Positions 1 through 64,000 of a stretch of 64,000 nucleotides of DNA are shown in pieces. Below the pieces are notes generated by a model. It worked only from the letters and a program-made list of their open reading frames with translations, was not told where the DNA came from and made no database searches. Position numbers and translations under genes: made by a program. The stretch is from the NCBI RefSeq assembly GCF_031312595.1, contig NZ_CP133592.1:372001-436000 (forward strand), read 5' to 3'. The stretch comes from Methanolobus sediminis. Its GTDB lineage: Archaea; Halobacteriota; Methanosarcinia; Methanosarcinales; Methanosarcinaceae. The first letter of the stretch is position 1. The number at the start of each line of letters is the position of its first letter.

Positions 1-2
1 AT

Positions 3-983
3 GCAAGGTCGATACTTTCCACTTTCGCGTCCAGTTGCAAAAACGGACTTATACCGAACCTCTTTCCTGAAAATCCGGCAGATTCACCTGTTTACAACAC
101 AGTAGATGCTTCCCTGTGGTTCGTGCATGCGGCAGGTAAATACCTGGACTATACCGATGATCTGACATTTATTGAGAAGCTCTGGCCGACTATTATGGAT
201 ATTGTAAATAACTATCGCAACGGAACTGACTATGGCATCAGGATGGATGATGATGGACTGATAGAACATGCCGGACAGCTCACATGGATGGATGCAAAAA
301 TAGGAAACTGGGAAGTAACTCCAAGAAGAGGAAAAGCCTGTGAGATCAATGCCCTCTGGTACAATGCACTTGTCTATGCTGCAGATATGGGAGAAAAGCT
401 TGGTAAGGATGTAGCGGGTCTTAGAAAAACTGCTGAGATCACGGCTGAAAGCTTCATGGAGAAATTCCATAATAATGAAAGGAACTGTCTTTATGACTGC
501 ATCTCAGGTTATGGTGAAGACTGGAAAGATGCTTCCATAAGACCCAATCAGGTTTTTGCTGTATCTCTTACCCATACGATGCTGCCACATGAAATTGAAA
601 AGGGAATTGTGGATATAATTAATGAAGAACTGCTTACTCCCTATGGACTACGGACACTCTCACCTGCTGATAGCAGATACATTGGATATTACAAAGGAAA
701 TACTGAGGAAAGAGATGCAGCTTATCATACTGGTACCGTATGGCCATGGCTGCTTGGACCTTATATCACTGCATATGCCAGAGTCTACAAAGACAAAGCT
801 GAAACCAAGGACAAGCTTAGAGATTTGCTGAAAGGAATTAAAAGGCACCTGGACACTGTGTGTATTGGCAGCATATCTGAGATATTTGATGGTGATAATC
901 CTCATGAACCTGGCGGATGTATTTCACAGGCATGGAGTGTAGCTGAAATAATGCGTTGTTATGTTGAAAATATAAAGAAATAG
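3..983 (+). CDS. Glycogen debranching enzyme (amylo-alpha-1,6-glucosidase), C-terminal part
   Basis: The reading frame is already open at the first bases, so the gene starts outside the window; about 327 C-terminal residues are present, ending in TAG at 981-983. The segment begins with the family-typical sequences NGLIPNLFPE and YNTVDASLWF and ends with HTGTVWPW and GGCISQAWSVAE, which mark the catalytic (alpha/alpha)6 barrel of archaeal debranching enzymes (GH133-like). The enzyme would hydrolyse alpha-1,6 branch points of glycogen in the cytoplasm. A glycosyltransferase resembling glycogen synthase lies 118 bases downstream on the same strand and an amylase lies nearby, which supports a role in storage-polysaccharide turnover. 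An internal ATG at 123 is not the true start, because conserved residues lie upstream of it. Confidence 0.88.
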   Translation, partial: ARSILSTFASSCKNGLIPNLFPENPADSPVYNTVDASLWFVHAAGKYLDYTDDLTFIEKLWPTIMDIVNNYRNGTDYGIRMDDDGLIEHAGQLTWMDAKIGNWEVTPRRGKACEINALWYNALVYAADMGEKLGKDVAGLRKTAEITAESFMEKFHNNERNCLYDCISGYGEDWKDASIRPNQVFAVSLTHTMLPHEIEKGIVDIINEELLTPYGLRTLSPADSRYIGYYKGNTEERDAAYHTGTVWPWLLGPYITAYARVYKDKAETKDKLRDLLKGIKRHLDTVCIGSISEIFDGDNPHEPGGCISQAWSVAEIMRCYVENIKK

Positions 984-1101
984 AGATTAGGTTAATATAT
1001 TATTTTAAGGATTTCACACGCAATCTTTAAGAAAGTTTAAATTCATTTTAACATGTAATTTTGGGTTTTATTACAAAAAGCGTGTGGGAATTATGGAATC
1101 A

Positions 1102-2262
1102 ATGAGAATTGCTATGTTCTCATGGGAGAGCCTTCACTCGGCGAAGGTCGGCGGACTGGCACCCCATGTGACTGAGTTATCAGAGCAGCTTGCTAAATTA
1201 GGACATGAAGTCCATATATTTACTCGAAGTGCCTGGTATCGGGATTACGATGAAATAAATGGTGTTCATTATCAAAGATGTAGCTTTGATGAATCCGGGG
1301 ACATAATAGCCCAGATGAACAAGATGTGCGATGCGATGTATTCGCGTTTCATTCAGGTTTCAAAGGATTTCGGGGATTTTGATGTGATCCACGGCCATGA
1401 CTGGCACCCGGTAAATGTATTGAACCGTATCAAATACGAGCTTGGAAAACAGTATGTAATGACATACCATAGTACTGAATGGGGAAGGAACGGAAATGTC
1501 CATGTAAACTCCCCTACAGCCCTTGATGTTTCCCATAGGGAATGGCTGGGAGGGTATGATAGCTCACAGGTAATCATTACTTCGGATAATTTCAAAAAAG
1601 AAGTTCAGGATCTCTATAGTATTCCTGATTACAAAATATCTGTAATCCCAAACGGCATTTCCCCTGGTAAAATGGAGAAAGATGTTGATGCAGGCTCTAT
1701 CAAGAAAGAATATGGCATTCATCCTTACTCTCCGGTCATACTTTTCACAGGTAGAATGCACTACCAGAAAGGTCCGGATATGCTGGTCAGAGCCATCCCT
1801 AAAGTGCTTGATGGGAATAACTGGGGTGCTCACTTCGTATTCATCGGAGAAGGTGAGATGAGGCCATATTGCCAGAATCTTGCAAATGACCTGAACATAG
1901 GTAATTCATGTCATTTCCTGGGCTACTCATCCGATGATGTTCTTAAAGACTGGACTAATGCATGTGATATGACCTGTGTACCGAGCAGGAACGAACCTTT
2001 CGGAATTGTTGTACTTGAATCATGGGATGCAACAAAAGCAGTTGTTGCAACGGACGCTGTTAATATCGTGGACAATTTCCAGAATGGTATCCTGAGTTAC
2101 AGGAACCCGGAATCAATTGCATGGGGTATAAATTACGCCCTTGACGGCCTGGATTCACGAACACCCGGTATGGGTTCGAACGGAAAGAAACTTGTCAAAA
2201 CAAAATTTAGCTGGGATACAATTGCAAAAAACACGGTTGACGCTTATAATAAAATTGAATGA
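1102..2262 (+). CDS. Glycosyltransferase, glycogen-synthase-like (GT4/GT5 fold)
   Basis: This is a GT-B fold glycosyltransferase that probably extends alpha-glucan chains. The N-terminus (MRIAMFSWES then KVGGLAPHVTELS) is the nucleotide-sugar enzyme opening with a Gly-Gly loop. HGHDWHP near residue 100 is typical of glycogen synthases, TGRMHYQKGPDMLV begins the C-terminal Rossmann domain, and EPFGIVVLE near residue 300 is the E-x7-E donor-binding motif. In-frame starts are GTG 1084, ATG 1093 and ATG 1102; I choose 1102 because related proteins begin at the (M)(R/K)IAMFSWE stretch, but none has a clear ribosome site. It follows the debranching enzyme and precedes a tiny winged-helix gene by about 10 bases, so the three may be co-transcribed. 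The donor sugar (ADP- or UDP-glucose) cannot be read from sequence. Confidence 0.82.
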   Translation: MRIAMFSWESLHSAKVGGLAPHVTELSEQLAKLGHEVHIFTRSAWYRDYDEINGVHYQRCSFDESGDIIAQMNKMCDAMYSRFIQVSKDFGDFDVIHGHDWHPVNVLNRIKYELGKQYVMTYHSTEWGRNGNVHVNSPTALDVSHREWLGGYDSSQVIITSDNFKKEVQDLYSIPDYKISVIPNGISPGKMEKDVDAGSIKKEYGIHPYSPVILFTGRMHYQKGPDMLVRAIPKVLDGNNWGAHFVFIGEGEMRPYCQNLANDLNIGNSCHFLGYSSDDVLKDWTNACDMTCVPSRNEPFGIVVLESWDATKAVVATDAVNIVDNFQNGILSYRNPESIAWGINYALDGLDSRTPGMGSNGKKLVKTKFSWDTIAKNTVDAYNKIE

Positions 2263-2271
2263 AGTGATAAT

Positions 2272-2484
2272 ATGGACGAAATGTGTTTAAATATAGGGGA
2301 AGCAGCAGGTTATGTTTACAGACTGCTTGAGAATGAAGAATCCAATATGGCAAATCTTAAAAGCCACCTCAAGGAAAATGGATATGATCAACAGATGGTA
2401 TTCATGGCTATTGGCTGGCTTTCAAGAGAAGACAAGATATGTATGACCAAGAATGGAAATTCATGGTCATTAAAATTGAAATAA
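2272..2484 (+). CDS. Small winged-helix protein (DUF2582 family)
   Basis: This 70-residue protein matches the DUF2582 winged-helix pattern: NIGEAAGYVYRLLE at the start, a basic helix in the middle (LKSHLKENGYD), then the conserved AIGWLSREDKI segment and a short beta wing ending in WSLKLK. Such proteins are stand-alone winged helices without a sensor domain, and their targets are unknown. The start codon lies 10 bases after the glycosyltransferase stop, so the two genes are likely co-transcribed. A role in controlling glycogen synthesis is only a guess from position. A possible terminator hairpin follows at 2510-2534. Confidence 0.72.
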   Translation: MDEMCLNIGEAAGYVYRLLENEESNMANLKSHLKENGYDQQMVFMAIGWLSREDKICMTKNGNSWSLKLK

Positions 2485-2509
2485 ACATATATATCTGACT
2501 TTGTTATCA

Positions 2510-2534
2510 CCTGAGGTCTAAAAGGTCCCTCAGG
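2510..2534 (+). terminator. Inverted repeat after the winged-helix gene
   Basis: CCTGAGG (2510-2516) and CCTCAGG (2528-2534) form a 7-bp stem with an 11-base loop, followed shortly by a T-rich stretch (ATCTTTTCTT). It lies between the glycogen genes and the separately promoted S-layer gene. Termination is inferred from shape and position. Confidence 0.5.
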
Positions 2535-2681
2535 CCATCTTTTCTTACGTAGAGGTCTAAAGTAGACTCATATTTCGATTTTGGATTTTGTATAATAAAT
2601 TACTGGATGTTTCAGAGTAAATTGATATATGTAAACCTCAATAAATTAACTACTTATTAAAAACAGATATAGGGGAATTAT

Positions 2682-5303
2682 ATGATGAATATAAAAAATA
2701 AAAACAATAAAAACTTAGTTTTTAAACCACTGTTTCTGCTTTTAGCAGTGCTTATTTTGACAGGCACTGCCATGGCAGCAAACAACAGCACAGGAAACAG
2801 AATATGGGATGCAGATGAAAATCTCTCTCTTGAATACACCTGGACTGCACTAAGTTATTCAGGATTTTACTATGACCTTGACTCAGGTGTCGGGTCAGAA
2901 ACACTCACAATCACCCTTGACAGTGACAGCGACAGAAGCATTGGAGACGGTGACCTTGAGTATTCAACAACACCAATCGATACTGATTTTGAACATGACG
3001 ACTGGGGTTCATATCAGGTAATCGGATTTATGGCAGAAAGATACTTCGCAGGCTATACCGATGATACGGAATTTGCAGATGACAGTGTTAGCCTGATATC
3101 AGACGGCATACTTGCAAAAGTACTGCTTGACGATGATGAAAAGATCTCACTTTATTCAGGTTCCTCACTCATACTTGAAGAAGGATATGAACTTGAAGTT
3201 GTGGAAGTAGACCTGAATGGCGACAGTGTCATGGTAACACTCTCACAGGATGGAGACCAACTTGATACAAGTATTGTTTCCGCAGATGATGATTATGTAT
3301 ATGAGAAAGAGATTGGTACTGATGATGAAGTTCCAATAATTGCAGTACACTTCAACAATATCTTCCAGGGAACTGAAACAAATGCAGTGTTTGTTGAGGG
3401 CGTCTTCCAGATATCCGAAGACTATGTTGAAATCGAATCAGGAGATTCTTTCGGAAAGATGGAAGTTAAGACCTTAAGTTCTGACATGATCACAATGGAG
3501 AACTCAGATGGCATTTCACTTGGAAGAGGTGACACAGTCAGCATAATGGGTAAACTGAAATTCATCGTTGCAGATGACAGCACCCTGAGATTTGGCCCTG
3601 TACTTGACATGTCAGACCCTGGAACCTATGAACTTAGAGGTACAGTGGCAGAAGATGAAGAACTCACATGGACACCACTGAACTTTGAAGGTTTCTACTA
3701 CAACATTGATGAGGGCGTAGGAACAGAATCACTTGAGATCAAAGACCTTGGTGGAAGGACTATAGATGATGGTGACCTTGTTTACAGGAGTGTCCCACTT
3801 GATGTGAGCTTTGAACACGATGACTGGGGAGACTTCCAGGTTGTCGGTTTCATGGCAGAGAAATACTTTGCCGGATATCCGGATAATGAATTTACTGATG
3901 ATGTAAGCCTGCTTTCAGACGGCAAACTATCAAAAGTACTCATTGATGATGACAGTAAGAACTCACTTTACTCTGGCTCATCATTGATACTGGAAGACGG
4001 ATATGAACTTGCAGTAGTGGAAGTTGATACAAATGGTGACAGTGTCATGGTAAATCTCTTACAGAATGGAGATGAGGTAGACACATCAATTGTATCTTCA
4101 GACGATGATTATGTCTACGAGAAAGATATTGGATCAGTAGATAATGTGCCTGTAATTGTCGTGCACTTCGATGAAATATTCCAGGGTACTGAGACAAATG
4201 CAGTATTTATTGAAGGTATCTTCCAGATATCAGAAGACCTTGTAGAGATATCAGACAACGAAAAATTCGGTGAGATGGAAGTTACAAGTTTCTCATCAGA
4301 TGAGATCGTCCTTAAGAACGAGGATTCAATCTCACTCACAAGAGGAAAGATCATTGACATTATGGGTGATATTTCATTCAATGTTGCCGACTCTGGTGAT
4401 GTACGCTACTATCCTTTCGTTGAAGTTTCCACCGAGCCAACTGAATCTCTTGCAATAGAAATCGATTCTGTGGTGAAAGAAGACGAAGAAATTGACATCG
4501 AAGTTACATCCAGAGGTGCTGCTGTAAGTGGTGCTACCGTAATGTTTGGAGATGATGAAGCTGGAACTACAGGTACTGATGGAACTATTTCTTACACCCC
4601 TGGTACAGCCGGCACTTTTACAGTAACTGCTGAAAAGGACGGATATGTTTCTGCAAGCGAGAAGGTAGAAGTTATCTCTTCTGATGATGCTACAAAGAAG
4701 CTTATCATTGAAGTATCACCTGAGAGTGTTGTTGAAGAAGACATCATCACAATTTCAGTTATGACTGCAATCGGAGGCGATGCTGTTGAGGATGTACAGG
4801 TCTACTATGACAACAACCTCATAGGAACCACTGACGCGGACGGCACAGTTACCTACACCGTAAAAGAGACAGGAATGCACAAACTTGAAACTTCAGCAAG
4901 CAACTACCTTGATGCAGAGCTTAATCTTGAGGTTCTTGCCCTGGAAGCAAAGTTCACATACTCAAACCTCCAGGTAAGCCCAATACTTGTGAAAACAGGT
5001 GAAGATGTTACTGTAACTGTGGATGTAACAAACACAGGAACAGCAGCAGGTGACAAGGATGTTGAGCTAATGGTCAATGGAACAACTGTGAACTCACAGA
5101 GTGTTTCACTTGATACAGATGAATCAACTACTTTGACATTCACAGTCTCTGAAGAGGAAGCAGGAACCTATGAGGTCCAGGTTGGCAGTTCTACAGCAAC
5201 TTTTGATGTTGAAAAGAGCTCCATCCCGGGTCCGGGAATTCTGGTATCTGTAATGGCATTCATTGCTGTTGCAATGCTGATACGCAGGAAAGAGAACAAA
5301 TAA
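2682..5303 (+). CDS. Major-type S-layer surface protein, two S-layer domains plus Ig-like stalk
   Basis: This 873-residue surface protein has a signal peptide (residues 1 to about 33, cleavage after TGTAMA). Two tandem copies of the methanosarcinal S-layer duplication domain follow (roughly 36-305 and 315-575, each with the WTxLxxxGFYYxxxxGVG(S/T)E(S/T)L opening and a DDxYVYEK segment). Next come two carboxypeptidase-regulatory or Ig-like domains (about 580-750), a CARDB-like domain (about 755-845), and a C-terminal hydrophobic segment with a basic tail (RRKENK). The last part begins IPGPG, a variant of the PGF-CTERM archaeosortase signal. The composition is acidic, as expected for a cell envelope layer. 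GGGGAATT upstream of the ATG may serve as ribosome site. It could be the main lattice protein or a paralogue; sequence alone does not decide. Confidence 0.9.
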   Translation: MMNIKNKNNKNLVFKPLFLLLAVLILTGTAMAANNSTGNRIWDADENLSLEYTWTALSYSGFYYDLDSGVGSETLTITLDSDSDRSIGDGDLEYSTTPIDTDFEHDDWGSYQVIGFMAERYFAGYTDDTEFADDSVSLISDGILAKVLLDDDEKISLYSGSSLILEEGYELEVVEVDLNGDSVMVTLSQDGDQLDTSIVSADDDYVYEKEIGTDDEVPIIAVHFNNIFQGTETNAVFVEGVFQISEDYVEIESGDSFGKMEVKTLSSDMITMENSDGISLGRGDTVSIMGKLKFIVADDSTLRFGPVLDMSDPGTYELRGTVAEDEELTWTPLNFEGFYYNIDEGVGTESLEIKDLGGRTIDDGDLVYRSVPLDVSFEHDDWGDFQVVGFMAEKYFAGYPDNEFTDDVSLLSDGKLSKVLIDDDSKNSLYSGSSLILEDGYELAVVEVDTNGDSVMVNLLQNGDEVDTSIVSSDDDYVYEKDIGSVDNVPVIVVHFDEIFQGTETNAVFIEGIFQISEDLVEISDNEKFGEMEVTSFSSDEIVLKNEDSISLTRGKIIDIMGDISFNVADSGDVRYYPFVEVSTEPTESLAIEIDSVVKEDEEIDIEVTSRGAAVSGATVMFGDDEAGTTGTDGTISYTPGTAGTFTVTAEKDGYVSASEKVEVISSDDATKKLIIEVSPESVVEEDIITISVMTAIGGDAVEDVQVYYDNNLIGTTDADGTVTYTVKETGMHKLETSASNYLDAELNLEVLALEAKFTYSNLQVSPILVKTGEDVTVTVDVTNTGTAAGDKDVELMVNGTTVNSQSVSLDTDESTTLTFTVSEEEAGTYEVQVGSSTATFDVEKSSIPGPGILVSVMAFIAVAMLIRRKENK

Positions 5304-5326
5304 GGAAAGAACTTAAAAGTAAATTT

Positions 5327-5348
5327 GTACCTGCATTTGTGCAGGTAC
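5327..5348 (+). terminator. Terminator hairpin after the S-layer gene
   Basis: GTACCTGCA (5327-5335) and TGCAGGTAC (5340-5348) form a perfect 9-bp stem with a 4-base loop, followed by a T-rich tract (TTTAACTATTTTTTG). It sits between two convergent genes, the S-layer gene and the amylase, and could stop transcription from either side. Confidence 0.75.
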
Positions 5349-5415
5349 TTTAACTATTTTTTGTAAATCATTTTTCTACAGTATAAAACTGATTTGTTTT
5401 GAATAAACCGGGACA

Positions 5416-7143
5416 CTATCCCTGTTTTAAAATTGCCATTGAATAAGGTTCCAATGATACCTTTACAAACATTGTGGAATCTGACTGTTCAATTAAATAC
5501 TCATTATCAGAGTGAAGCAGGTCTTTCATTTTTTGTCCTGCTGAATGAAGGTTGCTGTCTACAACAATGCAATCGCTACGGGATTCAGAATCAAGATTTA
5601 GAGCAACAAGTATCTCTGTTGTATCAAGTATTCGTGAATAAGCCAGAATACAATTGCCAGTTGACGGATGAGAGAACTCCTTTCCTGTTTCAGAAGTCTG
5701 CCTGAAATATTGCCTTCCATAGCGAAGTGCTGGTTCTGAAAGCCTTATGCCTGCAACTCTGGATATGTCTTTGTAGATTGGATTATCAGGATTGAAGAAA
5801 TGATATCCTTTCGTTCCGAAAGCTCCCCATTCACCACCAAACATACACTCCCGGATATATACATCATCCTCGCCTCCACCATCAAAACCCTGTTCTGTGC
5901 CGTAATAGATGCAGGGTATACCCTGGCTTGTGAGTAAATATGTCATTGCAAGAACAACCTGCTGATGAATGGTGTTCCCATACATGAAACGCCTGTATGG
6001 CCTTATCATCTGGTCATGATTATCTACGAAGGTCACAAAATACCGGCCAGCTTCTCCGTGATCCGTATAAAGGTTCCTGAAGGCATCATACCTATTCCTG
6101 AGAACTGATGGTTCATTGAACCCTTTTATTACTTCCTCAAGCACAAAATAAAGTGGGAAATCAAGAGCTGCATCCAGGGACGGGAAGCGCTCATTGGTTC
6201 CGGGAATACGACTGTTGCGACCAATATATTGCTGTATTGTGGTGTCATCGCCAACAATTTCCCCGAAAATGAAGAAATTGTGTTTGCCGATGGATTTCGC
6301 ATATTCCTTGATGGCATTACAGAAGATGGCTGTGGAACTGGATTCCAGATGCTTCACTGTGTCCATTCTAAAACCATCGATATCTGTTGTCTTTATCCAG
6401 TACTTGTAAGCCTTGATCAGAGTGTCAAGAACATCGTACCTGCGTACATCAAGTTCTTTCAGCGTGAAAAAATCACCATTTACCGCCTGTTCATTGTCGT
6501 TCCAGTCTGTAATCTGGCCTCTTCTCTTGTAACATTCAGGATCCTGAAGTTCCTCCGGCCAGACAGCATCGTTTTCACCAATAATGTTCTGATCATTATC
6601 AGTGGGAAAAGTACGCCATTTACCAAAATCAAAAGGACCGGGGGCATCTTTCCAGTAATAGTACGGATAACTGCCAGGATATGACCAGTTATCTCCAGTA
6701 TGGTTGATTATGATATCCAGAATTACGTACATATCCCGGCTGTGGGCTTCTTTTACAAGTTCCTGCAGGTCTTCCAGAGATCCGAACCGCTCATCAACCC
6801 TCAGAAAATCCTGAATTCCATAACCGTGATAACTGTCCTCCTTTTCCTGCCGGTTCCTGAATACCGGACTTAACCAGATAGCATTGGCACCCAGACCTTT
6901 GATATAATCAAGTCTTCGGGTTATGCCTTTTATATTACCGCCCTGGAACTTTTTCCCCTGTGAGATATCAAGCTCCTGCGACTCTGATGAACTGCTGTAA
7001 GCTTCTGTATCCACCGCATTGTTGTCAAACCTGTCCACCAGCAAAAAATAAATGAACACATCCCTCCAGTCTGAAGGAGATGGAAAAACACTATTTTGAA
7101 TATCGAAGTTAATGTCTTTAACAGATTGGATATTTTCTCCCAT
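5416..7143 (-). CDS. Alpha-amylase family glycosidase (GH13)
   Basis: This 575-residue protein carries all four GH13 regions in order: DIIINH near residue 140, GFRMDTVKH with the nucleophile Asp near residue 257, FGEIVGDD with the acid Glu near residue 296, and FVDNHD near residue 375. The N-terminus (DWRDVFIYFLLVDRFDN) is the usual barrel entry of cyclomaltodextrinase and neopullulanase-like enzymes. No signal peptide is visible, so it should act in the cytoplasm on stored glucan. The C-terminal beta domain is short. It converges with the S-layer gene and belongs functionally with the debranching enzyme and glycosyltransferase. Exact specificity (amylase, maltodextrinase or branching) is not decided by these motifs. 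AGGGATTC just upstream of ATG 7143 is a plausible ribosome site. Confidence 0.88.
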   Translation of the reverse strand: MGENIQSVKDINFDIQNSVFPSPSDWRDVFIYFLLVDRFDNNAVDTEAYSSSSESQELDISQGKKFQGGNIKGITRRLDYIKGLGANAIWLSPVFRNRQEKEDSYHGYGIQDFLRVDERFGSLEDLQELVKEAHSRDMYVILDIIINHTGDNWSYPGSYPYYYWKDAPGPFDFGKWRTFPTDNDQNIIGENDAVWPEELQDPECYKRRGQITDWNDNEQAVNGDFFTLKELDVRRYDVLDTLIKAYKYWIKTTDIDGFRMDTVKHLESSSTAIFCNAIKEYAKSIGKHNFFIFGEIVGDDTTIQQYIGRNSRIPGTNERFPSLDAALDFPLYFVLEEVIKGFNEPSVLRNRYDAFRNLYTDHGEAGRYFVTFVDNHDQMIRPYRRFMYGNTIHQQVVLAMTYLLTSQGIPCIYYGTEQGFDGGGEDDVYIRECMFGGEWGAFGTKGYHFFNPDNPIYKDISRVAGIRLSEPALRYGRQYFRQTSETGKEFSHPSTGNCILAYSRILDTTEILVALNLDSESRSDCIVVDSNLHSAGQKMKDLLHSDNEYLIEQSDSTMFVKVSLEPYSMAILKQG

Positions 7144-7219
7144 ATGAATCCCTGTTAATTATTGTATCTTAAAGATAATAATCGTTTGTACCCTGTGCAG
7201 AAATTAGAATCGTATAAAA

Positions 7220-7648
7220 TCAGTCACGCATATCTGAGCATATAAGCATGAAGTCATCTCTGGAAATTGAGCGAAAACCATTTCTGAGAAACATACCCCA
7301 ACGGGCTTTATTATTGATAAACTCCAGTTGAGGTATCAGCGGCCTGATATCTGTTTCATGGATGTCGGCAAGATATTCAACCTCACGCCGATATTGTTTA
7401 AATGAAGCCGAAAGGTTCACTTGAAATACCTCTTCTCCGGTAACCCTTGCAATTGCCATGAATCTCTGATATGGTTTGGTATCGCCGTATATTCTTTTTG
7501 GAGAATAGTATGCTATCCAGTCACCAATATGCATTTTTTCCAGAGGAGAACTCCTGCCGTGAGAAGCCTGTGTAAATCCCCCATGTATCCCTGCAAATAC
7601 ATGATCTCTGGACGCAACTATGAGCCAGTATCCAATCTTATTTTGCAT
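7220..7648 (-). CDS. EVE domain protein (UPF0310-like)
   Basis: This 142-residue protein fits the EVE domain, a PUA-like fold that binds modified bases in nucleic acid. Features are the start YWLIVASRDHV, the segment HGRSSPLEKMHIGDWIAYYSP, then FMAIARVTGEEVFQV and the end RWGMFLRNGFRSISRDDF. In family terms it belongs with the small UPF0310/EVE proteins rather than with larger restriction-linked fusions. It stands alone between the amylase and a small membrane protein, all on the minus strand, and no restriction or modification gene is nearby. Its target here is unknown. Confidence 0.82.
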   Translation of the reverse strand: MQNKIGYWLIVASRDHVFAGIHGGFTQASHGRSSPLEKMHIGDWIAYYSPKRIYGDTKPYQRFMAIARVTGEEVFQVNLSASFKQYRREVEYLADIHETDIRPLIPQLEFINNKARWGMFLRNGFRSISRDDFMLICSDMRD

Positions 7649-7677
7649 ATTTAAGACTCAATCCTGATAGTCAGCTT

Positions 7678-7902
7678 TTACTTTTTAGCTGTACTAAAAC
7701 CTATCAGGGAATATGGAAGACAGTGCCGTGTTATTGATGAAAACAAACCAACAAGTGCAATTAAAGCTAGTATCCACTGCCATATACCTGGTGATACCAG
7801 ATTCATTGCAAGGACAATTATTGCAAGGGTTCCCAAAAGTGCCCTGATATAAAGATCAATACCGCCCACATTCTCCTTGAATAACAATTCATTCATATCC
7901 AT
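7678..7902 (-). CDS. Small membrane protein, DUF2892 (YgaP transmembrane-domain type)
   Basis: This 74-residue protein has the DUF2892 opening KENVGGIDLYIRALLG followed by two hydrophobic segments (AIIVLAMNLVSPG and WILALIALVGLFSSI) and the typical end RHCLPYSLIG, including a Cys-Pro pair. The family is found alone or fused to rhodanese domains; its role is unclear. GGGAGTGA just before ATG 7902 supports this start. It is 29 bases upstream of the EVE gene on the same strand and the two may share a transcript. Confidence 0.8.
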   Translation of the reverse strand: MDMNELLFKENVGGIDLYIRALLGTLAIIVLAMNLVSPGIWQWILALIALVGLFSSITRHCLPYSLIGFSTAKK

Positions 7903-8089
7903 ATTTTCACTCCCTTAAATCAATTGAACAGAATTATAAGTAAATGATATTCTGAACAAAGAAAATATGAACGAACTTACAGATAAAAGGTTCTGATATG
8001 TAATTAGAAAAGAGTGAAGTACATCAGCCAGGTGTATAAAACTAAAGATTATTCTAAATCGATACTCCATATAAAGTAATAAAATAAGA

Positions 8090-8599
8090 TTATGCGGGAA
8101 TAATACCCGCACTTTCCAGATTACTCATCATCTTTTTCTGTTCATCTGTGAATACTCGTTCAATATCCAGAAGTACAAGCAATCTGCCATCAATCTTTCC
8201 AACACCCTGTATATATCGCTCACTTACACCTTTTGTGATAATATCAGGTGCTTTGTCAATATCGTCTGTAGATATCCTTAGTACCTCAGTAACAGAGTCA
8301 ACAATCATCCCTGCAGTAAGGTTACCCAATTCCACAACCACAATACGTGAACTGGCATCTTTTGTGCTGCTCATCAGACCAAACCTTTTAGCAAGATCTA
8401 TAACAGGGACCAGACATCCCCTCAAATTAATCATGCCTTCCACATAGCTAAGTGTTTGAGGAATATTAGTGATCTCAGGAACACGGATAATTTCTTTTAC
8501 TCTTGATATATCAATACCGAATTCTTCATCGGAAAGCTGGCATATAACCAGTTGGAGCAGCTCTTCTGTTGAGCTGCCATCCTTCACGAATTCTTCCAT
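8090..8599 (-). CDS. cheW: CheW chemotaxis coupling protein
   Basis: This 169-residue CheW-like protein should couple chemoreceptors to the CheA kinase. The N-terminal extension of about 15 residues precedes the CheW core: QLVICQLSDEEFGIDISRVKEI, then ITNIPQTLSYVEGMINLRGCLVPVIDLAKRF, where the NLRG and PVIDL motifs are diagnostic, and a final LLVLLDIERVF. It begins 17 bases after the stop of the large chemoreceptor, with GAGG in the gap, so the pair is an operon and CheW may be dedicated to that receptor. No cheA, cheY, cheB or cheR lies in this window. A terminator hairpin overlaps its stop codon. Confidence 0.92.
   Translation of the reverse strand: MEEFVKDGSSTEELLQLVICQLSDEEFGIDISRVKEIIRVPEITNIPQTLSYVEGMINLRGCLVPVIDLAKRFGLMSSTKDASSRIVVVELGNLTAGMIVDSVTEVLRISTDDIDKAPDIITKGVSERYIQGVGKIDGRLLVLLDIERVFTDEQKKMMSNLESAGIIPA
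8093..8111 (-). terminator. Terminator at the end of the receptor-cheW operon
   Basis: TGCGGG and CCCGCA (8093-8098 and 8106-8111) form a 6-bp stem around a 7-base loop at the end of cheW. On the minus strand it is followed by the stop codon and a T-rich run (TAATCTTATTTTATT). Confidence 0.6.
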
Positions 8600-8616
8600 C
8601 TGGATTCCTCGCTTTA

Positions 8617-11600
8617 TCAGATCAATGCATTGTTAGCATACTTTATTGACTTTCCATGACCATCAACTGATGATGAGACTTGGTTGATATTAGTTGCTGT
8701 AGCTTGATTTACAGAATCCAGTTTGAACTTGGAGACTACAAGTTGCATGTTGGCCGCAACATCTGATAGTTCCTGAGCAGACCTTGCAAGTTCCTGCATG
8801 GAAGCGGTCTGTTCCTGAACAGATGCGGAAGCTTGTTCAGCACCTGCAGCAGATTCTTCAGAGATTGCAGATACTTCCTCTACAGAAGATGTAACCTCTT
8901 CAATTGAAGCTGACTGTTCCTCTGCAGCAGCAGCAATCTCCTGGACCATGTTAACGATCGTATTTCCAGCTGTTACGACTTCCCCGATTGCAATTACAGA
9001 GTTATCAAGGGAAAGTGCACCTGTATCAACCTCTTCAGCAGCTTTCTTCATAGAGGTTACTGCATCCATCGTTCCACTCTGCATCTTGGTGATCAATTCT
9101 GCGATCTGCTTGGCTGCATTACCTGAATCCTCGGCCAGTTTTCTAACTTCATCAGCTACCACTGCAAATCCACGACCATGTTCACCAGCCCTTGCAGCTT
9201 CAATCGCTGCATTAAGGGCAAGCAGATTGGTCTGATCTGCAATATTAGTTATGAGATTAACAATCTGTCCTATCTGCTTTGATTTCTCATCAAGATCATT
9301 GATGACATTTGAAGAATCACCCACTGAAGACTTGATGCTATTCATCTTTAACTTCAGTTCCTTGGACATTTCTCCAAGATTCTGTATGAGCTTATTGGAC
9401 TCTACAGAAGTTTGTGCAGCCCTATCAGAGTTAGTGGCTACTTCCTGAACAGTGCGGCTCATATCACTCATAGCTCTTGATACTTCTTCTGCTTTACCGG
9501 ATTGAGCCTGTGTGCCTTGAGAAATCTCAGCTACGGTACTGGTTATCTGTTCTGCGGTAGCTGATAATTCTTCACTGGATGCAGACATTTCCTGAGCGGT
9601 AGATGCAATGGCCTCAGCATTATCTGTCACAAGACCTACTATATCATTGAGTGAAGATCTGCAGTTCTCCACACCTTCTGTGAGCTGGACAAAATCACCT
9701 ACACCATATACTGTCACTCTTCTTGTGAGGTCATTGGCTGAAATCGAATCGAGAACTGCACATGAATCACCAATAATACCCTGCAAAGTATCACCGAAAC
9801 CATCAAGAGTATCCCCAAGAACCTTGAAATCACCCTTTGCATCTATAGATACTCTAGCATCAAGGTTACCTTCTGCATAGGCAGTAATAATCCTTGAAGC
9901 CTCGTTCACAGGACCAACGACAGCATCAAGACAGTTGTTGACACCTTCAACAATCTTAAGATAATCACCCTGATGTTTGGAAGCATCAGCACGGGTCGCA
10001 AGTTCACCATTAACACCGGCCTGTGCCAGAATATTTGCATCTTCGACAAGCAGGTTTATTGCATCGATGCACTGGTTGAGGTTGTTCTTGATGGCATTGA
10101 AGTCACCTGAATATTCATCTGTGATCTTGTCAGGGACATCTCCTTTTGAGATACGGTCAACATATTCGGCAGCAACGTTGAGTGGACCAATGACTGCATC
10201 AAGAGTATCATTGACACCTTCAACGATGGCACGGTAATCACCGAAGTGTTTGGAAGCATCGGCACGGGTATCAAGCTTACCTTCAACAGCAGCATCTGAA
10301 AGCATGTTAGCATCAGAAACAAGCAGGTTTATTGCATCGATACACTGGTTAAGGTTGTTCTTGATAGTGTTAAAGTCACCGTTGTAGTCATCCGTAATTT
10401 TCTCAGGGATAGCTCCCCTGGAGATACGGTCAACATATTCAGCAGCAACGTTCAGTGGGCCGATAACTGCATCGAGTGTGTCATTGACACCTTCAACAAT
10501 AGCACGGTAATCACCGAAGTGTTTGGAAGCATCGGCACGGGTATCAAGCTTACCTTCAACAGCAGCATCTGAAAGCATGTTAGCATCAGAAACAAGCAGG
10601 TTTATTGCATCGATACACTGGTTAAGGTTGTTCTTGATAGTGTTAAAGTCACCGTTGTAGTCATCCGTAATTTTCTCAGGGATAGCTCCCCTGGAGATAC
10701 GGTCAACATATTCAGCAGCAACGTTCAGTGGGCCGATAACTGCATCGAGTGTGTCATTGACACCTTCAACAATAGCACGGTAATCACCATGGTGTTTGGA
10801 GGCATCAGCACGGGTATCAAGTTTACCTTCAACAGCTGCTACAGAAAGCATATTGGCATCAGCGACAAGCAGGTTTATTGCATCGATACACTGGTTGAGG
10901 TTGTCCTTGATGGTGTTAAAGTCACCGTTGTAATCATCTGTGATCTTGTCAGGAATAGCTCCCCTGGAGATACGGTCAACATATTCAGCAGCAACGTTCA
11001 GTGGACCGATAACTGCATCGAGTGTGTCATTGACACCCTCAACAATAGCACGGTAATCACCCTGATGTTTTGAAGCATCGGCACGGGTATCAAGTTTACC
11101 TTCAACAGCAGCCTCTGAAAGCATGTTAGCATCAGCGACAAGCAGGTTTATTGCATCGATACACTGGTTGAGGTTGTTCTTGATCTCATTGAAGTCACCT
11201 GAATATTCATCTGTGATCTTGTCAGGTATTTCACCATGAGAGATGCGATCAACATATTCAGCAGCAACATTGAGTGGGCCGATAACTGCATCGAGTGTGT
11301 CATTGACACCCTCAACAATAGCACGGTAATCACCGAAGTGTTTGGAAGCATCGGCACGGGTATCAAGTTTACCTTTAACAGCAGCCTCTGAAAGCATGTT
11401 AGCATCAGCGACAAGCAGGTTTATTGCATCGATACACTGGTTGAGGTTGTTCTTGATCTCATTGAAGTCACCTGAATATTCATCTGTGATCTTGTCAGGT
11501 ATTTCACCATGAGAGATGCGATCAACATATTCAGCAGCAACATTGAGTGGACCAATAACTGCATCGAGTGTATCATTGACACCTTCAACAATAGCACGGT

Positions 11601-13209
11601 AATCGCCATGGTGTTTTGAAGCATCAGCACGGGTATCAAGCTTACCTTCAACAGCAGCATCTGAAAGCATGTTTGCATCAGAAACAAGCAGGTTTATTGC
11701 ATCGATACACTGGTTGAGGTTGTTCTTGATCTCATTGAAGTCACCTGAATATTCATCTGTGATCTTGTCAGGTATTTCTCCATGAGAGATGCGATCAACA
11801 TATTCAGCAGCAACATTGAGTGGACCGATAACTGCATCGAGTGTGTCATTGACACCCTCAACAATAACACGGTAATCACCATGGTGTTTTGAAGCATCGG
11901 CACGGGTATCGAGCTGACCTTTAACAGCTGCTGCAGAAAGCATATTAGCATCAGCGACAAGGGCATTTATTGAATCGATACATGTGTTAAGATTGTTCTT
12001 GATGGTGTTGAAATCACCTTTATAATCATCTGTTATCTTTTCTGGAATCGTTCCCTTTGCAATGCGATCAACGTAATCAGCAGCTACGTTCAAAGGAGTG
12101 ATAACAGCATCCATCACCTGATTGAAGCCTTTTGGGATCTCTTTGAAGTCAATGCCTACATTAAGGTCTGCCCTTCTGTCCAGTTTACCTTCAAGGGTGT
12201 CATTTGTAAGATTCTTAAAATCATCTACAATCTTGTTTATTGGTTTTGATATAAGTCTGGAGATGAAGAATGCCATTACAATACCAACAATGATAGCAAC
12301 TATGACCATTATGGTAAGTGTTAATATGGAACTTTGCATTCCCTGCTCCATCTTATCTTTCTGGTCAGCACGTGCCTCTTCTGTAATGGTCTGAACGGCA
12401 GATGCTTCTTGTTGCATTATTTCCTTTGCAACTACCTGCTCTTCTGCATAAGATACATAGGAATTGAAGTCAGATTTGTAGGCTGTTGCCGCAGCGACTA
12501 TTGCCTGTGCAGCATCCTTGTCTTCCTGTACCTGGAAACGTGAATCAAGAGTATTTCCAATTGTTATTATCTCGTCCATCATTTCATTGACATTATCTGC
12601 ATATTGATGGTCAACATGCAGCATAAAACGTAACCTTTCGCTACGTGCCTCGAGGGTGAGCTGCAAAAGCTGAGTGGCATAGTCCACATTGGTTCTCTCT
12701 TTCTCAATAACACTAATATCTGCATTTTGTGCAATAGCATTTGAAAGGTCTTCATCCTGTGTTGCAAGTATCTGGTTTATCTGATCTTCAAGGATAAGAC
12801 CACGTTCTATAAGATCTGCTTCAGCTTCACCTTTCTGATTCTCCAGTTCCACGTAATCATTGAAAGCATCATTATAGCTCAACGCCGCTGCCTGAACATC
12901 ATCCATCTGCTGATCATTCACAGGGTCAGTGAAGATCTCCTTTGAAGACTCTGTTTGAGCTACGATGTCAGTTACAACACTGTTTACTTTTTCAGAATAT
13001 GTAACATCCTTAGTCAATTGATAATTTTCTTCAGCGATACGTGCATCTTTCATGTATTTGACAAGACGGTTCATGTCATCTGCTTTGACCACCCTGTCAT
13101 TTACACCTGTCAATCCGTTATAACCACTATATCCAACAATAGCAGTTAGTAAGAGTAATATTACAAAACTTCCGATTAGAATGTTTTTTATTTTCATATT
13201 CTCAAACAT
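8617..13209 (-). CDS. Methyl-accepting chemotaxis protein with long poly-HAMP array
   Basis: This giant chemoreceptor (about 1530 residues) has a first membrane helix ([19 protein letters not shown]), an extracellular helical sensor of about 260 residues, and a second membrane helix near residue 300 ([19 protein letters not shown]). A canonical HAMP ([15 protein letters not shown]) follows, then eight tandem 91-residue repeats at 9931-12114, a ninth diverged copy, and a signalling domain whose tip is [20 protein letters not shown]. Each repeat looks like two HAMP modules: one starts [12 protein letters not shown], the other ADANMLS. GTG 13227 and ATG 13224 are possible starts, but only ATG 13209 has GGAG at good spacing. 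It forms an operon with cheW. The ligand is unknown. Confidence 0.9.
9931..12114 (-). repeat. Eight tandem 273-bp repeats encoding double HAMP units
   Basis: Eight consecutive copies of a 273-bp (91-codon) unit lie within the chemoreceptor gene, with no indels between them. The unit begins (L/M)DAVI(G/T)PLN and ends VEGVND(T) or VEGVNNC. Two units (numbers 6 and 7) have the same protein sequence, and bases 10229-10515 match 10502-10788 perfectly (287 bp at an offset of 273). The first and last units are the most diverged, the usual sign of expansion from the middle. Confidence 0.95.
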
Positions 13210-13723
13210 ACTTTGTATCTCCATCACAACACATTTTTAGAATAATATCGAATGATTTTTCTTTTAATCAAGATGTAAAATTAACACCTGTTTATCAATA
13301 GTTGATTTGTTACACATCGTGTTGCAAAACTAATTATTGATATATATGCCAGTTTTTGATTCACATTTTCTTTTTGAATCAAATCCCCTGCTATCAGTTT
13401 CCTCACGGTATTCTTTAAGTGAAACGTGAAATTTCCTCTCATTTGAACGCATTTCCAATCACATCCATCCTCCAGTGTAACTATATATACAGTTTAATTA
13501 AACTCAAAGAAATGTACATTTTAATGATAATCACTTTGAATTTAGTGCTATTTTATAATAATAAGCACATTCGCAATGCTCTTGTGCACAACATAAACAA
13601 TGTCAATTATATATAAATATATGGATTATATTTCGAGAGTTAATATCAAAGTAGTTTATCCAAGTGCCACCACTACACATATATAAACGAATAAATTTAT
13701 AGAACCGAGAGGTTCAAAAGTAC
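13210..13723. promoter_or_regulatory. Divergent promoter region between chemoreceptor and HTH-PAS gene
   Basis: This 514-base AT-rich gap has no convincing gene; a 65-codon frame inside it has low-complexity AT-driven composition. A TATA-like element TGATATATATG near 13338-13348 could serve the minus-strand receptor. TATATAAA at 13680-13687 lies about 40 bases before ATG 13724 and fits the plus-strand gene. A short inverted repeat, GAACC-GAGA-GGTTC (13702-13715), lies where transcription would start. Confidence 0.5.
13702..13715 (+). promoter_or_regulatory. Inverted repeat at the predicted start site of the HTH-PAS gene
   Basis: GAACC and GGTTC flank a GAGA loop, 15 to 28 bases downstream of the TATATAAA box and 8 bases before the start codon. 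It could be an operator, possibly for the HTH protein itself, or a small leader hairpin that covers the ribosome site. Confidence 0.35.
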
Positions 13724-15460
13724 ATGATAGGATACGACGCAGAAGTTGAGCGAATAAAAATGCTTCTTGAGGCAAATCCAAGAGGGATGACTGTAATAAA
13801 TCTGGCAAAAGAGCTCAACATCAGCAGAAATTCAGCTGCAAAATACCTAGATATACTATTAGTATCCGGCCAGGTTGAAATGGATAGCATAGGGCCTGCG
13901 AAAGTATACCATTTATCAACCCGCGTACCACCATCAAAATTGATTAATTACTCTTCCGATTGTGTAATATTAGTAGATGAAAAACAAAATATTATACACA
14001 TAAATGATAATTGTTCCAATTTATTCGATTTGGAAGAAAATATCCTTGGGACAAACATCAAAGATATATATGGAATAAATGCCGAAATCATATCAGAAAT
14101 TGATCATGCCTTTAATGAAGGCAAATATGATAATGAGACAGGTCAAATATCTATGAGTGGGCCGTATTTTAATGTCAGAATAATCCCTACTTTATCAGAG
14201 AGCAGATCTCCATGTGTTGCCATTATCATGGAAGATATTACTAAAGAAAAAACAATGGAAGAGAAGCTGAAAAAATATCGTACATTGATAGATACATTAA
14301 TAGATAATTGCATTAATGAAAATGATATAAACCTGCTTATTGAAAACATAAAAGTCGAAGGCAATGAATTAAAAGCATCTGAAGATAATACTTCCAGCAA
14401 ACGGATAATGTACCAAGAGATTATTAATTTCTTGCCTGATATAATTTATTTACTAAAAGAAGATGGGACTTTTCTTGATTATATAGCTTCAGATGATACT
14501 AAATTATTTAGATCTCCTTCTGAATTTTTAGGCAAAAAAATATGTGAGTGCTTTCCTGAAGCACAATCACGGCAAATGATGCAACATTTAGAGAAAGTTC
14601 TAAAATATGGTGAAATGGAACTTTTTCAATATCAGATAACAGTAAATGACAAAACGTACGATTTCGAAGCACGTTTAGTTCCAGGCAAAAATAGAGAGAT
14701 ATTAGCTATTGTTAGTGATGTTACAAGTAAAAAATTAACTGAAAACAGATTAGAAAGTATTTTTAGAGCACTGCCTGTTGCAGCCGGTATACTTACAAAT
14801 CGCAGATTCAAAGAAGTCAATCCTCGTATGATAGAAATGACAGGATACGCCACTGATGAACTGCTAGGATCACATGCGGATATGCTGTATCCCACTCCAG
14901 AAGAATCAGAGTTTGTTAGTGTTGAGAAATATAAACTAATTAGGGAAAATGGAGTTGGAACTGTTGAAACGCGATGGAAAAGAAAAAATGGCACTATTAT
15001 AGACATACTTTTATCATCAACCCCTCTTGACGGTTCTGATTTATCAAAAGGGGTTACTTTTACTGCACTAGATATTACTGACAGGAAAAAAGCAGAAAGA
15101 GCCCATAAGTTGTCAGAGGAAAAATTCCGGGCTTTCTTTGAGAAAAACAATGAATATTGCTATATAATCTCTCCAGAGGGGAATATAATTGACATAAATG
15201 AGTCTGCCCTTAAATTATTGGGCTATGAAAATGAAGAAATCATTGGAAAACCACTTGCAACCATCTACGCTCCTGAATTGCAATCTCGCATGAAAGAGAT
15301 ATTTCAAAAATGGCAACTTAAAGAAGACATAATTGATGAGGAAATGACAATAATAAGCAAATCTGGACAAAGAAGGACAGTACTTGTAAGTGTGTCAAAA
15401 TTACTTGATGAAGATGGAAATACCTTGTATTTGACATCTATCCAAAGAGATATCATGTAG
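13724..15460 (+). CDS. HTH-PAS signalling protein (winged helix plus four PAS domains)
   Basis: Residues 1 to about 65 form a winged helix (LAKELNISRNSAAKYLDIL is the helix-turn-helix), followed by PAS-like domains at roughly 70-170, 228-340, 345-460 and 462-578. The third has the clear MTGYATDELLG motif and ends DITDRKKAE; the fourth ends IQRDIM and then stops. No kinase, HATPase or receiver domain follows. HTH-multi-PAS proteins are common in methanogens and are thought to be one-component regulators, although direct DNA targets are rarely known. The last PAS closely resembles the second PAS of the kinase encoded next (NEYCYIISPEG versus VEYCYMISPDG). The ending exactly at a PAS border leaves open that the gene has lost a C-terminal output domain. 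Confidence 0.75.
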   Translation: MIGYDAEVERIKMLLEANPRGMTVINLAKELNISRNSAAKYLDILLVSGQVEMDSIGPAKVYHLSTRVPPSKLINYSSDCVILVDEKQNIIHINDNCSNLFDLEENILGTNIKDIYGINAEIISEIDHAFNEGKYDNETGQISMSGPYFNVRIIPTLSESRSPCVAIIMEDITKEKTMEEKLKKYRTLIDTLIDNCINENDINLLIENIKVEGNELKASEDNTSSKRIMYQEIINFLPDIIYLLKEDGTFLDYIASDDTKLFRSPSEFLGKKICECFPEAQSRQMMQHLEKVLKYGEMELFQYQITVNDKTYDFEARLVPGKNREILAIVSDVTSKKLTENRLESIFRALPVAAGILTNRRFKEVNPRMIEMTGYATDELLGSHADMLYPTPEESEFVSVEKYKLIRENGVGTVETRWKRKNGTIIDILLSSTPLDGSDLSKGVTFTALDITDRKKAERAHKLSEEKFRAFFEKNNEYCYIISPEGNIIDINESALKLLGYENEEIIGKPLATIYAPELQSRMKEIFQKWQLKEDIIDEEMTIISKSGQRRTVLVSVSKLLDEDGNTLYLTSIQRDIM

Positions 15461-15634
15461 CAAAAGTAGCTGAAGATTAATTAAAAAAGTGATGAAACTT
15501 ACTATCCTCTTTTAAAATTCCAAATTGGACTCTTTAGAACACATTATTCTATTTTCTTTTGTAATGATAATTTTAACAGGATAATGCCCTGAGTAGTACT
15601 TACCACAAGAAAACACAAAGGGCATGGTTATGTT

Positions 15635-15682
15635 TGTTCCAGATGAGAAATCTGGAACACCCAGTAAACCTGATATTTACTG
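15635..15682 (+). other. Two adjacent hairpins in the gap after the HTH-PAS gene
   Basis: The first hairpin has a perfect 10-bp stem with a GAGAA loop (15635-15659). The second has a 7-bp stem with a 7-base loop (15662-15682). They are separated by two bases and are not followed by a T-run, so they do not look like an ordinary terminator. Confidence 0.5.
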
Positions 15683-16008
15683 ATTTGCCTAATAAGGGGT
15701 AAACTTTACAAATATAACTCAACTGGGGCAAATATTTATATATATACATGCATAATTTTATTGTTGTGCACTAGAGCAGTGCTATAGTGTATTGCGTAAC
15801 TTAATAAAATGTAATTGACTCGAAAGAGAGGCATTGGTCGATATTGCTAGCAAAATTGAAGTTGTTACAAGGTTGAACAATACAAAATAGTTAAGACCCT
15901 GTGTTCAGAACTTGAAACATATTATTGCTTAGTTTAATATAATATTACATAATATATAAGCAATGCAATATAACTTACCAAAGCATGTGTAAGTACATAG
16001 TAGTACAA

Positions 16009-16040
16009 AAACCATCAATGTCTTGAGTATTTGATGGTTT
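16009..16040 (+). promoter_or_regulatory. 10-bp inverted repeat upstream of the multi-PAS kinase
   Basis: AAACCATCAA (16009-16018) and TTGATGGTTT (16031-16040) pair perfectly around a 12-base loop, about 70 bases before ATG 16109. It could be an operator or a leader hairpin. Confidence 0.45.
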
Positions 16041-16108
16041 CAATTAGCACATAAATAAAGAGTAATTTTGTCTTGGCGGATAGGGTATTTCAATATGGAG
16101 AGTAACAG

Positions 16109-19100
16109 ATGACTTCAATTCAGGATGTTACATTCAGAGAGATAAGAATAAAAGTCGAAAAAGAAAACCATGTGGTTAAAATTCCTGAAAAAGTATACCA
16201 AATTCTAATAGGATTAGAAAATGAATGTTACTGCTATTTAGATAAACAGGCTAATTTTCTTGAAGTCAGCAAGGAATATTGTGATCTTCTAGGTTATACA
16301 AGAGAAGAACTCCTGAATATGGGAGTAACTAATGTGGAAGTAAATGCTGATCCTGAACAAATAACATTCAGAATGAATAAAACTCTAAAAAATGGATTTA
16401 GCAGATTCGAGACACAGCACCAAACAAAAGATGGAAAAGTTGTGGACGTAGAGGTCAGTGCAATTTACACTGACCATAATTATTTTGGTTTTTTAGTGTC
16501 CATTAATGATATCACCGAAAAAAAGCAATCTCGAAGAGAACTTCAAAAAGAAAAAGAAAAGTTTAGAGCTTTGTTTGAGAACATTGTTGAATACTGTTAT
16601 ATGATATCACCTGATGGGACCATAATTGATCTTAATAATTCAGCTTTGAATATATTAGGCTATGATAAAAATGAGTTGATAGGGCAACCCATTTCAATGA
16701 TCTATGCTCCCGAATCACATACCCATATGAAAAAGGTCTTTGAAAAATGGAAGAACACAGGATATGTGAACAACGAAGAAATGATAATTATAACCCGTTC
16801 AGGTGAACGTAGGAATATTTTGTTAAGTGCAAGTCAGTTGGTCAGTGATCAGGGTAATGTTCTGCATTCAATATCCATTCAAAAAGATATTACAGAAAAG
16901 AAAAAGTGGGAAAAGGGACTTGAGGAAGAGAGGGTAAAGAGATGTCTCTTTTTTGAAAGTTCATTGGATGGGATTGTAGTTCTTGATGAAGAAGGAAAAG
17001 TCTATGATGCTAACGAACAGTTCGGGAATATGTTGGGATATTCTTTAGAAGAGGTTAAAAAACTTCATATATGGGACTGGAATACTATTTTTACACGTGA
17101 ACAATTAATTGAATTGCTCAAAAATGTGCACGATCATAGCTATTTGTTCGAGACAATTCATAGATGCAAAAATGGTACTTGCATTAATGTAGAGATATCC
17201 TCTAATGTATTTTATGAGAATGAGAAGAAATTGATCTTATGCATTTGCAGGGACTTTTCAGAACGTATAAAGGCAGAAAAAGAACTTTATGAGAGTGAAT
17301 TAAAATATCGCTCATTGTTCGATCAATCCGTAGATGGAATATATCTTCATGACCATAAAGGAAATATCCTCGATGCTAACAATGGGGCTGTTACACAGTC
17401 AGGTTATTCGAAAGAAGAACTGATGCAGATGATTCTGTTTGATTTTATTGTTGATGAATTGGATCCAGATGAAATCATGAAACAATGGTCTCAGTGGAAA
17501 CCAGGACAAACGGTGACGATCGAAACAAACCATAAACACAAAGATGGTCACATATATCCTGTTGAAATAAGCACAAGTTGTGTAAAATATGGGTCTGAGA
17601 ATTACATAATGGCCATGGTCAAGGACATTAGCGAACGCAAAAAAGCGGAGATTGAGCTACGTGAAAACGAGGGATTACTGAGACTCCTAATAGAGCATGC
17701 ACCTGTGGCATTGGCGATGTTCGACCGTAATATGCGATACATAGCTGCAAGCAATCGATGGCTGACTGACTACTATCTTGGTGATATCGATATTATTGGT
17801 AAGTGTCATTATGACATATTCCCCGAAATCCCGGAAGAGTGGAAAGAAATGCATAGAAAGACTTTGAAAGGAGAGGTCTGCCCCGTTAAAGAAACTCGTT
17901 TGGAACGTGTAGATGGAAGAATACAGTGGGTGAAAGGAGAGGTTCGACCATGGAGAACAGCAGATGGTGCTGTTGGTGGAATTGTACTATTATCAGAAGA
18001 TATTACTGAAAGCAAAAAGGTTAAAGAGGTACTTGAGGAAAGTGAGAAGATATTCAAGTCATTCTTTGAACAATCATCGGTAGGTGTTGTTCAAGTAACA
18101 CCATATGGAGACTACCTTCAGGTTAACAAACGATTCTGTGATATGGTTGGCTATTCTTCTGATGAATTAGTTGGAATGAACTTTAGAGTGATAACTCATC
18201 CTGATGATCTGAAACTTAACAACCGATTTATTCTTCAAACAATTTCAGGAGAAATTGACTCTTATGAACTCGAAAAAAGATTGGTGCATAAAAATGGGGA
18301 TATTATTTGGATCAGATTATATTCTAAAACAATAAGAGATGAAAAAAATTCACCACAATACAATATTTCTGTGATAACAGATATCACCGAGCAAAAGAAG
18401 GTTACTAATGAACTTGTAAAGAGAAAAAGACAACTTTCGCTTGCAATGGAAGCCTCTGAGTATGGATTCTGGGAACTTGATATTGATACAAATAAAGTAC
18501 ACATGAGTCCCACTTTGTACGAAATAAATGGTTACAAACCTGATAAACTTCCTAGCGATCTTAACTTATTGCTTGATCACATTCATCCAGATGATAAAGA
18601 TAAATTAATGACTACCATCAAAAGAAGTATCCTTGACATAACGCCGATGTCTATTGAATATAGAATAAAACATAGTTCAGGTGAATGGAGGTGGATGTCT
18701 TCTAAAGGAAGACCTGTAGACCTTGATGAAAAAGGTGTTCCTCATTCTTTTGTTGGAACACAGATGGATATCACCTCAAGAGTGGATGCAGAAAAGACTT
18801 TACTCTATGCCAGATTGCTGGCTGATGAATACAACTGTATGAAAAGTGACATGTTAAAAAACATCACTCATGAACTCAGGACACCTCTCACAGCAATTAT
18901 AGGTTTTTCTGATGTGCTGATAAGTAGTGAACAAAATGAGTTTACCGATACGTGCCGGAAATATGTAGAATACATTAACACTAGTGGTAAAGACCTGCTG
19001 CAGATAATCAATTGTATGCTTGATTTTACAATCGTGGAAAATAGTGACCCTGACACACTGGCAATCAAAACTTTTGAAGTTGAGGGACTTATATCTGAAG

Positions 19101-19534
19101 TTTTAAGGCTAAATTATACTAAAGCAATGAAAAAGAACATTGCTTTACAGAGCATCATTGAGGATTCGTCTTTAACTCTTGCTGCCGATAAAGAAAAACT
19201 AAAGCATGCTCTGTACAACCTTGTGGATAACGCAATTAAATTTACAGAATATTCTGGTTCAGTAAAAATAGAAGTAAAAACATTGAGTAATAATATTCAA
19301 TTTTCAGTTCATGATACAGGAATAGGAATAGCAGAAGAGAAACATGAAACAATCTTCAAACCATTTGTACAGATAGATGGTTCATTATCACGAAAATACA
19401 GTGGTACAGGACTTGGTCTGGCTCTGGCTAAAAAAATAATAGAACTTCATGATGGGACAATTAAAGTTGAAAGCGAACTAGGAAAAGGTGCCAAATTTAT
19501 AGTTCAGATTCCTTTGAACATTGTATATGACTAA
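16109..19534 (+). CDS. Cytoplasmic sensor histidine kinase with seven PAS domains
   Basis: This 1141-residue kinase has no membrane segment. About seven PAS domains occupy residues 30-890; recurring marks are LGY(T/S/D) followed by (E/K)EL and the endings DITEKK, DFSERI, DISERK, DITESK, DITEQK and DITSRV. The transmitter follows: H-box NITHELRTPL near residue 925, N-box NLVDNAIKF, G1 DTGIGIAEE and G2 GTGLGLALAKKII. It should autophosphorylate on His in response to internal cues such as redox, small ligands or energy state. No receiver gene is adjacent, so its partner is encoded elsewhere. GGAG lies about 8 bases before ATG 16109. The gene follows a long structured leader region. Confidence 0.9.
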   Translation: MTSIQDVTFREIRIKVEKENHVVKIPEKVYQILIGLENECYCYLDKQANFLEVSKEYCDLLGYTREELLNMGVTNVEVNADPEQITFRMNKTLKNGFSRFETQHQTKDGKVVDVEVSAIYTDHNYFGFLVSINDITEKKQSRRELQKEKEKFRALFENIVEYCYMISPDGTIIDLNNSALNILGYDKNELIGQPISMIYAPESHTHMKKVFEKWKNTGYVNNEEMIIITRSGERRNILLSASQLVSDQGNVLHSISIQKDITEKKKWEKGLEEERVKRCLFFESSLDGIVVLDEEGKVYDANEQFGNMLGYSLEEVKKLHIWDWNTIFTREQLIELLKNVHDHSYLFETIHRCKNGTCINVEISSNVFYENEKKLILCICRDFSERIKAEKELYESELKYRSLFDQSVDGIYLHDHKGNILDANNGAVTQSGYSKEELMQMILFDFIVDELDPDEIMKQWSQWKPGQTVTIETNHKHKDGHIYPVEISTSCVKYGSENYIMAMVKDISERKKAEIELRENEGLLRLLIEHAPVALAMFDRNMRYIAASNRWLTDYYLGDIDIIGKCHYDIFPEIPEEWKEMHRKTLKGEVCPVKETRLERVDGRIQWVKGEVRPWRTADGAVGGIVLLSEDITESKKVKEVLEESEKIFKSFFEQSSVGVVQVTPYGDYLQVNKRFCDMVGYSSDELVGMNFRVITHPDDLKLNNRFILQTISGEIDSYELEKRLVHKNGDIIWIRLYSKTIRDEKNSPQYNISVITDITEQKKVTNELVKRKRQLSLAMEASEYGFWELDIDTNKVHMSPTLYEINGYKPDKLPSDLNLLLDHIHPDDKDKLMTTIKRSILDITPMSIEYRIKHSSGEWRWMSSKGRPVDLDEKGVPHSFVGTQMDITSRVDAEKTLLYARLLADEYNCMKSDMLKNITHELRTPLTAIIGFSDVLISSEQNEFTDTCRKYVEYINTSGKDLLQIINCMLDFTIVENSDPDTLAIKTFEVEGLISEVLRLNYTKAMKKNIALQSIIEDSSLTLAADKEKLKHALYNLVDNAIKFTEYSGSVKIEVKTLSNNIQFSVHDTGIGIAEEKHETIFKPFVQIDGSLSRKYSGTGLGLALAKKIIELHDGTIKVESELGKGAKFIVQIPLNIVYD

Positions 19535-19652
19535 AAGTGAATTAATCAGATAGTTCAATTGATTTATAAAAATTTAATTTAGGGTCTGCCATTTACTTAA
19601 TAACTTAAATCCCATGTAGCAAATTGATTTTTTTAAAACTGATACGGTTCTC

Positions 19653-19680
19653 AGATGATAATATCTAGATGATAATATCT
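19653..19680. repeat. Tandem 14-bp repeat
   Basis: AGATGATAATATCT occurs twice back to back (19653-19666 and 19667-19680). Each unit has inverted AGAT/ATCT ends. It lies between the convergent ends of two kinase genes, so a promoter role is unlikely. Confidence 0.75.
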
Positions 19681-19787
19681 ATTACATGAAAAAGAATCTT
19701 AAAGCTGATAGACTTTTGATTCTGAACTCTCGTGTTAGAGAGGAAGAGACAGGAGGACTTATTTAGATTTAATTTCAGATGTAAATA

Positions 19788-21023
19788 CTAAATCATTTTA
19801 AGTGGTAGTGTAAAAGTGAATGTACTTCCTTTATTAGTTTCACTTTGTACATTGATGTCTCCACCATGCATTTCAACTAGACTTTTAGCAATAGCCAATC
19901 CCAAACCTGTTCCTTTGTGTTCACGGGATGAAAAAGAATTTACTTGTTGGAAGGAATTAAACAAGATTTTTTGATCATTCAGAGATATCCCAATACCATT
20001 ATCAATTACTGAAACTGATAAATTATTGTTAATCACGTCTGCTTTCACACATACTTTGCCATTTAAAGAAGTAAATTTGATAGCATTACTGATTAGATTG
20101 CATAATATTTGTTTGAACATTGATTTATCAGCATAAATTAAGTTTACCTCTTTGCTAATCAAAACCTCAAAATCGGTGTTTTTTTCAGCAATTAATGGAG
20201 AAAACATCTCCGAAACTGTAGAGATTGTTTCAGGAACTTCAAAGTATTCTGGATAGATTTCCATTTTTCCAGATTCGATCTTTGATATATCAAGAATATC
20301 ATTGATCAAACTAAGTAAATGTTTTCCACCAACATTTATATTTAGAATATGTTTTGCTTGCTTTTCATTAAGTTTTCCAAATGATTCAGTAAGCAATAAA
20401 TCGGAAAAACCAATTATAGCATTCAAAGGTGTTCTTAACTCATGACTGACACTTGCCAGAAAAACACTTTTAGCTTTATTTGCAGTGTCCGCTTCATTCT
20501 TGGCATTAATCAGCAGCTTTTCGCTTTCTTTTAACTTTTTTTCGTTTTCTTTTTGTTCAGTCACATCGTCAACAGTTAATAATACTTTGTGCTCCGTCTT
20601 AAGAGTAATAAAAGTTGTAGAAATTAGAAGTAATCTCTTTAATTCCTGATCATTTACTTTTGTTGTAAGTTCTCCCTCTTGCTTATAGATATTTTCAGAA
20701 GTCTGAAACGTATGCATCACTGCATTTCTAACAGGACAGTACTTACAATTTGCATTCTTTCCGCAGCCTGCATCTTCAAATGAATTTATACAAGAAAAAA
20801 GCTCTCCACCTAATAATCCCAATGAATCTTCTTTTTTTATTCCGAGAACTTCAGATGTTGTATTATTTATATTTTCAATTTTTCCTTCTGGATTTACAAC
20901 AATCATTATAAAAGGTGCATTATCAAAGATCGTTTTAAACAAAACCATATCATTAGACATATTGTTGTATATTGAAACATCGCTTTCAGTCGATTTGCAG
21001 ATACTTTTTTCTGTTTTGTTCAT
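19788..21023 (-). CDS. Sensor histidine kinase with Cys-rich PAS domain
   Basis: The protein is about 411 residues from ATG 21023, which is preferred over ATG 21119 because the upstream extension is AT-driven and a TATA-like AAATATATTAAT (about 21060-21072) lies just upstream of 21023. A single PAS domain ([20 protein letters not shown]) contains four Cys in the pattern C-x8-CG-x4-C-x2-CP, suggesting a metal or iron-sulphur site or thiol redox sensing. The transmitter has H-box [11 protein letters not shown]-box [10 protein letters not shown]1 [10 protein letters not shown] and G2 [13 protein letters not shown]. It has no membrane segment, and no receiver gene is adjacent. It diverges from the hybrid kinase across a TA tract. 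Confidence 0.87.
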
Positions 21024-21352
21024 GAAAATACCTGAGATCTGTAAAATTAATTGAATAATATTAATATATTTTGCTCTAATACACAAAAACAAAGGCATTT
21101 GTTGCATTCTTTTATACACGTATATATATATATATATATAATAGTAGTATGTTAAATAGATTTGCAGAAAATGATTCTTTGTTAGCTAATTATTACTGTA
21201 ATTTGTATATGAATATTTATATATATGTAGCTCTTACACAATATTTGCAACATTTAAGCAAAGCTAATTGTGGATTAAAACTCACTCAGTTAGTGGTTGT
21301 TAACTTGTTAATCAAAATATATCCTGATCAAAGCAAACAATAGGGTGGTCAT
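21024..21352. promoter_or_regulatory. Divergent promoter gap with (TA)n tract
   Basis: This 329-base, very AT-rich gap separates two divergent kinases. It contains ten perfect TA repeats at 21121-21140, plus TATA-like elements near 21060-21072 (minus strand) and 21215-21226 (plus strand). A 64-codon frame at 21149-21343 has no recognisable features and is not called. GGGTGG at 21344-21349 is the likely ribosome site of the gene starting at 21353. Confidence 0.5.
21121..21140. repeat. (TA)10 dinucleotide tract
   Basis: Ten TA units in a row, followed by ATA, lie between divergent kinase genes. Such tracts can change length by slippage. Confidence 0.9.
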
Positions 21353-24300
21353 GTGGTTCAAAATGGTGTTAAAGAAAACGAAGATAATGAAAAAGAGTAT
21401 TTACATCTAATTTTGAAGTCTGTAGATATGGTTTTATGGTCTGCAACCTTTCCTGACCTTGAACTTATTCGTATCAGCTCCTCATCTGAAAACATTCTGG
21501 GAACCGACCCTCAGAAGCTTTTAATGGAAAAAAATCTATGGTATCAATTCGTCCATCCTGATGATCTTGATATTGTGCAAGAAGCTACAAAACAAAGAGA
21601 ATTGAAAGGTGAAGCAACAGCAGAGTATCGTATCCTGAGACCCGACGGAAGTATTTCCTGGGTTCGTGAAAGTTCTGAAGTCAAGTATGACACTGATAAT
21701 GCTTCTGTACGTGTAGATGGTATTCTCACAGATATAAGTAGGAGTAAGAAAGCTGAAGAAGAATTGAAAATAAGAGAAGAGCGTTTGAGAAGTCTTTCAT
21801 CTATTCTCCATTACAGGACAGATTCGGTTCAGGATTTCCTTGACTTCGCCCTTAATGAATCTATAAAACTTACTCGAAGCAAGATAGGGTACATCTACTA
21901 TTATGATGAAGAAAAAAAGGAATTTAGTCTAAATACCTGGTCTAATAACGTAATGAAGGAATGTGAGGTAACCGAACCACAGACCAAATACCAACTTGAA
22001 CATACCGGTATCTGGGGAGAAGCAGTCAGGCAACGCAGAGAAATAATCGTAAACGACTTTCAAGCTTCAAATCCACTAAAAAAAGGTTATCCTGAAGGGC
22101 ATGTGGAGCTTTACAGATATATGACGGTACCAGTGATAAAAAACGATAAAATAGTTGCTGTTGTCGGTGTGGCTAATAAAGAATCGGATTACAGTAAAGA
22201 TAATGCACTTGAGCTGGCCTTGCTTATGGATTCTGTGTGGAATGCTACTGAAAATAAAAAAATTGAACAGGCGCTTCAACAAAGCGAAAAGATCCATAGG
22301 CAGGCACACAATATCTTGCAAGGTATTATTGAAAGTCCAAAAGACGTAATTATATTTGCTCTCGACAAGGAGTATAGATATCTTGCTTTCAACACAAATC
22401 ATCAGTTAACAATGAAGCAGATATGGGGTGTCAATATTGAAGATGGCACTTGCATGCTTGACTACATTCAAAGCGATGAGGACAGGGAAAAAGCAAAAGA
22501 TAATTTTGACAGGGCACTTACAGGTGAAGCATTCACTATTATTGAAGAATATGGTAATTCCTTATTCGAAAGACGATGGTATTCGAATATGTATAGTCCC
22601 CTTAAGGATGATGAAGGAAATATTGCCGGTCTCACTCTCATTTTATCTGATATCACTGAAAGCAAACGTTCGGAACAGGCTCTTTTAGCAGAAGAAGCTA
22701 GAATTAGAGCGATTGCTGAGTCTGCGCAGGATGCGATCCTGATGATGGATCCGCAAGGTAATATCTCTCTATGGAATCCGGCTGCAGAACGAATTTTTGG
22801 ATATTCAATAGAGGAAGCTGTCGGCCAAAACCTGCATTTGTTACTGGCACCGTCACGTTATCATTCAGCACAGCAAGAAGCCCTAACTAAATTCCTCAAA
22901 ACAGGGCAGGGCGATGCTGTGGGTAATACTGTGGAATTAGAGGCTATTTGTAAGGATGAGCGGGAAATACCAGTTGAACTTTCACTTTCTGCGATAGAAC
23001 TTTCCGATGGTTGGCACTCAGTGGGAATTATACGTGACATTACAGAGCGGAAGGAACTGGAAAATACCCTTATTGTTGAGAAGGAAAAAGCTCAGGAAGC
23101 AACACGGGCAAAGAGTGAGTTCCTGGCAAATATGTCCCACGAGATACGCACACCTATGAACGGTGTCATTGGCATGACAGGGCTGCTTCTTGATACTGAC
23201 CTCAGTGATGAACAAAGACATTATGCTGAAACTGTGAAATTAAGCGGAGAATCACTACTTCAACTTATTAATGATATCCTGGACTTCTCCAAGATAGAGG
23301 CTGGAAAACTGGAACTGGAAACCGTGGATTTTAATTTGCATGAAATGCTGGATGATTTTGCTTCCATGCTCTCAATAAAAGCTCATGAGAAAGAACTGGA
23401 ATTTATCTGTGCGCCTGAACACGATGTTCCTGCATATGTCCAGGGTGATCCCGGACGCTTGCAACAAGTACTGACCAACCTTACTGGAAACGCAATTAAG
23501 TTCACTCATAAAGGTGAGGTAGTTGTACAGGTAATTCTTGAATCAGAGACTGATACTGAAGCATTTTTACGTTTCTCAGTTTGTGATACTGGTGTTGGTA
23601 TCCCTGAAAATAAAAAATATGATCTATTCGATAAATTCTATCAGGTTGATGCATCAACCACAAGACAATATGGTGGTACAGGACTTGGACTGGCAATCTC
23701 CAAACAGCTGGTTGAGATGATGGGAGGCGATATTGGTGTGGAAAGTGAGAATGGTAAAGGTTCAGAGTTTTGGTTCAGAATAAACCTTACAAAAAAACAG
23801 GATGGTAGTTCTAAGAAAATTAAATCTTCAGAACTCAAGGATTCATACGTCCTGGTTGTTGATGATAACGCCACGAATCGTGAGATCCTCAACAAGCGAA
23901 TAAGTTCATGGGGTGCCAAAGTAGATGAGGCCATGGACGGTCCTACAGCACTTCAGGCTTTGTATCGTGCACATGAAAACGGTAAACAATATCAGGTGGT
24001 TATCCTCGATATGCATATGCCTGGAATGGATGGTGAATCGGCAGCAAAATTCATCAAATCTGATACAAAACTAAAATCTATCCCTCTGGTGATGCTTAGC
24101 TCCTTAGGGCAACGTTCCAATGTCCTGAACTTCAGTGAGAGATATTTTGAAGCATACCTCACCAAGCCTGTAAGAAATCAGGAATTACTGGATGTCCTAT
24201 CTGGAATATTGAATAAGGAAAAACAGAATAATGAAGTCAATACTCATGTGAACACACCTTCAACTCCTTCTCGTGACCATAAGAACTTAAGATTGTTGCT

Positions 24301-25045
24301 TGCTGAAGACAATACAGTAAATCAAAAAGTAGCTCAAGGTATGCTACATAAATTAGGTTATCATGCGGATATTGTAGCCAATGGTATGGAAGCAATAAAA
24401 GCATTGGAAATGTTGCCATATGACATGGTTCTTATGGATGTGCAGATGCCAGACATGGATGGATTTGAGGCTACTCGCCTTATTCGAGATGCTCAATCTG
24501 CAGTCCTTGATCATGACATTCCAATAGTTGCGATGACAGCCTACGCAATGAAAGGGGACAAAGAACGTTGTCTGGAAGTTGGTATGAATGATTATATTTC
24601 AAAACCGGTTTCATTACAGTCCCTGATGCAATTGCTGGAGAAATGGCAGAGCATATTTAAAAAAGAAGCAAACCATAATGTTATGTCTGCAGGAGGAATG
24701 AAAGGGTCACATGATCTTGTAGTATTGGATAGGGCTGCACTTTTTGAAAGAGTAATGAATGATGTAGACCTTGCCCGAAGATTGATAGAAATTTTCCTCG
24801 AAGATATGCCAAAAGAAGTGATTGCTCTAAGAAATGACCTCGGAAAAAGAGAATTAGAATACTTAAATGAATATGCACACAAAATAAAAGGTGCTTCTGC
24901 AAACATTGGAGGTCTGGCTTTAAGTGCTGTGGCCTCACAGATAGAGATTGCCGGAAATAAAAACCAGATTGATAAAATGGATACACTTTTACCTGAACTT
25001 GAAAAGCAATATGACCTATTGGTTGAACAACTCAAGACAATATAA
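21353..25045 (+). CDS. Hybrid histidine kinase: PAS-GAF-PAS-PAS-HisKA-HATPase-REC-REC-HPt
   Basis: This 1230-residue phosphorelay protein starts at GTG 21353, preceded by GGGTGG. The domain order is a PAS of PAS_3 type (about 15-130), a GAF-like domain (about 145-300, containing [18 protein letters not shown]), two PAS domains (about 320-440 and 450-565), and HisKA with [16 protein letters not shown] near residue 595. HATPase follows with [17 protein letters not shown] and [12 protein letters not shown]. Then come two receivers with phospho-Asp motifs [13 protein letters not shown] and [16 protein letters not shown], and a C-terminal HPt domain with [13 protein letters not shown]. This is the layout of bacterial BarA-like or fungal-like hybrid kinases and is unusual in archaea, which suggests acquisition from bacteria. 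The final phospho-acceptor protein is not encoded nearby. Confidence 0.93.
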
Positions 25046-25290
25046 CTTCGAGATATATAATAGCATATTTCGTTAACATGATTCTCATGACAATTTACTA
25101 CAAAGAATTCCTGATTAATCTTGAGTTACTTTGATGAATGTAGCTGAAATCACTTAATAATAATAGGAAATACTGAATCTTTTTTGCTGCACTTCGTTTG
25201 TGATCAAAATAACAACTATTTGTATAAGCAATACCTACTGGAAGAAAAGAAGACAACACTCTACTGTAGAATGTATAAAAAAGTTGACAG

Positions 25291-25362
25291 TACACCAGCC
25301 GGGATTCGAACCCGGGTTCGAGCGTTGGCAACGCCCGGTGATAACCGCTACACTACTGGTGT
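25291..25362 (-). tRNA. tRNA-Gly (GCC)
   Basis: On the minus strand the sequence folds as a cloverleaf: acceptor ACACCAG/CTGGTGT, anticodon stem GGGCG/CGCTC with loop TTGCCAA (anticodon GCC), and T arm CCGGG-TTCGAAT-CCCGG, with discriminator A. The acceptor begins with an A-U pair instead of the usual G-C, and no CCA is encoded. It is the last of three tRNA genes read from 25588 downward. Confidence 0.93.
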
Positions 25363-25375
25363 GCTTTTGCTTAGG

Positions 25376-25448
25376 TGCCCAGACCCGGACTTGAACCGGG
25401 GACAACTGCCTCTTCAGGGCAGCGCTCTCCCAACTGAGCTACCTGGGC
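25376..25448 (-). tRNA. tRNA-Phe (GAA)
   Basis: The minus-strand cloverleaf has acceptor GCCCAGG/TCTGGGC, D arm GCTC...GAGC, anticodon stem CTGCC/GGCAG with loop CTGAAGA (anticodon GAA), T arm CCCGG-TTCAAGT-CCGGG, and discriminator A. No CCA is encoded. It lies 13 bases upstream of tRNA-Gly. Confidence 0.96.
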
Positions 25449-25514
25449 ATGATGACCCGAAGCACCTAAATGCTGCTTTTACATTTAAACTTAACTGTTG
25501 CAAAACTGTTTTGG

Positions 25515-25588
25515 TGGGCCCGCGGAGAGTCGAACTCCGGACCTCCGCCATGTCAAGGCGACGTCATAACCAGCTAGACCACGAGCCC
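25515..25588 (-). tRNA. tRNA-Val (GAC)
   Basis: The minus-strand cloverleaf has acceptor GGGCTCG/CGGGCCC (one wobble pair), anticodon stem TCGCC/GGCGG with loop TTGACAT (anticodon GAC), T arm CGGAG-TTCGACT-CTCCG, and discriminator A. No CCA is encoded. It is the first gene of the Val-Phe-Gly cluster. Confidence 0.95.
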
Positions 25589-26075
25589 ATTATGCAGTTT
25601 GCGAATATCTGTTAACACCTTGCTGCTTAATAGCACTTCAGTGCTATTATCGCACGCCTTGGCGCTTATCAGCACCCCTCATAATGCATAATAGATAATA
25701 AACCTTTTGGGTAAACTGACATAATACCAGAACCTGTTTATAAAGAACAGCCTCCTTGACATGTGCCAGCAATAATTTATAGTTCCAACATAACACCTGC
25801 AAAAATCTGGCACAACAAATTTTGTTTGAATCAAATCTCATCCATAGAGGATATATATGCTATAGAGATTCAACATCAATAGGCATATTAGACATAAAAA
25901 GACACACTGAAAATAATGCCTATTAATAACAAAGCCGAATTTTCAAATAAGCATATTGCACTATGTCCTGAAAAAAAGTACTGCATGCCCTTACATAAAA
26001 TAATGTAACTGAACTTCCAGGCGCCCTGGAAAAAAAGATGATATTTAATGAATAAGGAATGAATATGCGACTTTT
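25589..26075. other. 487-base gap upstream of the tRNA cluster with several inverted repeats
   Basis: No gene is convincing in this gap. It contains a 10-bp inverted repeat TAATAGCACT/AGTGCTATTA with a 2-base loop (25628-25649), CGCC-TT-GGCG (25655-25664), TGTGCCAG/CTGGCACA (25762-25769 and 25807-25814), and the 7-bp palindrome TTCCAGG-CGC-CCTGGAA (26015-26031). A TATA-like TTTATAAA lies near 25738-25745 and reads either way. It must include the tRNA promoter on the minus strand; the rest is unexplained. Confidence 0.5.
25628..25649 (-). other. Hairpin upstream of tRNA-Val
   Basis: TAATAGCACT and AGTGCTATTA form a 10-bp stem with almost no loop, 40 bases before the 5' end of tRNA-Val. It could be part of the precursor leader or the end of another transcript. 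Confidence 0.4.
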
Positions 26076-26522
26076 TCATACATCGTAGAATGTGGGTTCT
26101 GTGGAGTTGGCATTCATAAAACCTTGTGTGGACCCATCTGGAAGAACCATAGTTAAGACATCTACTGTTCCATTCAGAGTATGTGAATCGTACAGATAGA
26201 ATGCATCATTTTTACGCGAAACATTTTTAGCAAATATTACAGCATTACCCCTGCCTAGCTCAAGGATCTCCACATCTCCAAAATCCCAAAAGAAATTATC
26301 AATTGCAGGCTCAAGATTGTGCGCGCCCATAAGTGATATGTACATGCTGGAGAACATATCCAGACCATAGGACATGGATATCACCGCATCTGTGCCCTGA
26401 AATCTCATTGTGACCTGCTTGAAGTGAATGAACTCATCCCCATTGGATATGAGGTCATTACTGGCTGAAAATGAAAGTAAGGATATGATAAGTGCTATAA
26501 CCAGAAATGCTGTGAACTTCAT
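26076..26522 (-). CDS. Secreted protein of unknown function
   Basis: This 148-residue protein has a clear N-terminal signal peptide (KFTAFLVIALIISLLSFSAS). The mature part is predicted to be beta-rich, with the segments DEFIHFKQVTMRFQGTDAV and GDVEILELGRGNAVIFAKNVS and the ending VLPDGSTQGFMNANSTEP. I do not recognise the family; an exported or surface-attached role is inferred from the signal peptide only. It has its own promoter region, shared divergently with the LonB gene, and no partner gene on the same strand until the tRNAs. Confidence 0.7.
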   Translation of the reverse strand: MKFTAFLVIALIISLLSFSASNDLISNGDEFIHFKQVTMRFQGTDAVISMSYGLDMFSSMYISLMGAHNLEPAIDNFFWDFGDVEILELGRGNAVIFAKNVSRKNDAFYLYDSHTLNGTVDVLTMVLPDGSTQGFMNANSTEPTFYDV

Positions 26523-26622
26523 AATATCAGGTCCGGAGCAACAAACGAAGGCATAATTTCTTATATTCTGATGCCACTATAATCATATTAACTTTACTCA
26601 CAAATGAAATATAATAACTTTG

Positions 26623-26669
26623 ACTTACGTAAGTATAAAAACCGTCAAGTATATATTTTGTACGTACAA
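26623..26669 (+). promoter_or_regulatory. lon promoter with two TACGTA-centred palindromes
   Basis: A perfect 12-bp palindrome ACTTACGTAAGT (26623-26634) abuts the TATA box TATAAAA (26634-26640). A second perfect 12-bp palindrome TTGTACGTACAA (26658-26669) lies where transcription should begin, about 25 bases further. Both share the core TACGTA, and their centres are 35 bases apart. The arrangement suggests an operator pair controlling LonB, for example by a stress regulator. Confidence 0.55.
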
Positions 26670-26702
26670 CTGTGAACAAACCACAAAACTTGCGAGAAGA
26701 CT

Positions 26703-28604
26703 ATGGAAAAAGAGACTACTGATTCTAGTGAAGAGATTGAACTGTACGAGGACAATTTCGAAACCACAGACTCCATAGATGTTCCGGAACTCTTAATTGA
26801 CCAGATAATTGGTCAGGAACATGCAGTGGAGGTGGTAAAAAAAGCAGCAAGCCAGCGAAGGCATGTAATGATGATTGGAAGCCCTGGTACGGGTAAGTCC
26901 CTGCTTTCAAAGGCAATGGCTGAACTTCTTCCGAAAGAAGAACTTCAGGATATACTCGCATACCCAAATCCTGAGGACAACAATAATCCAAAGATACGTT
27001 CCGTACCTGCCGGAAAAGGCAGGGAGATCGTAATGGCACACAAACTGGAAGCACAGAAAAAAGCCCAGTCACGTAATATGCTGATGATGATCCTGGTATT
27101 CGGTATCATTATCTATTCATTCTACGTTGGCCAGCTTCTGTGGGGTATTATTGCAGCGATAATGATATTGCTTCTTACACGCCAGTTCATGCCAAAAGAA
27201 GAAATGATGATACCAAAGCTCATTGTTTCAAACTATCAGAAGGAGCACGCACCATTCCTTGATGCAACAGGCACACATGCAGGTGCGCTACTTGGTGATG
27301 TCAGGCACGACCCGTTCCAGTCAGGTGGTCTTGAAACACCTGCCCATGACAGGGTAGAGAGCGGTGACATTCATAAATCACACAAGGGTGTACTGTTCAT
27401 AGATGAGATAAATACTCTCAGCCTTGAATCACAGCAGAGCCTGCTTACAGCCCTTCAGGAAAAGGAGTATCCTATTACGGGACAATCCGAAAGAAGCTCA
27501 GGTGCGCTTGTCAAGACAGAACCTGTCCCATGTGATTTTATCATGGTAGCAGCAGGTAATCTTGATGCAATGGAAAAGATGCATCCTGCGCTCAGATCCC
27601 GTATAAAGGGTTATGGATACGAGCTATTCATGAGAGAATCCATGGAGGATAATCCTGAGAACCGCAAGACACTTGTAAGGTTCGTGGCGCAGGAGGTCAT
27701 GAGAGACGGACATATCCCTCCATTTGACCAGACTGCTGTGGATGAAGTAATCCGTGAAGCTCAGAGGAGAGCAGGCAGAAAGGGTCATCTAACACTGAAA
27801 CTCCGTGACCTTGGAGGTCTTGTGAGAGTTGCAGGTGACATTGCACATTCAGAAGAGGCACCTGTCGTTACTGCAAAGCACGTCCTTGCTGCAAAGAAGA
27901 TGGCAAGATCAATAGAACAACAGCTTGCTGATAGTTATCTTGAACGTAAGAATGATTACCAGCTTTTCAAGAAAATGGGAAGCGCTGTTGGAAGGGTAAA
28001 CGGTCTTGCTGTAATGGGAGGAGATTCAGGAATTGTACTGCCAATCATGGCAGGAGTTGCTCCATCGCTCTCTAACTCAGAAGGCAAGGTTATTGCAACT
28101 GGTATGTTGAAGGATATTGCAAAGGAAGCTGTACAGAACGTTTCCGCTGTAATCAAGAACGTAACAGGCAAGGATATAAGCAACCATGACATCCACATCC
28201 AGTTCATCGGAACGTATGAAGGTGTGGAAGGTGACAGTGCATCCATATCCATTGCCACTGCCGTCATATCAGCTCTTGAGAACATCCCTATCGATCAGTC
28301 TGTAGCCATGACAGGTTCACTTTCCGTAAGAGGAGATGTGCTTCCTATCGGCGGTGCGACCTATAAGATAGAAGCTGCAGCAAGAGCTGGTATAAAGAAA
28401 GTAATTATTCCAAAATCCAATGAGGATGACGTACTGATCGAAGACGCATACAAGGATAAGATCGAGATAGTTCCGGTAACCAACATTGTAGAAGTTATAG
28501 AACACAGTCTCGTAGGTCCTGATAAGGAAAGGATCCTTGAGAAACTTAAGAGTCTCAGCAGTCTTAAGACCGGTACCGAAATGCCTGAAGTGGTCCCTGT
28601 GTGA
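26703..28604 (+). CDS. lonB: Membrane-anchored archaeal Lon protease (LonB)
   Basis: This 633-residue ATP-dependent protease degrades unfolded and regulatory proteins at the inner face of the membrane. Walker A is GSPGTGKSLL near residue 60. An insert of two membrane helices at about 127-160 (MLMMILVFGIIIYSF and GIIAAIMILLL) replaces the bacterial N-domain, as in the LonB family. Walker B is VLFIDEIN near residue 231. The C-terminal protease domain has the nucleophile Ser in EGDSAS near residue 511 and the Lys in GGATYKIEAA near residue 557. Its promoter has two palindromes, and a hairpin covers its stop codon. TldD, another proteolytic gene, follows 72 bases later. Confidence 0.95.
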   Translation: MEKETTDSSEEIELYEDNFETTDSIDVPELLIDQIIGQEHAVEVVKKAASQRRHVMMIGSPGTGKSLLSKAMAELLPKEELQDILAYPNPEDNNNPKIRSVPAGKGREIVMAHKLEAQKKAQSRNMLMMILVFGIIIYSFYVGQLLWGIIAAIMILLLTRQFMPKEEMMIPKLIVSNYQKEHAPFLDATGTHAGALLGDVRHDPFQSGGLETPAHDRVESGDIHKSHKGVLFIDEINTLSLESQQSLLTALQEKEYPITGQSERSSGALVKTEPVPCDFIMVAAGNLDAMEKMHPALRSRIKGYGYELFMRESMEDNPENRKTLVRFVAQEVMRDGHIPPFDQTAVDEVIREAQRRAGRKGHLTLKLRDLGGLVRVAGDIAHSEEAPVVTAKHVLAAKKMARSIEQQLADSYLERKNDYQLFKKMGSAVGRVNGLAVMGGDSGIVLPIMAGVAPSLSNSEGKVIATGMLKDIAKEAVQNVSAVIKNVTGKDISNHDIHIQFIGTYEGVEGDSASISIATAVISALENIPIDQSVAMTGSLSVRGDVLPIGGATYKIEAAARAGIKKVIIPKSNEDDVLIEDAYKDKIEIVPVTNIVEVIEHSLVGPDKERILEKLKSLSSLKTGTEMPEVVPV

Positions 28605-28610
28605 ACAGGG
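28595..28610 (+). terminator. Hairpin over the lon stop codon
   Basis: CCCTGT (28595-28600) and ACAGGG (28605-28610) flank a GTGA loop that contains the TGA stop. A T-rich run follows (TTACTTATTTATTTAAATTTTTG). Confidence 0.6.
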
Positions 28611-28676
28611 GCTGTTACTTATTTATTTAAATTTTTGTTTCATTCATAGTTTCATTCATAAAGTGAGGAGTTAATA

Positions 28677-30008
28677 ATGCATAGTGTAGACTTTTTTGAT
28701 ACAAGGATCATAGAGGGGACTACAACGTCTATTGTCCTTGATAATGGCAAGATAGAGCAAATATCTGTCAATTTTACAAAAGGAGCAGCCGTCAGAGCTC
28801 TTAAAGGTGGTTCATGGGGATTCACTTCTGCAGACGGGGATTTCGATATTGAAAAAGCAATACGTGCAGCGTCTGAACTTGCAGTAAGTATGGATGATAA
28901 ATCACCCAAGGAAAAAGTAAAGATGCAGGAAATAGCAAGCCCTGTTGTCTCAAATGCTCCAAAAGTGAAGAAAAATCCTCTAGATATCTCTCTTGAAGAA
29001 AAGGTCAGCAACCTGAAAGAGTTTGGAAAATACGCCAAAAAAGAAGGCATCAGTAGCAGCAGTGCTGTATACAGCGAATCATCATACAAGGTCATGTATA
29101 CCGATTCCACGGGTGTGGAAGGAGAATATGATGTCGTAAGAACCGGGTTTGCTATTAGTGCGGTGGCTTCAAGAGACGGAATGTACCAGGCCGGAAGAGA
29201 AAGCCGCTTTGGTGTTACAGGCTATGAGATATTCGACAAATATAATGCAGCTGAACTTGCAGAAGAAGCCGCAAACAGTGCATTGCAACTCCTTGATGCA
29301 AAGCCTGCCAAAGGCGGAAGCATGCCGGTAATACTTGACCCTGAACTTGCAGGAGTTTTTGCCCACGAGGCAGTAGGACATGCATCAGAAGCAGATCTCG
29401 TGCTTGAAGGAAGCTCTGTTCTTGAAAACCGCATAGGTGAATCAATAGCATCCCCGCTTGTAACAATTATCGATGACCCTACAATGCATGAATATGGTTA
29501 TTTCCCGTTTGACGATGAAGGTTCACAAACTGAGAAAACAACTCTCATAGACAACGGAGTTCTCAAATCCTACCTGCACTCCAGGGAAACAGCCGCAAAA
29601 CTTGGAGGGACACCAGGACACTGCCGTGCTCAGGGACATTCCAGACCAATTGTCCGTATGAGTAATACATACATTGACAATGGAAATTCAAAACTCGAGG
29701 AAATGCTTGAGGAAATCGGGAATGGAATGTACCTTATAGGTTCCAGAGGCGGACAGGTGAACACAGGAGAAGGTGTGTTCCAGTTCAATGCTGAAAAAGG
29801 ATACCTTATTGAGGATGGAAAGCTCACGACACTCATCAGAGACGTTTCACTATCCGGAAAGATCCTTGAGATCCTCAATAACGTGAAAATGGTTGGCAAT
29901 GACCTTAAAATGAACTCAGGAAGATGTGGCAAAGGCGGTCAGCTTGTACCTGTCACCGACGGTTCCCCACATCTGATGATATCCGAAGCAATGGTAGGAG
30001 GTGCATGA
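28677..30008 (+). CDS. tldD: TldD metalloprotease subunit
   Basis: This 443-residue TldD has the metal-binding motif HEAVGHASEADL near residue 229, the catalytic signature of the family. TldD and TldE form a heterodimer that degrades small peptides in the cytoplasm; bacterial homologues act on microcin B17 and CcdA. The C-terminus includes the conserved GSRGGQVNTGEGVFQFN and GRCGKGGQ segments. GAGGAGT precedes the ATG. TldE follows with a one-base gap and its ribosome site GGAGGTG lies inside the end of tldD, so translation is coupled. It lies directly after LonB and may share a role in protein quality control. Confidence 0.95.
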   Translation: MHSVDFFDTRIIEGTTTSIVLDNGKIEQISVNFTKGAAVRALKGGSWGFTSADGDFDIEKAIRAASELAVSMDDKSPKEKVKMQEIASPVVSNAPKVKKNPLDISLEEKVSNLKEFGKYAKKEGISSSSAVYSESSYKVMYTDSTGVEGEYDVVRTGFAISAVASRDGMYQAGRESRFGVTGYEIFDKYNAAELAEEAANSALQLLDAKPAKGGSMPVILDPELAGVFAHEAVGHASEADLVLEGSSVLENRIGESIASPLVTIIDDPTMHEYGYFPFDDEGSQTEKTTLIDNGVLKSYLHSRETAAKLGGTPGHCRAQGHSRPIVRMSNTYIDNGNSKLEEMLEEIGNGMYLIGSRGGQVNTGEGVFQFNAEKGYLIEDGKLTTLIRDVSLSGKILEILNNVKMVGNDLKMNSGRCGKGGQLVPVTDGSPHLMISEAMVGGA

Positions 30009-30009
30009 A

Positions 30010-31320
30010 ATGTACGACCTTGCTGAAAAAGCCCTTAAAGCAGCTATAAAATATGGTGCTAAGGAAGCTGAAGTTTATATTATGAAAAGCCAGAAGACCT
30101 CTGTCAGTATCCAGAAAGATATGATAGAAGGTGCGAAGGAAAATATCACAACAGGAATCGGTATTCGTGCTATTGTTGATGGTGCTGTGGGATTTTCCAG
30201 CACCAACATTATGAGCTACATTGATGAAGCTGCAAAAAATGCAGTCAGTTCTGCAAAAACACAGGATGCTGACCCTGACTGGAAAGAACTGCCTTCCTAC
30301 CAGAAATATCCAACTGTGACAGGCATTCTTGACAAAGACATCCAGAATATGGAACTTGACGAATGCATTGGCCATACAATGGAAATGATAGATGCTGCAA
30401 GAGCTACGTCAGGAATCATAGTTACATCCGGAAGTTTCAGCCGAAGCCACGGAGAAAGACTCATACTGAACAGCAATGGAATTGAAGTTTCAGAAGAGGG
30501 TACAGGCATATCTGGATTTGTGGATGTTATTACAAATTCAGGTGAAACATCTACTGCATACGACTTTGCAATTTCACGAAAGAATGACATTGATTTTGCA
30601 GCAATCGGAAAGAATGCCGCAGAACTTGCAAAGAAGTCACAGGATACAATTTCCATTGAGCCGCACAGAACTGAAGTAGTCATTCATCCTTTTGCATTCT
30701 CAGACCTTATCGAAAACACATTCATACCATCTATTGATGCTGATAACGTACAGAAAGGACGTTCTAATCTCATCGGCAGAAAAGATGATATCATCGCAAA
30801 CGAGAAACTCTCCATATATGATGACGGACTGCTTGAAGGTGGTATTGATACCGGAATTGCCGATGATGAAGGAGTCGCGTCACGTAAAACAACTGTAATA
30901 GAGAACGGAGTGTTCAGGTCATATCTATATGACACTTACACCGCAGGAAAAGATGGTGTGGAAAGCACAGGTAATGCTTCCCGCAACTCATATCTTTCAA
31001 CACCTTCCGTAGGGTCAAGGAATTTCATTATCGATTTCCCAAATTGTGACATAGTAGCTGACACCGACAATGGTGTTTATGTGAATACAGTTATAGGTGC
31101 TCACACTGCCAATGCTATTTCAGGTGATTTCTCAGTTGAAGCACGTAATGCATTCACCATAAAAGATGGAAAACTGGACAAACCAATTAAATCACTCATG
31201 ATCTCCGGCAACATATTTGATATGCTGAAAAATATAAATGGAGCCGGAACCGATGTTCGCAAGGTTGGTGGAACCATTACACCATCCATCAGAGTCTCTG
31301 ACATGAGTGTTGTTGGTTAA
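30010..31320 (+). CDS. tldE: TldE (PmbA) subunit
   Basis: This 436-residue partner of TldD has the same fold but lacks the HExxxH metal site, as expected of TldE. Recognisable parts are MYDLAEKALKAAIKYGA at the N-terminus, GIGIRAIVDGAVGFSSTN, FRSYLYDTYTAGKDGV and the C-terminal SGNIFDMLKNINGAG. I choose ATG 30010 over the in-frame GTG 30001, because GGAGGTG (29996-30002) gives ideal spacing to 30010. It is co-transcribed with tldD and followed by a terminator hairpin. Confidence 0.94.
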   Translation: MYDLAEKALKAAIKYGAKEAEVYIMKSQKTSVSIQKDMIEGAKENITTGIGIRAIVDGAVGFSSTNIMSYIDEAAKNAVSSAKTQDADPDWKELPSYQKYPTVTGILDKDIQNMELDECIGHTMEMIDAARATSGIIVTSGSFSRSHGERLILNSNGIEVSEEGTGISGFVDVITNSGETSTAYDFAISRKNDIDFAAIGKNAAELAKKSQDTISIEPHRTEVVIHPFAFSDLIENTFIPSIDADNVQKGRSNLIGRKDDIIANEKLSIYDDGLLEGGIDTGIADDEGVASRKTTVIENGVFRSYLYDTYTAGKDGVESTGNASRNSYLSTPSVGSRNFIIDFPNCDIVADTDNGVYVNTVIGAHTANAISGDFSVEARNAFTIKDGKLDKPIKSLMISGNIFDMLKNINGAGTDVRKVGGTITPSIRVSDMSVVG

Positions 31321-31350
31321 TTTTTCTTTTTTCAGACGATTTACTTAAGC

Positions 31351-31388
31351 AGATGCTTGCGGGAACATACTATTTCTGCAAGCGATCT
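31351..31388 (+). terminator. Terminator after tldE
   Basis: AGATGCTTGC (31351-31360) pairs with GCAAGC-G-ATCT (31378-31388) with one bulged G and a 17-base loop. A T-rich tract (GTTTTTGGTTTTATTTTTTC) follows directly. Confidence 0.65.
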
Positions 31389-31423
31389 GTTTTTGGTTTT
31401 ATTTTTTCTGTGATTTTCGGCGC

Positions 31424-31512
31424 AATTGTGCACAATTACAACGATTGACGAGTAATTGTAGAATGCGTAGACATTATTCCACTAGAGATTTACCTAAATG
31501 TGCACAGTTACA
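31424..31512 (+). promoter_or_regulatory. Cluster of palindromes and direct repeats upstream of the CHASE4 kinase
   Basis: A perfect 14-bp palindrome AATTGTGCACAATT (31424-31437) overlaps an inverted repeat ACAATTAC/GTAATTGT (31432-31439, 31452-31459). TGTGCACAATTACA (31427-31440) recurs with one mismatch as TGTGCACAGTTACA (31499-31512). TATA-like DNA follows at about 31521-31545. This looks like a multi-site operator. Confidence 0.5.
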
Positions 31513-31613
31513 GGAAACAAATATATAGACATATAAATTATAACTCAGTTATATAACAATACAGAGAACGAAAAATAAATGGAAAAAGTAACATCCATTT
31601 AAAGGACAAACGA

Positions 31614-33644
31614 ATGGCAACACTGCAGAAAAAAACACTTTGCATCATCAGTGCAACTCTCATAGGTCTTATACTTATCATATATCTGAGTTCACATTCC
31701 ATTGTTATTGACAGTTATGAGAAACTGGAAGAAGAAGATGCTAGTGAGAATGCCATTTGCATTAAAAATATATTGATACTTGAAAACCAGGATCTGCAAA
31801 ATAAAGCTGCTGACTGGTCGGTATGGGATGAAACATGCGATTTTGTTCAGGGAAACAGTAGTGATTATCCTGAAAAATACCTCATGAACGAAACCTTTTA
31901 CAATCAAAGACTTGATTTCATGCTTATCTACAATGAAACAGGGTCGTTGGTATATGAAAAATCAATTGAGAATAACAATTTCTCCACTGTAAAAGAACTG
32001 GAAGAACACCTTCAAAATAATCCGTATCTTCTTGAACATACCAACTACAGCAGCAGAAAAACCGGTTTTCTTGTCTTTAGCAAAAAGCCCCTTATGATAA
32101 CATCACAACCTGTTGTGAAAAGTGATCTTAGTGGTCCAATATACGGAACCATAATAATGGGCAGAATTATTGATTCTGAAGAAATAGCAAGACTGCACGC
32201 AACTACAAACCTTGTACTGCACATTGAAAACATTAAGAACACAAATAAGACAGAAACTATTTCATCCCGGAATATAGATTCTTCAAATAACAGCATTCTT
32301 ACTGTAACGGATAATGCCCGTATATATTCTTATGTAAATTTCAATGACATATATGGGAACGAAGCATTTTCCATTGAAGTGGGAATGTTTCGAAATATTC
32401 ACCAGCAGGGAGTAAATGCTATCAACTATTTCCTTGTGGTCCTTATTCTTACAGGAATCATTTTCGGAGCAGTGATTATCCTCCTGCTTGAGAGATCACA
32501 TATTTCACGTCTTAAGAAACTCCAGAACAAAGTAAGAGAGATAGGTGAAAATGGAGATTTCACAAATAGAGTATTATATGAAGGAAATGACGAAGTTGCA
32601 AGTCTCAGTAGCTCAATAAACAAGATGCTTGAATCGCTCGAAAGATCACAGAGACTTGTTATCAAAAGAGATGCTACTATTAATGCTATTTTGCAGGCCA
32701 TGCCTGATATGATGTTCCAGGTAAAAAAAGATGGGACGATATGCAACTATAAACTTTCTACTGACAACTGCATATATGAATCCCCTGAAACCGATCTTAA
32801 TATCACCCTTGAGGATGTGCTTCCTGCACACATTGCAGAAATTGAACTCGATATTATTGAAGAAGCACTTCGGACAAACAAAACCCATACTATGCATTAC
32901 ACAATGCCTGTAAAAAGAGAGATGAGAGACTTTGAGGTCAGGTTCGTGGTCATTGCTGAAGATGAGGTTCTTGCGGTTGTCAAGGATATTACAGAAATAA
33001 AACAGGCGGAGGAGATGCGAAGGAAGGATATTCTCCTTAAAGAAGTGCACCACCGCGTAAAGAACAATCTCCAGATAATATCAAGTATGCTCCGGCTTCA
33101 GTCAAGGAAATTCACTGATAAGGAAACCATCGAAGCATTCCGCAAAAGCCAGAACCGTGCTAAATCAATGGCAATTGCACATGAGAAGCTTTACCAGTCC
33201 CGCGACCTTGAGAACATCGAACTTTCTTCATACATAGAGACTCTTACAAAATATCTTGTCAACACATATGGCTGCGATCCGGAAAATATCAAAATAGATA
33301 TAAATATTAAAAACATAACACAGGATATTGATACAGCCATACCTCTTGGGCTTATCATCAATGAGATCGTTTCAAATTCCCTGAAACATGCTTTTAAAGA
33401 CCATAAGGGGGAAATACTCGTCGAGATAGTTCCGGATGTCAATGGTCAGTACATGTTAACGATAAGGGATAACGGAATCGGATTCCCGGAAGATCTGGAT
33501 TTCATGAACACGGACTCATTGGGAATGCAACTCGTTGTTTCATTAGTGGAACAGTTAGAGGGTAGCATAGAGCTTATCAGAGGCAATGGTACGGAATTCA
33601 GAATCAGATTCAAACAACTATCCTATAAGAGAAGGGACTACTGA
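31614..33644 (+). CDS. Membrane histidine kinase: CHASE4-HAMP-PAS-HisKA_2-HATPase
   Basis: This 676-residue sensor has a first membrane helix at about 8-30 and an extracellular CHASE4-like domain of about 240 residues, including WSVWDETCDFVQ. The second membrane helix is near 270-293, followed by HAMP, a PAS domain (AMPDMMFQVKKDGTI), and the HisKA_2 motif KEVHHRVKNNLQIISSML. The HATPase has NEIVSNSLKHAF and DNGIGFPED. It should detect an external signal and phosphorylate the receiver protein encoded next. Stop and start codons overlap (TGATG at 33642-33646), so both are translated together. Its promoter has clustered palindromes, possibly for autoregulation. Confidence 0.9.
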   Translation: MATLQKKTLCIISATLIGLILIIYLSSHSIVIDSYEKLEEEDASENAICIKNILILENQDLQNKAADWSVWDETCDFVQGNSSDYPEKYLMNETFYNQRLDFMLIYNETGSLVYEKSIENNNFSTVKELEEHLQNNPYLLEHTNYSSRKTGFLVFSKKPLMITSQPVVKSDLSGPIYGTIIMGRIIDSEEIARLHATTNLVLHIENIKNTNKTETISSRNIDSSNNSILTVTDNARIYSYVNFNDIYGNEAFSIEVGMFRNIHQQGVNAINYFLVVLILTGIIFGAVIILLLERSHISRLKKLQNKVREIGENGDFTNRVLYEGNDEVASLSSSINKMLESLERSQRLVIKRDATINAILQAMPDMMFQVKKDGTICNYKLSTDNCIYESPETDLNITLEDVLPAHIAEIELDIIEEALRTNKTHTMHYTMPVKREMRDFEVRFVVIAEDEVLAVVKDITEIKQAEEMRRKDILLKEVHHRVKNNLQIISSMLRLQSRKFTDKETIEAFRKSQNRAKSMAIAHEKLYQSRDLENIELSSYIETLTKYLVNTYGCDPENIKIDINIKNITQDIDTAIPLGLIINEIVSNSLKHAFKDHKGEILVEIVPDVNGQYMLTIRDNGIGFPEDLDFMNTDSLGMQLVVSLVEQLEGSIELIRGNGTEFRIRFKQLSYKRRDY

Positions 33645-34450
33645 TGACTAATGAAAAGATAATGATAGTCGAAGACGAGAAAATAGTAGCTCTGGATATT
33701 AAAGATAGTCTGGAACATTTCGGATATTCTGTACCCTGTATGGCGGATAGTGGTGAGGATGCCATCAGGTTCATTGACCAGTGCCGACCTGACCTTATCT
33801 TAATGGATATTGTACTTAAGGGTAAGATTGACGGAATTGAAGCTGCAAGGACTATACACGATAATTATGGTATACCTGTAATTTATCTTACAGCATATTC
33901 TGACGAAAAGACACTTCAAAGAGCTAAACTTACTGAGCCTTTCGGACATATACTAAAACCTTTTGATGAGAGGGAACTGCGAACGAATATTGAGATCGCT
34001 CTCTATAAACGGGAAAAGGAAAAAGAGAAACAGTTCAATCATGAAAATTGTATCAATTCCCTTCTTGACAATATCGGTGATGCAGTTATATCCACCGATA
34101 TAAACGGTAACATCAAATACATAAATCCACTTGCAGAAGCTCTCACAGGATACACCAGAAAAGAAGCACTCGGATGCAATATCAATGAAGTGTTCAGGGT
34201 TGTCTATGAAGGTAACAAGGATGCAGAGGATCCAACTAGAAAGGTTTTCAGAGAAGGCGCCTTTTTCGGACTTGAGGATGATACCATACTCATCTCAAAG
34301 GAGAACACACGCATACCACTTGATATTATAGGTTCACCGGTCACGAATAAGAAAAACGAGATAATCGGCGCCGTTATCATCTTTTATGATATAACAGAAA
34401 GGAAAGAGATAGAGCAGTCTTTCCGCTGTTATGATATCTCTTACAGTTAA
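33644..34450 (+). CDS. Response regulator: receiver plus PAS domain
   Basis: This 268-residue protein pairs with the kinase upstream (1-base overlap). The receiver domain covers about 1-125, with acidic pair VEDE, phospho-Asp in LILMDIVLKG near residue 53, Thr in VIYLTAYSD and Lys in HILKPFDE. A PAS domain follows (DNIGDAVISTDINGNIKYIN, ending FYDITERKEIEQ). There is no DNA-binding or enzymatic output domain, a common archaeal layout in which output is through protein contacts. The last residues (FRCYDISYS) leave no room for a kinase. Confidence 0.88.
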   Translation: MTNEKIMIVEDEKIVALDIKDSLEHFGYSVPCMADSGEDAIRFIDQCRPDLILMDIVLKGKIDGIEAARTIHDNYGIPVIYLTAYSDEKTLQRAKLTEPFGHILKPFDERELRTNIEIALYKREKEKEKQFNHENCINSLLDNIGDAVISTDINGNIKYINPLAEALTGYTRKEALGCNINEVFRVVYEGNKDAEDPTRKVFREGAFFGLEDDTILISKENTRIPLDIIGSPVTNKKNEIIGAVIIFYDITERKEIEQSFRCYDISYS

Positions 34451-34467
34451 ACCTCTTATAGTTTAAC
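34446..34467. terminator. Inverted repeat between convergent genes
   Basis: GTTAAAC and GTTTAAC form a 7-bp stem with an 8-base loop, overlapping the stop of the receiver gene and facing the MFS gene end. No strong T-run follows on either side, so termination is only suggested. Confidence 0.35.
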
Positions 34468-34473
34468 CGAAAT

Positions 34474-35697
34474 TCAACCTGTTGTTCTGACCTGTGAGTC
34501 TGTCGGTTCTTTTATACCAACAATTACAAGCAGGAGTGAAATTAACAACATTACGGCACAGATATAGAAAGGCAATTCAAATGATATGTAACCTGCGAGG
34601 ATACCTCCCATTATTGGACCTAATGCCATTCCCGCCGCCTGCGAAGCTGTGATGGAACTTACCTTTGAACTAACTGCTATTCCTGCAAGGTCAACTGCAA
34701 GAGCCATTACAGGTGTTTCCACTGCGGCCATGGATATTCCTTGTATCGCACGCAGAATTATTAGCTGAGTTACGTTATCCACATACCCGAGACCAATAAC
34801 AATAGGGATGTTCAGCAATAATCCCATTGCAATGATTTTTTTCCTCCCTAATCTGTCAGAAAGTATTCCCATGGGAGTCTGGAACAGCACTCTTACTATA
34901 ACATAAGCGGACACTGCTATGCTAAGGGAGATCTCACCGGTCCCAAGTCTTGATTCATACTCCGGCAGGAAGGCAAATATTATCATGATACCTGTCATCA
35001 TCATGAACATTGCAACGGAAAGAATGATGAACTGGAAGCCTTTTGCAGGCTCCTGTGATGATGCAGATGATGGCTGTCCGTTATGTGTTTCGGATACAAA
35101 GAACGATATCAGTATTAAACTTGCAATCCCAAGCAGTGCGCACACATAGAATGCGGTTACATAACCAAAGTAACTGGCTATTACACCACCTGCAATGGAT
35201 CCCGTACCGAATCCAAATCCCCGGACTGTGGAATAGATACCTATTGCAGTTCCTCTTGTGCTCTTTGATGAAAGATGCGTTACCATTGCAACGATTGCAG
35301 GAACAGTAGCACCTACTGTTATTCCCTGGACTATCCTTAATAATATCATGTAATCAAAATTACTGGTATTTGCATAAGTAAATGATATCAGGGTAAAGCC
35401 TGCCATTCCCATTACCACAAAGGGTTTCCTTCTGTTCAGGTTATCTGACAAACGACCAAAGAATGGTTGGGAGAGAGCATTTGACAGACCGAAAACCGTT
35501 GCTATAAGTCCGGCCCTGAATACGATGGGAGTTCCGGAAAAGATATTGCTGTCCATGCCAACAATGTAAAGCGGCAGCAGGAACGCCAGCATTCCGGTCC
35601 CCAGATCCTTGAATAATTTGGACAGGGAAAGAACATAAAGTGCAGGGTTCAATTTATCATGAGTATTTGATGATTTTAGGGATGCTGGATCCTTCAT
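34474..35697 (-). CDS. Major facilitator superfamily transporter
   Basis: This 407-residue protein has about twelve hydrophobic helices and two MFS signature loops: QPFFGRLSDNLNRRKP between helices 2 and 3, and MGILSDRLGRKKIIAMG in the second half. This places it with drug/proton or sugar type exporters, but the substrate is not predictable. It is a single gene on the minus strand, convergent with the two-component pair. The N-terminal cytoplasmic extension (MKDPASLKSSNTHDKLNPAL) is short and hydrophilic. Confidence 0.88.
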   Translation of the reverse strand: MKDPASLKSSNTHDKLNPALYVLSLSKLFKDLGTGMLAFLLPLYIVGMDSNIFSGTPIVFRAGLIATVFGLSNALSQPFFGRLSDNLNRRKPFVVMGMAGFTLISFTYANTSNFDYMILLRIVQGITVGATVPAIVAMVTHLSSKSTRGTAIGIYSTVRGFGFGTGSIAGGVIASYFGYVTAFYVCALLGIASLILISFFVSETHNGQPSSASSQEPAKGFQFIILSVAMFMMMTGIMIIFAFLPEYESRLGTGEISLSIAVSAYVIVRVLFQTPMGILSDRLGRKKIIAMGLLLNIPIVIGLGYVDNVTQLIILRAIQGISMAAVETPVMALAVDLAGIAVSSKVSSITASQAAGMALGPIMGGILAGYISFELPFYICAVMLLISLLLVIVGIKEPTDSQVRTTG

Positions 35698-35742
35698 ATA
35701 ACACCTGATTGTAGTTTAAAGTATAAAATACCGGATATGCAA

Positions 35743-35952
35743 TTACTGTTTATCGATCCAGCTACATGGTGAAATTTGGTGATTATTGGAAAATAATACT
35801 TTGTAGCAATATAGTCTTAAAAATGCCAGTAGAATGCCTCCTATGAAATAGTGAATCCCGGGATAGAATATTGTGAACTGGATGACCAGTGTCATGAAGA
35901 ATGCAACTACATTCAGATTTCTGTTATTTGTTCTAAAAAATGACCATTTCAT
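35743..35952 (-). CDS. Possible small membrane protein
   Basis: The frame is open upstream to 36018, but ATG 35952 gives a compact 69-residue protein: MKWSFFRTNNRNLN, then two hydrophobic segments (VVAFFMTLVIQFTIFYPG and FIGGILLAFLRLY) and a hydrophilic tail. I do not recognise a family, and the ribosome site is poor. It lies 56 bases downstream of the cupredoxin-like gene on the same strand and could be co-transcribed with it. It may not be a real gene. Confidence 0.4.
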   Translation of the reverse strand: MKWSFFRTNNRNLNVVAFFMTLVIQFTIFYPGIHYFIGGILLAFLRLYCYKVLFSNNHQISPCSWIDKQ

Positions 35953-36007
35953 TCCGGAATAGCCGGAACTTAAGGTCATAAAGACTTTATTGTCTTGTAA
36001 CTGATGA

Positions 36008-36400
36008 TCATTCCACAACTATGAAACCAATATTTGTCCATGGATGAGTTACAAGCTGGTATTTGTATGTGCCTTTGTTTGTAAAAGTATAAGTGAAAGT
36101 GTCATCTTTCCTGAGTGTAGGAGACTGGAAAATCCCACCGCCAACCAGAGTACCTTTTATGATAAATGCCACAGAATCATTGTTGATCCACATGACAGTA
36201 TCCCCTGATGAGATAGTCACATAATCCGGATGAAAAGCATATTTTTCAATATACACAATAGTGTCAGCATTAACTGATCCCTGATCAGAAACATTCTCTT
36301 CTGTAACATCATCTGTTGCATTATTGTCAACGCAACCTGAAAATGTCAGACCGACAAGTGATATTAATAAAATAAGGAACGCAAGACTTCTAATTCTCAT
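36008..36400 (-). CDS. Cupredoxin-like lipoprotein with lost copper ligands
   Basis: This 130-residue protein has a lipoprotein signal peptide ending LTFSGC (lipid-anchored Cys near residue 22). A cupredoxin-fold domain follows: YAFHPDYVTISSGDTVMWIN, then FTYTFTNKGTYKYQ and the final THPWTNIGFIVVE. In plastocyanin-like relatives the ligands are His, Cys, His and Met. Here the first His position reads Phe (DSVAFII), the Cys position is Leu (YQLVTHPW), the Met position is Thr, and only the His before Pro-Trp remains. Copper binding in the usual way is therefore unlikely; it may be a structural or ligand-binding surface protein. No electron-transfer genes are adjacent. Confidence 0.8.
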   Translation of the reverse strand: MRIRSLAFLILLISLVGLTFSGCVDNNATDDVTEENVSDQGSVNADTIVYIEKYAFHPDYVTISSGDTVMWINNDSVAFIIKGTLVGGGIFQSPTLRKDDTFTYTFTNKGTYKYQLVTHPWTNIGFIVVE

Positions 36401-36472
36401 ATTTAAGATGATTTACTATTGCCTAATAACACTTTTGATTAAATAGAAAAAGAAGCGTAATGAACCGGACAT

Positions 36473-38164
36473 TCAGTTCCTTTCACGCTGCACAAGATAC
36501 ATCTCTTCAAGACGGCCGATTGTCTCTACATCTTCAATGGATTTATCAGACCTTACATTGACAAGCCTTGGGAATCGAAGAGCGTAACCTGACTCGTAAT
36601 TGACACTTTTCTGTATCTCTTCAAAGGCAACCTCAAAGATGACCTCAGGTTTGATCTCAACCTCTGTGCCAACTTCAGTGACAATAAGATCAGAAAATAG
36701 CTCTGTAAGTTCTGCAAGCTGTTCATCGGAAAATCCTGTTGCCACACGCCCTACTGGCAGGAAACGGCCTGTATCAGGGTCATGACACGCAAGTGCATAG
36801 GAACCAAGGAAACTTGTACGTCTTCCGTATCCCCATTCTGCTCCGATAACCACAAGGTCCAGTGTCTCCATTACCGGCTTTTTCTTAAGCCAGTTCTTAC
36901 CCCTCTTTCCAGGAGAATAAGGAGACTGCGGATTCTTGATCATGACACCTTCATGACCTGCTTTCAGGGCATCGTTGTAAATTTCCATTATCCTGTCAAG
37001 ATCATCTGTAATAAACTGGGTGTCAACCTTTATTTTATCCCCTGACTTGACACAGCTTTCAAGTTTTTCTCTTCTCTGGACAAGAGGAAGATCAAGCAAT
37101 TCCTCACCGTTCAGATACATTATATCAAAAAGATTCAGTATGAGGGGAATCTCACGTGCAGTTGACTGTACATCATACTTTCTCCTGAAACGTTTCAGTA
37201 TGTCCTGGAATGCCCTTGGCCTGCCATTCTCATCAATTGCAACTGCCTCACCGTCAAGTATTGCAGACTGCGCATCGATGTTTTCCCTTACAGCTTCCAC
37301 AATATCCGGCAGAGAGTCAGTTATGTTCTCAAGCCTGCGGGAGAAAAGTGTAATATTGTCGCCTTCTTTATGGATCTGAACCCTGGCACCGTCGAATTTC
37401 CATTCAACAGCTGCGGTTCCCAGATCAGAAAGTGCAACTTCAAAATCAGGAGTTACCTGTGCCAGCATCATACGAATTGGACGATTAAGTTCAAGTCCCA
37501 GGGACTGAACTGCATCCCTGCCGCCTTCTCTTGCGGTTACGGCTACAAGTCCAAGGTCATTTGTAAGCATGAAAGCTCTTTCAATCTCTTCAGACGGAAC
37601 GTCAAAAGCCTTTGAGATCGCGTCTCTGACAATTCCTTCACCTACTCCGATCCTCAGCTCTTCCACTGAAATACGAGCTATGTAGCCTACTTCTTCGGAT
37701 GAGGCAGAATTAAAAAGATACTGGAGATTCTTCATCTTAGATGTCTGGGAACCTTTGCCGGATGTTTTGGATATAGCCTGGAATCTCTCAAAAACCTCCA
37801 GAATTGAAAGGTCTGAATTATCTTCCATAAAAGAAGAAAAAGTAGCCTGGCCGGTTGATACTTTTTTCAGTGCTTTGACTGCTGTTTCGCCGATGTCACC
37901 GGTTTCCCTCACCAGCTCCTTGATATCAGCAACTGAAAGTCCTGCTGATTTTGCAAGGGCACTGTAAAGAATACCTGCACCGACACCAATCTCCTCACTG
38001 CTCCAGGCAGGAAATATCTCACCCATTACAAAATGAGTTACTACAGGAAGTTCTTCAGGAGTAACCTTTTCAAGTAACTCTGCAACCAGAGCAGTCATAT
38101 CAAGGGAACCCGGAGTCCCTTCGATAACCTTGCATGCCCTGGCAAATTCTTTGAAACTTGTCAT
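36473..38164 (-). CDS. lig: ATP-dependent DNA ligase
   Basis: This 563-residue archaeal replicative ligase seals nicks after Okazaki fragment processing. The adenylated Lys lies in [13 protein letters not shown] near residue 254 (motif I KxDG). Other motifs are [21 protein letters not shown] (motif III), [10 protein letters not shown] (motif IV) and [11 protein letters not shown] (motif V). The N-terminal DNA-binding domain (about 1-220) contains [16 protein letters not shown]. Length and order are normal for the family. It stands 31 bases downstream of the homoserine dehydrogenase gene on the same strand. Confidence 0.95.
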
Positions 38165-38195
38165 TAATACACCCTTGTAATACGGATGCCGGACT

Positions 38196-39191
38196 TTAGT
38201 CCCTGTAAATGGATATCATATCACTGAGGATTGCGCTTGCGGTCTCTATGGAACCTGCACCACGTCCTGTTACAGTGATCGGACCTGAAAGGTCAGTCTG
38301 AACTGAAGCAACGTTAAGGGAACCACCAACAGCAAGCGGATGGTCTATTGGCACAAGCTTTGGTGCAACATTGATTCTGCTGTCGTTGACCTCTCCGATG
38401 AGTTTGATGACATAACCCTCGTTCTGGGCCAGAAGCAATGCTTCAGGTGTGATCTTGGTAATTCCGGTAATGGTCACATCCTCATGTGTTGCGTTCATAC
38501 CGAAGACACAGTTTGCAAGGATGACAAGTTTACATGCAGTGTCAATTCCCTCAACATCATAGGTCGGATCGGTTTCAGCATATCCAAGTTCCTGAGCTTC
38601 TGCAAGCATCTGCTCATAAGGAGCATGTTCTTCCATCATGCGAGTAAGGATATAATTGCAGGTTCCGTTAAAAATTCCTTCAACATTGGTAATGGTATTA
38701 CCTGCAAGCACATCGTTTGCAAGGTTAAGGACAGGCATTGCACCGCCAACTGTTGCCTCGAACCTGAAACGTGAACCTCCGGCTTTTGCAACTTCGATGA
38801 GTTCACCATATTTCATTGCAAGAGGACCTTTGTTTGATGTGACAACATCTCTTCCATGCTTAAAAGCTGCAAGCATGTTCTGAAGGCCAACACCACCTGT
38901 AACTATATTGGTGGGAGTGGTCTCAACTATAAGATCATGGTCGATTGTTTCGATAATTTCAAGGCCGGTGAGCTTTTCAGAACCTACGACACCTTCACTT
39001 TGTTTTCTGACAAGTACCGCACTAAGGTCAACACCATTTTCATTGATCGTTGCTGTTCTTGAATCTGCAACAGCAACTACCCTGAAATCAAGTCCCAGCT
39101 TTTCAAGGTACTCTTTTTTATCAATTAGCACTCTGGCAACACCCTGGCCTACAGCGCCAAAACCAATAATAGAGACACGAATCGTTTTCAT
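38196..39191 (-). CDS. hom: Homoserine dehydrogenase
   Basis: This 331-residue enzyme reduces aspartate semialdehyde to homoserine on the path to threonine and methionine. The NAD(P)-binding loop is [14 protein letters not shown] at the N-terminus. The catalytic domain has [43 protein letters not shown] and [17 protein letters not shown]. There is no C-terminal ACT domain; instead a separate ACT protein is encoded immediately upstream, with overlapping stop and start codons (TGATG), and probably regulates this enzyme. Length is normal for archaeal short forms. Confidence 0.95.
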
Positions 39192-39700
39192 CAGGCCACC
39201 CCTATACTTTTTATTGGTTCAATTACCAGCAGATCCTTTTTCTTTGCTATCTCCTTTAACAGAGCAATGGCTGATTCCATATGCTCCTTGCTTATTGCAT
39301 CTATCTTTAATGATGCTGAAGATGCCATGTTTATCTTAGGCATTGAAAGGTTAAGGTCAACAACTTCTGCGTAGCCTGTCTTGTCAATGGTATCAATGGT
39401 GTCCTGTATATCTGTGTGGACTATATGCCCTATAAGCATCACTGCACCGTGCTCGAAAAATTTCTTTTCATCAATGCGTGCGATACCAATTCCATTTTCT
39501 TCAAGGCTTGAAACAATATCATTAAGCTTGTCTGGTTTTATCTCAAAAACCAGCTGAACCGGAATGGTTCCGCGGGGAGTTCTTTTTTCATGGTGATGAA
39601 CCACCGAAATTAAATTACCTTTAAGCTCGGAAACCGGTCTCAAAGCTAAAATCAACTGCCCGGGAATATCTTTTAACTCAATATCCATGGAAACTCGCAT
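39191..39700 (-). CDS. ACT domain protein, probable regulator of homoserine dehydrogenase
   Basis: This protein is about 169 residues long. The N-terminal ACT domain (MRVSMDIELKDIPGQLILAL, LISVVHHHEKRTP) would bind an amino acid such as threonine. A second alpha/beta part includes AVMLIGHIVHTD and ends with KKDLLVIEPIK. The tight overlap with homoserine dehydrogenase indicates a partnership: the regulatory domain that is fused in bacteria is here a separate subunit. I choose ATG 39700 because homologous proteins begin MRVSMDIELKD; ATG 39712 is also possible. The predicted TATA region (39716-39735) is so close that the mRNA leader must be very short. Confidence 0.85.
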   Translation of the reverse strand: MRVSMDIELKDIPGQLILALRPVSELKGNLISVVHHHEKRTPRGTIPVQLVFEIKPDKLNDIVSSLEENGIGIARIDEKKFFEHGAVMLIGHIVHTDIQDTIDTIDKTGYAEVVDLNLSMPKINMASSASLKIDAISKEHMESAIALLKEIAKKKDLLVIEPIKSIGVA

Positions 39701-39742
39701 GTATACCCTCATAATCTCATAAATACATAAATAGAACTATTG

Positions 39743-39758
39743 TGAATGTTTACATTCA
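39743..39758. promoter_or_regulatory. Inverted repeat upstream of the ACT-hom promoter
   Basis: TGAATGT-TT-ACATTCA forms a 7-bp inverted repeat just upstream of the TATA-like stretch (39716-39735) of the ACT-hom operon. It may be an operator, or the terminator of the gene ending at 39800. Confidence 0.4.
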
Positions 39759-39799
39759 TACTCGTTAAATACAGTTATACGTTTTGGTTTGCCTTTTTA

Positions 39800-40669
39800 T
39801 CATTTATCATCATCATAACCTTTATCAGATGATTCGGTCACTTCTTCCCCGGAATCCACATTATCTGTCAAATCCGGATCTTCAAGAATAATGATGTTGC
39901 CTCGACCTTTTTTGAATTTACGCACAATTCCCCTGCTTTCAAGGTCAGAGACCATCAGGCTGACCTTGGCCTCAGAATGCTTTACTTTGGTGCGAAGATC
40001 TTTTTGTGTAATTCTGCCATCGTTCTTTACAATAATGGAAATCACTTCGCGCAGATCTTCTGGCAGATCGCCCAGACCAGCTATTGAATCTTCAGGCGCA
40101 TATTCATATGACAAATCATATAATGATGAATCTTCTGAGGTAGAAGCATCTTTCTTTTGTTTTAGTATAAGTATAACAAGAACTCCGGCAATAACAAGAA
40201 CCAGAAGAACTATAGTTACCACAACTGAGCTTTCTGGCATGGAATATGAGGAACCTTCTTTATCAGATTCTGAAAAGTTGGCTATGTCGTCAAGTTCTGC
40301 AAAATCGTTTTCATTAAGCAATGGATCATTATAATAGACAGGATACAGGATCAGATCCAGCACATAATCACCATCATCCGTAATGGTGATCTCTTCTTCA
40401 GTATATGCCGCCAGTTCATTTGCACTGTAATAACTGGCAGATATCAGGTAGGTTCCAGGGTCAAGCTTAAAGGAATAAATGCCGTAATTTGCAAGCATTG
40501 ACTGGGAAGGCGTTGAATTGACCTCCACAATGACATGTTCAAGAGGATCAAATGAATCCCACTCATATACAGCACCATGTATTGTTGCCTCCTGGGCTGA
40601 TGCCGTATGACCAAGAACTGCAAATAAAATAATACTCAAGCTAAGCAGGATTATTTTTTTGTTCAACAC
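39800..40669 (-). CDS. Membrane-anchored winged-helix regulator with extracellular beta domain
   Basis: From GTG 40669 the protein is about 289 residues: a signal peptide (LNKKIILLSLSIILFAVLG, cleavage near TASAQ), an extracellular carboxypeptidase-regulatory-like beta sandwich (HGAVYEWDSFDPLEHVIVEV to YLISASYY), and an acidic stalk. One membrane helix follows (VVVTIVLLVLVIAGVLVILIL), then a cytoplasmic MarR-like winged helix (RITQKDLRTKVKHSEAKVS, MVSDLESRGIVRKF) and an acidic tail. It should sense something outside and act on DNA directly. ATG 40720 would add 17 residues, but a TATA box at 40729-40741 places transcription start downstream of it. It diverges from the secreted-protein genes. 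Confidence 0.82.
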   Translation of the reverse strand: MLNKKIILLSLSIILFAVLGHTASAQEATIHGAVYEWDSFDPLEHVIVEVNSTPSQSMLANYGIYSFKLDPGTYLISASYYSANELAAYTEEEITITDDGDYVLDLILYPVYYNDPLLNENDFAELDDIANFSESDKEGSSYSMPESSVVVTIVLLVLVIAGVLVILILKQKKDASTSEDSSLYDLSYEYAPEDSIAGLGDLPEDLREVISIIVKNDGRITQKDLRTKVKHSEAKVSLMVSDLESRGIVRKFKKGRGNIIILEDPDLTDNVDSGEEVTESSDKGYDDDK

Positions 40670-40987
40670 AGGATGTATATTTACATAGTACACCCATATA
40701 ATAGTTACTTCTAATGGCAATCTGAAGTATTATAAAGTTTTATCAAGTAAAATAAACTGTTTTAAGACTTTATTCACTATTGAAGCACTCATAAAGTTTC
40801 CGTGAAGTAAAGTATGCTTATATCCCGCTCTGCCTATGATGGGTTTGCAAGTGCAGATTGAAAACAACTATACTACCAAGATAGGACAATGTCAACCGCA
40901 AATTTAACCACCATGACAATGTCAGGCTTGCACTTGCCAATGGTCAAAATAAAAGAAAGAAAATTAGAAACAAATAGAGGGAGAATA
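40670..40987. promoter_or_regulatory. Divergent regulatory region with repeats
   Basis: This 318-base gap separates the membrane-anchored regulator from the secreted protein at 40988. It holds a TATA-like element for the minus gene (40729-40741) and one for the plus gene (GCTTATATCCC, 40816-40826). A 9-bp inverted repeat GCAAGTGCA/TGCACTTGC (40847-40855, 40929-40937) would span most of the plus-strand mRNA leader. The direct repeat GACAATGTCA occurs at 40885-40894 and 40915-40924, exactly 30 bases apart; the second copy is within the palindrome TGACA-A-TGTCA. Confidence 0.55.
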
Positions 40988-41254
40988 ATGAACACTCGAA
41001 AACTTTCACTGATTGCTGCAGCACTTATGCTGTTCAGCTTATTTGCAGTATCTGCTATGGCTGCTGATCAGGACAGAACAAAAGTACAACAGAAGTTGCA
41101 AGATGGGTCATGTACTACATTAATAGTAGACAGTAATGGAGATGGGATTTGCGACAACTTTGTAGATGAAGACGGAGACGGAGTCTGTGACAACTGTCCA
41201 AACGGTGGAGACTGTGATGGAACAGGCCCACATGGTCCAAGATACTGTCAGTAA
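40988..41254 (+). CDS. Small secreted Asp-rich protein with calcium-binding-like repeats
   Basis: This 88-residue protein has a signal peptide (MNTRKLSLIAAALMLFSLFA, cleavage after AMA). The mature region carries two Asp-rich loops of the EF-hand or thrombospondin type-3 kind (DSNGDGICD and DEDGDGVCDNCP) and six Cys, ending HGPRYCQ. Such loops bind calcium in cell-surface proteins. The frame is open further upstream, but GAGGGAGAA directly before ATG 40988 fixes the start. It has a long, structured leader and diverges from a membrane-anchored regulator, suggesting control by it. Family not recognised beyond the repeat type. Confidence 0.78.
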   Translation: MNTRKLSLIAAALMLFSLFAVSAMAADQDRTKVQQKLQDGSCTTLIVDSNGDGICDNFVDEDGDGVCDNCPNGGDCDGTGPHGPRYCQ

Positions 41255-41260
41255 GATGGG

Positions 41261-41363
41261 GATTGAAAACAGACCCGCAATAGAAAGTGATCATGCATTG
41301 GTCAAAGCATGATCTAAAAACGAAAGTAAAACGAGAGCAGAAAGGGAGAAATAAATGGGATAA
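41261..41363 (+). repeat. Partial copy of the 40856-40990 leader, ending in a two-codon frame
   Basis: Four short blocks of the upstream leader recur here in the same order: GATTGAAAACA (40856 and 41261), CCGCAA (40896 and 41275), TGGTCAAA (40941 and 41299) and GGGAGAA (40979 and 41344). The last is a ribosome site followed by ATG. In this copy the ATG at 41355 opens only ATG-GGA-TAA. Spacing is shorter than in the first copy. A hairpin GATCATGC/GCATGATC lies inside (41289-41296, 41307-41314). Confidence 0.45.
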
Positions 41364-41390
41364 TCCTTCACACGGATTTGTCCCATTTAT
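41351..41390 (+). terminator. Long hairpin before the coiled-coil/PKD gene
   Basis: ATAAATGGGA and TCCCATTTAT form a 10-bp outer stem, and AATCC/GGATT a 5-bp inner stem around TTCACAC. It could end the transcript of the small secreted protein, although only a weak AT-rich tail follows, or act as a leader element. Confidence 0.45.
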
Positions 41391-41487
41391 ACATTACAAT
41401 TTACAGACCTTTATATATAAAAAACTAAATTCATATTCATAAGAAGATATTATAAAATTAAATAAAGGAGAACTGGAGAGAACTCTT

Positions 41488-43005
41488 ATGATGAGAAAAA
41501 CAAAAAATGGAATGCGAATAATTACGATTTTTGCAGTAATGATGATGCTTATTAGTGTTATACCAACGGGTGCAATGGCAGCATCAGATAACGCAAAGAA
41601 CAATAATGTCAAATTAACCGAAAATAATGGAAACATCAAATCAGCCGGAGATAATGGTAATGGAAATCTAGCTGATGACAGCACTGATGATGAAGAGAAT
41701 GCTAAGATCACTGGCAGAGGGAATAATGCTGCATCCAACTATAACGATGCAAAGGTCAAGTTTGCCAATATAAAGTCCCAGAATCCGAATCTTAATACTG
41801 AAGAAGCCATCAATGCCACAAAAGATTATCTTAATGAAACAATTGACTATATGATATCTCTTCTCGATGAGGATAGTGAGTACATAGACGACCTTAAAGA
41901 CGTACAAACCAAAGTTCTTGAAGAAGATGAAACCAGAAAGGATCTAGCTGATTCTGCAAAGACAATAAAGAATATCTGGAATGATGCTCGCAAGGAACAT
42001 GCAACATCTGCCAGTAAGGCCGTTGATAACAAGATAAATGGTATTCTTCAGGCATCTGAGAACCTGAGAGTGCGTCTTAATAATGAGATTAACACCATGG
42101 AAGAGAATGGGAAGAATGTAGATGACCTTAGAGATATGCTCGGTGAATACGAGGGACTTATTGAGCAGGCCAGAAATAGATATGCTAACGGGAACACTGT
42201 TGAAGCAGGAAAGGACATCAAGGATGCAAATGGTATTCTCAGGAACATTCTCAAGGAACTCAAGCAGGAAAGAGAAGGTGTAGTAGTACTCACTGGAAAT
42301 GGTACTCTTCATGCAGAAGGTAACGGTACTGTAGTACTTTCAGGAAACCTTACCATAGACATCACAGCTGATGATTATGCAAAACTTGTGATAAAGGACC
42401 TCGCAGGAGATGCTGATATCAATGCGGATGATGCAGAATATGATACATCTAACATCGATGCAGGTAACAGCACAGATAACAACCGTGCATTCGTCTTCAT
42501 AAACATCACAGGTGAAGTTAATATTACTGGAAGTCGCCTTACAGTGATGGTCAGTGGAGAGGACATCAAACTCGATGTGGACGGAACGGGTACTGCAGTA
42601 CTTTCAGGTGAAGGTACCTATACGGTCGGTGATGGAGATGAAGAAGGAGACTGGGCAAGCCGTTATACAGGCGACGATGAAGACAATGAAGACGCCACGG
42701 ATGAAGATGATAATGTAACAGTCGTAGCAAACTTCACTTACAATATTGACGGTCTTAACGTGACTTTTAATGATGCATCTGCCAATGCTTCTTCATGGTA
42801 CTGGGATTTTGATGATGGTAATTATTCAACAGAACAATATCCAACACATGAATATGCCCTTTATGATGAATACAACGTTAGTCTGACAGCATATGAATCT
42901 GATAACAATAAATTGAACAATGATTCAATTACACAGATCATTATGTTGACAGATGATCAGAATAGTGAGGAAAACAACGACGATCAAAACGTGACTGAGA
43001 GCTAA
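41488..43005 (+). CDS. Secreted coiled-coil and PKD-domain surface protein
   Basis: This 505-residue exported protein has a signal peptide (RIITIFAVMMMLISVIP, cleavage after GAMA) and an Asn/Asp-rich linker. An alpha-helical region of about 170 residues follows (NIKSQNPNLNTEEAINATKD to GILRNILKELKQE). A beta-rich region repeats G-x-G motifs (TGNGTLHAEGNGTVVLSG, GTGTAVLSGEGTYTV). A very acidic stretch and a C-terminal PKD-like domain (SSWYWDFDDGNYSTEQYPTH) complete it. There is no membrane anchor or PGF signal, so it may be released or bound through partners. It has its own short AT-rich promoter and is followed by a lipoprotein gene. Function unknown. Confidence 0.78.
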   Translation: MMRKTKNGMRIITIFAVMMMLISVIPTGAMAASDNAKNNNVKLTENNGNIKSAGDNGNGNLADDSTDDEENAKITGRGNNAASNYNDAKVKFANIKSQNPNLNTEEAINATKDYLNETIDYMISLLDEDSEYIDDLKDVQTKVLEEDETRKDLADSAKTIKNIWNDARKEHATSASKAVDNKINGILQASENLRVRLNNEINTMEENGKNVDDLRDMLGEYEGLIEQARNRYANGNTVEAGKDIKDANGILRNILKELKQEREGVVVLTGNGTLHAEGNGTVVLSGNLTIDITADDYAKLVIKDLAGDADINADDAEYDTSNIDAGNSTDNNRAFVFINITGEVNITGSRLTVMVSGEDIKLDVDGTGTAVLSGEGTYTVGDGDEEGDWASRYTGDDEDNEDATDEDDNVTVVANFTYNIDGLNVTFNDASANASSWYWDFDDGNYSTEQYPTHEYALYDEYNVSLTAYESDNNKLNNDSITQIIMLTDDQNSEENNDDQNVTES

Positions 43006-43037
43006 ATAAACCGGAGTTAGAAGATAGGTGGTTGTAT

Positions 43038-43310
43038 ATGATAAAAATCGGAAAAGTGATTATCATTACTGTGGTGCTCTTCAGTCTTATCATCTCAGGA
43101 TGTACCGATAAAGAAAGTAGTACTCAGGAAAAGAACAATCTAAGCAGCAGTGCTGATCAAAACCTCAGTATTGCCGACGAATTACTCAGCCAGGAAATGG
43201 TAGGAATTACTGATACAGAAATTCAGGATATGGAATCTAACCTTGCCGAGCTTGAGAAAATGCTTAACACAACGGAACAGGAAGAAGATATTAATATAGA
43301 AGATATATGA
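43038..43310 (+). CDS. Small lipoprotein
   Basis: This 90-residue protein has a lipobox signal peptide (IIITVVLFSLIISGC), then a hydrophilic, acidic segment that is probably helical (DTEIQDMESNLAELEKMLNTTEQ). ATG 43038 is chosen over the in-frame TTG 43032 because GGTGG at 43027-43031 is well placed. It begins 32 bases after the coiled-coil/PKD gene and is likely co-transcribed with it, so the two could form a surface complex. The family is not recognised. Confidence 0.72.
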   Translation: MIKIGKVIIITVVLFSLIISGCTDKESSTQEKNNLSSSADQNLSIADELLSQEMVGITDTEIQDMESNLAELEKMLNTTEQEEDINIEDI

Positions 43311-43313
43311 ACC

Positions 43314-43332
43314 GGAACATTCTAAATGTTCC
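43314..43332 (+). terminator. Terminator after the lipoprotein gene
   Basis: GGAACATT (43314-43321) and AATGTTCC (43325-43332) form an 8-bp stem with a 3-base loop, followed by a T-rich tract. Confidence 0.7.
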
Positions 43333-43573
43333 ATCTTACTTTTTCAATTTATCTTTTCCTAATATAGAATATAGATTTCTTTTTCTTTTTTGCTGCAACA
43401 TTACTGAATCTTGCAGATATGATAATGCACAAAAATAATTGTTTTCTTCAGTGTTTATTTGAGTCTCAGTAATGTAAGTGCTGCAAGTATTGCCCGTGCA
43501 AATGATAGTGGAAATGATGATGAAATTGCAGAACGTGATTTAAAAACGGCACATGTCTGAAGTATTGAATAAT

Positions 43574-43591
43574 TTTGCCGGAAACGGCAAA
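43574..43591 (+). terminator. Hairpin with GAAA tetraloop and T-rich tail
   Basis: TTTGCCG and CGGCAAA flank a GAAA loop; the sequence continues TTTCAATTTTATTTTC. It resembles a terminator, yet no plus-strand gene precedes it in this gap. Confidence 0.5.
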
Positions 43592-43777
43592 TTTCAATTT
43601 TATTTTCTTTTTCTGCAACTATAATTGATTCAAATAATAAAGCCGTTTGAATCTGTTTTGTTGCATTTGACATGATTATTTCATAGGAAAAAGTATCCGA
43701 ATGTAGAGTTATCTTTTTATAGATGAACAAACAACAGTTTTAGACTTAGAAATGACATCATATCTAAGAGGAAAATT

Positions 43778-44638
43778 ATGGGAAATATGCTAAAAACCAC
43801 TTTATTACTGGCATCTCTTACCGGTTTACTGGTTATTGTAGGCCAGTTGCTCGGTGGAACGTCAGGAATGATAATTGCATTCATATTTGCAATTGTCATG
43901 AACTTTGGAAGCTACTGGTATAGTGATAAAATAGTCCTGAAAATGTATCGTGCTCAGGAAGTTACTGCAGCCGAAGCTCCGCAATTATATGGAATTGTAC
44001 AGAAACTTGCCATGCGTGCAAATATGCCAATGCCAAAGGTATATATTGTGAATACTTCAATGCCAAATGCATTTGCAACAGGCAGAGACCCACAGCATGC
44101 AGCAGTAGCTGCAACCACCGGGATACTTGACCTGTTAAACGCAGAGGAACTTGAAGGTGTCCTTGCACACGAACTTTCACATGTAAAACACAGAGACACG
44201 CTCATTAGTGCCATTGCAGCAACCATTGCCGGTGTCATTACAATGATCGCAACCTGGGTCAAATGGGCGGCAATATTTGGCGGTTTCGGTAGCAGAGACA
44301 GCGAAGGCGGCGGGAATATTATCGGATTCCTTGCGCTTGCTATCGTAGCACCAATTGCAGCAACGGTCATCCAGTTTGCAATTTCAAGATCAAGGGAATT
44401 CGCAGCGGATGAAGAAGGAGCACGCATATCACAGAAACCCTGGGCTCTTGCCAGTGCCCTTGAGAAACTGGAATATGGAAGCAACAACTACCGTCCAAGA
44501 AGAGGCGATGTACAGGCATCCGAAACCACTGCGCACATGTTCATCGTAAACCCGCTGAAAGGACACTCTCTGATGAATCTGTTCAGGACACACCCTGCAA
44601 CAGAGGAACGTATAAGGCGTCTGCGTGCAATGCATTAA
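43778..44638 (+). CDS. htpX: HtpX-like membrane metalloprotease
   Basis: This 286-residue zinc protease (M48 family) of membrane quality control has two N-terminal membrane segments ([15 protein letters not shown] and [14 protein letters not shown]). The substrate region includes [20 protein letters not shown], and the catalytic motif is [12 protein letters not shown] near residue 131. Two more membrane segments follow, then the third zinc ligand Glu in [11 protein letters not shown]. The ending [17 protein letters not shown] is typical. It is a single gene, and its promoter lies in the preceding gap. Confidence 0.95.
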
Positions 44639-44670
44639 TCAAATAAGATACTATTCAAGTTAAAATATAG

Positions 44671-45105
44671 TTAGAAATTAAAGAGGCTTGTCTGTCCCTG
44701 TTCTACAAGATGGATAACCTCAATACCTTTTTCTTCAAGTTTATTTGAAAGATAGTGCCTGTGGCATCCTTTTGGACTTTTCTCGGCACACATTAGAACT
44801 ATCCTGCCGTCTTCAGAGTTTACCTTGCTGATAAGCGAAATCAGTTTTTTCAGGCTGCTTTGGAATGACTCCGTATCCATGTACTCCACGTATGTGGAAT
44901 CACGCATTCCTCCGACACCTTCACAATGGTAATAAAGAATACCGTTCTTCGGAAGTATATCTTCCAGCGACTCCCTGTCATATTCCTTGAAAGTTGACTG
45001 CGGATACCTTCGTATATCGACCAGATGTGTTATCCTGTTCTTTGCCAGCATGAAAATAAACTCATCAAGCTGCCGATTTCCGTATCCTATGGTATAGCAC
45101 TTCAT
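44671..45105 (-). CDS. DUF488 family protein
   Basis: This 144-residue DUF488 protein opens with KCYTIGYGNRQLDEFI. VDIRRYPQST is the conserved D-x-R segment, ILYYHCEGVGG carries the usual Cys/Gly-Gly, and VLMCAEKSPKGCHRH is the CAE-x5-CHR motif. The family has a rhodanese-like flavour and no established biochemical role. ATG 45105 is preferred because GGTG lies upstream and homologues begin at (M)xxxTIGYG. It converges with htpX. Confidence 0.85.
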   Translation of the reverse strand: MKCYTIGYGNRQLDEFIFMLAKNRITHLVDIRRYPQSTFKEYDRESLEDILPKNGILYYHCEGVGGMRDSTYVEYMDTESFQSSLKKLISLISKVNSEDGRIVLMCAEKSPKGCHRHYLSNKLEEKGIEVIHLVEQGQTSLFNF

Positions 45106-45447
45106 TTTTAGCACCATCGTGTGTAATGGACAATGTATTATATGCCGATATCGAATTATTTATTCTGGGAATTTTGCGGCATATAATAAAAAGGAAGCGG
45201 AAGAGATGGCAATAAAAACACGGGCTTTACTGACATAAAAAAAGTATTTAAGAAAAAAAGTGTTCATTTATTCATCAGTGGTATTGTATTACATCGATAA
45301 GAATATCATTGAGAAAGGCATTTTGTCAAAAGTAACCAGGGATTGTTCATATTTGCATAAAGCTATTGAAATTGATTCATATCTGAATACAGGGAATGAG
45401 ATTTTAAGATCTAACATTACATTTTATAGAATCCGAGAGAGGATAAA
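45106..45447. promoter_or_regulatory. Divergent gap between DUF488 gene and aroA
   Basis: This 342-base AT-rich stretch has no convincing gene; a 63-codon frame running into aroA has no recognisable features. GAGAGGAT at 45436-45443 is the aroA ribosome site, and TTTTATAG near 45422-45429 is TATA-like but very close to the start. No repeats stand out. Confidence 0.45.
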
Positions 45448-46725
45448 ATGAAAGTATCTGTCAGCACTTCAAAAGTAAATGGTGAGGTTTTCGCACCACC
45501 ATCAAAAAGCTATACTCATCGTGCAATTACAATTGCCGCACTGTCCGATGACTGTGTGATCCACCGTCCCCTTATGTCAGCCGATACACTTGCAAGTATC
45601 CGTGCAGCAGAAGCATTGGGAGCAAGCATTGAGAAATACGAGGATAGAATTCACGTAAAGGGAGTGAATGGCAAACCTCACGTTCCAAACAACGTCATTG
45701 ATGTTGCAAACTCCGGAACTACACTGCGTTTTATGACAGCTGTGTCAGCGCTTACAAACGGAGTTACTGTACTTACAGGCGACAGTTCAATCAGGAACAG
45801 GCCAAACCAGCCTCTCCTTGATGTCCTGAACAAACTTGGTGTTGAAGCATACTCCACCAGAGGAAACGGCTGTGCACCCATAGTTGTGCGTGGAGGGCTT
45901 AAAGGCGCCATTACAACAATTGACGGGTCCATCAGTTCACAGTTCATATCAGCACTTCTTATTGCCTGTCCGCTGACCACACAGAGCACAACACTCTCAA
46001 TCAAAGGTGAGATGAAGTCAAGACCATATGTTGATGTTACAATGGAACTGATAGAACAGGCAGGTGCAGAGATCCTTGTGGAAGAAGGAAATACAATCAA
46101 GTTCATCATCCCTGCAAACCAGAGGTACAACCTGAAAGAGTACACTGTTCCTGGAGACTTCTCTTCAGCTTCATACTTGCTTGCAGCCGCTGCGGTAACA
46201 GGGTCTACTGTTATAGTGAAGAACCTGTTCCCATCAAAACAGGGCGACATTGAAATAATTGAAGTCCTTGAACGTATGGGTGCAAAGATAGCCTGGGACA
46301 AAGAGAAAGGTGTGGCAGAGATCACAGGTAACGGCCTTCAGGCAACAACTTTCGATGCAGGTGCAACACCTGACCTTGTACCAACAATTGCAGTTCTGGC
46401 TGCATGTGCAGATGGAACAACTGTGATAGAGAATGCAGAACACGTTCGTTACAAGGAAACCGACAGGTTACATGCAATGGCAATGGAACTTACCAAAATG
46501 GGAATCTCTGTCAGGGAAGAACCTGATCAGCTTACTATCACAGGTGGCACACTCAGAGGAGCCGAGCTTCATGGATGGCACGACCACAGGATAATAATGG
46601 CACTGACCATTGCAGGAATGGTTGCCGGAGATACGGTAATTGATACTGCTGAGGCCGTGGACATTTCATTCCCCAACTTCTTTGAAGTAATGAAAGAACT
46701 GGGTGCAGCGGTAGAACTTATCTAA
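45448..46725 (+). CDS. aroA: 3-phosphoshikimate 1-carboxyvinyltransferase (EPSP synthase)
   Basis: This 425-residue enzyme joins phosphoenolpyruvate and shikimate 3-phosphate in the shikimate pathway to aromatic amino acids. Family marks are PPSKSYTHRAITIAAL at the N-terminus, NSGTTLRFMTA, SIRNRPNQPLLD, ISSQFISALLIA, GDFSSASYLLAAA and the C-terminal RYKETDRLHAMAMEL and DHRIIMALTIAG. Length and motif order are complete. It stands as a single gene with a terminator downstream. Confidence 0.97.
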   Translation: MKVSVSTSKVNGEVFAPPSKSYTHRAITIAALSDDCVIHRPLMSADTLASIRAAEALGASIEKYEDRIHVKGVNGKPHVPNNVIDVANSGTTLRFMTAVSALTNGVTVLTGDSSIRNRPNQPLLDVLNKLGVEAYSTRGNGCAPIVVRGGLKGAITTIDGSISSQFISALLIACPLTTQSTTLSIKGEMKSRPYVDVTMELIEQAGAEILVEEGNTIKFIIPANQRYNLKEYTVPGDFSSASYLLAAAAVTGSTVIVKNLFPSKQGDIEIIEVLERMGAKIAWDKEKGVAEITGNGLQATTFDAGATPDLVPTIAVLAACADGTTVIENAEHVRYKETDRLHAMAMELTKMGISVREEPDQLTITGGTLRGAELHGWHDHRIIMALTIAGMVAGDTVIDTAEAVDISFPNFFEVMKELGAAVELI

Positions 46726-46753
46726 AGCATCAAATATTACTTACAAAAACAGA

Positions 46754-46781
46754 ATCAACATGGATTTTATTTCATGTTGAT
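46754..46781 (+). terminator. Terminator after aroA
   Basis: ATCAACATG and CATGTTGAT form a 9-bp stem with a 10-base loop, followed by CTGAATACTTTTTTATTTT. Confidence 0.75.
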
Positions 46782-46842
46782 CTGAATACTTTTTTATTTT
46801 CAATTTTAAGCTTCATACAAACAAAGGGTGCCAGCACTAATT

Positions 46843-47499
46843 CTAAAAGTGTGATAGGGTATATTTCCCATCATCAAGTATCAACTCGAAATTGAAAGTT
46901 CCTGATATCGGACCTTCAACCACTATTCCTGTAGAATCAACACTTTCATCCGGCACCCATAGACCGGTAGAATTATCCAGCTTGCCTTTTTTGAAAATAA
47001 TGGTATCGCCATCAATGTGATACAGGTTCCTTACACCGCTTTTATACTGGCAGATTATGGTATTGTTCTCAACAATCCATGAACTATCACTAAGATTTCC
47101 ATTTATATCCGGATCCGGATCCACGCCAAATGACAGAAAACTGACGTCAGGTAATGAGAGTTCAATGTTGCACATCGAACCTTCCGTTAAACTTGCAGCC
47201 TGAAGGTTCCGGGCATATCCATCCTGTATTGACACTAAATCCAGAACGGCAGAGTTTATCTGCTTGCTATCCTTAGCTCCAGAGTAAACCGGTGCCATGT
47301 TATTCCATGAGAAAGCCATAAGGAAAATAATTGCAGCCGTTATGACAAGATAGAAAACCATTTTCAATGGGACGGTGTCAATACCTCTGGTATCCCTGAA
47401 AAAAGAACTGTTTTTAACCCCCAGTTTTTCACATCCCTTTATTATTGATTTATCAATAAAATGCCAATACAATAATTGAAAGTTAGCTTTGTGAATCAA
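46843..47499 (-). CDS. Membrane-anchored protein, possibly pilin-like
   Basis: The protein has up to 218 residues. A basic N-terminal part ending in RDTRGID precedes one hydrophobic helix (MVFYLVITAAIIFLMAFSW), and an extracellular beta-rich domain follows with two Cys (SMCNIELSLPDVS and IICQYKSGVRN). This topology resembles archaeal pilin or pseudopilin-like proteins, but no standard class III signal is certain. The frame overlaps the end of rdgB by 17 bases; the true start may be further in, since no ribosome site is clear. It is the last gene of the kae1-bud32-rdgB group. Confidence 0.6.
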   Translation of the reverse strand: MIHKANFQLLYWHFIDKSIIKGCEKLGVKNSSFFRDTRGIDTVPLKMVFYLVITAAIIFLMAFSWNNMAPVYSGAKDSKQINSAVLDLVSIQDGYARNLQAASLTEGSMCNIELSLPDVSFLSFGVDPDPDINGNLSDSSWIVENNTIICQYKSGVRNLYHIDGDTIIFKKGKLDNSTGLWVPDESVDSTGIVVEGPISGTFNFELILDDGKYTLSHF

Positions 47500-48037
47500 G
47501 CCACTCTACAAACTTATCAACAGCGCGCCTGCGGTGTGAAACCGTATTCTTGAATTCATCACCAAGCTCTCCGAAGGTCTTTCCATTGTAATCGAAGATT
47601 GGATCATATCCAAACCCACCTGTCCCAAGTTCCTCAAAGGCAATCTTCCCTTCCACAGTTCCTGTAAAGGTCAGCGGCTCAGCTCTGGGTTCACAGTATC
47701 CTATAACTGACTTGAACACAGCAGACCTGTCGGTCTCACCTTCCATGATCTTAAGGACTCTTGGATTTCCAAGATTCTTTTCAACAAAAGCAGAATATGG
47801 TCCGGGAAAACCGTTTAGTATATTGATAAATAATCCGGAATCGTCCACCATTACAGGCATGCCAAGTTTATCAGATGCCCATTTAGCACCATAGGCGGCA
47901 ATGGGTTCAAGGTCATCCTCCTGAAGCTCAGGATAACCATCTGTGTTCTGTATAACCTCAAATCCTTTAGCGGCAAGTATATCCTTGACTTCCCTGAACT
48001 TTCCCTTATTACCTGTGACAAAAACAATCTTACGCAT
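47483..48037 (-). CDS. rdgB: XTP/dITP pyrophosphatase (Ham1/RdgB family)
   Basis: This 184-residue house-cleaning enzyme hydrolyses deaminated purine triphosphates (dITP, XTP). The N-terminal substrate motif is FVTGNKGKFREVKDIL. Metal-binding acid residues lie in VMVDDSGLFINILNGFPGPYS, followed by GTGGFGYDPIF and the C-terminal VSHRRRAVDKF. It overlaps the end of bud32 by 8 bases, so it is translated in the same operon. Length is normal. Confidence 0.95.
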   Translation of the reverse strand: MRKIVFVTGNKGKFREVKDILAAKGFEVIQNTDGYPELQEDDLEPIAAYGAKWASDKLGMPVMVDDSGLFINILNGFPGPYSAFVEKNLGNPRVLKIMEGETDRSAVFKSVIGYCEPRAEPLTFTGTVEGKIAFEELGTGGFGYDPIFDYNGKTFGELGDEFKNTVSHRRRAVDKFVEWLDSQS

Positions 48038-48602
48038 ATCTTCCCCTCTTCTCTATTTCTTTCACTCTTTCAAGCACTTCATCAGCCTGCTCGAATTCAT
48101 TCCTGTATCCACGGCAGAATGCCTCAATAAGTTTTTCATGGTCCATGTGTGTACTTTCAAATGTCCTGAAAAGGACGTGTACATCCACACCACGTGCTTC
48201 GACACTGCCTTCGAAAAAGGACAAACCGAAGTCGATCATGTAAATCTTATCGTTGAAAAGTATGAGATTGGATGTTGTCAGGTCACCATGTACAATTCCG
48301 GCTGCATGTAGCTCCGCAACAAGCACACCTATCTGCTCGCTGAGCTTCTCATCGATTACGTGCTTCAGTGCAACTCCATCAATGTACTGCATCTTTATTG
48401 TGGAATTCTCAATATCATAAATGATAGGAGTTGGAACACCGGCTCTTCTTGCCTCAGATATTAGCCGTGACTCGGCTTTTGTCCTCTCCTTCCTGATACG
48501 CTCATCAAGTTCTTTCAAACGATAGTTCTTCGGAACTCTTTCCTTGATAAGAACACCATCTTCAACCCTGACGACAGCCTCTGCACCATTGGTGAGATTC
48601 AT
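48030..48602 (-). CDS. bud32: KEOPS kinase/ATPase subunit Bud32
   Basis: This 190-residue small kinase-like protein of the KEOPS complex is needed for tRNA N6-threonylcarbamoyladenosine. It has GAEAVVRVEDGVLIKERVPKNYR, the nucleotide-binding Lys segment; IHGDLTTSNLILF, actually reading GIVHGDLTTSNL, the catalytic loop; and MIDFGLSFF, the DFG equivalent. The start codon overlaps the stop of kae1 (ATGA at 48599-48602). In several archaea, including Methanocaldococcus, the two are one fused protein; here they are separate but translationally coupled. Confidence 0.95.
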   Translation of the reverse strand: MNLTNGAEAVVRVEDGVLIKERVPKNYRLKELDERIRKERTKAESRLISEARRAGVPTPIIYDIENSTIKMQYIDGVALKHVIDEKLSEQIGVLVAELHAAGIVHGDLTTSNLILFNDKIYMIDFGLSFFEGSVEARGVDVHVLFRTFESTHMDHEKLIEAFCRGYRNEFEQADEVLERVKEIEKRGRYA

Positions 48603-49618
48603 GACTGCCTCCCTTCCTCAAAATCCCTGGAAATCCATGTAACATCAACATCATCAGGCCTGAAATTCGGGTTCACGTGTGAGTTCTCAACGTCAATCAC
48701 ATTACCTGAATCATACATCAGGAGTCCAAGATATGCTATCATAGCTCCATTATCTCCCATGAACCTCTTTTCTGGAACATAGAAATTAGCACCGCGCTCG
48801 TTACACATAATATCCAGCATTTCCCGAAGTCTGGCGTTAGCACCGACACCACCTGCCAGAAGCACTTCATTCTTTCCGGTGTGTGCAAGCGCACGTTCGG
48901 TAACCTCGACTACCATCGCAAAAGCAGTCTCCTGGAATGAATAACAGACATCCTCCATGGAATGATCTTTGAGTGCTGCGGTTGCTGCGGTTGAAAGCCC
49001 TGAAAACGATAAGTCCATTCCCTTTACAACATAGGGAAGTGGAATGTAATTTGAAGCATTTTTGGCGAACTGCTCTATCTGCGGTCCTCCCGGATGTCCA
49101 AGACCTGCACTGCGTGCAAATTTATCAAAAGCATTTCCAAGTCCGATATCAAGAGTCTCGCCAAATACCCTGTATCGTCCCATCCTGTAAGCCAGAACCT
49201 GTGAATTTGCACCACTGACATACAGTGTGACCGGATCAGTTGCCGGAGTTTTCCAGCGCCCAACCTCAACATGGGCAAGACAGTGATTTACACCAACAAG
49301 AGGAACATCAAGACTTATTGCAAGCATCCTGGCAACAGTAGCCACAGTACGCAAGCAGGCTCCAAGTCCCGGACCCTGCGAGAATGAGATTGCATCGATA
49401 TTGGATGCATCGACTCCTTTCTGCCTTGCTTCCTCAAGTACTCCTTTTACCACATAGGAAGCATACTTTGCATGGTGCTGGGCAGCTTCCCTTGGGTGTA
49501 TCCCGCCAATTGGAGGTCTGTACATGTCGGAAACCTCCGCAATAACATCTTTTTCATTAACGATGGCAGCACTGAGGTTCCACGCAGTGCCCTCAATGCC
49601 AAGCACTGTTCCTTTCAA
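48599..49618 (-). CDS. kae1: tRNA threonylcarbamoyladenosine synthase subunit Kae1
   Basis: This 339-residue catalytic subunit of KEOPS transfers the threonylcarbamoyl group to A37 of ANN-decoding tRNAs. It has GIEGTAWNLSAAIV at the N-terminus, the metal-binding REAAQHHAKYASYV, FSQGPGLGACLRT, GVNHCLAHVEVGRW, the nucleotide loop LYVSGANSQVLA and LAGGVGANARLREML. The end VTWISRDFEEGRQS stops just before the Bud32 start. It is the first gene of the kae1-bud32-rdgB operon. Confidence 0.96.
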   Translation of the reverse strand: MKGTVLGIEGTAWNLSAAIVNEKDVIAEVSDMYRPPIGGIHPREAAQHHAKYASYVVKGVLEEARQKGVDASNIDAISFSQGPGLGACLRTVATVARMLAISLDVPLVGVNHCLAHVEVGRWKTPATDPVTLYVSGANSQVLAYRMGRYRVFGETLDIGLGNAFDKFARSAGLGHPGGPQIEQFAKNASNYIPLPYVVKGMDLSFSGLSTAATAALKDHSMEDVCYSFQETAFAMVVEVTERALAHTGKNEVLLAGGVGANARLREMLDIMCNERGANFYVPEKRFMGDNGAMIAYLGLLMYDSGNVIDVENSHVNPNFRPDDVDVTWISRDFEEGRQS

Positions 49619-49656
49619 CTTGATATCTCCGGCGCTAAATGGGATGGAGTTGAATA

Positions 49657-52600
49657 TTAATCTTGCTGTTTCCTGATGAACACAGATGCAACTGCAATTA
49701 TTGCCAATGTTACAAGAACTGACAATACAGGTATGCTTTTTCCAGTTTCGCTATTGTTTTCCTCTGCTGTACTCTCATCACTGGTGTCAGACGCAGTAAC
49801 AAATTCTGTATCACTTTTCTCATCATTCTCTGAATCCAGAGTGATTGGAATATCTGCAGTCACAGCAAACGGAGAGAATCCGGGAGTACTTGCCTCGAAG
49901 TAATAATAATCCCCATCTTCACCTGTCTGCTCAGTATCCAGCTTAGTCCAGACATCTTCACTATAGCGATTAAGGACTATTGTATCAATGTTGACATCAT
50001 TGTCAGCAACCCAGTCCTTGCTTACCTTGAAACCAATTACAGGATCTTTAATATTGCTCTCTATGGCATAACCGGTTTTTCCAACCCATATATTCATATT
50101 TTTATATACAAAACCAGAAGCAGATTCGTCCACAAGTGCAGAAGTACTTTTCAGTATCTCTATTGTCACACTGATCCTACCTGCATTTTTCAGTGAAGTG
50201 TAGCGGACATAATCAACCTCATTCTGATCCTTGGTAAAATCAAAATCTACAAAATCATCCTTTCCTGCATAAACAGAAAGTACGTCCTTGAATGCAATGT
50301 TATCTACATCCTCACCGGTAGATCCACCTCCACCGCCTCCTCCACCGGAAGAGCTACTTGAAGATGATGCACTTGTTGCAGCGCTAGTTCTCACTGATGT
50401 ATTGTACCATTCACCTATATTTCCTACATAGTCTACCGCACGAAGACTGTAATTGTAAAGAGTGCTGGCACTGAGCCCTGTATCTGTCATTTCAGAACCA
50501 GAATAGTTTCCAAGAAGTGAACCATTTGTCCACACTTCCACATGATCGGTGTCTTCTGATGACTCCCACGCAAGAGTAATCGTTGAAGTAGTGCTGGAAT
50601 TTGTCACACTGCTGATAACCGGTGCTGTATTATCCTCATGTGGAGCATAGATACTAAGGTGAGTGATATTAGTGGTGGTTGTGTTTGCAGTGATATTCAC
50701 TGTGCTTCTAAATGGAATCCATGTTCCTTCTTCTTCATCATACCATGCAACCAATAGCTTGTTAGTATTATTCACTAGATAAGGGTCGTATCCCAGTGCA
50801 AGGGATACATTCCTGCCGAACTGATGTGAGTAATTCATGTCTGATTCATTGTAGACCCTTATATCAAGCACTGTTCCGACAAGTGATGAACCGTTTTCAG
50901 GTTCTGTCCCTCTGACTACAGAAGCAGAAATATTTCCTGGATTGGATGATGTACCGCTGATATTGAAATTGAAAACTGGATTACTCACATTCGTACCTAT
51001 TCCCGGAACAGATATAGTGACAATATCACTTGAACTTGTATTCACAGTCTGTCCAAGGCTGATGTATATAGTAGTATTTGCAGTGAAGTAATCATTCAGC
51101 GAATTGTTGTACATAGCACTGATATTGATGGTATTTGTCCCATTTGAAAGAGGGACATTGCTTACATTGAACACTCCGTTTGAAACTGGTTCTGAATAAT
51201 TGGTCAGAGCTCCGTTCACGTAAATTGAAACATTGGTTGCAACTCCAACTGTTCCGTTCAGTGTGAAACTGTTATCCTCCGGCAAATAATATATAGTTCC
51301 AGATTCAGGATAATCAATCTCTGCTGATTCTGTGAATACGGTAAAGTTTACTGTTGTTGAATTGGTATAGTTTGTTATGTCTCTGGCAAATATAGTAAGA
51401 TTATAATGTCCTTCAGTCATATTAAGAGTTGTATTTAACCAGAAACCTGTTTGATTACTGGAATTGTCTCCATTATCAATGTTGTACCAGAAATCACAAT
51501 ACTTAAGGTTGCTGACGTTGATATCAACAGTTTCTTCCTGTATTACTAAATTCTCTGCAAGACCATCTATTGTTATTATGTTGTCTTCTACACTAACATA
51601 GAATCTCCATTCATAGCTAATCTCTTCACTCTTATTTGTAAGAGCAGTTACAGACACATTATGATATCCTTCGTCATATGGTTCTGCAGTGTGATACGAA
51701 ACGTTGAATCCACCTATTATATTGTCTGAAGAAGGACTTACCTCGTTTCCATCTATTGTCATGTTTATTGTACTCTGGTTAATTCCATACGGATGTGTAA
51801 GGTTAAGTGAAACAACAGTTAAATCATCAGTCGTGTAGTTGTTATTTCGAGGATACTCATTAACATCAAATGTGGAACTAATCACAAGTGAAAAGTTCTG
51901 TGTCCCTAGTGAAAGTGAGTCATGTGAAAGGTTCTGTGAATCATCTGAATTTATCACTGTTGCATTCACCATAATAGTGTATATTCCAGGGGCTGGGTCT
52001 TGGAATTCGATGCCTTCAACATTATTTACAGTATCAGGTCCGTAGTTCCCATAATGTGTTTCGTTGTCTGGTGTAACAATAATTAAATCGAGGTTGTTCA
52101 CAAGCACTTTGTCTGAAGCATAAAATCCTGGATAATCAGTCCAGACAAGAGTTGTTCTTAAATATTCTGAGTTTTCACTTACAATGTAAGTGACGTTCCA
52201 TTCAGAATTGTAACTAGCATTATCCGGATCATCGTTCAATGGTTCAGGGTTATCAAAATATCCAATGAAATCCGGATACTGTGGGAATATAGAATTCTCA
52301 ACATCAACACGTCCCCATCCCTGAAAATAATCCGGTCTTCCCATATTTTCTGAATTTAAGTTATAAGCTCCATTTATCAATGTAGCCTTGATAAGAGCAG
52401 CACTTGGATGGGGTACATTCTCTATATCCATATAATACTGTCTTATCAAAGCAGCAGAACCTGCAACAATTGGTGTTGACATACTTGTGCCGCTCATTAG
52501 TGCATAATTTGTGTTTAAATACCATGAGTCAATATTAGCTTGGCTGGACTTGACTGACACAATGTTTGTGCCAGGTGCAACCACATCAGGTTTTATTCTG

Positions 52601-53946
52601 TTTTTTGATATATTATCATCATCAGATGTTTTATCATCTACTGGTCCAAGACTGCTGAAGTACGCAATTTGGCTTATATTGTCAGAACTACTACCATTAT
52701 CAGGCCTATAATTCTCCGAAGCACCTACTGTCAGCGCATTTTTTGCTGTCCCGGGGGAACCTACTGTACTACTACCCGACGCACCATTGTTACCTGCTGA
52801 AAAAAGAATCAACATATCAGGATGCTCCCACATAAACTGATCAACCTGCTGTGACCTTTCAGTATATTCTCCAAGATTCCCGGTATAACCCCAACTGTTG
52901 GTATGTATTCTTGTATTTGTACTGGTGTTGTATGCTTGTAAGAACAAATCATTCAAGTCAACTGGAGGGTACAGAATACTACTACTGCCACCAATTGACT
53001 GGAATACCAATTGAGCCTCAGGTGCCATTCCACTATAGTTTCCATTGGAAAGTGAACCATTACCAAGCACCGAGCCTGCTACATGGGTCCCATGTCCCAA
53101 GTAATCAGCAGCATCATTATCATTTAGGTCTTCGAGATACAATATCCTCCCCCTGATGTCTGCGTGCATGTCAATATTATCCTCGCCATTGTCTAGTCCT
53201 GAATCAGCAATGGCAACTATCTGTCCACTACCATTCAGTCCATATGTTTCGTGAACCGTATTTACATTAATGATACCTGCAGCGATGTCATTGTTCACAG
53301 TTGGCTGGACGTATTCCTCTATCCAGCTAACACCATTGATAGCTGCTATCTCTGGTATCATTTCTGTGGTTATTTGTACTTTCATTATAGTCCTTGAACC
53401 TGAAATAATGGTTCCACCAAGTGACTCAACGGAGTTGGCTATATTTTCATAGTCATCTGAACAAAAAAGCAATACATAGTATGTATTTTCATTATCAGAT
53501 AGATTCCCTGCTATCTGAACACTGCTGGCATATACCAATTCTGGCTCATATTTATAAGACGATCTGTACTCGCCAATCCATTTGACGAAATCCATCAATC
53601 CTACTTGAGCTTTCACGTCATCATTCATCCTGAAAATGAATGCGTTGTTTGGAACATAATCGTAGATTGTGGCTCCTGCATTGATAATTTCCTGCTTCCA
53701 GCTATATCTCACTGGGCCTGTGAATTGTACTATGTAATAACTTTCAGTGTTCTCGACGGACACGGTTGAAAGACTCTGAGCTGTAGTGTCATTATTTTCA
53801 ATTTCAGAAACAGTATCATCAGTATTTATATGTCCTGCTTTTAGGAGAATCAGGCTATTATCATTAGCATATTCAGTGCTTGCGTTTACAGTAGCAATAG
53901 AAATAATCAGTATGAATAATATCAGGAGTATGTTTTTAACGTGCAT
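49657..53946 (-). CDS. Secreted subtilisin-like protease with Ig-like domains and PGF-pre-PGF domain
   Basis: This protein of about 1429 residues has a signal peptide (KNILLILFILIISIATV) and a propeptide-like region with the motif LKAGHINT. The S8 catalytic domain has Asp in AIADSGLDNG near residue 246, His in GHGTHVAGSVLG near 288 and Ser in SGTSMSTPIVAGSA near 487. A jelly-roll domain, several beta domains including a fibronectin type III-like one, and a Ser/Gly hinge follow. Then come a PGF-pre-PGF domain (NMNIWVGKTGYAIES, ending TPGFSPFAV) and a C-terminal membrane helix with tail RKQQD. The last part lacks a PGF motif. ATG 53946 has GGTG upstream. It lies downstream of a paralogue, probably arisen by tandem duplication. 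Confidence 0.9.
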   Translation of the reverse strand: MHVKNILLILFILIISIATVNASTEYANDNSLILLKAGHINTDDTVSEIENNDTTAQSLSTVSVENTESYYIVQFTGPVRYSWKQEIINAGATIYDYVPNNAFIFRMNDDVKAQVGLMDFVKWIGEYRSSYKYEPELVYASSVQIAGNLSDNENTYYVLLFCSDDYENIANSVESLGGTIISGSRTIMKVQITTEMIPEIAAINGVSWIEEYVQPTVNNDIAAGIINVNTVHETYGLNGSGQIVAIADSGLDNGEDNIDMHADIRGRILYLEDLNDNDAADYLGHGTHVAGSVLGNGSLSNGNYSGMAPEAQLVFQSIGGSSSILYPPVDLNDLFLQAYNTSTNTRIHTNSWGYTGNLGEYTERSQQVDQFMWEHPDMLILFSAGNNGASGSSTVGSPGTAKNALTVGASENYRPDNGSSSDNISQIAYFSSLGPVDDKTSDDDNISKNRIKPDVVAPGTNIVSVKSSQANIDSWYLNTNYALMSGTSMSTPIVAGSAALIRQYYMDIENVPHPSAALIKATLINGAYNLNSENMGRPDYFQGWGRVDVENSIFPQYPDFIGYFDNPEPLNDDPDNASYNSEWNVTYIVSENSEYLRTTLVWTDYPGFYASDKVLVNNLDLIIVTPDNETHYGNYGPDTVNNVEGIEFQDPAPGIYTIMVNATVINSDDSQNLSHDSLSLGTQNFSLVISSTFDVNEYPRNNNYTTDDLTVVSLNLTHPYGINQSTINMTIDGNEVSPSSDNIIGGFNVSYHTAEPYDEGYHNVSVTALTNKSEEISYEWRFYVSVEDNIITIDGLAENLVIQEETVDINVSNLKYCDFWYNIDNGDNSSNQTGFWLNTTLNMTEGHYNLTIFARDITNYTNSTTVNFTVFTESAEIDYPESGTIYYLPEDNSFTLNGTVGVATNVSIYVNGALTNYSEPVSNGVFNVSNVPLSNGTNTINISAMYNNSLNDYFTANTTIYISLGQTVNTSSSDIVTISVPGIGTNVSNPVFNFNISGTSSNPGNISASVVRGTEPENGSSLVGTVLDIRVYNESDMNYSHQFGRNVSLALGYDPYLVNNTNKLLVAWYDEEEGTWIPFRSTVNITANTTTTNITHLSIYAPHEDNTAPVISSVTNSSTTSTITLAWESSEDTDHVEVWTNGSLLGNYSGSEMTDTGLSASTLYNYSLRAVDYVGNIGEWYNTSVRTSAATSASSSSSSSGGGGGGGGSTGEDVDNIAFKDVLSVYAGKDDFVDFDFTKDQNEVDYVRYTSLKNAGRISVTIEILKSTSALVDESASGFVYKNMNIWVGKTGYAIESNIKDPVIGFKVSKDWVADNDVNIDTIVLNRYSEDVWTKLDTEQTGEDGDYYYFEASTPGFSPFAVTADIPITLDSENDEKSDTEFVTASDTSDESTAEENNSETGKSIPVLSVLVTLAIIAVASVFIRKQQD

Positions 53947-54071
53947 GCAGCACCATCCATTTTGTATACAAAACAGAAATATACTAACATTCATATTTAT
54001 AGATTCTGCCGAATAAAAATATGGATGTATCTCTTAATCTTATATGATTCACTTATTTACAAAAAAGAATA

Positions 54072-57000
54072 TTACTGCTTCCTATATAGGAAGCAGACTA
54101 AAGCAATAATCAAGCCACAAGTCAGAGCAGAAAGTGCCCCAATTGTTTTTTCCGGTGTAACTACCTCTGTTGAAGCATTTATGCTGGAATTTAGAGTATC
54201 TATGGCAGAATTATCTTCATCAGTAACGGATTGCAGTCTCTCATTTGCTTCACCTATGATAACAAAAGGTGAGAATCCCGGTGTACTTGCCTCGAAATAC
54301 AGGTATTCATCATCTGAACCTGTTTGCGTGGTTGAGAGTCTGCTCCAGCCGCCATCATATCTCTCAAGAACAATGCTTAGCTCATCGATATCATTATCCT
54401 CTATCCAGTTTCTGGATACTTTGAACCCAATCACAGGGTCAGCAATGTTATCTTCTGTTGCATATCCTGCCTTACCTACCCAGATGTTTATATTCTTGTA
54501 AACATCTCCGGCAGGAAGTGAATAAACAAATGTGGACTTATCTTTCAGTACCTCTATTGTCACTGAGATAGTTCCGGAATTCTTCAGTGATTCATAACCA
54601 ATATACTGAATATCGTTGCCATCTCTATAGAAATCAAACTTAACATTACCTATTCCCACGAAGACAGAGCTGACATCTTTTACTGCGATGTTCTCAACAT
54701 CTTCTCCAGTGGTACCGCCACCACCGCCTCCTCCTCCGCCGCCAGAAGGTGTTTTTGTAATAGTTGATAATTCAATTACTATTATTGGAACGGTCAAATT
54801 GCTATAATCATTTCCATCTGTTACGGTGAAATTAACAAAATATGTTCCTTTCTGATCAACTGTTGGAGTCCAGTTGAATAGTAGGGAAGTAGCATTGAAT
54901 GTTGCACCGTCAGGTAAGGTACTTACATTAGAATAGACAAGCTCATCTCCATCTGCATCTGTTGCATTGATAGTGAATTGGAGATTTTTGGTTACTTCTA
55001 TTGTTTTTGAAGAAATTGAATCAAACTCTGGAGGTAAATTTATATTTGTTACATTAATGGTGATCGTCTCATTATCAACTTCAATTCCATCAGTTACATT
55101 GAACTCAACTGAATAAACACCAGAATCATTGTAATCTGGAGTCCATGTAAAAGTATTGTCATAAAGAACACCAAAACTTGCGTTTGTACCAAAAATAAGT
55201 GTGTCATTATCAGCATCTGTTGCTGAGAGATTTATAATCAGAGTGGAAGATTCACTGACATTTCTGGTTCCAATATGAGAAAGAACAGGAGCATTGTTAG
55301 AAGTTACTGCATCTACGGTAAAGTTCCATGAGTATGAAAAGTCCTGTCCATTTTCTGTACTGGCTGATATGGATATATTATATTCACCGGTCTGATAGGA
55401 TGAAGCACTGTTATATTCAATCCTATATCCGTCTGTTATCGGAGTAGCAGTAAATGATACAGTAGAGTTGTTTATTTTCATGACGATAGAATCATAATCA
55501 ACTCCCTGCGGATGGACAACATCTGTAGAAACAGCCATGTTCTTGCTAGTGGCCTGTGTGCCTGGAGCCGGGAATTCATTGTTGTCACAGGTAAAGGAAG
55601 CTACAAGAGCAAATGGTTGCGATCCTCCTTTGTTTACACTATGAGCAGTGATATTGAATGTGTAATCTTCATCCGATACACTACTCAATTCGATGCCTTC
55701 AACATTGTTGATGCGATCAAAATCGGAACCACCATTGCCATAGTATGTATCTGAAGAGTCTGTAATGGTGAAATCAAGGTCATTTACCAGTGACTTGGTT
55801 GTGCCCTCAAAAGCAGGGTAGTCAGTCCAGACAAGAGTTGCTCTTAATGACTCTCCATTTTCAATATACTCGTAAGTGTGAGTCCATGACTCATTTTTGC
55901 TAAGTGATTTACCGTCATAATAAGCAATTACTTCTGGATAGTTTACCATTATGGAATTTGCAACATCAACACGTCCCCATCCCTGAGAATAATCGTATTG
56001 AGCTTCGGTTTCTTGTGATATGTCATATGCTCCATTTATTAAAGTTGCTTTTAATAGTGCAGCACTGACATTTTCTAATTTTTCCTCTGTCAAATAATAC
56101 TCACGGATGAGAGCTATTGACCCTGAAACAAGTGGTGTAGCCATGCTAGTTCCACTTAAATAAGCATAATTTGTATTTTGTGATATGTTAATGTACTCAT
56201 AAGTAGCTAAACTTGATCTCGTTGAAATGATGCATGTTCCGGGAGCAACAACATCCGGTTTTATTCTGTTATCAACTGTTGGCCCACGGCTGCTAAATGT
56301 TGCTACTTCGTCAATATTATCAGTATATGAATCATAAGAATAACCTAAAAAATCTTTCACACCAGTTCTATTGCTTTCCGAAGCTCCAACTGTAATACAG
56401 TTTTTTGCAGTTGCAGGACTTGATATTGAATATATAGACGGTCCGGAATTACCTGCTGCGAAAACAATAACCATATCTGGATTGTTCCAGATAAAATCAT
56501 CAACTTGCTGAGAGGAAGTAGTATACTTTCCATAATCACCATCTCCCCAACTATTACTATGTATTTTTGCGGTCAAATTATATGCTGACTGGAAAAGAAT
56601 GCTGAGATTACCTGGGATTGCAGATAATTCATTAGTAGAATCAGTTGCATTTTGCACTGCCTGGAATACCAAACTTGCTTCTGGAGCTATTCCTTTATAC
56701 TGGCCTCCTGACATAGAACCATTACCAAGAACAGAACCTACAACGTGTGTACCATGACCTGCATAATCCATAGCACCATTATCTGAATAATCAATTATTT
56801 TCAGTATCCTTCCCCGGATATCCGCATGCATCGTCTCATCATCTACACCAGTATCCAGACCGGTATCGCATACTGCAACTATTTGCCCGCTGCCATTAAG
56901 TCCCACATTAGAATGTACAATACTTACATTCATGATAGTTGCCGCAACGTCATTAAAAGCAGTAGGAGTATGATACTCTTCAATCCATGAGATCCCGTTT

Positions 57001-57584
57001 ATTTTTGTCAGTTCTTCTATATTGTTCACAGGAATTTCTATTTTTAAAATCTGATATGAATTATCGATAATGGTTCCATCAATTTGGTTTATTTCTTCGA
57101 TTATTTGCTCATCGTTTTCAGCTTCAAAAAGAGTAACTAATAATTCGATAGTAGAATTAGTTGAATTAGAAAATGAATCGGTTTCTTCTGCCACATATTT
57201 ATATACAGGTAAATACTCCCCAATCCAGCGTACAAATTCCAGAGATTCAACCTGGGACTTTACGGTTTCATTCATCTTCAGCACAAAAGTATTATCGGGA
57301 ACGTAATCAAAAATCTCAGCACCGGTTGTCTCCACCGTATCTTTCCACTCAGGCTGCACGATGCCATCGAATTGAACAAGATAATATTTATAAGAACTAT
57401 CCGGAACTTCATTGTTGACACTAACAGCCATTGTACTTGGTCCGGTGTTGTTGACATCTGTTTCCAGATCAGTATTAATATGACCTGCTTTCAGAAAGAT
57501 AATGTTGCTGTCATTTGCCGATGCAATAGATGTAAAAAACAATAAAATTATGAAGATGAATGCAATATTTTTCCTATCCTTCAT
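54072..57584 (-). CDS. Secreted subtilisin-like protease with cadherin-like domains and PGF-pre-PGF domain
   Basis: This 1170-residue paralogue of the neighbouring protease has a signal peptide (NIAFIFIILLFFTSIASA) and again LKAGHINT near the start. The S8 triad is AVCDTGLDTG near residue 240, GHGTHVVGSVLG near 280 and SGTSMATPLVSGS near 479. After the jelly-roll come two cadherin- or Ig-like domains (PVLSHIGTRNVSESS and PPEFDSISSKTIEVT) instead of the fibronectin-like region. A hinge of ten Gly, a PGF-pre-PGF domain (NINIWVGKAGYATED, ending TPGFSPFVI) and a C-terminal helix with tail LYRKQ follow. It would act on extracellular or surface proteins. No PGF motif is seen in the last 40 residues. 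Confidence 0.9.
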   Translation of the reverse strand: MKDRKNIAFIFIILLFFTSIASANDSNIIFLKAGHINTDLETDVNNTGPSTMAVSVNNEVPDSSYKYYLVQFDGIVQPEWKDTVETTGAEIFDYVPDNTFVLKMNETVKSQVESLEFVRWIGEYLPVYKYVAEETDSFSNSTNSTIELLVTLFEAENDEQIIEEINQIDGTIIDNSYQILKIEIPVNNIEELTKINGISWIEEYHTPTAFNDVAATIMNVSIVHSNVGLNGSGQIVAVCDTGLDTGVDDETMHADIRGRILKIIDYSDNGAMDYAGHGTHVVGSVLGNGSMSGGQYKGIAPEASLVFQAVQNATDSTNELSAIPGNLSILFQSAYNLTAKIHSNSWGDGDYGKYTTSSQQVDDFIWNNPDMVIVFAAGNSGPSIYSISSPATAKNCITVGASESNRTGVKDFLGYSYDSYTDNIDEVATFSSRGPTVDNRIKPDVVAPGTCIISTRSSLATYEYINISQNTNYAYLSGTSMATPLVSGSIALIREYYLTEEKLENVSAALLKATLINGAYDISQETEAQYDYSQGWGRVDVANSIMVNYPEVIAYYDGKSLSKNESWTHTYEYIENGESLRATLVWTDYPAFEGTTKSLVNDLDFTITDSSDTYYGNGGSDFDRINNVEGIELSSVSDEDYTFNITAHSVNKGGSQPFALVASFTCDNNEFPAPGTQATSKNMAVSTDVVHPQGVDYDSIVMKINNSTVSFTATPITDGYRIEYNSASSYQTGEYNISISASTENGQDFSYSWNFTVDAVTSNNAPVLSHIGTRNVSESSTLIINLSATDADNDTLIFGTNASFGVLYDNTFTWTPDYNDSGVYSVEFNVTDGIEVDNETITINVTNINLPPEFDSISSKTIEVTKNLQFTINATDADGDELVYSNVSTLPDGATFNATSLLFNWTPTVDQKGTYFVNFTVTDGNDYSNLTVPIIVIELSTITKTPSGGGGGGGGGGTTGEDVENIAVKDVSSVFVGIGNVKFDFYRDGNDIQYIGYESLKNSGTISVTIEVLKDKSTFVYSLPAGDVYKNINIWVGKAGYATEDNIADPVIGFKVSRNWIEDNDIDELSIVLERYDGGWSRLSTTQTGSDDEYLYFEASTPGFSPFVIIGEANERLQSVTDEDNSAIDTLNSSINASTEVVTPEKTIGALSALTCGLIIALVCFLYRKQ

Positions 57585-57837
57585 GTATTCATTTCCTGTT
57601 TTTGTGCTGAGTATAAAATAACAATTGTAGAAACATTCACGATAATATGTAAGTGATAAATATATTCAAACAAACTTCTATATAAAATCAAATGAGTATT
57701 GAGAAAAAAGTATATTTAATTAATAGATAGAAATGTAAATAATCCATGATGCAGATGTCCAAAGAAATGGATATTAAAACATTTACAGATACGTATCACT
57801 TAACTGTGTACAATATCAATAAAAAAATCAAAGAAAA

Positions 57838-57854
57838 GCAACCCGATGGGTTGC
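57838..57854 (-). terminator. Terminator of the ribosomal protein/RNA polymerase operon
   Basis: GCAACCC-GAT-GGGTTGC forms a 7-bp stem; reading the minus strand it is followed by TTTTCTTTGATTTTTTTATTG. It lies 12 bases beyond the stop of the S27ae gene. Confidence 0.8.
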
Positions 57855-57865
57855 AGAAAAAAGAA

Positions 57866-58048
57866 TTATTTCTTAAACTCAGTGTATCCGCACTTACCGC
57901 ATGAACGTCTGTCCTTGTGCTCTGCGAGGAAAACTCCCTCACCACAGCGTGGGCAGAACTGGTTGGTGCGCTCTATTGAATCGCCACTGACATTATAGTA
58001 GTCTTTTGCAGGCTTGCTTGCTGCTTTACTGCTTGCTTTTGCTGCCAT
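57866..58048 (-). CDS. rps27ae: Ribosomal protein S27ae
   Basis: This 60-residue zinc-ribbon protein of the small subunit has the Cys pairs FCPRCGEG and SCGKCGYTE, with an Ala/Ser/Lys-rich N-terminal tail ([18 protein letters not shown]). It is the last gene of the rpo7-spt4-dpck-rps24e-rps27ae operon, two bases after the S24e stop. Length is normal for archaea. Confidence 0.96.
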
Positions 58049-58050
58049 GA

Positions 58051-58362
58051 TTATTCCTCTGTGGTCTCTTCAGCTGCTTCTGGCTCAGGGAGCTTGTTCC
58101 TTTCAAGAACATATGCTTCCTCGATCTGCTTCATACGAGCTGCATCTTCATAGATCTTGACGTATGCGTCAATTTCCTGCTTACCGAACTCGTTGTTCAT
58201 TTTCTGAACGATGACAAGTTCCAATGGTGCATTGAGCATAGCTGCAAGTTTAGCTTTAACATCGTCTCTTGATGGTGTTGCACCATCGAATGTAACCGCG
58301 AGGTTTAATTCACGCCTGTTAAGGAGTGCATTATTTTTTTCTTTAATAATTTTGATATCCAT
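58051..58362 (-). CDS. rps24e: Ribosomal protein S24e
   Basis: This 103-residue small-subunit protein has [20 protein letters not shown] at the N-terminus, [15 protein letters not shown] and [12 protein letters not shown]-type text (reading [15 protein letters not shown]), and [15 protein letters not shown]. An acidic tail ([10 protein letters not shown]) ends it. Its start overlaps the end of the dephospho-CoA kinase gene by 20 bases, showing close coupling. Confidence 0.96.
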
Positions 58363-58936
58363 TCAGTTTCCTCCGAATAGTCTCTATTTCCTGATTATTG
58401 CAGGCCTGTCCGTCGAGTATCGCCGTTAACAGATCCTCCATTTGTTCCTTCTTATCTGATGTTATCTTGACAAGTACAACACCTTCATCCGGCTGTCCGT
58501 AAAGAACAGCTGAACCTTCCGGTGCCATAAGAATTGCAGGTACAGCCGCAAGGTCCTCCTCGCCGCGCACAAATATCCTGACATTCTCATCTGATTTTAA
58601 TGCATTTCCTACAGCATCTATCAGATCTTCGGTTATGACCCCTGCTGGATTGTCAACGGATATTTCGGTGAACCCTGTATGCTTGGTACCCACCACGACC
58701 CGATCAGAAGCCGGACCGCGTTTTGTTCGGTCATCCACTATAAGGATGTCCGGAATTATTCCATGATTGAGCAAGTGGAAGGTAGTAACATCACCCACGG
58801 ATATAAGTTTTGTGGGACTACCAAGATCCACTGAAAGTTTTTCAATGGTATCGGCACCTTTACCTTTGTAAAGGCGTCCGAATATTTCCCGAAAACGAGG
58901 ACGTAATGTTTCGGGCAAAGTAAGCTCAATGCCCAA
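58343..58936 (-). CDS. GTP-dependent dephospho-CoA kinase
   Basis: This 197-residue protein is of the DUF359 family, shown in archaea to be the GTP-dependent dephospho-CoA kinase of coenzyme A synthesis. Recognisable parts are [53 protein letters not shown], and [13 protein letters not shown] near the C-terminus. It lies between Spt4 and S24e, a neighbourhood shared by many euryarchaea, and directly adjoins the Spt4 stop. Confidence 0.92.
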
Positions 58937-59122
58937 CTAGCGCACCTTCAATGCATATTTGTCCGGGACCTTCACATCAATTTTCTTTGCAATTTCCGAG
59001 CGTTCCGGATCTATGATAATTACCATACCACTCCAGTCAGCACTGAGATTGCTTGAACCGCAAATGGGACATGTCTGACCATTAATGATTCTGTGGCATT
59101 CCCTACAAACCTGTTCACTCAT
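58937..59122 (-). CDS. spt4: Transcription elongation factor Spt4 (RpoE'')
   Basis: This 61-residue zinc-ribbon protein forms a complex with Spt5 that aids RNA polymerase processivity. It shows CRECHRIINGQTCPICGS with two Cys pairs, then LSADWSGMVIIIDPERSEIA, and ends DKYALKVR. It follows rpo7 by 20 bases in the same operon. Length is normal. Confidence 0.95.
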   Translation of the reverse strand: MSEQVCRECHRIINGQTCPICGSSNLSADWSGMVIIIDPERSEIAKKIDVKVPDKYALKVR

Positions 59123-59142
59123 TTAAAGCACTCCGGTTTTGT

Positions 59143-59706
59143 TTACTCTTTCTCAGCGGAAGGCCTTCTGGCATCTTCCAGCCATTCGAACTTACCCAGG
59201 GAATGCTGACGCATTGTCAGTCCTATCTTGCTTTCCCTTGGTTCTCTCTCATTGATGCTCACAGCAACGATACGTGCCCTGACCTTGTCACCCTCTGAAA
59301 GTGCCCTGCCACCATTCTTGCTGACAAGTCTGCCGTTCTTTCCATCGTATGACATGAAATCATCAGTAACCTGACTTACGTGCAGGAGTCCATCCATAGC
59401 TCCGATACTTACAAAGGCACCAAAGTCAACGGTCTCTACAACTTCTCCCTCAATAACTTCCTGGATAGTTGGAACAAAGACTATTGCGTCAAAGTTCACA
59501 TCGTAGTATACAGCACCGTCACCAACAAGGATATGACCTTCACCAATTTCGTTGATCTGTGTGATGGCAACGATAGCACCAATTTCCTTGTCTATTCTGC
59601 CTTCCAGCTTGTGCTTCAGGGCATTCTTGACATTCTCGTTAACATCCTTGCCTAAAAGATCTGGCGCAACACGAATAGTATCGGCAAGCTTCATCTTTTT
59701 ATACAT
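59143..59706 (-). CDS. rpo7: DNA-directed RNA polymerase subunit Rpo7 (RpoE')
   Basis: This 187-residue stalk subunit has an N-terminal part YKKMKLADTIRVAPDLLG and an S1 RNA-binding domain (GEVVETVDFGAFVSIGAMDGLLH), followed by VRARIVAVSINER and a C-terminal tail. It pairs with Rpo4 to form the polymerase stalk. It is the first gene of the operon rpo7-spt4-dpck-rps24e-rps27ae. Confidence 0.96.
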   Translation of the reverse strand: MYKKMKLADTIRVAPDLLGKDVNENVKNALKHKLEGRIDKEIGAIVAITQINEIGEGHILVGDGAVYYDVNFDAIVFVPTIQEVIEGEVVETVDFGAFVSIGAMDGLLHVSQVTDDFMSYDGKNGRLVSKNGGRALSEGDKVRARIVAVSINEREPRESKIGLTMRQHSLGKFEWLEDARRPSAEKE

Positions 59707-59773
59707 ATGAAAAACTCCAATAATCCTGTATAGTATAATTATATAACAACTTATATGATTTTAAACTGATCTA

Positions 59774-60142
59774 TTATGAAACAATCTCAAGTCGGTTCTT
59801 CTGACGCAGACAAATTACCGGGATATTTTTTTCTTCTAGTCTTCTTCTAAGTCCGATATCATTGGTCAGTACGGCAGCTTCAAGATCGATGGCCAGTTCC
59901 AGAATGACATCGTCAGCGTGCCCGTCAGCACGGACGGTCTCACATCTCTCTGCCATTGACCGGGCAACCTTCGCTGCAATCCTGTCCTGTCCTTTGAGAT
60001 TTTTGATCAGGTTGTCCAGTTCAGTGATAACAGCTGTGGGAACGAGATGGATATCGAATCCAAGTCGCTTAAGCTCTTCAAAAATATCGACTTTGAACTG
60101 GACAGGTATCATTAATGCGTTCGTATCAATAATTACCTTCAA
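59774..60142 (-). CDS. PIN-domain ribonuclease-like protein (Fcf1/VapC9 type)
   Basis: This 122-residue PIN domain keeps the acidic metal-binding residues in [23 protein letters not shown] and [10 protein letters not shown]. Archaeal proteins of this type next to aIF2-gamma are conserved and thought to act in rRNA processing rather than as toxins; no antitoxin gene is adjacent. Its start overlaps the end of the aIF2-gamma gene by 4 bases. Confidence 0.9.
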
Positions 60143-61392
60143 TCCTTGATAACTCCTACACCAATAAGTCTCCAGCGTGAGCCCACACGCCTGCTTATAG
60201 CAACCATGGAATCTCCTTCCGCACAGACAGGTCTTTTCAATTTGACCTCTGCAATGTCCTTACGTGCGCTGGTGACAACACCAACAGTAGTTGCTGTACC
60301 CACATTCAGCATCAATGGCTCACTAGTCTTTATAGGTCCGATAACTTCCTCATCGGAAACCCCTACAACTCTCTCAAGCAAGTGAAGCTCGAGTTTGAGA
60401 TCATCACGTGTTGGAGGTAAGGTTCCGGGCAGACCTGCTACCTGTCCTGTCAGTGAATCACTCTTTGTGAGTGTCGGATCAAGAGTGGTACCTACTGCAA
60501 GCAGTCCTCCAGGAGTTGCCTCTTCAACGTTTTCCTTTCCGGCAACGATCATAGAAACCTTAGTAACAATAGATTCCCACCTGGTCATACCATCACTCTC
60601 AACCTTTCTTCCCGGCTTGACCTCAAGTTCGTCACCAGGATGCAGCATTCCTTCTGTAAGTGTGCCGCCGATAACACCACCGGTAATTTTCTTAATAGGT
60701 GTACCTGGCTTGTTGATATCGAATGATCTTGCAATAAGCATGTGAGGTGGTTTGTCTATCTTATGAACTGGCGTTGGGATCTTCTCTTCCATTGCCATGA
60801 TAAGAGCATCGATATTTATGTTCTGTTGTGCGGATATTGGCACGATAGGTGCACCCTCTGCAACGGTTCCCTTCACAAATTCCTTGATCTGGTGATAGTG
60901 TTCAATGACCTTTTCCTTTGGTACAAGGTCGATCTTGTTCTGGACGATCACAAGGTTCTCGATACCGATAATGTTCAGTGCCATCAGGTGTTCTTTTGTC
61001 TGTGGCTGTGGGCATGTTTCATTTGCCGCGATAACAAGAATGGCACCATCCATGATAGCTGCACCGGACAGCATAGTAGCCATCAGTGTTTCGTGACCTG
61101 GAGCATCTACAAAGGACACAGTCCTGAGCTCTTCGGATGGTTCACCACATCCAGGGCAGGTCTTCTCTACTGTATAACACTGAGGTTCCGGACAATTCGG
61201 ACACTTCCTGAAAGTAGTGTCTGCATAGCCCAGTCTGATAGATATTCCACGCTTCATCTCTTCGCTATGTGTATCTGTCCATACTCCTGACAGCGCGCTG
61301 ACAAGTGTGGTTTTTCCGTGGTCGACATGTCCTACCATGCCGATATTAACACAAGGTTGACTCAATTTTTGATTTCCCTCCCGGTTGGGCAA
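60139..61392 (-). CDS. eif2g: Translation initiation factor aIF2 subunit gamma
   Basis: This 417-residue GTPase delivers initiator tRNA to the ribosome. G1 is [17 protein letters not shown], followed by the zinc knuckle CPNCPEPQC...CPGCG. G3 is FVDAPGHE and G4 is VQNKIDLV, and domains II and III include FDINKPGTP and [17 protein letters not shown]. The ending [10 protein letters not shown] is typical. It is the first gene of a group continuing with the PIN gene and probably the rpo7 operon. Confidence 0.97.
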
Positions 61393-61603
61393 TATTCTAA
61401 AAGTGTAATAAGTTCAGTATAAGTTTTAACGGATTACCTGTTTAGATTTGTGGTCTATCATTCGATTAATCATATTTAAATGATTTCGAACAGACCAGAA
61501 AATGCAAATACCTATTGGTATGGCAAACCATGCCTTATTCTTTTAATAATGTATATAATTTGCTATAACAAGGATATGAAAAAGAAGAATGCCGACAATG
61601 TGG

Positions 61604-62359
61604 TCATGACATAGATCTCATAGCATAGTTAATTATATCATCCCTCTGGAAGATCTTCTCGATCTTAATACCTTTATTACTTATTTTGTAGTTTAGAGGC
61701 TCCAGCATGAGATAAGTACATCTCATTTTAGGAATATACATTTGTCTCATCCCTTTACCTGTCACGCTATCCCTGATAACACTCAGTTCGATGTTACCAA
61801 AAGAAGTATGCTGTGCAATGGCAAGTTTCTGTCCGCTTTCTTCCGGGCCTATCAAAAAAAGAGTTGTACATTTCTTATCAAAAAGGATATCATTTATAGT
61901 AAAGAACTTATCTGCAAACTCTTCCATATCATGGTAAAGAGAAAGCATATCTAAATTGTCTATAACCACAACTTCTACATCGTCAGGAATGTCCTGAACA
62001 CTCTGCACACTGTCTTTTTCCAGAAATCCTATTCTACTGCCATGTCTTGCAGCATTGTATATTTTGTTAGTCCTGGTTTCAAAGGATTTGGTTATTTGCA
62101 GAGTTCCTTTTTTTATGCATGAAGTGAAATCAATTCCAATGCTCATAGCCTGTTCAAGAAAACTTTCTACATTGACCTGGGTAAGCATAAGTACGCATTT
62201 TTTCCCATCCTGACATGACCTGTAAAGAAAATGAGTTGCAAGGATAGTTTTTCCAGAACCTGGGGAACCACTTACCAGAATACCCTGCTGTGCGGGATAG
62301 CCTCCTTCGAGTATTTCGTCCAGTTCTCGTATTCCCGTAGGAACTCTGTTGATCTGCAT
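61604..62359 (-). CDS. KaiC-like RecA-superfamily ATPase (single domain)
   Basis: This 251-residue protein from ATG 62359 has MQINRVPTGIRELDEILEGG, Walker A GSPGSGKTIL, Walker B VEVVVIDNLDML and the segment MRQMYIPKMRC. It belongs with single-domain KaiC-like proteins of archaea, often tied to signal transduction; the ligand is unknown. ATG 62377 would add six residues, but a TATA box (TTTATATA, about 62383-62390 on the minus strand) lies about 25 bases from 62359. The mRNA may therefore start at or very near that codon, favouring a leaderless start there. It stands alone. Confidence 0.85.
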   Translation of the reverse strand: MQINRVPTGIRELDEILEGGYPAQQGILVSGSPGSGKTILATHFLYRSCQDGKKCVLMLTQVNVESFLEQAMSIGIDFTSCIKKGTLQITKSFETRTNKIYNAARHGSRIGFLEKDSVQSVQDIPDDVEVVVIDNLDMLSLYHDMEEFADKFFTINDILFDKKCTTLFLIGPEESGQKLAIAQHTSFGNIELSVIRDSVTGKGMRQMYIPKMRCTYLMLEPLNYKISNKGIKIEKIFQRDDIINYAMRSMS

Positions 62360-62448
62360 GTGACAAGTATTATACAATCAATTATATAAAAAGACTATTA
62401 TTACACTGCATATATTATTATCTTATTGAGAACAATAAATAAAATAAG

Positions 62449-62489
62449 TCCGGCCTTTGAAACCGGAAACCCGTCAGGACAAAACCTGA
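62449..62489 (-). terminator. Two short hairpins after purP
   Basis: TCAGG/CCTGA (62474-62489) and TCCGG/CCGGA (62449-62467) each form a 5-bp stem. On the minus strand the second is followed by CTTATTTTATTTATTG, so it may end the purP transcript. Confidence 0.5.
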
Positions 62490-62507
62490 AAGGCTGAAAA
62501 GATGAAT

Positions 62508-63665
62508 TTATGTAATTATCTTGTCAAGCTGGTCGGTCTCAATTGCTCTTCTTATCTCAAAAGCAACACGGCGACCTGTGCTCATTGGCTTTCTCCATGT
62601 GGTGTTTCCATATGGGTGACCAACTGACATGTGGACATTTGTTCCACCGCCAACACGTGGTGCTACATCATATATGTAAAAGTTAAGATCTTTGTCAACA
62701 CATGTCTGGAGACAGAACGGACCGATTACTCCAGGGTCATAGTGTTTCTTTGCAGCATCGATGTATTTCTGGGAAAGCTCGAATACCTTCTCAAGAAGTG
62801 ATTCCCTGAGGGTTGCTGAGTTGTGACCACATACTGTGTACTCAGGTGTGAGCTGGTGTTCTGCAAGTGTCATCTGCTGTGGTGCAGGAAGACGTACGTG
62901 TCCGTCAAGGCTTGTCTCAAAGCGCCAGTCGATACCAAGAATCTCAAGTTTGCTCATCTCGGTCTCTACAGGTGAGTAGAACATGTCAAAATTGAAGACC
63001 GGACCAATTACATAACGCTCAATTCTTGCGTTGTCAAGTGCATCCTGAGTGATAACACCCTGTTTGAGCAGGGACTGTGCCTTCTGTTGATATTCCTCGT
63101 AGGTTCCTGCTGTGAAGAAACCTCTTTCAAGCTTCTTGACTGCATGAGGGAGCTTTACCATTACAAGTTCCTCTATGTCCTGCGGGTCATTGATCCTTTC
63201 AGGGAATGGCAATCCTGCTTTCTCAAGGAGCCAGTAGTAGTCACGGTCCATACCTCTCTCTTCACTGCGGAGCATGTTCCTGCTTCCAACAAGAGGGACT
63301 TTGAAATCGTTCTCTACGTCATCGATACCACAGTATGATGTGAATGAACGGTTTGGAATGAAAAGCACATTCTCTTCTACAAGTTTCTTCTGGACGGCTG
63401 CACTGGTGGTTTCACTGAATTTGTTCAGCAAAATGTGTTCGTCCACAATACCACGGACAACCTTACCATTGCTGTCTCTCTGGGACTTGAAGTATTCTGT
63501 GTAGGTTTTTTCACGACCCTGCTGGCAAACAGCAAATGTCCTGAAATCCTCTTCAATTGCCCCGTCAAAGATATCAAGTGCTGAATGTGACGCCACAGCA
63601 CCGATCTTGACCTTATCTAAATCATAATCTTCAATGATCTCTGCGATCTCTTTTCTGTCTATCAT
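62508..63665 (-). CDS. purP: Formate-dependent FAICAR synthetase PurP
   Basis: This 385-residue ATP-grasp enzyme makes FAICAR from AICAR, formate and ATP, replacing the folate-dependent step of purine synthesis in methanogens. It opens with the N-terminal KIGAVASHSALDIFDGA, then FAVCQQGREKTY, FIPNRSFTSYCGID, PLVGSRNMLRSEER, GIDWRFETSLDGHVRLPA and the C-terminal YIYDVAPRVGGGTN. Length and motif order are complete. It is a single gene on the minus strand. Confidence 0.96.
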   Translation of the reverse strand: MIDRKEIAEIIEDYDLDKVKIGAVASHSALDIFDGAIEEDFRTFAVCQQGREKTYTEYFKSQRDSNGKVVRGIVDEHILLNKFSETTSAAVQKKLVEENVLFIPNRSFTSYCGIDDVENDFKVPLVGSRNMLRSEERGMDRDYYWLLEKAGLPFPERINDPQDIEELVMVKLPHAVKKLERGFFTAGTYEEYQQKAQSLLKQGVITQDALDNARIERYVIGPVFNFDMFYSPVETEMSKLEILGIDWRFETSLDGHVRLPAPQQMTLAEHQLTPEYTVCGHNSATLRESLLEKVFELSQKYIDAAKKHYDPGVIGPFCLQTCVDKDLNFYIYDVAPRVGGGTNVHMSVGHPYGNTTWRKPMSTGRRVAFEIRRAIETDQLDKIIT

Positions 63666-63747
63666 TATTTACCCTCAGTTTTGCCCAGACATTGTATTTA
63701 CTATTAATAAACCTGTTTACGCCTGGTATATAAATGAATTATTGAGT

Positions 63748-64000
63748 TCAAACTCCGCTTACCATGTAGATAACCAGTGGTGTAATAAAAGTCTCTATCA
63801 CTGCTGCAAGAAATATAAGTGGAAAAAGCCAGTGAAGATAAAATTTGATTCCCCTGATAATTTCAGCTTTAAGGTCAACTGGTTCCGACCGGAGACCCTG
63901 GAATGCTACATATCCTATTTTCATCCCTATAGCAGAAGAGATGATCAGCATTGGAATCTCGATTATACCGTGAGGAGTAAGCCCTGCAATTACAAAAAGA
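63748..64000 (-). CDS. SpoIIM-like membrane protein (stage II sporulation protein M family), C-terminal part
   Basis: The gene runs off the window end; about 84 C-terminal residues are seen. The segment GLTPHGIIEIP is the family signature, followed by LIISSAIGMKIGY, RGIKFYLHWLFPLIFLAAVIE and a last membrane helix (TPLVIYMVSG). In archaea these proteins are small integral membrane proteins of unknown role, not linked to sporulation. The true start lies beyond 64000; ATG 63951 is internal. Confidence 0.85.
   Translation of the reverse strand, partial: LFVIAGLTPHGIIEIPMLIISSAIGMKIGYVAFQGLRSEPVDLKAEIIRGIKFYLHWLFPLIFLAAVIETFITPLVIYMVSGV

Follow-up and report, generated by a model that had tools for sequence, protein, structure and literature searches.

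A chemoreceptor with 19 HAMP domains in Methanolobus sediminis: comparison with relatives suggests that poly-HAMP chains are kept at set lengths

Poly-HAMP chains, described by the Pfam family HAMP_2 (PF18947), are built of 91-residue units in which two HAMP domains of alternating type lie end to end. In Pseudomonas aeruginosa Aer2, a soluble receptor with a haem PAS domain, a chain of five HAMPs is followed by an MCP tip. Chemoreceptors of the McpS type combine two transmembrane (TM) segments with an HBM sensor fold, and McpS is not known to carry a multi-HAMP stalk. Pair repeats are also found in the fungal group III hybrid histidine kinases, of which CaNik1 has nine HAMPs, with four pairs of 92 residues, and a kinase output (PMC3848655). 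Poly-HAMP chains represent the divergent HAMP cluster of Dunin-Horkawicz and Lupas 2010 and Airola 2010, as those studies are cited in PMC3570549, where concatenated HAMPs are proposed to relay signals through alternating conformers. Chemoreceptors are, in addition, known in length classes: only receptors belonging to one class assemble into an array together, and 14 added residues are enough to segregate them (PMC6759762, in which Herrera Seitz 2014 is cited for the segregation of arrays by height). Measured array heights are about 25 nm for common arrays and 35–40 nm for the tall F7 arrays (PMC7184735).

The receptor considered here is encoded in the window, the whole 64,000-nucleotide stretch of M. 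sediminis DNA that was analysed, and is laid out as follows.

8617–13227, minus strand: poly-HAMP chemoreceptor ORF, 1536 residues (ORF and translation; Pfam HAMP_2 and MCPsignal)
13120–13197, minus strand: TM1, residues 11–36 (hydropathy scan)
12346–13119, minus strand: predicted extracytoplasmic all-helical sensor domain, HBM type, residues 37–294 (AlphaFold2, Foldseek, weak Pfam HBM)
12238–12345, minus strand: TM2, residues 295–330 (hydropathy scan)
12097–12237, minus strand: HAMP0, membrane-proximal, B type, residues 331–377 (half-HMM scores)
11824–12096, minus strand: HAMP pair 1 (A+B), residues 378–468
11551–11823, minus strand: HAMP pair 2
11278–11550, minus strand: HAMP pair 3
11005–11277, minus strand: HAMP pair 4
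10732–11004, minus strand: HAMP pair 5
10459–10731, minus strand: HAMP pair 6
10186–10458, minus strand: HAMP pair 7, identical in protein to pair 6
9913–10185, minus strand: HAMP pair 8
9640–9912, minus strand: HAMP pair 9, the last, diverged, residues 1106–1196 (best PF00672 stretch 1103–1149)
8719–9639, minus strand: MCP signalling hairpin, tip E at residue 1349 (PF00015; tip arithmetic)
8090–8599, minus strand: CheW (PF01584, E=2e-40)

The protein differs in nothing basic from other poly-HAMP chains; its 19 HAMPs exceed those of the structurally studied examples and fall short of the roughly 15 pairs of a receptor from a Nitrospiraceae MAG (L150). It shares with Aer2 the order of poly-HAMP chain and MCP tip, and is set apart by its 19 HAMPs and external HBM-type sensor; a Pfam scan found no PAS domain in it and there are two TM segments, so that it is not a soluble haem-PAS receptor. 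The pair-repeat architecture is that of CaNik1, with more pairs and with a chemoreceptor tip in place of the kinase output, while the two-TM layout and the sensor fold are those of McpS-type receptors, from which the stalk distinguishes it. The principle that equal height means a shared array is that of the known length classes; there, height is determined by the heptads of the hairpin, whereas here it would depend on how many HAMP pairs the stalk contains.

The listed start codon is GTG, and ATG is the codon that follows. At 9938–12111, TRF detects a 273-bp period repeated 8.0 times (89% match, score 2904). With the register set at a conserved PLN, the eight in-frame units of 273 bp, or 91 residues, span residues 378–1105 (9913–12096 of the window), and the reading frame is open throughout. 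The preliminary description, made from the sequence alone, had placed the same array at 9931–12114 in another register. Its account of eight in-frame 91-residue units within a membrane chemoreceptor is borne out by the TRF copy number, by the uninterrupted ORF and by the two TM segments, whose ends, here and in the relatives, were set by simple hydropathy scanning. The ninth, diverged unit that it described is present at residues 1106–1196, and its minimum of 16 HAMP-like modules becomes 1 + 16 + 2 = 19 HAMPs in our count. Units 1–8 are 73–100% identical in protein and 73–97% in DNA, the 97% being reached by pairs 6 and 7. The dN/dS between units is mostly about 0.06–0.28, which indicates purifying selection on the repeat sequence and gives no sign of specialised units in this receptor. 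Pair 9 has 14–18% identity to the other units; in relatives, too, the unit HMM finds a pair before the MCP tip. The MCP hairpin (PF00015, E=6e-47) contains the conserved tip stretch of 21 residues and, by tip arithmetic, runs for about 22.7 heptads from the HAMP end to the tip, which is 44H-like. Overall, we conclude that a poly-HAMP chemoreceptor with 19 HAMPs is real, and that it is of a known kind and not unique.

The HAMP profile search suggested in the preliminary description identifies the units as HAMP pairs: PF18947 matches nine stretches of the receptor (E=4e-288), and PF00672 also matches (E=1e-20). A profile of HAMP0 and three units was aligned to 9trk, a solved poly-HAMP histidine kinase construct (E=1e-15), in a continuous register of 255 positions, and also matched the Aer2 structure 3vol. 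Structure prediction, likewise suggested, was informative in part. The AlphaFold2 model of HAMP0 and three units is a poor one of a monomer (pLDDT 45) and was used for secondary structure only; nevertheless, its helices start at positions 44, 87, 132, 178, 223, 269 and 314, and this spacing of about 45 residues, with connectors of about 15 residues, corresponds to the AS1–connector–AS2 pattern of HAMPs. Neither profile matches nor helix pattern point to units of some other fold, the outcome that the preliminary description had named as fatal to its reading. The HAMP fold of the units is supported by sequence, and a parallel dimeric four-helix bundle would be expected from the matches to the solved 9trk and 3vol.

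Each unit consists of two HAMP types, A in its first half and B in its second. With half models trained on Methanolobus, the halves of units 1–8 score about 97–111 bits against their own type and 5–13 bits against the other. The preliminary description had a canonical HAMP next to the membrane; this is rejected, since HAMP0 scores 31.3 bits with the B model and 7.1 with the A model, and the DExG motif by which canonical membrane-attached HAMPs are defined (PMC3570549) is absent at its connector–AS2 junction. The first HAMP is of B type in 25 of the 25 receptors whose first detected HAMP directly adjoins TM2. In the full set of poly-HAMP proteins collected, direct neighbours alternate at 1363 of 1372 junctions (771 BA and 592 AB), with nine exceptions (5 BB and 4 AA); this alternation partly follows from duplication by whole pairs. 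Some of the exceptions fall in the diverged last pair, where the A/B labels are unsure. Many bacterial receptors have space ahead of the first B in which a HAMP may have escaped detection, so that the number of HAMPs is odd in Methanolobus chains and probably even in those of the Desulfuromonadales.

The AlphaFold2 model of the sensor (pLDDT 86) has its best Foldseek matches in the McpS ligand-binding domain (2yfa/2yfb, TMt 0.82), and as a model it matches a six-helix bimodular HBM-type fold. The window sensor is below the Pfam HBM cut-off, and several relatives are above it. The CheW gene begins 17 nt downstream of the receptor gene, with which it probably shares a transcript; CheW directly follows the receptor gene in L062, L066, L068 and L106 also. 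The host genome encodes five MCPs, three CheW proteins and one CheA, and its che operon comprises CheA, CheB, CheR, CheC, CheD and a single-domain receiver protein. Coupling of the receptor to CheA and CheW is putative, from the adjoining CheW gene and the genes of this operon. At first look the host CheA seemed to be interrupted by one TAA; this was rejected, the ORF being intact at 689 residues. The other MCPs of the host are two one-HAMP membrane receptors and two poly-HAMP proteins with no predicted TM segment; two PAS domains are present in one of these last two.

At least 569 confirmed relatives emerged from scanning GTDB genomes, those listed being from Methanolobus, Methylomonas, Geobacteraceae, Kapaibacteria, Spirochaetes and others, across many phyla. 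Among the matches listed, TM poly-HAMP receptors range from 2 layers to about 15, the longest being L150 with 14 consecutive detected units. With relatives in so many lineages the architecture is widespread. The preliminary description singled out the length of the chain; this length is not exceptional, longer chains than the window copy exist, and a record length for it is rejected on account of L150. The original poly-HAMP papers, that of Dunin-Horkawicz and Lupas from 2010 among them, are said to describe arrays of about 30 HAMPs.

Genus searches of Methanolobus and a domain scan yielded 15 membrane poly-HAMP receptors, ten of them with eight units, three with five and one with two; the remaining receptor, from G057, has five units, a PAS domain and two further units. 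An eight-unit receptor occurs in M. profundi. From the first unit to the tip QTN, the ten eight-unit receptors measure 954 residues (eight cases) or 953 (two cases). They carry HBM, Cache_3-Cache_2 or dCache_3 sensors, and the C-terminal tree shows sensor swaps. Between G000 and G062, interior units at the same position have an identity of 83.9 and those at different positions 83.5, compared with 93.1 within G000, which indicates that the interior units have been homogenised. Third codon positions are only about 50–60% identical between species, and units in the window reach 97% DNA identity. Genomes with two receptors agree in unit number, at 5 + 5 in G044 and 8 + 8 in G060, G061 and G062; the agreement in G044 is weak evidence alone because its two C-termini are close. 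Steps of three, with a rotational phase of three, were considered for the 8, 5 and 2 units of the Methanolobus TM receptors and rejected as a general rule, other lineages having 4, 5, 7 and 8 layers.

Constant lengths recur in an independent lineage, in two Desulfuromonadales MAGs. A Geobacteraceae MAG (G193) has 13 receptors with nine layers and 908–931 residues from TM2 to the tip, and three further receptors with three layers and 362–371 residues. A Desulfuromonadales MAG (G196) has nine receptors with nine layers (914–930 residues) and three with three layers (360–371). These two genomes are the richest in such receptors, and their nine-layer receptors number 22. Repeat counts in MAGs can be wrong, though a count of nine in every case would be an improbable error. 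In 12 G193 receptors, aligned from the last module backwards, interior modules are 53.9% identical at the same position, 50.3% at different positions and 54.4% within a receptor; variant modules lie at differing positions, the layer count is nine every time, and the position-specific modules are the first and the last.

Pfam PAS_4 is present in seven of seven PAS-bearing chains. Their excess over the length of their class is +37, +46, +39, +48 and +47 residues, and +37 in the Methanolobus receptor of G057; two neighbouring G196 genes (L225) differ by +37 residues. Replacement of one pair by a 133-residue PAS segment would give +42, and insertion of the segment +133. Judged by these lengths, the PAS domain replaces one HAMP pair in all seven chains and is not an addition. 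On inspection, another G196 gene (contig C227) shows the same PAS pattern, although it is divided between two loci.

Receptors of one genome match in layer number more than in shuffled data (p=0.002 across 16 genomes; p=0.004 when each lineage contributes a single genome), the layer classes being hand-assigned and within-genome agreement being inflated by shared ancestry. Receptor lengths are equal in Methanolobus and in the two Desulfuromonadales MAGs and mixed in other genomes, and clearly different heights occur within one genome in Geomonas limicola (G192), L133, L149, L157 and L173. The host itself has one CheA, but its one-HAMP membrane MCPs have a tip similar to that of the poly-HAMP receptor, so that at least two heights occur in the cell. 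As a guess, this CheA serves at least two receptor populations, perhaps via different CheW proteins.

The counts seen across dozens of relatives suggest that poly-HAMP chains are kept at set lengths. We think it reasonably probable that the chain is a signal-conducting, height-setting stalk that allows receptors differing in their sensors to work in a common array. The 19 alternating HAMP layers would form a continuous dimeric rod carrying the signal from the HBM-type sensor to the MCP tip, presumably with successive HAMPs in opposite states, in the manner proposed for Aer2. Because concatenated HAMPs are proposed to act as an alternating-conformer relay, a receptor could be lengthened by a stalk of such pairs with no loss of signal. 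Receptors sharing an array would need equal height, and the layer number would be fixed by selection since the stalk would also determine how far the baseplate lies from the membrane; sensors could be exchanged and HAMP pairs could recombine with the total layer number kept, and a PAS domain would enter the chain by replacing one pair. Height matching would thus explain why the count stays constant, why sensors and interior units are free to vary and why a PAS domain takes the place of a pair, and we infer that equal-height receptors sit in one array. The preliminary description had proposed either a spacer reaching a distant array or added inputs along the stalk; the spacer is favoured, in the form of a height-matching stalk, and stalk inputs apply only to the PAS-bearing relatives. 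What is new here is the length rule, the architecture being already known.

Constancy need not mean selection, because gene conversion can homogenise units and leave their number unchanged. The chain might be a tolerated spacer free of length selection, its unit number kept through recent duplications. The 66–89% identity of the MCP helices among the G193 paralogues, the close C-termini of the two five-unit genes of G044 and the mixed heights in some genomes all agree with such passive inheritance. We nevertheless consider it unlikely, as interior units turn over and variant modules shift position under a count that remains nine, 953–954 residues are kept in ten receptors with unrelated sensors, and a pair is replaced by PAS in seven of seven chains. 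Doubtful too, although it deserves to be taken seriously, is the proposal that the signal is tuned or filtered by the many alternating HAMP layers (through bistability, a threshold or adaptation), their number setting sign or gain and not height. The near absence of same-type neighbours would fit, as would the opposite-signalling HAMP conformers and alternating states of Aer2 and NpHtrII (PMC3570549) and the altered fungicide susceptibility that follows pair deletions in CaNik1 (PMC3848655). However, any whole number of pairs keeps parity, which leaves a count fixed at eight or nine unexplained, and a PAS domain that replaces a pair keeps the number of layers and not that of HAMPs.

That the connectors bind cytosolic factors and make the chain a multi-input integrator is improbable. 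One or two PAS domains do lie within the chains of relatives, but the window protein has no inserted sensor, and its near-identical units are under purifying selection. An artefact of assembly or annotation, with a wrong repeat number or a spurious frame, is scarcely credible: contigs of the fragmented relatives G039, G045 and G056 do end within such genes, yet the host genome is in 2 contigs and 99.97% complete, separately assembled relatives show the same unit count and no stop interrupts the frame.

The height-setting stalk may be given a sharper form, which we advance tentatively: the number of HAMP pairs would be a genetically encoded ruler of array height, its counts quantised per lineage and chemosensory system, with PAS isometric and exchanged one-for-one with a pair. 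If true, this would be a second length code for array membership besides the heptad classes. If the count rule holds, the purpose of poly-HAMP chains becomes testable, array height becomes predictable from sequence, one can tell which receptors may share an array, and the exchange of sensors and PAS domains without breaking the array is explained.

The preliminary description was right that such a chain must hold the tip at a great distance from the membrane. At a rise of about 22 Å per concatenated HAMP, a figure from helix arithmetic with 30-residue helices spanning two layers, the stalk is estimated at about 42 nm and the hairpin at about 23 nm; with the 35 Å per HAMP used in PMC6628036, the estimate for the receptor is about 90 nm in all. 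The predicted membrane-to-baseplate distance is thus about 60–90 nm, well above that of common or F7 arrays.

The poly-HAMP receptor gene of the window is adjoined by a divergently transcribed gene for an HTH-PAS protein, and the same arrangement recurs elsewhere in the host genome at a second locus (L043), where the regulator adjoins a poly-HAMP gene pair.

Features beside the poly-HAMP genes and in the che operon of the host genome
Window, 2682-5303 (+), S-layer protein gene, upstream
Window, 13724-15460 (+), HTH-PAS protein, divergent from the adjoining poly-HAMP receptor
Window, 16109-25045, clustered histidine kinases, multi-PAS and hybrid, of 1141, 443 and 1230 aa, past the HTH-PAS gene
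L043, 7358-8401 (-), HTH-PAS protein, divergent from the adjoining poly-HAMP gene pair
L043, 8718-16670, two poly-HAMP chemoreceptors, no predicted TM
L108 (another locus of the host genome), 3523-5643 (-), PilM/FtsA-like ATPase gene (706 aa) within the che operon, with cheR on one side and cheC/cheA on the other

This HTH-PAS regulator also adjoins poly-HAMP genes at eleven more loci; it was not found in the neighbourhoods of the window-receptor orthologs. In the orthologs L064, L065 and L066, one unit-unit junction is strongly diverged, forming a different HAMP-like segment whose length is preserved to within one or a few residues. The pairing of the L043 genes is kept across much of the genus. 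One member of the pair carries two PAS domains, and the position of this double PAS in the chain varies between homologs.

In several same-family relatives, the MCP-like reading frames at L036, L040, L042 and G077:C1:4543152-4544210 each contain a single in-frame TAG, possibly a pyrrolysine codon.

Two Desulfuromonadales MAGs, G193 (L195-L211) and G196 (L215-L228), each contain at least 150 copies of the 91-aa unit, shared among some 20 receptors per genome, with many of the receptor genes arranged in tandem clusters. These receptor sets offer a natural test set for the function of poly-HAMP.
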